37,941 bases of DNA, from the NCBI GenBank assembly GCA_016927565.1, contig JAFGMK010000006.1:1-37941 (forward strand), in the 5' to 3' direction. Origin of the DNA: Minisyncoccota bacterium (GTDB taxonomy: Bacteria > Patescibacteriota > Microgenomatia > PFEM01 > JAFGMK01). The notes beneath the pieces were generated by a model. That model was not told the DNA's origin and searched no databases. It worked only from the letters and a program-made list of their open reading frames with translations. Positions 1 through 37,941 of this stretch are shown here, piece after piece. The first letter of the stretch is position 1; each line of letters starts with the position of its first letter. Made by a program: the position numbers and the translations under genes.

Positions 1-57
1 GACTTGGTTATATTCTTTTCGCGACAAAATAGTGAGAAGTTCTTTTTCGTTCGTCAT
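1..57 (-). CDS. 5' end of a CDS running off the window (MTNEKELLTILSRKEYNQV...)
   Basis: ATG on minus strand at 57, open to window edge, 12 nt upstream of the next minus ORF. Confidence 0.4.
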   Translation of the reverse strand, partial: MTNEKELLTILSRKEYNQV

Positions 58-69
58 CACTAAAGCTGG

Positions 70-642
70 CTATATATTCTTAAACCACTTAATAAATTTA
101 TCAAACACCGTTGGCTGCCAAACTTCGTTATTAAACTTTTTTACTTCCTCAACCGACATTTCTCCATAGGTTTTGTTTTTGCCTTCAGGGAAGAGAATCC
201 GATCAAAGTCGCGAACAAAGTTATTATGCTGGCTCCTGATTTTTAGGGCAACTTCTCCTCTTAAAACTCCAGGGAAGTTTTTTTCTTGGCTTCGGTCTTT
301 GTAAAAAAGAAGATTGACAAATTCCCAGTTACGATTCTTTTCTCCCTCAAGCAATTTTAAAAGACCCTCAGCGCCTAGGTATTTATCAATGAACTTCACA
401 TAGGTTTTAGGAAAATCATTTAAAGCCTTGATATGAAGAGCTCCGTCAATAACAAAGAGCGGCTTCTTTAATTTGGTAAAAGCGGCCCTAGCTTTTTCTC
501 GGGCAATCTCAAGCACCTCTTCGCTTCTCGACTCCGGCAAATCAACTTCAAATTGCTTTAAAACAATACCTTTATCGGCAAAATATCCTTTGGCTTGAGC
601 AAATTTCCATTTATTGGAAGTGGCGAAATAAAGCGACTTCAT
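70..642 (-). CDS. Non-canonical purine NTP pyrophosphatase (RdgB/HAM1-like)
   Basis: N-term FATSNKWKFAQAK and ESRSEEVLEIAREKA...FVIDGA resemble HAM1/ITPase motifs. Confidence 0.75.
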   Translation of the reverse strand: MKSLYFATSNKWKFAQAKGYFADKGIVLKQFEVDLPESRSEEVLEIAREKARAAFTKLKKPLFVIDGALHIKALNDFPKTYVKFIDKYLGAEGLLKLLEGEKNRNWEFVNLLFYKDRSQEKNFPGVLRGEVALKIRSQHNNFVRDFDRILFPEGKNKTYGEMSVEEVKKFNNEVWQPTVFDKFIKWFKNI

Positions 643-644
643 AA

Positions 645-1031
645 TTATTCCCTGAAAATTATATACTCAAACCATTGTTCCTGAAAATGAACAGCTCTTT
701 TAATTTCCTCATCCGTTAGATTTCCCTTTTCGAGTGGAACAACTACTAATTTATCATCGTCATCGTTTAGACGATGAATGATGGCAATACATTTTCCCTG
801 AGCTTTTTTGACGGGCTTATTAATCCCTAAAAAATAAGCGTCAATTTTTTCATCATCCGGGGCCTTGGTACCAGAAACATAGCCATAGTTGGCCTGATAA
901 ACAAAACCATGTTTTGGATGCTTGCTTCCCAACGGCCTGTCGATTACCAGGCTTACCTTCTCTCCTAAATATTTTCTGGCTAGTTTAAGGCTTTTTGAGG
1001 CTTTCATTTTTTGTTTACTACCAACTCTCAA
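645..1031 (-). CDS. Inorganic pyrophosphatase-like protein
   Basis: YQANYGYVSGTKAPDDEKIDAYFLG resembles the soluble PPase active-site block. Confidence 0.65.
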   Translation of the reverse strand: MRVGSKQKMKASKSLKLARKYLGEKVSLVIDRPLGSKHPKHGFVYQANYGYVSGTKAPDDEKIDAYFLGINKPVKKAQGKCIAIIHRLNDDDDKLVVVPLEKGNLTDEEIKRAVHFQEQWFEYIIFRE

Positions 1032-1771
1032 AATGGCTCCAGGGCTTTTTTGAAAATTATTCTTCCGGTAGCCGTCGGGCGGAAAAGATAAGTTCTCTGA
1101 CTGCCATACTTACTCTTCCTTTTTTTAGATTCTACTAGTCCCAGCTCTTCTAGGTTTTCAACCAGAATACTCTCAATCGCCCAGCGAACGGATTCGGGCA
1201 TTTCTTGACCGTAAATATCCTTAATTGACAGCTTAAGGACCAAGCTTAAACTTTTGGCAAATTGACTGAATTTAATCCAGTCGCTTGCCCGAAGCAAATA
1301 AGCCCAAATTTGTTCTTGGTTCTCCTGAATCTTTTCAACGACCTCGGCTCGGGGATGAACATAAGCCCAATTAGCCCGATGAAAATACCAGAGAATCATT
1401 TGCTCATACTGGGTTTTTTCGTCAATATTGTTTAAATAACCCTTGCCATTTTTTGAAAGAAAAAGCTTACCTTTTCTTTTGTAAACCAGATACATTACCT
1501 GAGCCAACTGCCTGATTACCATGATGTAGCGGAATTCATCTTCAGTTCGCGGTTGAAACATAACTTCTCCCTTTTCATCCCGGTGATAAATATCATGCTT
1601 AAAAAGCTTGCCCAACACCCTAATTTCTTTGACCTTTAAATTACCGGTTCCTGTTTGCGTTAATTCCAAAGGCCGCTTTTCCAATAGACGCAAAAAGGCC
1701 AAAAAATCCCGGAAGAAAATATTGGTCTTGGCAGTTTGAACCACTGGAGAATCTTTAATCTTTTTACTCAT
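1028..1771 (-). CDS. Hypothetical protein (possible winged-helix C-terminus)
   Basis: ORF track start 1780 overlaps a TATAAT box; start moved to the second Met (MSKKIKDSP). Confidence 0.6.
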   Translation of the reverse strand: MSKKIKDSPVVQTAKTNIFFRDFLAFLRLLEKRPLELTQTGTGNLKVKEIRVLGKLFKHDIYHRDEKGEVMFQPRTEDEFRYIMVIRQLAQVMYLVYKRKGKLFLSKNGKGYLNNIDEKTQYEQMILWYFHRANWAYVHPRAEVVEKIQENQEQIWAYLLRASDWIKFSQFAKSLSLVLKLSIKDIYGQEMPESVRWAIESILVENLEELGLVESKKRKSKYGSQRTYLFRPTATGRIIFKKALEPF

Positions 1772-1834
1772 TTTTTCCATTATACCAACGTTTTGTTAAT
1801 CTAAAAACTTGCTTTATCCCTTATTTCCTAGTAT

Positions 1835-3154
1835 GTGTTGGGTTGCATGGAAACTAACCAGCAACCGCCAACAAACATCAGATTTTGCCTTTATGCCAGG
1901 AAATCCTCAGAATCAGACGAAAGACAAGCAATTTCCATTAACTCCCAAGTCAAAGAAATGCTGGCAATTGCCAAAAGAGACAATTTAGCTGTCGGCAATA
2001 TTTATAAAGAAAGCCATTCGGCTAAAAAACGAGGCCAACGAGATATTTTCAACAAGCTAATAGCCGAAATTGAAAATGACCTCTATTCCGGTATTATCAC
2101 TTGGTCTGCTGACAGGCTTTCTCGTAATGCCGGCGATTTGGGAGTACTAATTGATTTAATGGATGAAGAAAAGCTAAAGCTAATTATCACTTACTCGCAA
2201 ACTTTTACTAACAACCCGAACGAAAAATTTCTCTTAATGATTTTAGGCAGTCAGGCCAAACTAGAAAACGATAACAGAAGCATCAATATAAAACGGGGAA
2301 TAAGAAATCAATGCCTGCTCGGCTATTGGCCCGGACCAGTTCCTTTAGGCTATTTTAGCAAAACAGTTAATGGAAAAAGAATAATTTACATTGATTCCAA
2401 GAGGGGCAAGTTTATTACCAAGATATTCCAAAAAGTTGCCGCTAGTTTACCGGTCAAAAAGCTTATTTTATGGATCCGTTCAGGAACAAGTTTAAGAAGT
2501 AAAAGTGGCAAACAAATCTCTAAAAGCACTATTTACAAAATGCTCCGCAATCCATTCTATTACGGCAGGTTTATATACAAAGGCATTGAATACCAGGGAA
2601 ACTATAAACCCCTAATTCCAAAAGAACTTTTTGACCAGGTTCAAGCAAAACTACGGCCATTTAGAAACACCTACAGCAGAACTACCGATAATTATTCTTT
2701 AGGTGAATTTCTCAAGTGTTCTATTTGCGGCTCTTCAGTCCATCGTCAAACTAAGCATAGAAAACTGAAAAATGGCAACACTCGCACCCGGATTTATTAC
2801 CACTGCAGTAAGCAAAAAGACAAGTTTTGTAATGTTAAATATATTTCTGAAGAAAACGTCCTTCAAGAAATTGCTAATCTTGTTGAATCAATTAATTTAA
2901 CTCAAATCCGATTTCCGGAAGAAATTAAAGAGGAGATTGCTCAATTTGAGCGTATGCGATGGGAGATTTACAAAAAAATGTCGGGCAGCCAAGTAAAATT
3001 CTCTATCTATCCGCTAGAATTTGAGGCAATTGACAAAGAAACAATCAGAATGTATCTCCAAAACATGATTTTGTACGATAAGCCAAGTAAAAAATATTAT
3101 TTAATTTCGTTGCTGCTTAAAAACTTTATGGAGATAAAACCATTACTTCTATGA
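1835..3154 (+). CDS. Large serine recombinase (resolvase N-domain, recombinase domain, zinc ribbon)
   Basis: CLYARKSSESDERQA catalytic Ser block, WSADRLSRNAGD, CSICGSS...YYHCS Zn ribbon. Confidence 0.95.
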   Translation: MLGCMETNQQPPTNIRFCLYARKSSESDERQAISINSQVKEMLAIAKRDNLAVGNIYKESHSAKKRGQRDIFNKLIAEIENDLYSGIITWSADRLSRNAGDLGVLIDLMDEEKLKLIITYSQTFTNNPNEKFLLMILGSQAKLENDNRSINIKRGIRNQCLLGYWPGPVPLGYFSKTVNGKRIIYIDSKRGKFITKIFQKVAASLPVKKLILWIRSGTSLRSKSGKQISKSTIYKMLRNPFYYGRFIYKGIEYQGNYKPLIPKELFDQVQAKLRPFRNTYSRTTDNYSLGEFLKCSICGSSVHRQTKHRKLKNGNTRTRIYYHCSKQKDKFCNVKYISEENVLQEIANLVESINLTQIRFPEEIKEEIAQFERMRWEIYKKMSGSQVKFSIYPLEFEAIDKETIRMYLQNMILYDKPSKKYYLISLLLKNFMEIKPLLL

Positions 3155-3199
3155 AACAATGGCCTATTTACCGTTGATACATTTTGATATAATTAATTT

Positions 3200-3958
3200 A
3201 TGCAAAAATTTCATAACCGTTTTCCAGACATGCTTAATCCGCAAATTACAATGCAAAATAAAGAGTCGGTTTGGCCTAGCGCTGTGGGTGCGTTTCTTGG
3301 TGCTTTTTTTGCCTTTGCATTTGGCTTAGTGACTTTTTATCTTCAGAAAAAATTGAAAAGGTACTGGAGACACAAAAGAGCCGTAGTTGAACTAGAGCAT
3401 CTAGTTAATGACCACTTGGATAATAGTTCGGTAAATCAGTATCTACTTGAAGGTACCGTCAGGACACTGCAAAAACACCATATGGCATATACCTTATTAA
3501 ATCAATTCAGATTGCCCAAAAATATAAACCTTCGAGTTGGCAACCTGGATGTAGCAAACGCTTACCTTGAATATAAAAACTCTGTGCTAAAACTAAATCA
3601 TGGAATGAGTACTTGGCAAGGTCTAAACGAAAAACTACAACAAAACGTGATTGCGAATCCTAAATTACCACCGCCAATTATTCATGAAAACATGAGACAC
3701 ATTCAAAAGCAGGGAGAATCTTTACTCAAATTTTTGACCGGGTTAGACAGAGACGCAAAAAGATTTTTAGCTTTTATAAGAATTTACCTAAGGAAAGACA
3801 AGCACATTTGGTCAATCTGGTTTTTGAATAAGAAAAATAAAGGCAAGCCCATTATTACTAAAAAAGAGACTGAGAAAGACTTAAGAGCTCTCGATAATGA
3901 GATTAGAGAAATCTCAAAAATTTCTCGCAAACGAATAGCTGAGATCATGGAAAACTAA
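3200..3958 (+). CDS. Single-TM hypothetical protein
   Basis: Hydrophobic segment AVGAFLGAFFAFAFGLVTFYL; TATAAT 6 nt upstream of ATG. Confidence 0.65.
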   Translation: MQKFHNRFPDMLNPQITMQNKESVWPSAVGAFLGAFFAFAFGLVTFYLQKKLKRYWRHKRAVVELEHLVNDHLDNSSVNQYLLEGTVRTLQKHHMAYTLLNQFRLPKNINLRVGNLDVANAYLEYKNSVLKLNHGMSTWQGLNEKLQQNVIANPKLPPPIIHENMRHIQKQGESLLKFLTGLDRDAKRFLAFIRIYLRKDKHIWSIWFLNKKNKGKPIITKKETEKDLRALDNEIREISKISRKRIAEIMEN

Positions 3959-3962
3959 GACG

Positions 3963-4475
3963 TTACCTTAATAAAGTTAAAGTTAATCTTAGTATAAAGG
4001 GGACAATCCTTATCGTCGGCAACCTATATTCGTAAGCAATCTTATAATAGATATTTCTATATTCGTTTATCTGTAGCCTCAGCCTTGTATCAAACTCATG
4101 ATCGTCCTCGATTCTTCTCAGTGAGTCTCCTGCAACCCTTTCTATTGCGGGAAATAAAAGTTGCCTTTTGTAATCTCCCAAAACCGCAGAATATTGATCT
4201 AATTTCTCTTCGGATAGCCTCAGTAACTCTTTTTCAATTCCCAGATAAATCTTCAGTAATTTTGGGAGTCTTTGATAGGGGCATTTTGGTTTGACACCAA
4301 GCAGAACAACATTGGCAATTTTCTTGTACTTAAAGTTCAAAACGGTAGAAAGATTTTTACTTACCCTTAGTAACTTGTTCCCTTCATGCTTAGACTTTAA
4401 ATGTGAGACAATTTTGTTGCCTGAGTACGAATTAACAAACAAAAAAAATCTTACTTCTCCATAGTTTTTTAACAT
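3963..4475 (-). CDS. Hypothetical protein
   Basis: ORF of 170 aa at distal end of minus-strand gene train. Confidence 0.5.
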   Translation of the reverse strand: MLKNYGEVRFFLFVNSYSGNKIVSHLKSKHEGNKLLRVSKNLSTVLNFKYKKIANVVLLGVKPKCPYQRLPKLLKIYLGIEKELLRLSEEKLDQYSAVLGDYKRQLLFPAIERVAGDSLRRIEDDHEFDTRLRLQINEYRNIYYKIAYEYRLPTIRIVPFILRLTLTLLR

Positions 4476-4567
4476 TAGCTAATTCTGTAGTAACTTGAAA
4501 GAAAATACAAAATATTGCGGCCATTGGGCGTTTTTACGCTAAAAAATTTATGAATGCTCTAATCAAC

Positions 4568-5548
4568 TCACCCAAATTTAAAATTCTCATCTGTATTATT
4601 TAGCTGCTTCAATAAAGCAGAATTAACTAGCTTAGGATGTTGTTTAATTAAATTTTGTAAATCCTTTCTTGACCTATCAGCAAAGTGGATTTGGTTATTG
4701 CTGATTGCTGTTTCCAAAATCAGATCAAACTGCTTTTTAGTGAATGAGTCAAATTCTGAAATCAAAGACGTTCTCCATTCCGAGGAAGCATATGAACGAG
4801 CTTTTTTTAGTGATTTAATAAGTAAATCAAGTACGATAGGTGCGCACCTTTGTTCGTTTTTGATTGCTTTGACAATTTTAATGCATTCTTTTTCTAATTC
4901 TTTAGACTTGAATTTTAATGCTTGATAAACGGAAAGAAATCCATGGGGATTAGGGCCGTTGTCAACGGAAACAGGAATAATTAGTTTACTTGTGATAAAT
5001 GCCATACCGGATTCTTGGTCCGTCCATTTTGACTCGTTAAATTCTGGAGTTATTATAGGGATGAAAACGTGGCAAGCTTTGAGATTGTCTATTATTACTT
5101 TTTGCCACTCCAAGGACGGCCTGATATCATCGTGTGCTAAAAACACATTAAAACCAAACTTCGACAGCCATCTTTTGATCTCTCCCGCCCCCTTTTTGTT
5201 TAAAGAAGAGTAGCTTATAAAAACTCTTATCTCATCTATTTTATCGTCTTTATTTTTAACCTGCGAGCGTTCCTGAATAAGATATTCCCTTTTATACTGT
5301 GCAATTATTTGCCTAATATAAACATCTATCTGTTCGGCAGCGTGTTTTCTGGTTTCTATGGGTATGCTTGGATAAAGGTGTTGGCTTAAACTTGTAAATT
5401 TTTTATATGAGTATCTTCTGCTTGTTTTTAACAAAGCATTAACTTCTGCTAACCAGTTTTTTGCGTCTTTATGTCCAGGGTCAGTGTAAAGCTGCTTAAC
5501 GTTAAGTAGCTTTAAATATTTTTCGAGTTCTTTGATCAGGTCCTTCAT
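4568..5548 (-). CDS. TIR-domain protein with helical N- and C-terminal regions
   Basis: IRVFISYSSLNKKGAGEIKRWLSKFGFNVFLAHDDI...SKWTDQESGMAF matches TIR signature including a plausible catalytic Glu. Confidence 0.88.
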   Translation of the reverse strand: MKDLIKELEKYLKLLNVKQLYTDPGHKDAKNWLAEVNALLKTSRRYSYKKFTSLSQHLYPSIPIETRKHAAEQIDVYIRQIIAQYKREYLIQERSQVKNKDDKIDEIRVFISYSSLNKKGAGEIKRWLSKFGFNVFLAHDDIRPSLEWQKVIIDNLKACHVFIPIITPEFNESKWTDQESGMAFITSKLIIPVSVDNGPNPHGFLSVYQALKFKSKELEKECIKIVKAIKNEQRCAPIVLDLLIKSLKKARSYASSEWRTSLISEFDSFTKKQFDLILETAISNNQIHFADRSRKDLQNLIKQHPKLVNSALLKQLNNTDENFKFG

Positions 5549-6216
5549 ATAATAGTTTTTTCTCTCTTTGCCTTTTCTAATAATTTCTTAAGGTCATTGG
5601 CCGGAATTAATGGGCAAAATTGACCCCAAACCCATTTTCCTTTTGCCCGGCCGGTTTTTCCAATAATGTAGTAACCAAGTCTGTATTCGATCTCCCCCTT
5701 TTTCCATTGTCCTCTATGGCTTAATTTTCCCTCATAACTTTCTTTCCGGAGTCTTTCTATAACAAAAACCTTTTCATCCAGATTACTCTGAGGCATAAAT
5801 GTCCAAGCTTCCCTAATCCAAAAATGTCGACCTTTTCGGCCGAGAGCCGAGCAGGTAAGACGGCGAATATTGCCGTTTTCGTGAGATAGAAATTCAAGAA
5901 GCGAACCAATATTTCTTTCATTTCCTTCTTTACCGACCAAAACTACATAAGAAGCCAAATCTTCAATTCTTTCTTTTAGGAGAAGACTAACTACGGCTTT
6001 GATATAAAATCTTTGGTAGCCCTTCAGAAGCCCATAAGTAGAAAAATTTGCTTGGTAGCCTTGCCCAATAATTCTTTTGGATCGTGAGCCTGTCAGAATT
6101 CTGACAAAATCAGTCTCCCTTTCGATTATTCCCGCACCTTCGTCAAGACATTTTTGAGTAGTTTTAAAAACATCTTGATTCCATTTAGGAATATAGCTAG
6201 TTCTATCTTTGGACAT
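5545..6216 (-). CDS. HEAT-like repeat protein with C-terminal GKWVWGQFCPLIPANDL module
   Basis: IGSLLEFLSHENGNIRRLTCSALGRKG HEAT-like; overlaps TIR start by 4 nt. Confidence 0.6.
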   Translation of the reverse strand: MSKDRTSYIPKWNQDVFKTTQKCLDEGAGIIERETDFVRILTGSRSKRIIGQGYQANFSTYGLLKGYQRFYIKAVVSLLLKERIEDLASYVVLVGKEGNERNIGSLLEFLSHENGNIRRLTCSALGRKGRHFWIREAWTFMPQSNLDEKVFVIERLRKESYEGKLSHRGQWKKGEIEYRLGYYIIGKTGRAKGKWVWGQFCPLIPANDLKKLLEKAKREKTII

Positions 6217-6224
6217 TTTACCCT

Positions 6225-7160
6225 TTATAATTTATATTTCTTTGCTACATCTCTTAGTTTTTCCGATCCCTCTTTTCCTTCTTCTTCTAAAAAATCAGCC
6301 ATGTGGCTATATAACTCATATAAACGCTTTGAGTTTTTGCTATTTACAATGGCTTTATTGAACAATGTCCAAGCAACATCATTCAAAGATGGCCTTTTCT
6401 CAAATTTTTCCGCAAGACTTATTGACGTTTCTTCCCAATCCGAATTGCTGAAACCAAACTTGTAAAGAATTTCAAGCCATTTACCGAAGTTAAAAATCTT
6501 AGGAAGCTGTTTCTTATAGCGAGGATATTTCTGTTTACATCTGTCAAAGCGTTTTGACAACGAGGTTATATCTCCCTGTGTAAAACGATGGAACGTAAAC
6601 TTGTTATTTTCAGCCAAGCCCCTTCTAATAATTTCAAGGCATTCTCTGTAATTTTTTTTCTTTTCATAACATAAAGAAAGACGTAAAAGGACTGGAAGAA
6701 AATATGTAGGACCAATGTCTTGAAAGTCTTTAATGATAGACGTGTATATTCTAATAGCCTCTGTGATATTAGTCTTTTCTAATTTTCTTCCGCGACTATA
6801 TAATTCATAAGCCAAGTCGTTTCTTTCCTTAAGTATTTCTGATTGTTTGAGTCTTTTTTTTGCTTTTTCTTTGAAATAACTCTTAGGAAGAATTCCTCCT
6901 GCTTTTTTTAGCTCGGCAACAATTTTATCTGATCCAAGTTCTTCTTTAAGAACTCCAACTAAAATACATCTGCAGCCATGAAGAGAAATACAGCTTTTTA
7001 TCCCTTTCTCATAGCCTCTAAGCTTTTCAAGCTGAGATTCATTATTCAAAATATGCAAACCATCAAGCTCTTTACAAATTCGGCAGGTGTTTTCATCTAA
7101 AATTGCAGAAATGTAAAAATATGCAATATTAGTATCGTAGATAGTAGGCATAAAAATCAA
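6225..7160 (-). CDS. Protein with N-terminal phage Mu gpF-like Cys motif and C-terminal TPR-like helices
   Basis: LDENTCRICKELDGL...HGCRCILVGVL resembles the minor-head-protein motif; NITEAIRIYTSIIKDF helical repeats. Confidence 0.6.
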   Translation of the reverse strand: MIFMPTIYDTNIAYFYISAILDENTCRICKELDGLHILNNESQLEKLRGYEKGIKSCISLHGCRCILVGVLKEELGSDKIVAELKKAGGILPKSYFKEKAKKRLKQSEILKERNDLAYELYSRGRKLEKTNITEAIRIYTSIIKDFQDIGPTYFLPVLLRLSLCYEKKKNYRECLEIIRRGLAENNKFTFHRFTQGDITSLSKRFDRCKQKYPRYKKQLPKIFNFGKWLEILYKFGFSNSDWEETSISLAEKFEKRPSLNDVAWTLFNKAIVNSKNSKRLYELYSHMADFLEEEGKEGSEKLRDVAKKYKL

Positions 7161-7163
7161 TAA

Positions 7164-7529
7164 TTATTCTTTCAAAAAACCTTTTAACATCTTAAAGAAA
7201 GTTTTAGGATTTGTTTTTATGGCTAGCTTTTCGAACTCATCTACTAAATTCTCTTTGTCAAATTTTTTCAGTAATCTTGCCGTGTACTTTATGTGGGTTT
7301 GTCCTCCAAAACCTCCTAGATAATAGATAACAAAACCCATTTTTTCTAATGCTTCAAGCCATCTTTTTTCCCTTGCGAGAATAATTGACATTTGATAATA
7401 CATCATAAACCACATATCATCTTTATTATTTGACAGCCTAATCAGTGCCTCATTAGCTACTTTCCAGGCTTTATCATATTCCTTTTGCTTGATTAACCCC
7501 TCAACTATATTTAAGTATTTGATGAACAT
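7164..7529 (-). CDS. Small TPR-like helical protein
   Basis: EGLIKQKEYDKAWKVANEALIRLS TPR-like repeat. Confidence 0.6.
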   Translation of the reverse strand: MFIKYLNIVEGLIKQKEYDKAWKVANEALIRLSNNKDDMWFMMYYQMSIILAREKRWLEALEKMGFVIYYLGGFGGQTHIKYTARLLKKFDKENLVDEFEKLAIKTNPKTFFKMLKGFLKE

Positions 7530-7541
7530 TAAAATGTGTGG

Positions 7542-9041
7542 CTACTTTAATTGTTGTAATTCTTCTAAAATTCTTACCATGGCAAAAGTATCTAGGGTGC
7601 AGTATTTACTAAGGTCTGAAATTATTTGCTTTTTTTGTTCTTGATTTTTACCCTTTAGAAAAGTCTGGGTCCATGTTCTTCTGGAGGCTAAACCATCTGA
7701 AACCATTAATTCTTTATAACTTAAATCGGGGCAAAGAACCGGCAATACATTTTTAATTGAAGCGCTTCCAAAAAAATCTTTGTCAAAAAACCACATTTCA
7801 GAAAATAGAGTCATTAGATCCATTATTCTTTCGTTTAGTCTATCTAAAAATTCTTTGTATTCAGGATACAGATTGGCCATTCTCTCATTACATCCTTTTT
7901 CATAACTCATATTCCAAGTAAGTACAGTTCCTGTATCTCCAATGTCTTGTTTTAGTTTTTGTAAAAGGGCCGGCGTTGGATTTGAGTTTTCTTGATATAA
8001 ATATTCAGCGTGTTTTACCTCTGCTCCAGGAGAGTCGATAACATGAAGTGAATACTGGAACGGATAATCCTTGTATGGACTTAAGCCATCAAAATCAGGG
8101 ATTATAGACGAGAAGGTTTCATAATCAAAAAAATACAGTGGGTATTGAAAAGTGTCTAGAAACTCTTTTATTTTCTCTTTTTCAAGAATCCTTTGGTTTT
8201 CCCTCGTCGTTTTTACTTGAGCCAGTTGTTTATCTCTTAAGCATTCCTCATCAGGAATGTCTTTCAAGAAAGTAATTCCTGCGTCTTCAAGTTTACCAAT
8301 TTGCTCGGCACTTGGGTAACTGAGTGAATAAATACTGTAAGGATCTAAATTAGGATTTAAGCTCTTGTAGATATCAAGCCACTCGGCAAGCCAGTTAACT
8401 CTTGGCACTTCCAGTTGATTTGCAAAACGTAGGGAGAGGTCGGGCATCTTATTTTGGGCCAAAACATCAAAGGCTTTTTGAACCTGCTCTTCTGTAATCT
8501 CAGAGAGCGCATGAACGGCACCAGTAACATCCGTTTTTTGGGTAAGCTGAGCGGAATCAATATTTCCTTCCCGAACATATTCCCTGTTAGCATGAATTAC
8601 TGCTATGTTTCTTACTTTTATTCCGGCTTTTGTGAGAACAGCTAATTGAAACGCCAAATCATATTCATGTTCTGGTTTTGCCTTGCTTGAAGATTTTATT
8701 TCAATAAGATCAAAAGTATCTTTCGAAGCTCTATCAAGCACGTCAACAATACAAGTAATCCCATCTGCCTCAAATCTTCCCTGTAAAATGGTCTTTGCAC
8801 CAGCTTTCAGTGTCGCGGCAGTCCTTGCCGGCAAAGAAATATATTCATCGTAGCTACTAAATCCAAGCCTCGTCGCTTCCGGAAACAACTCTTCTGCGTA
8901 TTTTTCAAAATCATGCCCAACATCAAACATTTCCTGAGTAGCCTCGTCAATGGCCGGAAGTTTCTCTTTTTGGTACTTTTTCAGCCACAGCCACGCAGGA
9001 TGTCTTAAAAAAAGCATGTAGTCTGACTTTGAGAGGATCAC
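7542..9041 (-). CDS. DUF2779-type nuclease (PD-(D/E)XK plus DnaQ-like exonuclease region)
   Basis: N-term SKSDYMLFLRHPAWLWLKK, FDLIEIKSSSK, and YFFDYETFSSIIP. Confidence 0.8.
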   Translation of the reverse strand: MILSKSDYMLFLRHPAWLWLKKYQKEKLPAIDEATQEMFDVGHDFEKYAEELFPEATRLGFSSYDEYISLPARTAATLKAGAKTILQGRFEADGITCIVDVLDRASKDTFDLIEIKSSSKAKPEHEYDLAFQLAVLTKAGIKVRNIAVIHANREYVREGNIDSAQLTQKTDVTGAVHALSEITEEQVQKAFDVLAQNKMPDLSLRFANQLEVPRVNWLAEWLDIYKSLNPNLDPYSIYSLSYPSAEQIGKLEDAGITFLKDIPDEECLRDKQLAQVKTTRENQRILEKEKIKEFLDTFQYPLYFFDYETFSSIIPDFDGLSPYKDYPFQYSLHVIDSPGAEVKHAEYLYQENSNPTPALLQKLKQDIGDTGTVLTWNMSYEKGCNERMANLYPEYKEFLDRLNERIMDLMTLFSEMWFFDKDFFGSASIKNVLPVLCPDLSYKELMVSDGLASRRTWTQTFLKGKNQEQKKQIISDLSKYCTLDTFAMVRILEELQQLK

Positions 9042-9062
9042 TCTATAATTACACTATTTTAA

Positions 9063-10322
9063 TTATTTCTTTTTACTACTTTTTTCAAATGCTTTTGCAA
9101 CACTTGGACTATTGGCAGTTAGTCTCTTTATCGATAGATCATCTGCTTTATTATTTGCTAAACGTAAATTGTTATCGGATTTCAGTAAGTTTTCTTTAAC
9201 CTTGTTTAAGTGGTCTATCGTTTTATCAATCTCCTCTACTGCTTTGGCAAATTGCCTAGATGCTAAGTTATAATTTCTTGCAAATGCATTTTTAAATGCA
9301 TTCATGTTGTTTTCAAAGTTCGTAACATCAATATTTTGATTCTTGAGTCTTTGAATCTTTTTTCTAAGTTCTTGTGATTTTATATTTCCTTGCCGTAGGA
9401 AACCGATAATTGTAATAAAATGCTGTGGTCTAATTGAATACATACTGGGGTAATCAGTGACCGTTACGATATCATCATAAAACTCATTATCCTTCTCAAG
9501 AAGACTTACTAGAACAGCAAATTCACAATTTTTTTCCCTCCGATCCTTATCTAACTTTTTGAAAAAATCTTTATTTTTATGTTTGGATGCAGTAGTGTCA
9601 TCCTCGTTTTTCATCTCGAACATAATAGATAAAATTTCATTCCCATCTTCGTCAACCTCTCGATAAATATAATCTCCCTTTGAACCTGATTTAAATACGT
9701 TGTTATCCTTGCCAAATTGTGCATTGGGGAAAGCAAATGGACGTATCCTGTTAAACTCATTTTCGCAGTGTACTTCTAGAGACTCGCCGATCATTTTAGT
9801 ACTCATTCTTGAACGCATCTCTTTTAGAGATACTAGAGCAGTTTCACTTGCTTGTAATTTATCTTGTAGTTTTTGTTCACTTAGTTCTTTTTGATGTTTA
9901 ATCTCTTGAATTTCAAGCTCTTTATCACCCAGCTTCTTTCGATACTCTTTTTCTAGCTTTTGACGTTCCTCTAGAGATTTAACCTTGGTTTCAGATTTAA
10001 CTTGTTTTGTAATGCTTTCGAGTTTTGTGTTGAGTGCAGCTATTTCTTGATTTTTCTTCTCAAGTGCTTCTTTTGCTTTACTGATAATATCCTTTTCTTT
10101 AAGCCTGGCCTCGAGTTCTTTTTCTTTCGTTATGCTTCTTTTAGCTGCTTCAAGCCTTGAGTCAAATTCATCGGTTTCGATTGACTTAATGAGATTATCT
10201 ATTGTTGTTTTATCAATATCTGTTTCGTGTATTGATTTGAGATCAATAATGTCTCCCTTTTGAGCATCTTCTTGCAGTACCAGAGTATTCTTATCTTGGA
10301 TAGATACCTTAACTTTTTTCAT
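9063..10322 (-). CDS. DUF2130 family coiled-coil protein
   Basis: Long coiled coil followed by GESLEVHCENEFNRIRPFAFPNAQFGKDN...GSKGDYIYRE, typical of DUF2130. Confidence 0.85.
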   Translation of the reverse strand: MKKVKVSIQDKNTLVLQEDAQKGDIIDLKSIHETDIDKTTIDNLIKSIETDEFDSRLEAAKRSITKEKELEARLKEKDIISKAKEALEKKNQEIAALNTKLESITKQVKSETKVKSLEERQKLEKEYRKKLGDKELEIQEIKHQKELSEQKLQDKLQASETALVSLKEMRSRMSTKMIGESLEVHCENEFNRIRPFAFPNAQFGKDNNVFKSGSKGDYIYREVDEDGNEILSIMFEMKNEDDTTASKHKNKDFFKKLDKDRREKNCEFAVLVSLLEKDNEFYDDIVTVTDYPSMYSIRPQHFITIIGFLRQGNIKSQELRKKIQRLKNQNIDVTNFENNMNAFKNAFARNYNLASRQFAKAVEEIDKTIDHLNKVKENLLKSDNNLRLANNKADDLSIKRLTANSPSVAKAFEKSSKKK

Positions 10323-10394
10323 TTATTAGCTTTTCTTTAGGCTTATACACCTTAGTTGGCTCAAATGATTTATTACAGTAGAAACAAGTATTTG

Positions 10395-12266
10395 TTATCT
10401 GCCATTATTTTCTATCTCATTAAACATTTTGACTATGTCATCAGGAATATCATTTTTGTCGGTGATGTATTCTGTCATGTATCGCGCACAATCTTTTTTG
10501 GACGGTAAATAGTCTGTTCTATTTTCATCTTGATTAACTTTGTCGCGCAGCAGCTTTTCGAATTTGTTCTCAGATTCTTCTCCCAAATTAGACCTCATGT
10601 CTTTCAAATTCTGATCGCTCAATTCGACCCCGCATTTTTCTTTAACTAGTTTAATCCAGTATTTATCATCTATACTATCTTCCAGGTTATATTGTCCTAC
10701 CAGGAAAATATTGTCTCCGGATGCTTTTGTGTCGCTGTCCAGTAAATAATACACACAATCATTTGGGTCTTTGAAATCCTGCATCATCTTTTCAAATAGT
10801 TTTTTATTTTCAGTCCACCTGTGGCCTCCGCCTAAACCCACGAATTGTACGGAGTCATCTTCAATAGACCTATCAAAATAAAGTTTATAAAAGTGTGGTA
10901 TTAGAATTTCGTCTGAGTCGCCTTCGCCTGCAATAAATATATCGTAAAAAAGAAAGTCGCTATTTTTGATACCGAGACTATCATGGACATCTGACACTGA
11001 GGAACAACTAGTAACGGCAGTGTATTTATTTGCCAACTGAACCTTTTGAATCGTTTCTAATTGCGATTTATCGACAAATACCGTGGAATGAGTACTGATA
11101 AAAGTTTGAAAAACCCCGCCGGATAATTGCTTAATGATTTCGTAAAAACTTCTCTTTTCTGGAGGATAGAGGTGCACTTCTGGCTCATCAAAACCCCACA
11201 AAAACTTCTTAGCCTTTGCCTCGTCGTTTATCCCTTTCATAGCGCCAAGTCTCATAAACGCAAATCCTATTTGTTTTTTCACGCCATCACCCTGCGACTC
11301 AAGTCTTACGCTTCCATCAGAATGGCCTTTTTCGACTGATATTTCAGATATGCTCTCATCTGATTTAAAAAATACCTTCGCTTTAATAGCTGTAATCGTA
11401 GGTAATCCCGAGAGTATTTCTCCAATCTTTTTTTTTAATTCTTCATTAACTTTGCTTGTAGCCTCTTGACCTAACCGTTCAGCTTCTTCCTTAAGTTTTG
11501 TACCGTATTCATCAACGACTGTAGCCATAGTATCTTTTGCCATATTTTCAACACTCTTTAGAGTTATTTCTCGCCAATCGATATATCTATATATGGGAAA
11601 AAACTGTCGATCCTTTTTCGCAAAATCCTCGTAGGTAGACCATTGGTCTGAAGTGGCAAGTCGATTGTAGATTGCACGAAACTTCTCTATGTTTTTAAAT
11701 CTGCCTTTTTCGTTGTCGTTGATTATATCTTTATCAGAAATCCCAATATTCTTTATGAGCCTATTAAGGGTCGTTTGGTTTTGTTGCCAAAGCTGTTTTT
11801 TTTCATCCTTTGCGCATATTAGATATCTCCCAGCAGGAAATTGGTCGCTAAACTGCCTAATTAACACAATTTCTTCATCGGAGTAGCTTTCTATAGACCA
11901 CTTCAGATGATTTGAGGCAATCTCATCGAAATCTTCTTCAAAATCTCCGTCCTGTTTTTGAAATACTCCAACCACAACAATTGATTTTTCTCGTCCAGAC
12001 TCGAATAACGGAATATCCAACTGACTAAATATCTCTTCATATCTATCTGTCTCTATTGGAGTTGTAGATAAATCTGAGGTCTCGTGCCCTTCTTGGACTA
12101 AGTTGGGCAAGCTTTTTTCGTCCAGAAGCAATCCAATTGCCTTTAGTATAGTGGATTTCCCAGAATCAGTCTGTCCAATAAAAGTATTCGGGAGGCCCTC
12201 GTTAAATTTCAGGATCAAGTCTCTACAGCTTTTATAATTAATAATCGCAATTTTTTTCAAGTACAT
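10395..12266 (-). CDS. OLD-family ATP-dependent endonuclease (AAA ATPase + TOPRIM)
   Basis: GQTDSGKSTILKAIG Walker A, GFDEPEVHLYP, FIAGEGDSDEIL and LLDSDT TOPRIM motifs. Confidence 0.88.
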   Translation of the reverse strand: MYLKKIAIINYKSCRDLILKFNEGLPNTFIGQTDSGKSTILKAIGLLLDEKSLPNLVQEGHETSDLSTTPIETDRYEEIFSQLDIPLFESGREKSIVVVGVFQKQDGDFEEDFDEIASNHLKWSIESYSDEEIVLIRQFSDQFPAGRYLICAKDEKKQLWQQNQTTLNRLIKNIGISDKDIINDNEKGRFKNIEKFRAIYNRLATSDQWSTYEDFAKKDRQFFPIYRYIDWREITLKSVENMAKDTMATVVDEYGTKLKEEAERLGQEATSKVNEELKKKIGEILSGLPTITAIKAKVFFKSDESISEISVEKGHSDGSVRLESQGDGVKKQIGFAFMRLGAMKGINDEAKAKKFLWGFDEPEVHLYPPEKRSFYEIIKQLSGGVFQTFISTHSTVFVDKSQLETIQKVQLANKYTAVTSCSSVSDVHDSLGIKNSDFLFYDIFIAGEGDSDEILIPHFYKLYFDRSIEDDSVQFVGLGGGHRWTENKKLFEKMMQDFKDPNDCVYYLLDSDTKASGDNIFLVGQYNLEDSIDDKYWIKLVKEKCGVELSDQNLKDMRSNLGEESENKFEKLLRDKVNQDENRTDYLPSKKDCARYMTEYITDKNDIPDDIVKMFNEIENNGR

Positions 12267-15200
12267 TATTCTGCTATCCCCTTATCAATCTCTTCCATAA
12301 TGTTACCTGTCTCTTTGAGTACCACAATCATCTTTTGATAATGCTCAATATCCGGGTTCGTGAGAGTTCTATCTTTTCGGTCCTTTAACCATTTTTGAGC
12401 TGGCTGATAACCACCAATCCGGAAATTCCAAGCAACTTCCGGTACCTTGCCAAAATATTGCTCGTCGTTTATAAACACTTTTCCCTCTTTGTATTCTGGC
12501 TTTTTCTCAACGATATTACTTCCCGTGACCGGATAGGTAGTGGCAAATTTGTTTACTTTCAGTGATTCAAGCAGGTGTAATTCACGCAATTGTCTACCAA
12601 ATTTCACAAGCCTTTCAAAAGTCTTTTTATTTTTTGGATATGGAACCCTAGGAAAACCCTTTTTCAAAAATTCTTGATACGTCTTTCTATATCTGGGTGA
12701 GTATAAGACTGCATAAATATAATCAATAATATCCTCAGGAGAAACTTTACCAACAATTTTTTCTATCCTATCAACTATTTCCTTTTCAAGATTTGGTCTG
12801 CGGGACCCATCAGTATTATAAAAATAAAGAGGTAATACATAACCAATTTCACTGGTTTTATTAGACACTAGAGTCGACTCAACTATGTTTCGAGAAATAA
12901 AAACATGTTGATATGAATCGCTAGCTTTAACCTGTCGCAAAACAACTAAAGCCAAATTGTCTTTTATTAGATGGTTCATCACTTCGCCTCTTGGCATACA
13001 GTGAAAACCGCGAGAATTACCAGTATAAAATGTCCATCTTGTATCAAATGGTCGATAATCAATAGGAACTATCTTGTCTGCGCTGTAGTTTCCGATAACG
13101 TCTTTCTTTGCTAATTCAACTTTCCAATCTCTAACGTCTCTCCCCAAATTATATTTCGCGCGGAGAACTTCAGAATCAAAGACTTCAAAATCTCGGACTA
13201 CTTTAGCAATATCCTTTCTAGAATACTGGATAGACATTTTGTCACGAGCTGTTACTATCCCAACACTTGAGACTGGGAATAAAGCTTCCGTTGAAAAACC
13301 TTTTTCATAAACATCTCTTGTCTTTTTATCAATAACTATCCACTCATAATTTGGAGACAGAGGTTTTACTTTTTGCCACCTGATCGTATTTATGGCATTT
13401 TCATTTAAAAATGCGAATTTGCTTTTCCGGCTACCAAGAATATCAGCCCGATATATTTTGGAAAAGCTTTTCTTCTGATTAATTCTTTTTATGCCAACAA
13501 AAATAGCTACCCCTTGTTTAATGTTAAAAATATTTTTGTCAGGAGCTCCATCCGATGCTTTTTCTCTTTTATTAGCATTTCCATGCAGGTCCAAAACAAA
13601 TATCTCATTAAATGTCTTCATTAGGTGCCAACGCATACCACGAAACGTCGGGTTATCGATATATCCGTGGGCAGTGATCATGGCTACAATTCCCTCGCCA
13701 GTTCTCTCGATCATGCTTTCCGCAAATCGAATAAATTTTACATAGTCATCATTGAGCCATTTAGAATTTCTTTCCTTAAGCTTCCCGCCCGTAGGCTCTA
13801 GTTTATAAACGTCATGGCCATTGTAGTTTTTATTACTTGATTCACCAAAATATGGAGGGTTGCCAATTACAACCATGATTGGTTTTTTGTTTTTTATTTT
13901 CGAGGCCTCTTTTGATTCCTCAGCAATGCTTTCTGCCAAACCAAAAGCAGTAAGCAAATCTTGTTGTACGCTGGCCTCCTCCAACGAGTTAGTAAGATAA
14001 ATGCCCAAACGACGATTATTAAAGTACTTAAACCCCGTTTCTTTAAAAGCCATACTTAGCTTTAAGTGGGCAATAGTGTAAGGAGTCATCATCAGTTCAA
14101 AGCCGTATAGGCGAGGTAATAAATCGTGAAGTACATAAGGGTGCCAGCGTCCTTCTTGACCAGTTTTCCTTAGATGCTCAAAAATGTTGCGAATTACTTT
14201 ACTAATAAATGTCCCCGTACCTACAGCAGGATCAAGAATTTGAACCCTATGCAATCCTTTAACTGTTTTTGAGGTATCAGATAAACCGTCAGGCAGTTTA
14301 AACTCTTTCTTAAGAAGGCAGTCAACAGAGCGAACTATAAATTGAACCACGGGAAGCGGTGTGTAATAAGCACCCATTTCTTTACGAAGTTCTGGATCGT
14401 ATTCTTTTAGAAAGTCTTCATAAAAGTGAATTACCGGATCTGGTTCACTATGGGTTTCTCCCCATAAGTCAGTTTTATAATACTCCTTCATAAGCTCTTT
14501 GACATTTGCATGAGAAAAAACCTCACACATCTCGTCAACAATATATTCAAGCCGTCTATCAAAATTTGGCCCAACAATATGATCAAAAAAATGTCTCAAA
14601 AAAGGATTTGATTTAGGAATTAGATCGCGGGCTTCCTGTCGGGTAAAGTCTCCTTGAGACTTATCATTATCCCTAGCTGCAAAAAGGCCATAAACTAATG
14701 TTTGAGCATACATATCGGCAAAGGAATTTTTAGTCAGCTCATGAACAAGGAATTTTTTGATCGTCTCATAGACACGTAGAAGCTCTGCGTTTGTGTCCGA
14801 ATGTATTGAAAGGAATTGCCGAATATTATCTCTAATCCTTTGTGCCTTTCCTGCCATAATTTTAGCGAGATGTTTACCCGAAGTGATGGGCTCTTTTTGT
14901 GACTGAATAAAATCCAGAAGGGTTTTGGCAACGTGTCCATAACTTTCAGGGACGGGAGTGATTATTCGACTCCGTAAGTCGTAAATAGCTATTTTGATTG
15001 GTTCTTCGTAGCGGAGGCCATTTCTATAAAAACGAAATTCTACATAATCAGTAAGTACCAAATTTGTGTAGCCGTAATATCGACCCATCTGCTCTGATTT
15101 CTCGACTTTGTCCAAATTGATTCCTATATCCTTTGTTTCTATGTATAAAATAGGTATATCATTCTTAAGCACAACAAAATCAGGCTTATTGCCTTGTCTG

Positions 15201-15358
15201 GCTTTATCATCGTGACCGATACGCTTGACGTTAATTGATTCAAAAATTCCTTTAAGGAGTATCTCAAAATTAGTGCGATATCCCATTTCACTCGTTTCTT
15301 TGTGAGAAAACTTTGAGGAAATTGCTTGAATGTAATCGTTAAAATGTTGATTGGTCAT
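12266..15358 (-). CDS. Type ISP/IIG-like restriction enzyme with N6-adenine methylase domain
   Basis: PDFVV...LYIETKDIG nuclease-like N-term, LDPAVGTGTFISKVI motif I, VIGNPPY motif IV, large C-terminal specificity-like region. Confidence 0.92.
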   Translation of the reverse strand: MTNQHFNDYIQAISSKFSHKETSEMGYRTNFEILLKGIFESINVKRIGHDDKARQGNKPDFVVLKNDIPILYIETKDIGINLDKVEKSEQMGRYYGYTNLVLTDYVEFRFYRNGLRYEEPIKIAIYDLRSRIITPVPESYGHVAKTLLDFIQSQKEPITSGKHLAKIMAGKAQRIRDNIRQFLSIHSDTNAELLRVYETIKKFLVHELTKNSFADMYAQTLVYGLFAARDNDKSQGDFTRQEARDLIPKSNPFLRHFFDHIVGPNFDRRLEYIVDEMCEVFSHANVKELMKEYYKTDLWGETHSEPDPVIHFYEDFLKEYDPELRKEMGAYYTPLPVVQFIVRSVDCLLKKEFKLPDGLSDTSKTVKGLHRVQILDPAVGTGTFISKVIRNIFEHLRKTGQEGRWHPYVLHDLLPRLYGFELMMTPYTIAHLKLSMAFKETGFKYFNNRRLGIYLTNSLEEASVQQDLLTAFGLAESIAEESKEASKIKNKKPIMVVIGNPPYFGESSNKNYNGHDVYKLEPTGGKLKERNSKWLNDDYVKFIRFAESMIERTGEGIVAMITAHGYIDNPTFRGMRWHLMKTFNEIFVLDLHGNANKREKASDGAPDKNIFNIKQGVAIFVGIKRINQKKSFSKIYRADILGSRKSKFAFLNENAINTIRWQKVKPLSPNYEWIVIDKKTRDVYEKGFSTEALFPVSSVGIVTARDKMSIQYSRKDIAKVVRDFEVFDSEVLRAKYNLGRDVRDWKVELAKKDVIGNYSADKIVPIDYRPFDTRWTFYTGNSRGFHCMPRGEVMNHLIKDNLALVVLRQVKASDSYQHVFISRNIVESTLVSNKTSEIGYVLPLYFYNTDGSRRPNLEKEIVDRIEKIVGKVSPEDIIDYIYAVLYSPRYRKTYQEFLKKGFPRVPYPKNKKTFERLVKFGRQLRELHLLESLKVNKFATTYPVTGSNIVEKKPEYKEGKVFINDEQYFGKVPEVAWNFRIGGYQPAQKWLKDRKDRTLTNPDIEHYQKMIVVLKETGNIMEEIDKGIAE

Positions 15359-15984
15359 TTCTGTTTGATTACTTGGGTTACTTTCCCATTAATCATAAAG
15401 TTATCATTCATGTTAATAACAATTGGCGGGTAATTCTCATCACTTGATTCAGATAAGAGCAAAATCTGACTGTTCTTGGTATTCTTGACAAACTTTTTAA
15501 TATTGGCACAGTCATCGATAATCGATAAAACATAATCGTTATTTCTTGGAGTACGATCTTTATAATCAACGATTACAAAATCCCCGTCTTCAATGCTTTT
15601 ACCATTGATATCTGCCTTATTCATGGAATTGCCGATAGCGCGAAGGGCGAAAATGTTTCTATTTCTTGCCAGTAAGCTAGAAGAAACTTTAAGATGGCCT
15701 TGAATTTTGTCTTCGGCAAAAGCGCAAGCCTGGCCACAATTAGCGCAACCAAAAACAGGGATATTTGTCAATTTTGGTTGAAGAACCTTGGAAGCTTTAA
15801 TTGTTTCTAAAACATTAAGATTTTTATCTAATTTAAGGTGGCCTTTTTTCTGGAGCTGTTGGAGATGATGCTTAACCTTTTGGGGATGGTTGATACCTAC
15901 CATTTTCCCGATTTCCCTGAGGCTCAATTTAGACAGATCTCTGGTCTTGGCTATTCTTAAAAGCTGTCGCTGGGTTTTATGCAT
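15355..15984 (-). CDS. LexA/UmuD-type autocleavable (S24) transcriptional repressor
   Basis: N-term HTH; NCGQACAFAED Cys-Gly cleavage-like site, AIGNSMN catalytic Ser, ANIKKF catalytic Lys; start moved to 15984 because TATAAT lies at 15996-15991. Confidence 0.85.
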   Translation of the reverse strand: MHKTQRQLLRIAKTRDLSKLSLREIGKMVGINHPQKVKHHLQQLQKKGHLKLDKNLNVLETIKASKVLQPKLTNIPVFGCANCGQACAFAEDKIQGHLKVSSSLLARNRNIFALRAIGNSMNKADINGKSIEDGDFVIVDYKDRTPRNNDYVLSIIDDCANIKKFVKNTKNSQILLLSESSDENYPPIVINMNDNFMINGKVTQVIKQK

Positions 15985-15990
15985 GGCTCG

Positions 15991-16067
15991 ATTATACCAC
16001 AAAATCTAATCAAACCCAACAATCGTCAATTGACGCTCTTGACAGGATTTGGTATTTATGCTATTTT
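15991..16067. promoter_or_regulatory. Divergent promoter/operator region
   Basis: Plus: TTGACA (16039-16044)-17 nt-TATTTT (16062-16067). Minus: TTGGGT-17 nt-TATAAT (15996-15991). Perfect 12-bp palindrome CGTCAATTGACG at 16024-16035 between them. Confidence 0.75.
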
Positions 16068-16101
16068 GGCTTAATAGTTATTTACCATAGGAGGACAGGC
16101 T

Positions 16102-16335
16102 ATAGGTTTTGATCAAGAAATAGTAATAACCGTTTGGCGGAAAGGACATTCTTCAAGCAAGTGGGATGCTAATGTCTGGCGAAAAGACGAGTTTGGCCAC
16201 TGGATGAAATTTCAAGACTACGGCGACAGAGATTCTAAATTCGGCTGGGAAATCGACCATATCAACCCCGATGGCGGTGACGGAATCGACAATCTAAGAC
16301 CACTTAACTGGAAAGTTAACGTAAGCAGAAATTAA
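16102..16335 (+). CDS. Small HNH endonuclease-like protein, apparent AUA start (not in the ORF track)
   Basis: Translation IGFDQEIVITVWRKGHSSSKWDANVWRKDEFGHWMKFQDYGDRDSKFGWEIDHINPDGGDGIDNLRPLNWKVNVSRN*; AGGAGG 7 nt upstream of ATA; no ATG/GTG/TTG in frame before 16204. Confidence 0.65.
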   Translation: MGFDQEIVITVWRKGHSSSKWDANVWRKDEFGHWMKFQDYGDRDSKFGWEIDHINPDGGDGIDNLRPLNWKVNVSRN

Positions 16336-16380
16336 AAATTAAAAAACCTGTTCGGCCAGGGAACCGAACTTAAATAACAG

Positions 16381-16413
16381 GACCCTAGTTTTTAAAGCTA
16401 GGGTCTTTTTTTT
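16381..16413 (+). terminator. Intrinsic terminator upstream of ParB-MTase gene
   Basis: GACCCTAG-N9-CTAGGGTC followed by T8. Confidence 0.88.
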
Positions 16414-16428
16414 GAAAGGAGAAAATTA

Positions 16429-17700
16429 ATGAAAAAATTAAATATCGTATACATTGATATAAATGTTCCTATTCCTAGTGAATATAACCCAAGAACAAGT
16501 ACTAAATTTCAAGAGGAAAAACTTGACGAAAGTATAGGTGAATTCGATATTGTTCAGCCTCTTATTCTAAATTCTGCTCCCAATAGAAAAAACAAAATTA
16601 TCAGTGGTCATTTTCGTTGGCGAGAGGCCCAAAAGTTAGGATTTAAAAAAATTCCGGTTGTGCATCTAAGTATCCCTGACATCGATAAAGAAAAAAGGCT
16701 AAATTTGACCTTAAATCGGGTTTCTGGAGATTGGGATTATGAGCTTTTGAAAAGTTTTAAAATCGAAACACTTCTTGAATCGGGATTCGACGATTTTGAT
16801 CTGACCCATATTTTTGACGAGGTTCTGAGTGTTCAAAATGATGACTTCAACCTCGGTCATGAAATTTCGAAGATCAAAAAACCAAAAACTAAACCCGGAG
16901 ACCTGATTATTCTTGGCAACCATAGACTCTCTTGCTCAGATAGCTTAAATCCCAAAGCAATCAATAAACTCGTGGGCGATCACAAAATTAATATGCTCAA
17001 TTACGACCCGATTTACAATATCGGATTAGACTATAACAAAGGGGTCGGGACGCAAGGAAAATACGGCGGAAAAGTTAATGATAAAAAAAGCGATTCGGAA
17101 TACCGGGAGTTTTTAAAAACCGCACTGCAAAACGGACTGGATCACTGCTTACCGGATGCCCATATCTTTTGTTGGTGCGATGAGAAGTACATGGGGATGC
17201 TTCAGAGTCTTTATTCAGAATTAGGCATAAGTAATAAACGGGTCTGTCTCTGGATTAAAAATAATTCTTCACCGACTCCCCAGGTGGCTTTTAGTAAGGT
17301 TTTTGAAGCCTGTGTCTACGGGACGACAGGCTCGCCTTATTTATCTTCCTCGGTACGTAACTTGAATGAAATTATGAATGAAGAAGTGGGGACCGGAAAT
17401 AGGTTAATAGATGACATTCTAGACCTCTTCAATATTTGGTTAGTGAAACGTTTGAGCTCACAAGATTACGAACACCCAACTCAAAAACCGCCGACTTTGT
17501 ACGAAAAAGCATTCCGTCGCTGCAGTCGGCCGGGAGATATTATTCTTGATCTCTTTGGTGGTTCGGGGAGTCAGCTTGTTGCGGCCGAGCAGTTGAAAAG
17601 ACGGGTGTTTCTTTCGGAAATTGAGCCTATTTTTTGTGATGTGATTGTCTCCAGATATGAAAAATTAGCTAAAAGAAAGGCTGTATATGTCAATTCATAA
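16429..17700 (+). CDS. ParB-like nuclease domain + DNA methyltransferase
   Basis: IVQPLILNSAP..KIISGHFRWREAQKLG ParB fold; YDPIYNIGL motif IV; DLFGGSGSQLVAAEQ motif I. Confidence 0.88.
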   Translation: MKKLNIVYIDINVPIPSEYNPRTSTKFQEEKLDESIGEFDIVQPLILNSAPNRKNKIISGHFRWREAQKLGFKKIPVVHLSIPDIDKEKRLNLTLNRVSGDWDYELLKSFKIETLLESGFDDFDLTHIFDEVLSVQNDDFNLGHEISKIKKPKTKPGDLIILGNHRLSCSDSLNPKAINKLVGDHKINMLNYDPIYNIGLDYNKGVGTQGKYGGKVNDKKSDSEYREFLKTALQNGLDHCLPDAHIFCWCDEKYMGMLQSLYSELGISNKRVCLWIKNNSSPTPQVAFSKVFEACVYGTTGSPYLSSSVRNLNEIMNEEVGTGNRLIDDILDLFNIWLVKRLSSQDYEHPTQKPPTLYEKAFRRCSRPGDIILDLFGGSGSQLVAAEQLKRRVFLSEIEPIFCDVIVSRYEKLAKRKAVYVNS

Positions 17701-18430
17701 AAATGAAATTTACCAACTAGGGCCACATTTGCTAGCTTGTGGGGATGCCTTGAATCCTGAAATTGTTAATAGACTTATCGGAAAGAAAAAGATTCCGTTA
17801 GTTTTAAGTGATATGCCCTATGCTATTGGCCTTGTTGAAAACAAGGTCGGGTTTAACCAAACAGGAAACAGAAAAAGGATAATCAATGATCATTTGCAGT
17901 CCGATGAAGAATATATGGTCTTCACTAAAAAATGGCTGGAATTAGTTAAGCCGCATTTAGCAGATAAAAATTCCTTTTATTTGTTCAACTCAGACAAAAT
18001 GATTTTTGCTATGCGAGAGGCAATAATTAAAGCTGGCTTTAAATTCTCACAACTTCTCATCTGGGTTAAAAACCATTCGGTTCTTGGCCGAATGGATTAT
18101 CTTGTCCAGCACGAGCTAATTGCTTACGGCTGGTATGGTACTCATAAATTTCAAAAGTCGCAGGATAAAACAGTCCTACTATGTCCTAAGCCCAACAAAA
18201 GCCCTCTTCATCCTACTATGAAACCAGTAAGTCTTCTTCGAAGACTGATTTTAAACAGTTCCAAGATTAGCGATTGGGTATACGATCCTTTCGCTGGATC
18301 TGGGAGCTTAGTAATAGCCTGCGAACAGACAAGAAGAAAAGCACTTCTTATCGAAATTGATCCCGATTACTGCCAAACGACAATTAACAGATTTGAAAAA
18401 TTTACTGGTATTAAAGCTAAAAAATTATGA
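17687..18430 (+). CDS. DNA methyltransferase, paralogous to the preceding MTase domain
   Basis: LLACGDALNPEIVNRLIG...SDMPYAIGL, HPTMKPVSLLRRLI, YDPFAGSGSLVIACEQ. Confidence 0.88.
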   Translation: MSIHKNEIYQLGPHLLACGDALNPEIVNRLIGKKKIPLVLSDMPYAIGLVENKVGFNQTGNRKRIINDHLQSDEEYMVFTKKWLELVKPHLADKNSFYLFNSDKMIFAMREAIIKAGFKFSQLLIWVKNHSVLGRMDYLVQHELIAYGWYGTHKFQKSQDKTVLLCPKPNKSPLHPTMKPVSLLRRLILNSSKISDWVYDPFAGSGSLVIACEQTRRKALLIEIDPDYCQTTINRFEKFTGIKAKKL

Positions 18431-18846
18431 ATAAACAAAAAACTACCATAAGAAAAAGAGTTAAAAATGATCAAGAGTTGATAATTAGTCAGCTTAAGAA
18501 AACGCCGATCATCCAAATTGCTTGTGAAAAAACCTCTATTGGCAGAAGCACTTATTACAGATGGTTAGAGAAATGTCCTGATTTTGCCAAAAAGGCAAGA
18601 GGGGCAATTAAAGAAGGAGAAAGCTTAGTTTCGGATCTAGCAGAATCACAGCTTATATCGGCAATAAGAGATAGAAATCTAACCTCGATAATTTTCTGGC
18701 TAAAAAATCATGATCCTGTATACAGCGATAAGGTTGAGTTGACCACTTCAAGAAATGAAGAAGAAAAACTAACCCCTGAACAGCAAAAATTAATCGAAAA
18801 AGCGCTGGCCATGTTAAAAGATGATGACATCCAAAAAAAGGACTAA
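18427..18846 (+). CDS. Terminase small-subunit-like HTH protein
   Basis: IIQIACEKTSIGRSTYYRWLEKCPDFAKKAR HTH; directly upstream of terminase large subunit. Confidence 0.7.
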   Translation: MNKQKTTIRKRVKNDQELIISQLKKTPIIQIACEKTSIGRSTYYRWLEKCPDFAKKARGAIKEGESLVSDLAESQLISAIRDRNLTSIIFWLKNHDPVYSDKVELTTSRNEEEKLTPEQQKLIEKALAMLKDDDIQKKD

Positions 18847-20437
18847 TTTTATGGATATTAATAGTAAAATATTTAAAGCAATTATCAAAAACCGTCTAAT
18901 CAGAAAGACGCTGGCAAAGCTTAGTCATTATTACTTCTTCCACATATATCTTGCTCATCATATTCAATACGAAACCGCTCCTTTTCAAAAGGAAATAATA
19001 TCAATCACCGAAAACTTTAAACAGAAGTTTGCTATTCTCCTCGCCTTCCGTGGGTCTGCCAAGTCGACTTTAGTTTCTCTCTCATATACCATTTGGTCAG
19101 TAATTGGTAAGCAAAATCTTAAATTCATCCTTCTAATCAGTCAAACTCAAGGGCAAGCCAGGCAGCTACTGGCTAATATTAAAAGTGAATTCGAGTCAAA
19201 CGAGTTATTAAGAAAAGACTTTGGCCCTTTTGAAGACTCAAATGAGATTTGGAGATCAAATTCTCTGGTTTTGGCTCGATACAAATCCAAAATCATGGCA
19301 GCCTCTTTGGGCGAAAGCATTCGCGGCTATAAACATGGACAGTACCGGCCTCAATTAATAATTCTTGACGATATTGAGGACAATAACTCCATAAGAACAA
19401 AGGATAGCAGAGACAAAACATATAACTTTGTAACTAGCGACGTGATCCCGGCTGGTGATATCGAAACAAAATATCTTCTAGTAGGAAATCTTTTACATTC
19501 CGACTCAGTAGTTATGCGCTTTAAAAATGAGATTGAGGATGGCGATCGTGATGGGATTATTAAAAAATATCCTTTTTGGGATAAAGATAAAAAACCACTT
19601 TGGGCTACGAAATTTAACACAAAGAAATCTATCGAAAAACTCAAAAAAAGAGTCGGGAACGATAAAATTTTTAGACAAGAGTATTTGCTTGAAATCGTAT
19701 CCAACGAAGAACAGGTAATCGAAAGAAAATGGATTCAACGGTATGATAAATTGCCTCTTTTTGTGGGAAACGGTTATCGATATACAGCGATTGGAGTCGA
19801 CTTGGCCATTTCTGATAAAGATTCTGCTAATTTCACCTCTTTTGTTGCCGCTCATGTTTTTGGTCGTGGCGAAAACCTAAAAATATATATTCTTCCGCAC
19901 CCGGTAAACAAAAGAATGAAATTTTCAGAAACAGAAGACCAACTAAAGGCTCTGGTTGAAAGTCTTGGAGGTAAAGAACGAGTGAAAATTTACATTGAAT
20001 CCGTTGGATACCAAGAAGCTTTTGCTCAAAGAATGAGTCAATTGGGATACTATGCATACGGAGTTAGCGTTCATAGCGCCTCGAAAAGAGAAAGGTTGCT
20101 ATTCGTTTCAAACACGGTCAGAGCAGGCAAATCGGTCTTCCCTCCATCAGGTACTAGCGAACTTGAAGATCAGATGGTTAACTTTGGCGTTGAGAAATAT
20201 GATGATCTTGCTGACGCGTTTTCGATCTTGATCAAAAAAATAATGGAGGAGGACAAACAGTCAGATGGACCTATTATCGTCAGATCATCAGGTCTTTATC
20301 AATCAGTTCAGATAAATAGACACTGTTACACCAACCATCTTGGTTTAATGAAAAAAGATTGGGCAGACAGAGAGGATCAAGAAATTTTCAAAAAATACGG
20401 GATGAAGAATCCTCGGAGAATCTACGGGCTTCCTTGA
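18821..20437 (+). CDS. Phage terminase large subunit
   Basis: LAFRGSAKSTLVS Walker A, QLIILDDIEDN Walker B, IGVDLAISDKDSANFTS and KYDDLADAFS nuclease motifs. Confidence 0.92.
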   Translation: MMTSKKRTNFMDINSKIFKAIIKNRLIRKTLAKLSHYYFFHIYLAHHIQYETAPFQKEIISITENFKQKFAILLAFRGSAKSTLVSLSYTIWSVIGKQNLKFILLISQTQGQARQLLANIKSEFESNELLRKDFGPFEDSNEIWRSNSLVLARYKSKIMAASLGESIRGYKHGQYRPQLIILDDIEDNNSIRTKDSRDKTYNFVTSDVIPAGDIETKYLLVGNLLHSDSVVMRFKNEIEDGDRDGIIKKYPFWDKDKKPLWATKFNTKKSIEKLKKRVGNDKIFRQEYLLEIVSNEEQVIERKWIQRYDKLPLFVGNGYRYTAIGVDLAISDKDSANFTSFVAAHVFGRGENLKIYILPHPVNKRMKFSETEDQLKALVESLGGKERVKIYIESVGYQEAFAQRMSQLGYYAYGVSVHSASKRERLLFVSNTVRAGKSVFPPSGTSELEDQMVNFGVEKYDDLADAFSILIKKIMEEDKQSDGPIIVRSSGLYQSVQINRHCYTNHLGLMKKDWADREDQEIFKKYGMKNPRRIYGLP

Positions 20438-20473
20438 CTTCGGAACACGTTCGCGTCATTAATTTCATTGAGA

Positions 20474-20719
20474 ATATAAGATTGGAGAAATTGTCTCCGA
20501 TTTTATATAATCAAATTGACAATTTAAATATTGCCTAAACTCAGAGGCGCAAGCCTCTGGGCATGGCAGGAAAACCAGTTCAGGGACGAGGGCTCCTCGT
20601 CAGTATTACCTGAACTGGTCACCAATCGAAAGGTTGGCGGGTGGAATCCGTAAGGCCCATCAGCTGGCGGGGAGCTTTTGTAGTAAATCCCCCTCCAGCA
20701 ATTAAGAATTGGAGGGAAA
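20474..20719 (+). promoter_or_regulatory. Candidate structured leader RNA with SD-sequestering hairpin
   Basis: 15-bp hairpin 20474-20508; CAGAGGC-GCAA-GCCTCTG; 11-bp helix 20574-20584/20609-20619 enclosing GACGAGG-GCT-CCTCGTC; CCAATC-GAAA-GGTTGG; CCCTCC (20691-20696) pairs with SD GGAGGG (20711-20716). Confidence 0.7.
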
Positions 20720-21793
20720 ATGGCGATCATCATCTCAAAAAACGGCAAAAACGCAGTCAAAATCGATAAAAGCAATTTCAAACTGGAAGATCATCTTCAA
20801 CAGTATATCTATGACAACCCGGAAAGTATTCCCCTTTATGAGATTAAAGAAGACATTCGGCTTTTGATTCTGGCCAGAGAGTTTTCTACTAAAAGCGGAC
20901 CAATTGACGCTTTAGGGATAGACAAAGATGGCGAGATTTATCTGGTGGAAACAAAGCTTTACAAAAACCCAGATAAGAGAACCGTGGTGGCTCAGGTTCT
21001 GGATTATGGCGCTTCTCTCTGGTCAAATTACCGTGATTTTGCTGACTTTATCGAGCAAGTCGGAATTCATACCAACAAAGATTTTAACCAAACCTTAGGT
21101 CAAAGACTAGGCGAATTCTTTGGTATTTCAGAAGATGAAACCGATACCCTCCTAGAAAATACCAGAAGAAATTTAAGTGACGGTAATTTTAAATTCGTAG
21201 TCTTAATGAACCACCTTCATCCGCAATTAAAAGACTTAATCATTTTCCTAAACAACAACAGCGAATTTACGGTTTATGCGGTTGAATTGGAATACTATAA
21301 ACATCAGGATTTTGAAATCCTGATTCCCAAACTGTACGGTTCAGAGGTTAAAAAAGACCTGGGCAAATCAACTTCTTCAAGGATTGTTCCAGCAGACGAG
21401 GAGTTTTTAAATAGCTACAAGGATAGGCCGGAAATGGATAAGGTAAGAGAGTTACTGGAGTTTAAAAATGAGATTAAAGAAAACCCGGAAAAGTTTCCCA
21501 ATATCTTAGCTTCAAAATCACCTAAATATCTGAATTTCTACACGGTTACCTCGTTTGAAGATAAAGTTTCAATTAATTTGCCGATGAATCCGGAAGCTGA
21601 AGGCGGCGGTTTACAGATCTGGATCACCGATAAGAATAAAGATGGGGCTAATAAAGTACTCAACAAAAAAATCATTAAGTACGAAAGAATTCCTTCTAAG
21701 GGAAAACAATACGGGAAAGTAGCCAGGGTGGAATTAAAAGATCTATCAATTAGCGACTTTGAACGTTTTTTAAGAGAGTTGGCAAAGATTTAA
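20720..21793 (+). CDS. PD-(D/E)XK nuclease-like protein (NucS-like N-terminus)
   Basis: GPIDALGIDKDGEIYLVETKLYKNPDKRTVVAQVLDYGASL. Confidence 0.75.
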   Translation: MAIIISKNGKNAVKIDKSNFKLEDHLQQYIYDNPESIPLYEIKEDIRLLILAREFSTKSGPIDALGIDKDGEIYLVETKLYKNPDKRTVVAQVLDYGASLWSNYRDFADFIEQVGIHTNKDFNQTLGQRLGEFFGISEDETDTLLENTRRNLSDGNFKFVVLMNHLHPQLKDLIIFLNNNSEFTVYAVELEYYKHQDFEILIPKLYGSEVKKDLGKSTSSRIVPADEEFLNSYKDRPEMDKVRELLEFKNEIKENPEKFPNILASKSPKYLNFYTVTSFEDKVSINLPMNPEAEGGGLQIWITDKNKDGANKVLNKKIIKYERIPSKGKQYGKVARVELKDLSISDFERFLRELAKI

Positions 21794-21843
21794 AAAAGTC
21801 ACTTTCCTCGGCTTGACTTAAGCTTCCCCTTGCGTCATTCCTT

Positions 21844-23154
21844 GTGTTGACAATGGATAACCAAACTCAGGAGACACCGATTAACTACTGCTTATATGCC
21901 CGAAAATCCAGCGAATCAGACGAACGGCAAGCAATGTCGATTGGTTCCCAGATTAAGGAAATGAAAGACTTGGCCAAAAGGGACAAACTTAATATTATTG
22001 ACGTTTATCAAGAAAGCCACTCAGCTAAAATCTCCAACACACGGCCAATCTTTGGCAAACTCCTAACTGATATCGTTCAGGGGAAATTCAACGGTATTTT
22101 AGCCTGGGCGCCGGACAGGTTAAGCCGGAATGCCGGAGACTTAGGAATGTTAGTTGACATGATGGACCAGGGGAAACTTCTTAAGATTAAAACTTATTCT
22201 CAAACTTTTTCTAATAATCCAAATGAGAAATTTTTGTTAATGATACTTTGTAGTCAGGCAAAACTGGAAAACGATCAAAAAGGAGAGAATGTAAAAAGAG
22301 GGATTAGAGCAAAATGTGAGCAAGGATGGCGACCAGGCATGGCACCTCTTGGATATTTTAACCGAGCGCATGCCGGGACTAAAGACATTATTATTGATCC
22401 CAAACAAGGGCCATTAGTCAAAGAGGCTTTTGAAAAAGTTGCTTTCCAAAATTGGTCGGGTAGAAAATTAAAAGAGTGGTTTGACAAAGTCGGGTTTGCT
22501 AATCGTTCAGGGAAACTAGCGACTCTGAGCCAAATTTATTTGATGTTAAAAAAACCATTTTATTACGGCAGGTTTGAATATCCAGAAGGAAGCGGCAATT
22601 GGTATCAGGGAGCTCATGAGCCATTGATTACCAAAAAACTTTTTGACAAAGTCCAGGAAAAATTAGTGGTTCCTAAAAAATCAAAGTGGGGTAGCCGGAA
22701 TGTACTTTTCAGAGATGTTTTTAAATGTGCCAGTTGCGGAGCAACAATAACCGGAGAAGAAAAGTTCAGGAAAAGAAAACAGGGGAATCCGAGAAGACAT
22801 GTTTATTACCAGTGCGCTAAGGCCAGAAACAAAAAATGCAAAGAAGTAATGCTAAGCGAGAAACAGCTAATCGGAGCACTAACAAGATATGTCAATTTTA
22901 TGAGCCTACACCATCCTCAAAAGATAAAACTAACCCACAAAGTAAAAACCGGTATGGAAACATACCGGAAAATCCGGGAGCAAGTATTGTTGCTTAAGGA
23001 TATTAATCCCGGCTCAGAAGAAATTTCATTTACTGAATACGCCAAGTATGTTCTCCGGGACGGATCTAACGAGGAAAAAAGGGAAATCGTCAAAGTATTC
23101 GGCAAGTATCTCTACATCCACGATAAGGAAGTTTGTTCGGCCCCAATAAGTTAG
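21844..23154 (+). CDS. Large serine recombinase, second copy
   Basis: CLYARKSSESDERQA, WAPDRLSRNAGD, CASCGAT...YYQCAKARNKKC; clearly homologous to 1835-3154. Confidence 0.95.
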   Translation: MLTMDNQTQETPINYCLYARKSSESDERQAMSIGSQIKEMKDLAKRDKLNIIDVYQESHSAKISNTRPIFGKLLTDIVQGKFNGILAWAPDRLSRNAGDLGMLVDMMDQGKLLKIKTYSQTFSNNPNEKFLLMILCSQAKLENDQKGENVKRGIRAKCEQGWRPGMAPLGYFNRAHAGTKDIIIDPKQGPLVKEAFEKVAFQNWSGRKLKEWFDKVGFANRSGKLATLSQIYLMLKKPFYYGRFEYPEGSGNWYQGAHEPLITKKLFDKVQEKLVVPKKSKWGSRNVLFRDVFKCASCGATITGEEKFRKRKQGNPRRHVYYQCAKARNKKCKEVMLSEKQLIGALTRYVNFMSLHHPQKIKLTHKVKTGMETYRKIREQVLLLKDINPGSEEISFTEYAKYVLRDGSNEEKREIVKVFGKYLYIHDKEVCSAPIS

Positions 23155-23162
23155 TCAAAAAA

Positions 23163-23858
23163 CTAACGAATAACCAGTTCAGAAAACATACTTTCTTCTT
23201 TGTCTTTCCATTCGCCAGTCCACGACAATAAAAAGTGGCGACTAGTTTTTTTGGCATTATTACTATAAACAGAAACCTCAATTTTATATTTCCCTGGGGT
23301 TAGACAATCTTGTTGAGAATAGTACCTTTCGGGAAATTCAAAAATAAACTTATTAGATTCTTCATCTTTTTTAGAAAAACCCTTAAATACTGAGTGAAAT
23401 TTGTCATCTGGGTGTTGAACCCTGCCCAAATCACAATACATTTCCTTCCCTGGCTGGATAGTTCTTTTATATGGGTCTCTTATTCCCGACCATTTTAAAT
23501 TCACCGGTGTGAAGCTCTTATTTTTTACCATTTCTCCTGCGCTATTTTCCCTGAAGACATTTTCTAGAAACACTTCACAGTCTTCAGCTTGTGTTTTTCC
23601 GAAATTTTCGATAAGGAATCTAAAATAATAAACGGGGAAGTCGTAACCTCTCCCAACTCTACGAGTTTTGTGACAACCCGGGGGCGCCAGTTTGAACTTG
23701 ATCTTTAATCCTGGTTTGAAATAACGGTGTTTTAATCTTTCTGCAAAATATGGAGCAAGAACCGCCAATGCTCCCAATAGAAGCGTTGATCCGATTTGCA
23801 CCCAATCGCTGGTGGTTATTTGAGAGGATATTGACGCTGAGGTTGTAGAAACGATCAT
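23163..23858 (-). CDS. Hypothetical protein with N-terminal TM segment
   Basis: IGSTLLLGALAVLAPYFAERL; 231 aa. Confidence 0.6.
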   Translation of the reverse strand: MIVSTTSASISSQITTSDWVQIGSTLLLGALAVLAPYFAERLKHRYFKPGLKIKFKLAPPGCHKTRRVGRGYDFPVYYFRFLIENFGKTQAEDCEVFLENVFRENSAGEMVKNKSFTPVNLKWSGIRDPYKRTIQPGKEMYCDLGRVQHPDDKFHSVFKGFSKKDEESNKFIFEFPERYYSQQDCLTPGKYKIEVSVYSNNAKKTSRHFLLSWTGEWKDKEESMFSELVIR

Positions 23859-24057
23859 AAATGTTCAAATAAACCGATTAAAATGTTGAGCTTATTATAT
23901 CATTCCAACTGATGATTTCCCTCAGATAAAAGTCGGATTCGAACGGGGCTTTTTTGAGGATAAAAAACGGTTCGAATTCTCGATTTTTGAAAGTGGCTTT
24001 TAGCAAGATAACAAGGGATATTTGAGACACCTCGGTCGGTTGAGGTGCCCGTGCGTG

Positions 24058-24128
24058 CTGCCGGGCAGGGATTCGAACCCCGATACACAGATTCAGAGTC
24101 TGCGGTCCTGCCATTAGACGACCCGGCA
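24058..24128 (-). tRNA. tRNA-Gln (anticodon CUG)
   Basis: TGCCGGG/CCCGGCA acceptor, anticodon loop CTCTGAA, T-arm CGGGGTTCGAATCCCTG; CCA not encoded. Confidence 0.93.
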
Positions 24129-24158
24129 ATTTCAGACCCTATTTTACCAAATAAAAAG

Positions 24159-25334
24159 CTAAGATTGAAACTTAAGGGCGTGTTTTTCCCGAAGATAAAA
24201 AAACAAAGCAATGATCATTAACCCGCCGCCGCCAATTCCCAGCCAAAAAACAGGCAGGCTGGTCAGAATAACACCTCCGGAAATTGGCCCAAAAATCCGG
24301 GCTAAACTCCCCAAAGAACTTACAACTCCCATCACTTCCCCTTGTTTTGAATCAGAGACAGATCGAGAAATAGCTCCAGTTAAAAATGGCCGCGCCAGAC
24401 TGTTGCCCAAAGCAAAAAAAGTCATTGATAACAAAAGATTTTTAAAATTCCGCGCTAGAGGAAAAAGAAACAGACCGACAGCCAGCAAGATCATCCCCCA
24501 AAATCGCAGTTTTTCTTCACTAAGAAAATTAATCAGTTTCCCCAGCAACCAACCGCGAATAAAAATATTGATCAGGCCGACATAGCCCAATAAATACCCA
24601 ATCTTATCAGTTCCCAGATTAAGCTGTTTCCGGGCAAAAAGAGAAAAAGAGCCCTGAAAAATTGCCTGAGCCCAAAGATAAAAAAATAGTTGAGCTAAAA
24701 TCAAACCAGTCGGAAAGGTAATTAAAAAGGCTTTGATTGAACTCCAGTCAACAATCTTCAATCTGTTCTTCTGTAGCTTTTTTTTGGCAGAGGTCTCCGG
24801 TAGGAAAAAAAGAGTCATCAGGATCGTTACCAGAGAAATTCCGGCCGCTAAAAAAGCCGGCAAGGAATAGCTTGATTTAGCTAAAGCCCCTCCCAGCACC
24901 GGCCCGACCAAAAACCCGAAACCGAAAGCAATTCCACCGATTCCGAAAATGCGGCTGCGCTCCTTTTTAGTTGATAAATCAGACAAAACTGCCTGGCCAA
25001 TGGTAAAATTACTCCCGATCGCACCATCAACAATGCGGGAAAGAAAGAGCATCGGCAGGCTTTTGGCAAAACCCAAAATTAAAAAACCGGCCGCAGTAGA
25101 AACTTGAGAAACAATCAGCAATGGTCGCCGGCCGAAACGATCACTCAGCCGGCCCATAATCGGCGCGGTTATAAACTGCAAAAGAGAAAAAGAAGTTAGA
25201 ATTAAACCCACCAGGAAAGGCGTAGCCCCAAAATCCTGGGCCATAAAAGGCAAAAAAGGCAAGATCAGGGAAAAACCAAGTACTTCCGTGATTTGAATTA
25301 AGAGAATAATTAGAATTTCTTTCTTGTGCTTCAT
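24159..25334 (-). CDS. MFS transporter (drug-efflux-like)
   Basis: 12-TM-like; GRLSDRFGRRPLL motif A; start set at MKHKKE. Confidence 0.88.
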   Translation of the reverse strand: MKHKKEILIILLIQITEVLGFSLILPFLPFMAQDFGATPFLVGLILTSFSLLQFITAPIMGRLSDRFGRRPLLIVSQVSTAAGFLILGFAKSLPMLFLSRIVDGAIGSNFTIGQAVLSDLSTKKERSRIFGIGGIAFGFGFLVGPVLGGALAKSSYSLPAFLAAGISLVTILMTLFFLPETSAKKKLQKNRLKIVDWSSIKAFLITFPTGLILAQLFFYLWAQAIFQGSFSLFARKQLNLGTDKIGYLLGYVGLINIFIRGWLLGKLINFLSEEKLRFWGMILLAVGLFLFPLARNFKNLLLSMTFFALGNSLARPFLTGAISRSVSDSKQGEVMGVVSSLGSLARIFGPISGGVILTSLPVFWLGIGGGGLMIIALFFYLREKHALKFQS

Positions 25335-25366
25335 TGTTCTGGCCCGGCAATAATTTGGCAAGAATC

Positions 25367-25409
25367 CACACCGGGAGAGGGCCTACACCCACTCCCGGTG
25401 TGTTTTGTT
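25367..25409 (+). terminator. Perfect 11-bp hairpin with T-rich tail in a divergent intergenic region
   Basis: CACACCGGGAG-N14-CTCCCGGTGTG-TTTTGTT. Confidence 0.55.
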
Positions 25410-25470
25410 CATTCTAACATAGTATTTATCTCTTTATGATTCAGTCAAAATATGTTAAGGTTTTCCAAAT

Positions 25471-26613
25471 ATGAACTACCGCAAATTTGGAAAAACAAAT
25501 TTTAAAGCTTCGTTTTTGGGCTTTGGCTGTATGAGGTTGCCGACAATTGGCGGGGATCCGGCCAGGATTAATATTCCGAAGGCAATCAGGATGATCCGCC
25601 TGGGAATTGACGGAGGCATTAATTATATTGATACGGCCTGGCCTTATCATGCCGGCGAAAGTGAAAAGGTAGTTGGATTGGCTTTAAAAAACGGCTATCG
25701 GGAAAAAGTTAAACTGGCAACTAAGTTGCCGATTTGGGCACTGGAGAAAAAAAAGGATATAGACAAAATCTTTAATCAGCAGCTTAAGAAGCTGAAGACT
25801 GACCGCATTGATTTTTATCTACTGCACGCTTTAAATGAAGAACGTTGGCAGAAGCTTAATAAACTTGATGTTTTAAGCTGGGCTAAAAAGGTACAAAAAG
25901 AGGGCAAGATTCGGCATTTGGGTTTTTCTTTCCATGATAATTATTCGGTATTTGAAAAAATTGTAAATGGTTATGATAAGTGGACTTTTTGCCAGATTCA
26001 ATATAATTATCTGAATGAAAGTTATCAGGCCGGCTTGAGAGGTTTGAAGTATGCGGCCTCTAAAGGATTGGCAGTAATTATTATGGAGCCGCTTTTGGGA
26101 GGTTTATTAGCTAACCCCCCCGAGAGAATTATGAGCTTTTTTGATAAAACCGGGAGAAATCCAGTTCAGATGGCTTTTAAATGGCTCTGGTCGCAAAAAG
26201 AGGTATCTTTAGTTTTGTCGGGAATGAGCAATTTGACCCAGGTTAAACAAAACTTAGTTTTTGCCGGGAAAAATAACGCTGCTCAACTAATTTTAGAAGA
26301 ACAAAAACTGATTCAAAAAGTAAAAAAAATCTACCAAAAATTGGCGCCGATTCCCTGCACTCAATGTGAATACTGCTTGCCCTGCCCTCAGGGGATTAAT
26401 ATTCCGGCTAACTTTGCTCTTTATAACAGTACAGTAATGCATGAGAACAAAAATCTGGCCGGAAATAAACGAAGCTACATGCGGTTACCGGAGGAAAAAA
26501 GAGCATCTAATTGTGTTAACTGTCGGATTTGCGAGACTAAGTGCCCCCAAAAAATCAAAATTTCCGATTGGCTTTTGAAAGTGGATCGAAAATTCAACAA
26601 AAGCAGTCTTTGA
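25471..26613 (+). CDS. Aldo/keto reductase with C-terminal 4Fe-4S binding region
   Basis: GINYIDTAWPYHAGESEKVVG; Cys clusters CTQCEYCLPCPQG and CVNCRICETKCP. Confidence 0.9.
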   Translation: MNYRKFGKTNFKASFLGFGCMRLPTIGGDPARINIPKAIRMIRLGIDGGINYIDTAWPYHAGESEKVVGLALKNGYREKVKLATKLPIWALEKKKDIDKIFNQQLKKLKTDRIDFYLLHALNEERWQKLNKLDVLSWAKKVQKEGKIRHLGFSFHDNYSVFEKIVNGYDKWTFCQIQYNYLNESYQAGLRGLKYAASKGLAVIIMEPLLGGLLANPPERIMSFFDKTGRNPVQMAFKWLWSQKEVSLVLSGMSNLTQVKQNLVFAGKNNAAQLILEEQKLIQKVKKIYQKLAPIPCTQCEYCLPCPQGINIPANFALYNSTVMHENKNLAGNKRSYMRLPEEKRASNCVNCRICETKCPQKIKISDWLLKVDRKFNKSSL

Positions 26614-26622
26614 AAGATTAGA

Positions 26623-28062
26623 TCATAAAAACCGCATTGCTTTCCGGAGACGATTCAGAGTCTCTTTTTTTCCTAAAAGCTCAATGGAACCAAAAAGCGG
26701 CGGCGAAGTTTTCCCGCCGGCAATTGCTACCCGGAAAGTTTGAAAAAAGCTGACCCGTTTCCAATCAGTGCTGTCGGCAACTTGAAGCAGCTTTTTTTCC
26801 ATCCGATTTGCCTGCCAGTTTTTCAAAGAAAATTTTTTCATTTCTCCAAAAATCAGCGAAAGAATCGCCAGGGTTTCCTGACTGCTTTTTCCCTTGGGAA
26901 CCAAATCTTCCTTATTCGGCTTCTGATATTTAATCAGAAAACTGACCAATTCGGGAAAATCTGTCAATTTTTTTATTCTTTCTTTGACCAAGGGAACCAT
27001 TTTTTTCAGTAAAGCCGAAGGAATTTCTTTGGGCGTAAAGGGTTTTAAAAGCTTTCCCAGCTCCCGGTCAGTCTTACGCCTGATATAAGCTCCGTTTAAC
27101 CAGGTGAGCTTATCAAGATCAAACTTGGGATTGGCATCACTAACATCCTCCAGCTTAAAAAGTTTAACCACTTGACTCAAGCTTAAAATCTCCCGATCGT
27201 CCTTTGGCGACCAGCCAAGAAGCATCAAATAATTTACCAAGGCATCCGACAAATAACCGTTTTTCCGGTAGTCAGAAACAGCGGTTGATCCGTGCCTTTT
27301 CGACAACTTGCTTCCGTCCGGACCGTAAATAAAAGAAAGATGGGCAAAAACAGGAGCTTTTTTTCCGAGGGCATCATAGAGTAAAATTTGTTTCGGAACA
27401 AAATTTAAATAATCTTCACCTCTGATCGTGTGGGTAATTTTCATCTCAATATCATCAATCGTTGTTGCCGTTGCCAAAAGAGCGGTATTATCACTCCTGG
27501 CAATGACGAAATCACCAATATCCTCAGCTTTGACAGTTATTTTTCCCCGACTGGGATCAATAAAAGAAACGGGCCCTGGAGAAACCTTCAATCTCACCGC
27601 ACCTCTTCTGCCCTTCTTTTCTATTTCCCTTCTTTCCTCCGAAGTCAGGTAGCGACAACAACCCGAGTATTTGGGAGCGATTCCTTTCTTCAGCGCTGCT
27701 TCTCTCTCTGACTTTAGTTTTTCAGGAGAACAATAGCAGCGATATGCTTTACCTTCATCGAGAAGTTTTTTAATATAACGCCAATAAGTTGCCATTCTTT
27801 TGCTTTGACGGTAAGGAGCAAAAGGTCCACCGATATCCGGCCCTTCATCCCAGTTGATTCCCAACCACCGGAGACTTTCTAAAATTTCTTCTTCATATTC
27901 TTTTCGATATCTTTTAGGATCGGTGTCGTCAATCCGCAAAATAAATTTGCCGCCATAGTGACGGGCAAAAAGCCAATTGAAAAGAGCCGTATGAGCTGTT
28001 CCCAAGTGCAAAAAACCGCTGGGAGTAGGAGCCATTCTGACGCGAACTTTGTCTTTAATCAT
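26623..28062 (-). CDS. gltX: Glutamyl-tRNA synthetase
   Basis: RMAPTPSGFLHLGTAHTALFNWLFAR HIGH region and SKLSKRHG KMSKS-type motif. Confidence 0.95.
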   Translation of the reverse strand: MIKDKVRVRMAPTPSGFLHLGTAHTALFNWLFARHYGGKFILRIDDTDPKRYRKEYEEEILESLRWLGINWDEGPDIGGPFAPYRQSKRMATYWRYIKKLLDEGKAYRCYCSPEKLKSEREAALKKGIAPKYSGCCRYLTSEERREIEKKGRRGAVRLKVSPGPVSFIDPSRGKITVKAEDIGDFVIARSDNTALLATATTIDDIEMKITHTIRGEDYLNFVPKQILLYDALGKKAPVFAHLSFIYGPDGSKLSKRHGSTAVSDYRKNGYLSDALVNYLMLLGWSPKDDREILSLSQVVKLFKLEDVSDANPKFDLDKLTWLNGAYIRRKTDRELGKLLKPFTPKEIPSALLKKMVPLVKERIKKLTDFPELVSFLIKYQKPNKEDLVPKGKSSQETLAILSLIFGEMKKFSLKNWQANRMEKKLLQVADSTDWKRVSFFQTFRVAIAGGKTSPPLFGSIELLGKKETLNRLRKAMRFL

Positions 28063-28152
28063 TTTAATTGCTGATTATTTTTACTTTTACCTAACAGCGT
28101 CTCTAAAACAAAATATGAAAAGAATCCACCGGAAAAAATCCGCTTATTCGGC

Positions 28153-28181
28153 TTGATTTTAACATACCATAAATTTATACT
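28153..28181 (+). promoter_or_regulatory. Sigma70-like promoter for 28276 gene
   Basis: TTGATT-17 nt-TATACT. Confidence 0.55.
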
Positions 28182-28275
28182 CAAAAGAGAATATTCAATA
28201 ATTGAATTGCTCAGGGTTGCCGGCAAACAGCTTCATCTAAAAGCGAAATATGCGGAAACTCCCTGAGACAGACCG

Positions 28276-29337
28276 ATGGCAACTCTTACCGAAGTCACTT
28301 TTTATACCCGAAAAGTAATCAGATGGGCGCTATACGGCCTCATCATCTTTGTCGTCTTTGTTCTGCTAAGCCGGGTCGGCGTTCAGGTCTGGAAAAGATT
28401 CAATCCGCCCAAGCCTCCCCAGCCAACTCTTTCATTTGGTGTTTTACCTCCAATCAAATTCCCACCAGCAGAACCGGTTCCCGAACTTAGTTTTGAACTG
28501 GAAACAATCGAAGGAAAGTTACCCGGCATGCCGATCATGGCCAAAGTGCACTTTATCTCCAAGAAAATTTACAGCTATCTGACAATGGAAAGAGCCAGGG
28601 AAATTGCCCGGGGGGTTGGCTTCAACGGAGAACCGATCCAAATTCCGGAAACTTCGGAAACGCTTTTTCAGTGGAAAAGCGAAATAGAAGGCATTCCCAC
28701 TTCCTTCACGATGGATATTATTGACCAAACCTTTGCCTATGCCTACGATTTTCAAAAAAACCAATCTCTTTTGGAATCAAGAAGAGCATTGACTAATCAA
28801 GATGCCTTAATCGCTATTCAAAGCTTTCTAAGACAGGCCAGTTCACTTCCGGAAGATGTCAGGAGGGGTCCAGCCAATTATGTTTATTTCCGCTATCAGG
28901 CACCAAACCTGATTCCCGCCCTCTCGCTTTATGAAACTGATTTTATTAAGGTTACCCTTTTAAGAGAAAACATTAATGATCTTGAAGTCCTGCCGCCCAA
29001 TCCTTATAACGGCAACATTTCAGCGTTAATTTCCCGCGTCACTTCCCGTAGAGTGCTTGATCTTAATTATTACTATTTTCCCGTTGACCGCGAGGTCTGG
29101 GGAACTTATCCTCTAAAAGATATTACCCGCGCCTGGGAAGAACTTAAAAGCGGCCAGGGTTACGTGGCTAATCTTGGAGACAACCAGGCCGGAGAGATAA
29201 AAATCAGGAAAGTTAAACTGGCCTATTTTGATCCACCCGAACATCAACCTTACCTTCAACCAATTTATGTTTTTGAAGGTGATAAAAAATTTATCGCCTA
29301 TGTTCCGGCTATCAAAGCGGAACACCTCGCCAGATAA
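28276..29337 (+). CDS. Membrane-anchored hypothetical protein
   Basis: N-terminal TM (WALYGLIIFVVFVLLSRVGVQVW) followed by Pro-rich linker; 353 aa. Confidence 0.7.
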   Translation: MATLTEVTFYTRKVIRWALYGLIIFVVFVLLSRVGVQVWKRFNPPKPPQPTLSFGVLPPIKFPPAEPVPELSFELETIEGKLPGMPIMAKVHFISKKIYSYLTMERAREIARGVGFNGEPIQIPETSETLFQWKSEIEGIPTSFTMDIIDQTFAYAYDFQKNQSLLESRRALTNQDALIAIQSFLRQASSLPEDVRRGPANYVYFRYQAPNLIPALSLYETDFIKVTLLRENINDLEVLPPNPYNGNISALISRVTSRRVLDLNYYYFPVDREVWGTYPLKDITRAWEELKSGQGYVANLGDNQAGEIKIRKVKLAYFDPPEHQPYLQPIYVFEGDKKFIAYVPAIKAEHLAR

Positions 29338-29340
29338 ACT

Positions 29341-30375
29341 CTAGGCCATTTCCTGCCAGGAAAAATTTTCCAGCGCCCAATCTATTAACCGGCGGCTTTC
29401 TCCAAAACGATCCTCGCTTCCCAAAACTACCACAATCAGTTGATGACCATCCTTCTTGAAAAACGTCACCAGACATTCCCGGGCTTCCTCGGTCCAGCCG
29501 GTTTTAACTCCCACTACTCCGGGAGTGGTCCAAAGAAGCTCGTTAAGATTTGAAAGCGGATGAAAAAACTTACCCTGAGGATCTTTCAAAATTACCTGCC
29601 TAGTGGCAACGATTTTGGCAAAAATTTCATTTTTCAAAGCCACATCAGTTAGCCAAGCCAAATCTTGAGCCGAGGTGTAAGCCCTCTTAATCTCGCCATT
29701 AATAGCCACTTCGTTATCCAAACCCGTAGGATTATCGTAAAAGGTATTTTTAAGACCGAGATCTCCCGCTTCCTGATTCATTGTTCCGATAAACTCAAAC
29801 CGCCCTTTAGAATAATTATTCGCCAATACCTCGGCGGCATCATTAGCTGAAGCAATCAGCAAACCATTAAGAAGCGCTTCAACCGTAATCAGCTCACCCT
29901 CAACTAATCCCATATCCTGACCTTCATCGCTTACCTCGGGAACCATTAAAACCTCTAAGGGAGAATAGTGCTTTAGAGAAATCAAAGCAGTCATTATTTT
30001 CACCGTCGAAGCCGGCAAGAGGTGTTGCCGGTAGTTTTTTTCGAATAAAAAAACTCCGGAATCCCGATCCAGAATAGCTGCTCCTGAAGCGGTCAGAATC
30101 GGCTCGGCTAAATCGGTCTTTTTTACCGGGTAATAGCTGAGCGGCCAGTCAAAATCGATTTGCCTCAGCTGGTTTTTTTTTGGAGTCGCCTGAACAATCA
30201 GGCAATTTTGATTGGGAAGGAAAAATAAGGAAAAACCCAATAAAAGACAAGCAACCCATTCCATTTTTAAAATAAAATCCCGGTTAATTTTTTTCATTAG
30301 ACAATCTTCACCAGATAATCCCAGATACCCCAAGAGCATCGATAAATTTCCACTCCCGGGGATGGAGAAATTCAT
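29341..30375 (-). CDS. D-alanyl-D-alanine carboxypeptidase (peptidase S11)
   Basis: LLPASTVKIMTA (SxxK), ASANDAAE (SxN), VKTGWT (KTG). True start likely internal (MKKINRDF). Confidence 0.9.
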   Translation of the reverse strand: MNFSIPGSGNLSMLLGYLGLSGEDCLMKKINRDFILKMEWVACLLLGFSLFFLPNQNCLIVQATPKKNQLRQIDFDWPLSYYPVKKTDLAEPILTASGAAILDRDSGVFLFEKNYRQHLLPASTVKIMTALISLKHYSPLEVLMVPEVSDEGQDMGLVEGELITVEALLNGLLIASANDAAEVLANNYSKGRFEFIGTMNQEAGDLGLKNTFYDNPTGLDNEVAINGEIKRAYTSAQDLAWLTDVALKNEIFAKIVATRQVILKDPQGKFFHPLSNLNELLWTTPGVVGVKTGWTEEARECLVTFFKKDGHQLIVVVLGSEDRFGESRRLIDWALENFSWQEMA

Positions 30376-32174
30376 TTAGCAAATCGTCCTTTAGCCGGTT
30401 TCGCCAAAAGGCAAAAATCCCGGTAAGTCAGTCTTACCGAACGGGTGTGCGATCCGGCATTAAAAACAATTTCCCGATTCCTGCCTAAACCCTCATCAAT
30501 AAAGGTTTTAAGATTAAAAAGATTGCCGAAGGGCGGCACAGCTCCAATTTCTACCCCGGTAATTTCCTTAACTTCTTCAGGAGCAGCCATTTTTAGGTCT
30601 TTAAAGCCAAAGGCTTTCTTAAAAAGTCGGGAATCAACCTTATTAGCTGCTGAAAGGACTAATAAAACCGGTTTTTTGTCGGCAAACATAACCAGCGCTT
30701 TCGCCCCCTGCTCAAGCCTGGTTTTCCTCACTTTGGTTGACTCCTCACTAGTAAAAGCAGCCTTATGTTTTAAAAGCTGATAATTAATCCTTTTATCTTT
30801 TAATAATTTTATCAGGTCTGTCAGAACATTTTTTTTAGTCTTGACCTTTTTAACTCTCAAAGCGGAAAGGCGGACATCAACCCGTTCCATATCTCGGGGA
30901 AACAAAGAAGCCTGGCGGATATTAGCCAACCCCAAAATTCCCTGAGTCGCCCTCTCGGCTCCGATACACCAACCGCCCTCAGGCGGCATCCCATACTTAA
31001 AAGCTTGAAGATAGATCTCAAAATCTTCCGGCCGGTTACCCCATTTTTTGATGTTTTCAACTAACTGCTGATAGTTATGGATCCTCTGACCCCCGGTGAT
31101 CCATTCAAACCCGGTACCAACCAAGTCAAAACTCAGAGTTAATTCCGGATCTTCGGGGTCAGGATAGGTATAAAAGGGCCTTTTTTTAGTCGGATAATGG
31201 GTCACAAAAACAAAGTCGCTTCCATATTTTTCTTTGCTCCACCGGGTCAACTCCCGTTCATCTTCAGGAGAAAGGTCCGGCTCTCCCCGGTTATCGACAC
31301 CGGTTTGCCCGTAGATGATCTCCAGGGCTTTCTGAAGTTTGATTCGCGGAATTTCTTGGCCAAACTCGGGCAAAGCCACCTGATACATCTTGAGCTCTTC
31401 CGGACATTTTTCTCCCACTCGGGCCATAATATGCCGAACCACTATCTCCGCCACGTCCATCAATTCAGTCCAATCGTTAATAAAGCCAAATTCACAATCA
31501 AGCGAAATATATTCGGTTAAGTGGCGAGTGGTTACACTCGGCTCGGCCCGATAAGCCCGGCCGACCGTAAATCCCCGTTCAAAAACAGAAACCGCAATTT
31601 GTTTATAAAGCTGGGGACTCTGACCTAAATAAATCTCGTGATCAAAATATCTGACCGGAAAAACCTCAGCTCCGCCCTCAGTAATACCGGGAACCAGGGT
31701 GGGCGCCTGAAATTCAGCGAAGCCAAGACCTAGTAGCTTTTCCCTGAAGGCTTGAATAATCACTTCCTGAACTCTGAAGATAGCCTTAATTTTGGGGTGG
31801 CGCAAGGTCAACGACCGATGATCCAAAAGAGTCGGCAGCTCCAGCTTAAGCTCAGACTGACTCATATCAAAAGGAAGGCTTTCAGCCGGAGAAAGGAGAG
31901 TATTCTTTTCAACTTCAATTTCTATCTGACCGGTCTTCAGTTTGGGGTTAACGGTTTGAAAAGATCTTTTTTTCACCGAACCGGAAACTTCAATCACATC
32001 TTCAGGCCGAAGTGAATCAAGCTCCTTTCCTCCCACCAATTGGACAATTCCCGATCGGTCACGAAGATCAACAAAAATCAGCTTACCGTGATTCCGACGG
32101 CGGTTGACCCAACCGGCCAGACGGATTTTCTGACCAATTTTTTGAGTTGTTTCAGCAGCCAGAGTTCTTCTCAT
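30372..32174 (-). CDS. aspS: Archaeal-type aspartyl-tRNA synthetase with C-terminal YbaK-like editing domain
   Basis: GWVNRRRNHGKLIFVDLRDRSG, class II motifs (GRAYRAE, GIGAER-like GWCIGAERATQGILGL); residues after about 446 match YbaK (EIGAVPPFG, NAGSHTRSVRL). Confidence 0.92.
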   Translation of the reverse strand: MRRTLAAETTQKIGQKIRLAGWVNRRRNHGKLIFVDLRDRSGIVQLVGGKELDSLRPEDVIEVSGSVKKRSFQTVNPKLKTGQIEIEVEKNTLLSPAESLPFDMSQSELKLELPTLLDHRSLTLRHPKIKAIFRVQEVIIQAFREKLLGLGFAEFQAPTLVPGITEGGAEVFPVRYFDHEIYLGQSPQLYKQIAVSVFERGFTVGRAYRAEPSVTTRHLTEYISLDCEFGFINDWTELMDVAEIVVRHIMARVGEKCPEELKMYQVALPEFGQEIPRIKLQKALEIIYGQTGVDNRGEPDLSPEDERELTRWSKEKYGSDFVFVTHYPTKKRPFYTYPDPEDPELTLSFDLVGTGFEWITGGQRIHNYQQLVENIKKWGNRPEDFEIYLQAFKYGMPPEGGWCIGAERATQGILGLANIRQASLFPRDMERVDVRLSALRVKKVKTKKNVLTDLIKLLKDKRINYQLLKHKAAFTSEESTKVRKTRLEQGAKALVMFADKKPVLLVLSAANKVDSRLFKKAFGFKDLKMAAPEEVKEITGVEIGAVPPFGNLFNLKTFIDEGLGRNREIVFNAGSHTRSVRLTYRDFCLLAKPAKGRFAK

Positions 32175-32196
32175 TTTCCTCCTTTAAATAAATAAA

Positions 32197-32376
32197 CCGC
32201 CCTTCTTAAAGGGCGGCAAAATAACCACGGTACCACCTTAATTGAGAAAAAATTTCTTATCTCTTTCTTGTTCCGGCTTTAACGGGCTTACCCGGCGGAG
32301 TCTACCTCCTTTGACTATGCTCAGGACTCTTTCCGCAGCTAACCGGTGTCAACCGGATCAGCGCTATTTTCAAATC
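32197..32376 (-). promoter_or_regulatory. T-box riboswitch leader of aspS
   Basis: Minus-strand AAGGTGGTACCGTGG T-box (32237-32225), terminator CCGCCCTTTAAGAAGGGCGG (32216-32197) + TTTATTTATTT, loop codon GAC at 32350-32348; promoter TTGACA(32411-32406)-17-TATACT(32388-32383). Confidence 0.88.
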
Positions 32377-32407
32377 TGGCTTAGTATAGCTTGACTAACT
32401 TGGACTG

Positions 32408-32839
32408 TCAAGCAAACGGCGAGGACAATTGTTTTGAAACCCACTCTAGGCCGGCACCAGGTTGATAATCGGTTAGCGCCTCAAGCAATTCTAACCCCCA
32501 CTCTAACGAAACCTGCTCTTGGCCTTCCCGCTCAATCAACCGCACTAATAAACTCATCGCCCGAGGCATAAATTGACGAGCTTTAAAAGTAAGCCTTTGA
32601 TAATCGGCAAAATACTTTTTGGCACTTCTGGTAGTCAACCTTTTTTTTTGGCTTTCGCTTAAACCGGGCATACAATCCAGCTGAAGGCCATCTCTTAAAA
32701 AACGCAAGGCGACTTCAAGAGCCTGACTTTCTTCTGCTTTATGATTGCCCTTTTTCGGGTGATCGAGAATCTCGAAAACCTCAGCGGCCGCCTCTTCCCA
32801 AGTAAATTCTTCCGAATCTTTTTTTATGTCATTAATCAC
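32408..32839 (-). CDS. Hypothetical protein
   Basis: 143-aa ORF upstream of T-box promoter. Confidence 0.5.
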   Translation of the reverse strand: MINDIKKDSEEFTWEEAAAEVFEILDHPKKGNHKAEESQALEVALRFLRDGLQLDCMPGLSESQKKRLTTRSAKKYFADYQRLTFKARQFMPRAMSLLVRLIEREGQEQVSLEWGLELLEALTDYQPGAGLEWVSKQLSSPFA

Positions 32840-33279
32840 TTCCCCTCCTTTTAAAAGAAACTGGGGTTTATTTTAACCAAAACCAGCCAAAATAACCAGT
32901 CTTCAGATACTAAGGCAATTACCTACTTTTCCTGACAACTCCCTTAACCCCGGGATTTTTTGCATATTAGACCCCGGGGGTTTTCAAAAAGACCGAGCAC
33001 ATACACACTAAGTACTCTTGGGCTAAAAATTAAAACACTTCCGGAGTAAGATGCTTGCGAAATATCGATATAGCTTCTTTTTAAGAAATCCGAGAAACTA
33101 GTGAATAAAAGTTTTCCTGCCTTCACCCTAAATCAAGAGAATGATCCCCAGCCTGAACCCAAAGGGATTCTTCGGCCTTCGGCCTCTGAACGGCAGGGCG
33201 GGAATTCTTCCCCCTCGCCGCTAGCAGAGTCCAAATGACAATGGATCAGGGCATTGCTCAAGTTTCCTTATGCATAAAC

Positions 33280-33309
33280 TTGACAACAATAAAACCCGGG
33301 CGGTATAAT
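33280..33309 (+). promoter_or_regulatory. Consensus sigma70 promoter
   Basis: TTGACA-18 nt-TATAAT. Confidence 0.85.
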
Positions 33310-33318
33310 GCGCCCGCC

Positions 33319-33426
33319 ATGAATAAATTGATTCATTTTGCCAATGACCTCATTTATTTTCCCCTTAAATGGGTTCGTGCCGTAATTATCCCGACCCAAA
33401 TAAGAGGAGGCTGGCAGCGACCTTAA
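33319..33426 (+). CDS. Candidate 35-aa small protein MNKLIHFANDLIYFPLKWVRAVIIPTQIRGGWQRP
   Basis: ATG 9 nt after a perfect -10 box, ends shortly before an intrinsic terminator. Confidence 0.5.
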   Translation: MNKLIHFANDLIYFPLKWVRAVIIPTQIRGGWQRP

Positions 33427-33454
33427 GCAAAAAAAGGAAAAAAGGAAAACAACA

Positions 33455-33476
33455 GCCTCCGAAAGGAGGCTTTTTT
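33455..33476 (+). terminator. Intrinsic terminator
   Basis: GCCTCC-GAAA-GGAGGC-TTTTTT. Confidence 0.92.
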
Positions 33477-33687
33477 AGTGAGACCAGAGCCCGCTTTGAC
33501 GGGGACTGAATATCACTAATTCCGCCATAGACCGCTCCGCGAGTCGTGCTGGATATAGAACTGAAAAGGCGCGGCGAGGTCAGGCGGGCAACTAAGCTGA
33601 GGCAAGTTTAGGTGGGTAAATATTGAATGAGGCACATCCCGGCACCAAATCGGGGAAAGACCGGAAATTATTACTAAAGAAGATTAC
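33475..33687 (+). ncRNA. Candidate structured RNA / structured leader
   Basis: TTAGTGA(33475-33481)/TCACTAA(33513-33519); nested CCGCC/GGCGG, GACC/GGTC, CCGCG/CGCGG helices between 33522 and 33587. Confidence 0.5.
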
Positions 33688-34506
33688 ATGGGAGAAAGAC
33701 TTAGAGACTTTCAGTTAGACGCAGGTTCTGCCTTAAAAGGATTGCCTCGCCAACTGGAAACAGGCGAGATTGAGGATCTTTATGCTTTTACCTCGATGGT
33801 GGCTCCTTTTTGGCCTTACGGAGATCAGGGACACCTAGTCGAAATTCTTCAGGAAAACAACTGCGCATTGCCTGGGGCTGGCGAGGGAGCCTTTAGTATT
33901 TACTGCGCCGGAAGACAATGTCTCGAAAGTTTTGATCTTGAGGGTCAAAACCCCCGGCCAGTTGGTCTAAGTTGGGAAGTCCGATATAGTGACGAGAGGC
34001 CCGAAAGAACACTTGCCGTCTGGATTACAGATCTAAAAATGTTTGTCTATCATCTTCAAGTAAATTGGCCGGAGGCTAGTTTTAATGCGGATATGATTGG
34101 CAATCTTATTCTGGGAAACAATGGAAGATTCCCAACGTCGACTCTTGCTGATTTTCCTGCGCTTTGCGTCGTATACGACACGATCACTGCTTTAGACGAG
34201 GAAAGCGCCAAGATACTGCCACCCTTAAGTAAAACTTTTAATGGCAAAACTGTTTATAAACCGGGTATGTTTGTTTGGAGATTGGTTCCTTTCTGGAGAG
34301 GATCACCAACAGAACTGGCCAAAGCGATCAGAGTTACTGATATCACTAAGCAAGGGAAAATCCCAGCAAAAGGGCGCGGCTGTCGAAGCATTGAAGCAAG
34401 CATTAGAAGGCATAATCGCTCCCAAAATAAACAACCAACAACTTTAGGACAAAGAAGACGACATAACCAAAGTCTTTATGATTGTCCCAGATATAAAAGA
34501 AAATAA
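33688..34506 (+). CDS. Hypothetical protein, probably frameshifted near its C-terminus
   Basis: ORF; the +1 frame after about 34360 gives a more protein-like tail (SQQKGAAVEALKQALEGIIAPKINNQQL*). Confidence 0.6.
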   Translation: MGERLRDFQLDAGSALKGLPRQLETGEIEDLYAFTSMVAPFWPYGDQGHLVEILQENNCALPGAGEGAFSIYCAGRQCLESFDLEGQNPRPVGLSWEVRYSDERPERTLAVWITDLKMFVYHLQVNWPEASFNADMIGNLILGNNGRFPTSTLADFPALCVVYDTITALDEESAKILPPLSKTFNGKTVYKPGMFVWRLVPFWRGSPTELAKAIRVTDITKQGKIPAKGRGCRSIEASIRRHNRSQNKQPTTLGQRRRHNQSLYDCPRYKRK

Positions 34507-34510
34507 AGAG

Positions 34511-36196
34511 CTAGCTAGTCTTAATATCCTTCACCTTTAGCTCTAAATTCTTCCTGCCGTTCCATTCATTAAGAATCAAAGAAAAAGCCAGGTCAATTTT
34601 TTGACCCGGAGAAAGATCGGCATGAAATTGACTCAAACCAAAACCGATGCAATCAAAGACTTGTTTGGTTTCGGCATCGCGAACAGTCATTTTTAAATGT
34701 TTTTGCCCGCGGCCAACCAAACGGGTTTCAATAACCTCAGCACCCCGGACAGTAAAATCCGGCTGGGGATTGCCGATGCCAAAGGGAGAAAATTCTTGAA
34801 TCCGGTTAAAGAGAGCCAGGTTTAAGTCCGAAAGCCTGACCTCACAATCAACCTTAAGGGTTTTTTCAAGAATCCGGCTGTCGAGTCTTTGTTCGGCAAT
34901 AGTGATCAGTTTTTCTTTAAGCTTGTCCAGATTTTGAGTCTCGGCCGTAAAACCGGCCGCCATCGGATGGCCGCCGGCGTCGATTAACAAATTTTCTGCC
35001 TCCCGGATCGCCTCAATAATATTAAAACCATTAATCGACCGGGCGGAGGCTTTAGATTCTTTATCTCCCTGGCTGACAACAATCACCGGCAAGTAGAATT
35101 CTTCGGCCAGTTTTGAAGCCGCTAAACCGATCACTCCCTGATCCCAGTCTTTCTGATTGACAAAAATCAACTTAGCCCCGGCCACTCTTTGGGCTAACCA
35201 AGCCTCCCGAGCTTCTTGAGCAGTTTGAGCCATTAATTCCTGGCGGCGGCGGTTAACCAAATTGATCTTTTGAGCCAAACTGCGCGCCCGTGATCTGCTT
35301 CGAGTACACAGCAGCCGCAAAGAATCAAGCGGATCGTCAATCCGGCCGGAGGCATTCAACCGAGGTCCAATTCCGAAACCGACCTCATATATCCCCAGCG
35401 ATTTTGCCTCTATTCCCGCTTCTTTCATTAAAGTTTCAAGACCTAAACGGCGGGTTTTTTGCAACTGACCCAAACCATGAGTTATCAAGGAACGGTTCGG
35501 ACCCGTTACCGGCAAAAGGTCGGTAATTGTTCCGATAGCCACCAATTCTAAAAACCTTAAAATTTCCCCGGGTGGAATTATCCGGGCCGGGAAACTTTTA
35601 CTCAACTCTCGTGCCAGAATCCAGGCAACGCCGCTGCCCGAAAGCAAAGTGGTATGAACCACCGCCAGAGCCGGACATTTAGTCTTGGGCTTAACATGAT
35701 GATCGGTTACAATTGTTTCCAAACCCAGCTTTTGGGCAAACTTAATTTTTTCACCGGCGGTAATTCCCTGATCAACCGTAATCAAAAGTTTTAAATCAGG
35801 ATGCTTTTTTTTCAAATTTTTGATTGTCCCGACATTCAGCCCATAACCTTCTTTAATCCGATCGGGAATATGGGGCATTGCTTTTGCTTTCAGATGATGA
35901 AGAGTCTCCCACAAAATTGCCGCAGCGCAAATCCCGTCAGCATCGTAGTCGCCATAAACGATAACTTTTTCCTTTTGGGCAACTGCCTTTTTAATCCGGT
36001 TAACAGCTTTTTTGACTTGGGCTTGATTGATTTTTAAGGTTGACAGAGAAAGCAATTCCGGCGAAGAAGGGTCAAGAAAAGTTTTTCTTTCAGCCATCGA
36101 CATTATTTCCCGGTTTTTAAAAAGAATTTCAATAATTTCTTTTTGCCGGTTTTCTAATCCGCTCGATCTTAGATGTCCTAAAACTCGCCAGCGCAT
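34511..36196 (-). CDS. recJ: Single-stranded-DNA-specific exonuclease RecJ
   Basis: VIVYGDYDADGICAAAIL, TVDQGI..TDHH, DAGGHPMAAGF; start moved to MRWRVLGH since the annotated N-term overlaps the divergent gene. Confidence 0.93.
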   Translation of the reverse strand: MRWRVLGHLRSSGLENRQKEIIEILFKNREIMSMAERKTFLDPSSPELLSLSTLKINQAQVKKAVNRIKKAVAQKEKVIVYGDYDADGICAAAILWETLHHLKAKAMPHIPDRIKEGYGLNVGTIKNLKKKHPDLKLLITVDQGITAGEKIKFAQKLGLETIVTDHHVKPKTKCPALAVVHTTLLSGSGVAWILARELSKSFPARIIPPGEILRFLELVAIGTITDLLPVTGPNRSLITHGLGQLQKTRRLGLETLMKEAGIEAKSLGIYEVGFGIGPRLNASGRIDDPLDSLRLLCTRSRSRARSLAQKINLVNRRRQELMAQTAQEAREAWLAQRVAGAKLIFVNQKDWDQGVIGLAASKLAEEFYLPVIVVSQGDKESKASARSINGFNIIEAIREAENLLIDAGGHPMAAGFTAETQNLDKLKEKLITIAEQRLDSRILEKTLKVDCEVRLSDLNLALFNRIQEFSPFGIGNPQPDFTVRGAEVIETRLVGRGQKHLKMTVRDAETKQVFDCIGFGLSQFHADLSPGQKIDLAFSLILNEWNGRKNLELKVKDIKTS

Positions 36197-36217
36197 GATG
36201 GTATAATAAAAAGCGTC

Positions 36218-37684
36218 GTGATTAATTCTAACAAAAAAATTCTCCTTTCCGAAGAGAAGAAAAAACTCATCCCCAAACCGGTCTGGAAAATCTTTAAAAC
36301 CTTCGCTTCGAAAGGTTATGAGATTTATTTGGTTGGCGGCGGAGTCAGAACCGTCCTGGGCGGCGACAAAAGCCACGATTGTGATCTTACCACCAATGCC
36401 AGTCCGGAAGTCATTCAGGGTCTTTTTGATGATTCTTTTTATGACAATCAATTCGGAACTGTGGGAATTCCGGTCCGATCAGGCAAAAAAGAAGAAGTTT
36501 ATGAAATTACCACCTACCGGACAGAAGAAGGCTATGCCGACCGGCGCCATCCCGACCGGGTAAGATGGGGCGAATCCCTGGAAGAGGATTTAAAAAGAAG
36601 AGAACTCACTTTTAATGCGATTGTGATTGGTCCCGCACTCACCAAAAAAACCCCAGGGAAACCCTCCGAATGGGACGGAAAAAGTTTAGAAATGATCGAT
36701 CTTTTTGGCGGTCAAAAGGACTTCAAAGATAAATTGGTTCGGACAGTCGGTGACCCAAACCAGCGATTTGCCGAAGATGCCCTGAGAATGATACGGGCAA
36801 TTCGTTTTGCCGCCCAGCTGGGTTTCATCATCGAAGGGCAAACCCTGGCGGCAATTCAAAATAATGCCGCTTTAATCCAACAAATCAGCGCCGAAAGAAT
36901 TCGGGATGAGCTCTTTAAGATTCTGGGAAGCAATTATCCTTATGAAGGTTATGTCTTTTTGAGAAATTCCGGTCTGGCCCAGAAAATTCTGCCCGAGGTA
37001 GAAAATTGCTTCGATGTCCAGCAAAAAAGCCCCGGCCGGCATCACATCCACGATGTCGGTGTCCACTCTTTGCTTTCAATGAAACTCGTTCCCTCGAAAG
37101 ACCCGCTGGTTCGTCTGGCTACCCTACTTCACGATGTCGGCAAGCCGGCTACGCGGCAAGTCGAAGAGAGCGGTTTAGTCACTTTTCATAATCACGAAAT
37201 TATTTCCACCTCAATCGCTTATAATGTTGGCAAACGCCTCCGGCTCTCCAAAAAACAGCTTAAGAAACTGACTACCCTGGTTCGATGGCATCAATTCACG
37301 GTCAATGAGAGACAGTCCGACAAGGCCATTCGCCGCTTCATCCGGCGAGTAGGTAAAGAAAATCTTGAAGCAATGCTGGCTTTAAGAGTCGGCGACCGGC
37401 TGGGCGGCGGCGCCCGGGAAACTTCCTGGCGGTTGGAGCGATTTAAAAAAAGATTGACTGAAGTTCAAAAACAACCCTTCACAGTCAAAGATCTGAAAAT
37501 TAACGGCCACGAAATAATGGAATTTTTAAAAATCAATCCCGGACCTCTGGTCGGCAAAATCCTAGCCGGACTTTTCACCGAGGTGGAAAAAGGAAAGCTG
37601 GAAAACCAAAGAGAGGCGCTTTTGAAAAAAGCTAAAGAAATCAATTCAAGTATTTTTAATCAGGAAGAGGAAAGGAAAAAATGA
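36218..37684 (+). CDS. CCA tRNA nucleotidyltransferase / poly(A) polymerase family with HD domain
   Basis: YLVGGGVRTVLGGDKSHDCDLTTNA; RFAEDALRMIRAIRFAAQLGF; LLHDVGKP HD motif; GTG start. Confidence 0.92.
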   Translation: MINSNKKILLSEEKKKLIPKPVWKIFKTFASKGYEIYLVGGGVRTVLGGDKSHDCDLTTNASPEVIQGLFDDSFYDNQFGTVGIPVRSGKKEEVYEITTYRTEEGYADRRHPDRVRWGESLEEDLKRRELTFNAIVIGPALTKKTPGKPSEWDGKSLEMIDLFGGQKDFKDKLVRTVGDPNQRFAEDALRMIRAIRFAAQLGFIIEGQTLAAIQNNAALIQQISAERIRDELFKILGSNYPYEGYVFLRNSGLAQKILPEVENCFDVQQKSPGRHHIHDVGVHSLLSMKLVPSKDPLVRLATLLHDVGKPATRQVEESGLVTFHNHEIISTSIAYNVGKRLRLSKKQLKKLTTLVRWHQFTVNERQSDKAIRRFIRRVGKENLEAMLALRVGDRLGGGARETSWRLERFKKRLTEVQKQPFTVKDLKINGHEIMEFLKINPGPLVGKILAGLFTEVEKGKLENQREALLKKAKEINSSIFNQEEERKK

Positions 37685-37941
37685 CTGACACTGCACCCCG
37701 ATCGGAAGCAGCCGGCTTGACTGAGAGATTAAAAGAACTTGGAGAGAAAACCAGAGGCAAATTGCGAGATGACTTCCTTCAGGGTCATCGAGAAAAAAGC
37801 CGTCATTATCAAGAAAGAGGCGTTTTATCCCAAACCCGATCAGTCGTCGGAGAAAAAGATCCTGATGGTATGATTTTTGAAGCCCGGGAAGTACAAGTCT
37901 TTGGCGCCGAATCAGAACCAGAAAGTGACCCCAAATCAGAA
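37681..37941 (+). CDS. 5' part of a CDS truncated by window edge
   Basis: ATGA overlap with upstream stop; open frame MTDTAPRSEAAGLTERLKELGEKTRGK... to the end. Confidence 0.6.
   Translation, partial: MTDTAPRSEAAGLTERLKELGEKTRGKLRDDFLQGHREKSRHYQERGVLSQTRSVVGEKDPDGMIFEAREVQVFGAESEPESDPKSE

Follow-up and report, generated by a model that had tools for sequence, protein, structure and literature searches.

The locus

The window, that is, the whole stretch of DNA analysed here (37,941 nucleotides, positions 1-37941), is the beginning of a 150,754-base contig in a Patescibacteria genome of 1.19 Mb. A LexA-like, probably autoproteolytic repressor of 209 aa, assigned by Pfam, alignment and fold, is encoded on the minus strand (15355..15984, ATG start), and its start is fixed at 15984 because the MHxxQ N-terminus is kept in the orthologues, which makes a TTG extension to 16002 unlikely. 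The repressor stop overlaps by 4 nt with the gene for a type IIG restriction enzyme-methyltransferase (12266..15358, minus strand; PADLOC 1e-292, Type_ISP_C 4e-87), which in turn overlaps by 1 nt with the gene for an OLD/AriA/GajA-like ATPase-TOPRIM protein (10395..12266, minus strand; PADLOC AriA 1e-30, Old 2e-30), and these overlaps indicate that the three genes form one operon. After the OLD-like gene come minus-strand genes for a DUF2130 protein (9063..10322), a Cas4/DUF2779 RecB-like nuclease (7542..9041) and a ThsB-like TIR-domain protein (4568..5548).

Across a 117-bp intergenic region, the first rightward feature is an HNH-like ORF (16102..16332, plus strand; GWEIDHI...NLRPLxW; PHROG 1035, 9.5e-6), also recognized by its homologues L094_1, L095_12 and L099_11, which adjoin orthologous repressors. 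It has a good GGAGG with no in-frame ATG, GTG or TTG behind it and a C-terminus shorter than that of its relatives, and may either begin with ATA or ATT or be decayed. A strong intrinsic terminator or possible attenuator (16379..16407, plus strand; z -4.0) follows and ends about 22 nt before the gene of a ParB_N plus N6/N4 DNA methyltransferase (MTase) protein (16429..17700, plus strand; PHROG 498, 3e-85); an Rfam search of this leader/attenuator gave nothing near any gathering score.

The plus-strand genes continue with a second N6/N4 DNA methyltransferase found by domain search (17687..18430), the terminase small subunit TerS (18427..18846; PHROG 309, 7e-11, and alignment), the large subunit TerL (18821..20437; PHROG 38, 1e-70, and alignment) with ATPase and nuclease motifs intact in the alignment, a NucS_C-like nuclease or candidate defence protein (PDC-S11; 20720..21793) and the large serine recombinase of the module (21853..23154). 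A second serine recombinase (1847..3154, plus strand), lying 20 kb away in the same orientation and 43-49% identical to the first, may mark the other end or be a relic of another element.

The repressor protein

The repressor matched Peptidase_S24 (PF00717, 2e-19, 69.6 bits) and LexA_DNA_bind (PF01726, 2e-6, 27.9 bits with a cut-off of 23.7), and features a wHTH at residues ~3-60, a cleavage bond at Cys83-Gly84 and a Ser120/Lys163 dyad. The NCGQA motif and the Ser and Lys residues named in the original prediction were all verified in 15355-15984 of the minus strand, and in the alignment of 32 orthologues Cys83 is conserved in at least 90%, Gly84 is invariant and Ser120 and Lys163 are nearly so. 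The designation of the protein as UmuD-type held in part. UmuD also has a Cys-Gly cleavage bond (PMC8565304) and an S24 domain, but it forms part of a polymerase and lacks a DNA-binding domain, whereas the protein here has a wHTH and adjoins an operator-like region, so that the term fits the bond and not the whole protein; a UmuD identity was rejected on account of the N-terminal wHTH.

The best matches of the sequence among solved structures were LexA, and a Foldseek search with the AF2 model (pLDDT 87.6) returned full-length LexA on top (E 3e-12), including DNA- and RecA-bound forms. The scores against TIGR00498 (88.5 bits) and PRK10276 (53.9 bits) stayed under the curated lexA equivalog cut-off of 110.95 and the cut-off of 110, respectively. 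The repressor is described here as a LexA-type protein (wHTH plus S24) that is probably self-cleaving. A RecA gene is present in the same genome, together with a further LexA-type protein (contig 8, C8:20435-20776), which features the usual IAAG bond and a higher-scoring S24 domain. The tree of the 32 repressors is poorly resolved at depth and supports only locus L044 as the nearest relative (93/90), and the phage (INPHARED) and plasmid collections contained weak S24 matches only and no orthologue of the repressor.

Operator-like array and divergent promoters

The perfect palindrome CGTCAATTGACG is indeed located at 16024..16035, as had been claimed, and occurs once in the 1.19-Mb genome. A palindrome of this length is weak evidence by itself: there are 15 perfect 12-bp ones in the window, and one arises in 3.8% of the shuffles of the intergenic region. 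Its expected recurrence at orthologous loci was observed for a GTCAA half-site array and not for the exact sequence, since both the 12-mer and its 10-bp core are absent from all other orthologous loci fetched, and the exact palindrome was accordingly discarded as a conserved operator. The half-site GTCAA/TTGAC is found in three copies within 20 bp of the window, a packing equalled in 2/20,000 intergenic shuffles. The operator proposed from half-site enrichment and geometry is GTCAA-N4-GTCAATTGAC in minus-strand reading (16024..16044), composed of an outer pair GTCAA-N9-TTGAC and the inner palindrome, and the region reads TGTCAA-gagc-GTCAATTGACG on the coding strand of the repressor.

Both promoters that had been predicted around the palindrome could be located in sequence, with unequal outcomes. 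The minus promoter of the repressor/defence operon has an extended -10 (TGgTATAAT; TATAAT at 15991..15996, minus strand, preceded by TGG) and a weak -35 TTGGGT (16014..16019, minus strand) at a spacer of 17. This -10 sits 6 nt before the repressor ATG (6-8 nt in the majority of orthologues whose -10 is clear), and the mRNA is therefore probably leaderless. The plus promoter, TTGACA(16039-16044)-17-TATTTT(16062-16067) with a TGn (16039..16067, plus strand), exists as a sequence, but the intergenic region holds no more consensus promoter matches than chance would give (5 against 6.0 expected). The palindrome itself is placed between the two divergent genes, on the upstream side of the minus -35; it is the neighbouring outer half-site that coincides with the plus -35.

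Half-sites upstream of repressor orthologues

In the 110 bases upstream of the 32 orthologues, GTCAA was counted 31 times with 3.4 expected (~9-fold enriched) and TTGAC 25 times with 3.8 expected, and convergent GTCAA/TTGAC pairs with spacers of 0-16 reached 12 versus 0.08 expected, six of them at spacers 9 and 10. Four of the seven direct pairs in these regions have the form GTCAA-N4-GTCAA (period 9). Three control sets, consisting of distant LexA-type genes, 362 other genes from MTase/TerL loci and 33 MTases without a repressor, gave GTCAA densities of 0.7-1.0/kb versus 8.8/kb upstream of the orthologues, and convergent pairs in 4%, 0% and 0% versus 31%. L044 preserves the geometry of the window as TTCAAgtttGTCAATTGtAC with a divergent HNH, and L042 shows the arrangement GTCAAgagtGTCAAaTTGAC; the spacing is otherwise variable, and 8 of the 32 upstream regions contain neither GTCAA nor TTGAC. 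L134 has none of these half-sites although its repressor belongs to a satellite-type locus.

It could be argued that the half-sites are merely the -35 elements (TTGACA) of two divergent promoters next to a chance palindrome, with the repressor binding elsewhere. TTGACA is the sigma-70 -35 consensus, the window is rich in palindromes of equal length, TTGAC is common upstream of distant LexAs as well (7.0/kb), and in about half of the orthologues it is the repressor's own -35 with a spacer of 16-18, for which reason only GTCAA counts as independent evidence. GTCAA, however, has the wrong orientation for a repressor -35, is enriched to the extent given above, and is present even when the preceding gene runs in the same direction (L108/L007 and L091/L041), which makes it more than a divergent -35; together with the improbably tight packing of three half-sites, this leaves the explanation by -35 elements very improbable.

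The proposed operator lies just upstream of the weak minus -35, whereas the half-sites bracket the -35 in most orthologues. The site in the window is one turn further upstream, with a spacer of 27 to the minus -10 versus 16-18 in the orthologues, making direct autorepression less certain here. Judged from the position of the site relative to the two -35s, a bound repressor is expected to shut the plus promoter directly, whereas its effect on the minus promoter is less certain. The same geometry, with the outer half-site serving as the plus -35, would suit an operator that mainly represses the plus promoter, the repressor/RM operon being expressed weakly or constitutively from the extended -10 like the lambda CI maintenance promoter. 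Such a restriction to the right side is considered distinctly unlikely, as the bracketing of the repressor's own -35 in most orthologues points to autoregulation as the ancestral mode.

Genome-wide, GTCAA-N0-14-TTGAC was found 28 times versus 32 for the reversed-pattern control, and with the pairs at this chance level the array is read as a local switch; a genome-wide SOS regulon acting through this site was excluded by the same count.

Defence operons headed by repressor orthologues

The operon-heading orthologues have mostly defence or toxin genes downstream, as tallied in a reading of some 20 loci that had no matched controls. These include a CD-NTase (L091), ThsB-TIR with SLATT (L070), a Pycsar-like guanylate-cyclase domain (L037), type I and IIG RM (L099 and L038), Vsr with C5 methylases (L093), a C5 methylase (L110), OLD (L071), a caspase-like protease (L104) and TPR-GreAB-PIN (L094). 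In 7 of 27 orthologue loci no co-directional downstream gene was found within 150 bp.

At L108:9284-12325, a close orthologue precedes a CBASS set of CD-NTase, HORMA and AAA genes that resembles type III CBASS. MazF/PemK follows the repressor of L039 and, by clustering, those of L096, L097 and L100; the repressors of these four loci (L039:5001-6109 for the first) carry a C-terminal tail of ~40 aa, with the PemK/MazF toxin gene directly behind, and such tailed proteins are possibly self-cleaving LexA-like antitoxins.

The packaging module

Relatives of TerL were detected in 37 of 380 genomes of the phylum and in 37 IMG/VR loci. The 18 phage-type loci encode a portal in 18/18, a head protease in 13/18 and a major head protein in 9/18, whereas by PHROG identities none of the three was found in any of the 63 satellite-type loci; as the split was first made on a portal-sized ORF, the portal count is partly circular, while the other clusters are unaffected by it. 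Of the 61 satellite-type loci that remained once two duplicates were removed, 58 have the MTase, 52 have TerS, 50 have a serine recombinase and 12 have an S24 repressor, and the absence of this repressor from most of them means that other regulators must exist. Genome G514 holds such modules plus one phage-type locus. Several satellite-type loci lie in IMG/VR contigs, which does not imply packaging. As a separate observation, MTase-TerS-TerL-serine recombinase islands without portal or capsid (including L181-L215) carry variable cargo.

The island in the window resembles a phage satellite by its gene content. Phage satellites comprise PICI, cfPICI, P4-like elements, PICMI, VEIMEs and tycheposons (definition in PMC11389934), and defence hotspots are described in P4/P2 (PMC9122126). 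An integrase, phage-type packaging genes, an incomplete virion set and defence cargo are shared with the island, which differs in having TerS and TerL without capsid or portal, a large serine recombinase, a ParB-MTase and Patescibacteria hosts; cfPICI, by contrast, encodes capsid genes.

The terminase module might instead be a decayed prophage remnant and the switch a relic of a prophage immunity region. The HNH-like ORF with its missing start codon and the second recombinase would agree with decay, as would the searches for the ends of the island: looking for att sites among long direct repeats in the window yielded nothing beyond the two recombinase genes and repeats at chance level, and in the empty-site search only one other genome among 40 had the left-flank gene (37% identity), so that neither island boundaries nor an empty site were found here. 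Decay is nonetheless judged fairly improbable, because 61-63 loci share this gene set, all lacking portal and head genes and with frames mostly open, a recombinase is kept in 50/61, and the phage-type loci with related TerL all retain the portal.

Repressor and module point away from each other in the window and in L104, L109, L135, L130, L133 and L134, and in the same direction in L036; the layout 'cargo < repressor | MTase-TerS-TerL-recombinase >' is thus seen in five or more further loci. Whether one switch serves both sides, as the original prediction proposed, is answered in part: an operator-like array with defence on one side and packaging on the other is present in a recurring layout, but the terminator at 16379-16407 stands before the MTase and the HNH-like ORF is without a usual start. 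With this terminator ahead of the MTase, control of the packaging genes would need read-through or antitermination, and control of the packaging side by the plus promoter is the weakest step of the proposal. Terminator-like hairpins precede the MTase in 25/44 other satellite-type loci versus 35/176 for other genes (with a loose T-run criterion), which may point to packaging genes controlled by antitermination or attenuation.

The terminator and the hairpin enrichment also fit a repressor that governs its own defence operon only, with packaging expressed separately through terminator read-through or another signal and with a divergent layout due to modular assembly. In line with this alternative, many orthologues have no packaging module beside them and are just the first gene of a defence or toxin operon, and no S24 repressor was detected in 49 of 61 satellite-type loci. 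It is thought unlikely, though by no means far-fetched, since the operator overlaps the plus -35 and not the minus -10/-35 and the divergent layout is found repeatedly.

A proposed damage-responsive switch compared with known systems

The satellite-like defence island is most plausibly, though with real room for doubt, controlled by a RecA-inducible, autoregulated LexA-type switch. The starting points read from the sequence are the protein architecture and catalytic residues, the recurrence of the half-sites and of the divergent layout, and the presence of RecA. DNA binding, RecA-dependent cleavage, induction and helper-phage packaging are what we infer from them. In this proposal, the LexA-like self-cleaving repressor would bind the GTCAA/TTGAC half-sites at 16024-16044 and, being the first gene product of the defence operon, would repress that operon with its type IIG RM and then OLD-like ATPase genes. 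Sitting on the plus -35, it would also silence the divergent side, that is, the HNH-like ORF followed by MTase-TerS-TerL-recombinase. Once RecA filaments form, self-cleavage at Cys83-Gly84 would abolish the DNA-binding dimer and both sides would be released, with rightward transcription still having to pass the terminator.

What keeps defence operons silent and how they spread is still poorly understood, particularly in hard-to-culture Patescibacteria. If the proposal is true, one self-cleaving repressor at the head of many unrelated defence systems would couple immunity to DNA damage with no need for a ligand sensor or an additional protease, and the recurring capsid-less terminase module would be a candidate carrier of defence genes across the phylum. 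A search of the open literature for Patescibacteria satellites with a terminase, or for defence under LexA-like control in these bacteria, returned nothing. A wider generalization is offered only tentatively, as one that may well fail: satellites with TerS, TerL and a serine recombinase but no capsid would be spread phylum-wide in Patescibacteria, some of them with a one-protein LexA-like switch that frees defence and packaging jointly on DNA damage, and repressors of this family would independently head CBASS, ThsB-TIR, cyclase and RM operons.

Control of defence operons by a dedicated regulator is known from the WYL proteins BrxR (PMC9122601) and CapW (PMC9122588). Like them, the repressor is encoded beside diverse defence operons (RM, CBASS, ThsB-TIR/SLATT, cyclase, OLD and MazF among its orthologues) and has a palindromic promoter site. 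BrxR and CapW sense a ligand by WYL, whereas the repressor would act through S24 self-cleavage with DNA damage/RecA as the likely input, and no WYL domain was found in it, PF00717 and PF01726 being the only matches.

Protease-repressor pairs of the CapH/CapP and ImmR/ImmA type bring about proteolytic de-repression of defence or mobile-element genes. De-repression by proteolysis would be common to these pairs and the present repressor, which differs as one self-cleaving protein in place of two. An ImmR-like element regulator is described in PMC10233336.

With LexA, the SOS repressor of E. coli, Thermotoga and Patescibacteria, the repressor shares the wHTH and S24 fold, the Xaa-Gly scissile bond, the Ser-Lys dyad and a site upstream of its own gene, but it has Cys for Ala at the bond, a score below the lexA cut-off, another half-site and no SOS regulon. 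Its mode of action would be that of LexA/CI. The score under the equivalog threshold and the chance-level outcome of the regulon test set it apart from LexA itself, and the missing WYL domain sets it apart from the WYL regulators, so it is classed here as a LexA-like variant. The SOS response of Patescibacteria has reportedly been studied before. Upstream of the chromosomal-type Patescibacteria LexA in L024, L025, L032 and L033, a direct-repeat-like box TTCGGGT...TTCGTGT was observed, which differs from the GTCAA half-site.

Follow-up and report, generated by a model that had tools for sequence, protein, structure and literature searches.

A LOOT RNA upstream of a nuclease gene in a Patescibacterial mobile element: a conserved helix beyond the Rfam model and a predicted two-state leader

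Mobile elements are carriers of highly structured RNAs with GNRA loops, such as HEARO/omega RNA, GOLLD, and ROOL. LOOT RNA resembles these in its mobile-element carriage, its high degree of structure and its GNRA loops, but differs from them in its length of ~130–165 nt, in preceding variable cargo genes, and in showing no Rfam match to them; moreover, no TnpB/IscB-type effector was linked to LOOT among the neighbours inspected. A second point of comparison is offered by the transcription-attenuating riboswitches, with which LOOT shares a structured core, mutually exclusive folds, a terminator-like helix followed by a U-tract, and a leader location. Unlike in these riboswitches, however, the genes that LOOT would regulate are mutually unrelated, and the 5′ arm of its putative terminator is supplied by the tip of a core hairpin ~65 nt upstream. 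LOOT (RF03000) is a ZWD-derived Rfam family (PMC7779021, PMC11701678). The Rfam entry is typed as 'Gene; sRNA'. No functional study of LOOT was found in the searchable literature, outside of which the original 2017 description lay, and searches on LOOT function, Patescibacterial riboswitches, and the HK022 put RNA yielded nothing usable.

The LOOT RNA described here lies in a contig stretch of 37,941 nucleotides from a Minisyncoccota bacterium (the window), within the interval 20474–20719 that is flanked by a phage-type terminase large-subunit gene (18821–20437) and the gene of a NucS-like PD-(D/E)XK-type protein (20720–21793, + strand; PADLOC candidate PDC-S11), the latter being the downstream cargo gene in this case. 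A first-pass annotation had described this interval as highly structured, which is indeed the case: its minimum free energy (MFE) is −105.1 kcal/mol as compared to a shuffled mean of −67.1 kcal/mol (z = −8.0), and 0 of 200 shuffles folded as low. The same annotation had failed to match the region to a known riboswitch, intron, or HEARO/omega RNA. A cmscan search against Rfam 15, however, identified positions 20532–20661 (+ strand) as LOOT with 72.9 bits, the gathering score being 46.4 (E values of 4.9e-14 to 5e-12). Given this clear match, an outcome that the annotation itself had named as refuting, the claim of a new family is refuted, and the window RNA is a fresh member of a known one. The match is full length (model positions 1–121) and covers all of P1, P2, P3, and P4. 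At E ≤ 1, Rfam returned nothing besides LOOT on the region, and in the entire window it matched LOOT and a tRNA only, leaving HEARO/omega RNA unmatched.

The four-helix architecture of LOOT with its conserved CCUAAAC/GCAUGG loop and GAAA-capped P3 is present in the window, all parts being on the + strand. P1 harbors the two halves of an internal loop (CCUAAAC, 20534–20540, and GCAUGG, 20561–20566), while P2 comprises an 11-bp helix (20574–20584 paired with 20609–20619) around an apical strand A (20585–20603), which can form either a local 7-bp hairpin (20585–20591/20595–20601) or the long-range helix discussed below. The P3 (20622–20637) and P4 (20640–20661) hairpins are capped by GAAA (20628–20631) and GUAA (20650–20653), respectively. 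The initially noted nesting of a 7-bp helix in an 11-bp one thus corresponds to P2, and a likewise proposed GGGGA/TCCCC helix belongs to the predicted fold. GNRA-capped hairpins had also been rightly recognized but undercounted, two having been reported where, together with GCAA (20549–20552), there are three such loops. On the other hand, a proposed long-range TGGGC/GCCCA pairing has to be discarded, because it is contradicted by the family structure, in which these letters fall into the separate helices P1 and P4. A superficial likeness of GCCTAAAC to an integron attC half-site was also considered and rejected, as a matching partner half is missing and RNA-type pairs are found instead.

The internal loop of P1 resembles the 11-nt GAAA-tetraloop receptor, the canonical form of which is CCUAAG/UAUGG (PMC11381326). 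Most loci found with the covariance model (CM) carry CCUAAA...CAUGG in P1, and the P3 loop is GAAA in 43 of the 56 CM-found loci. The shared elements are hence CCUAA-A/C-AUGG in P1 and GAAA in P3 of most loci, whereas the position of the receptor's G-U wobble is occupied by A-C (or C-U) in LOOT; UAUGG is kept at L047, L071, L085, and L089. Judged from these sequence features, P3 probably docks into P1 by means of a GAAA tetraloop/receptor interaction.

The Rfam model stops short of a further conserved element. When the loci are set side by side, a strand with the sequence CUGGCGGGGAGCUUUUU or variants thereof appears directly 3′ of the model end, and this strand is complementary to the apex of P2. 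In the window, strand F (CUGGCGGGGAGCUUUUG) with its U-tract spans 20664–20680 (+ strand) and pairs with strand A in a duplex of −33.0 kcal/mol (20585–20603/20664–20680). This main long-range pairing, which is conserved in the family, was absent from the first-pass annotation. As the model ends before strand F, the A:F helix, the U-tract, and the leader context all lie outside of it. The pairing was assessed in a comparison set of 123 loci; 38 of 184 candidates remained unparsed and were left out rather than scored as negatives, several of them being chance pattern matches (e. g., L098, L120, L210, L212, L216, L218, and L220) and others resembling genuine LOOT. Across the set, the A:F duplex has a median energy of −25.9 kcal/mol, compared to −16.6 kcal/mol when the apex is matched with a 3′ strand taken from a different locus and −13.5 kcal/mol when it is matched with shuffled strands. 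Covariation points in the same direction: with strands A and F aligned independently and without structural information, a single antidiagonal holds all eight column pairs that rank highest in mutual information; these are 87–100 % paired, and C-G, U-G, G-C, U-A, and A-U substitute for each other in them. The helix spans 15 columns, in which 88.5 % of the cells are paired, as opposed to a permuted mean of 70.9 % and a maximum of 73.2 % (500 permutations), and sliding the strands against each other leaves only 44–54 % paired. Double changes occur at all 15 of 15 pairs, and the outcome was the same on 87 non-redundant loci.

The core of the A:F helix is followed by 6.5 T in 10 nt, as compared to a background of 2.6 farther downstream, even though the U-tract is broken by G at several loci (CUUUGUGUUU). 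A strong helix that leads directly into a U-rich tract is the layout of an intrinsic terminator, and on account of this tract the A:F helix is predicted to act as one.

The local hairpin of strand A, which the Rfam model contains as its inner helix, is itself conserved (median of −5.7 vs. −2.2 kcal/mol for shuffled sequences) and ranks in the best 5 % against shuffles at 93 of 123 loci. This apical P2 hairpin and the A:F helix are mutually exclusive. When either was forced in nested folds of 122 loci, the median difference between them amounted to 1.3 kcal/mol (IQR −1.5 to 4.3), the total being ~−60 kcal/mol; such energies ignore pseudoknots and tertiary contacts. Extending the 3′ end of the window RNA stepwise, the MFE structure turns from P2 to A:F once the end reaches 20680–20690 and returns to P2, now together with an F:G helix, after strand G (20688–20699) has been added; the whole flip spans 20680–20700. 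While the full 18-bp A:F helix is probably sterically incompatible with a closed P2, a shorter pseudoknotted version may be compatible with it.

The open reading frame next to LOOT is co-directional at 108 of 117 loci (108 vs. 9), and its start codon lies at a median of 39 nt past the A:F helix (quartiles 27–68), so that at most loci a separate promoter would hardly fit in between. The earlier idea of a bistable expression platform thus holds in outline, given that two exclusive and near-isoenergetic folds are found in an RNA that precedes a co-directional gene (108/117). We consider it rather probable that LOOT, strand F, and the U-tract together constitute a cis-acting attenuator or riboswitch-like leader for the cargo of serine-recombinase elements, a role suggested by the position before cargo genes. 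Points against such a leader are the diversity of the downstream genes, which is unusual for a metabolite riboswitch, the typing as sRNA, and a promoter-like sequence of its own (see below). According to this model, P2 would be closed with its apical hairpin in a first fold, and P1 would probably be docked to P3 via the GAAA tetraloop and 11-nt-type receptor. In a second fold, strand F would capture the P2 apex to yield a helix of 14–20 bp that runs into the U-tract and so takes the form of an intrinsic terminator. If some factor or condition stabilized the docked P2 fold, the polymerase could then read through into the cargo gene. At some loci, that of the window included, strand G would subsequently pair with F and thus free the Shine-Dalgarno (SD) sequence, with which it would otherwise be paired.

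This last step concerns strand G (UCCCCCUCCAGC; 20688–20699, + strand) and the SD sequence GGAGGG of the nuclease gene (20711–20716, + strand). The complementarity between CCCTCC (20691–20696) and this SD had been correctly located before. In the window, F:G pairing amounts to −19.7 kcal/mol vs. −10.1 kcal/mol for G:SD, and the alternative pairing of G with either F or SD would, if the model is right, tie the switch to translation. Similarly strong G strands are found at L040, L047, L050, L052, L062, L073, L074, and L077, and strong G:SD pairing in the window as well as at L047, L050, L052, L062, and L077. Among the 33 testable loci, F:G pairing stands out clearly from shuffles (p = 2.5e-7) but not from cross-pairing (p = 0.08), and the same holds for G:SD (p = 0.04 and p = 0.20, respectively). 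Sequestration of the SD, as initially proposed, is hence clear for the window RNA and for some other loci, but weak as a family-wide property. In our view, pairing of the G strand is one version of the expression platform and does not define the family.

Upstream of the RNA, a −10 box TATAAT (20506–20511, + strand) and a −35-like TGGAGA (20483–20488), separated by a 17-nt spacer and amounting to 10 of 12 matches, form a probable LOOT promoter. TATAAT precedes by 7 nt a conserved ACAATTT (20519–20525, + strand), which is the probable 5′ end of the transcript. The motif A[CA]AA[TC][TC] recurs in 72 of 117 loci (11 expected from shuffles), and in 45 of these 72 loci a −10-like box is located 5–8 nt ahead of the ACAATT-like motif, as compared to 12.5 expected. 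A 15-bp palindrome (20474–20508) overlaps the −10 box and is not evident at the other loci. Since it lies upstream of the likely start and overlaps with the promoter, it probably does not belong to the RNA and was rejected as such; it might be an operator or the terminator of the upstream terminase operon.

The promoter-like sequence and conserved 5′ end just described, the U-tract after a strong helix, and the Rfam typing as sRNA are what would be expected if LOOT were an independent, trans-acting sRNA transcribed from its own promoter, with A:F and the U-tract as constitutive terminator and the gene order as mere layout. This is the main rival and the simpler explanation, and some lineages furthermore carry a promoter-like sequence after LOOT. 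Nevertheless, we judge it rather unlikely. It leaves the expression of a cargo gene ~39 nt downstream unexplained, and the 39-nt median together with the 108:9 ratio of co-directional genes implies that most cargo genes must be read through LOOT. Moreover, a simple terminator hairpin would suffice for an sRNA, yet the 5′ arm of the A:F helix lies hidden within a competing hairpin that is conserved.

One lineage (L048, L050, L053, L059, L063, L064, L066, L087, and others) has a conserved, longer post-LOOT spacer followed by varied cargo. This spacer carries TTGACA-N17-TAACAT, a promoter-like sequence ahead of the cargo gene, which in this lineage may, as far as the sequence indicates, have a promoter of its own.

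LOOT scored above the cut-off in 52 of 374 genomes of the window's class, almost always as a single copy. A DNA pattern scan moreover placed it, by genome labels, across many Patescibacterial groups, including Levy-, Woese-, Roizman-, Yanofsky-, Uhr-, Peregrini-, Doudna-, and Saccharibacteria, and also on contigs of viral collections, six loci of which were confirmed by Rfam. A few bins labelled as other phyla likewise contain a confirmed LOOT (L137, Bacillota; L174, Lentisphaerae), possibly owing to mis-binning. Two remnants, L093 and L094, fall below the threshold, the former (73 nt) being devoid of P2 and the latter of the 5′ half; such degenerate copies could reveal which parts of LOOT are dispensable.

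The surroundings of LOOT are characteristic of mobile elements. A large serine recombinase (PF07508) is encoded within 7.5 kb at 42 of 56 loci, with ~4 % expected, and within 12 kb at 47. Likewise, such recombinases occur in 51 of 52 LOOT-bearing genomes vs. 27 of 50 LOOT-less relatives (Fisher p = 4.5e-8). Further neighbours are DUF5659 proteins, MerR-like small HTH proteins, and phage replication-initiator-like and terminase small-subunit genes. The DUF5659 protein (~80–100 aa) is found at 26 of 58 loci (e. g., L048, L053, L059, and L080), mostly encoded on the opposite strand ~0.3–2 kb upstream of LOOT, and is a candidate for a core partner in the element. The close linkage to large serine recombinases and terminase genes might also be taken to mean that the element works as DNA, such as a folded site at which recombination or packaging takes place. 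Such a function appears extremely unlikely in view of the many G-U pairs in the conserved helices, the GNRA loops and the tetraloop-receptor-like loop, which are features of RNA, and the promoter-like sequence upstream.

The products of the genes that follow LOOT are diverse. An N-terminal hydrophobic segment is present in 69 of 108 of them, compared to 224 of 1102 background ORFs (p = 3e-20), while other post-LOOT genes encode type I and III DNA methylases or a GmrSD endonuclease. The PDC-S11/NucS-like nuclease follows LOOT at five loci, namely in the window and at L113, L136, L171, and L213, the homologues at the latter four being 41–60 % identical. The viral-collection contig IMGVR_UViG_3300025323_000435 bears two LOOTs, one ahead of a PDC-S11-like nuclease (L213) and one ahead of a type I methylase (L221).

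It had been suggested from the window alone that the RNA is guide-like or autoregulatory and binds the adjacent PD-(D/E)XK protein, and the recurrence of this protein family after LOOT at the five loci (window, L113, L136, L171, and L213) would fit such a partnership. As ~100 other loci have unrelated next genes (for membrane proteins, type I/III methylases, GmrSD, and others), with the LOOT core unchanged, a nuclease-binding function seems very unlikely, and a guide RNA for the nuclease is rejected because of this downstream diversity. In view of these diverse products, LOOT behaves as a portable cargo leader and not as the partner of one protein.

Taking the cis-acting leader one step further, we tentatively propose, with somewhat more doubt than confidence, that LOOT is a riboswitch-like attenuator and serves Patescibacterial mobile elements as a portable control unit for their cargo of defense and membrane proteins. 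Its input would be the overall condition of element or host instead of a pathway metabolite, and the sensing fold would be locked by the tetraloop and its receptor, with the apex of its hairpin also serving as the 5′ arm of the terminator. If true, this would show how elements in very small genomes control defense and surface genes. The public model in any case gains a strongly covarying helix, and a two-state switch is predicted with its exact strands. In addition, LOOT has a consistent niche in Patescibacterial serine-recombinase elements, directly ahead of variable cargo such as restriction-modification and exported proteins. The added helix, the switch model, and this niche appear to be new with respect to the Rfam model and the searchable papers; priority is not claimed.

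In the window, the large serine recombinase of the element (PF00239/PF07508/PF13408) is encoded at 21844–23154 (+ strand), right behind the nuclease gene. A second, related one is found at 1835–3154, and the pair encloses ~20 kb of accessory genes. A tRNA-Gln (24057–24128) lies just outside; the element may be composite or represent two adjoining insertions. Between the recombinases, a run of defense-type genes on the − strand (4568–15358) includes a type IIG restriction-methylase (12266–15358), an OLD/GajA-like ATPase-TOPRIM protein (10395–12266), a Cas4-like nuclease (7542–9041), and a TIR-domain protein similar to ThsB (4568–5548), and is headed by a LexA-like S24 peptidase regulator (15355–16002). 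The adjacent region 16429–20437, near which no recognizable capsid genes were seen, encodes a ParB-methyltransferase fusion, a second DNA methylase, and the small and large terminase subunits, and thus resembles a phage-satellite-like packaging module.
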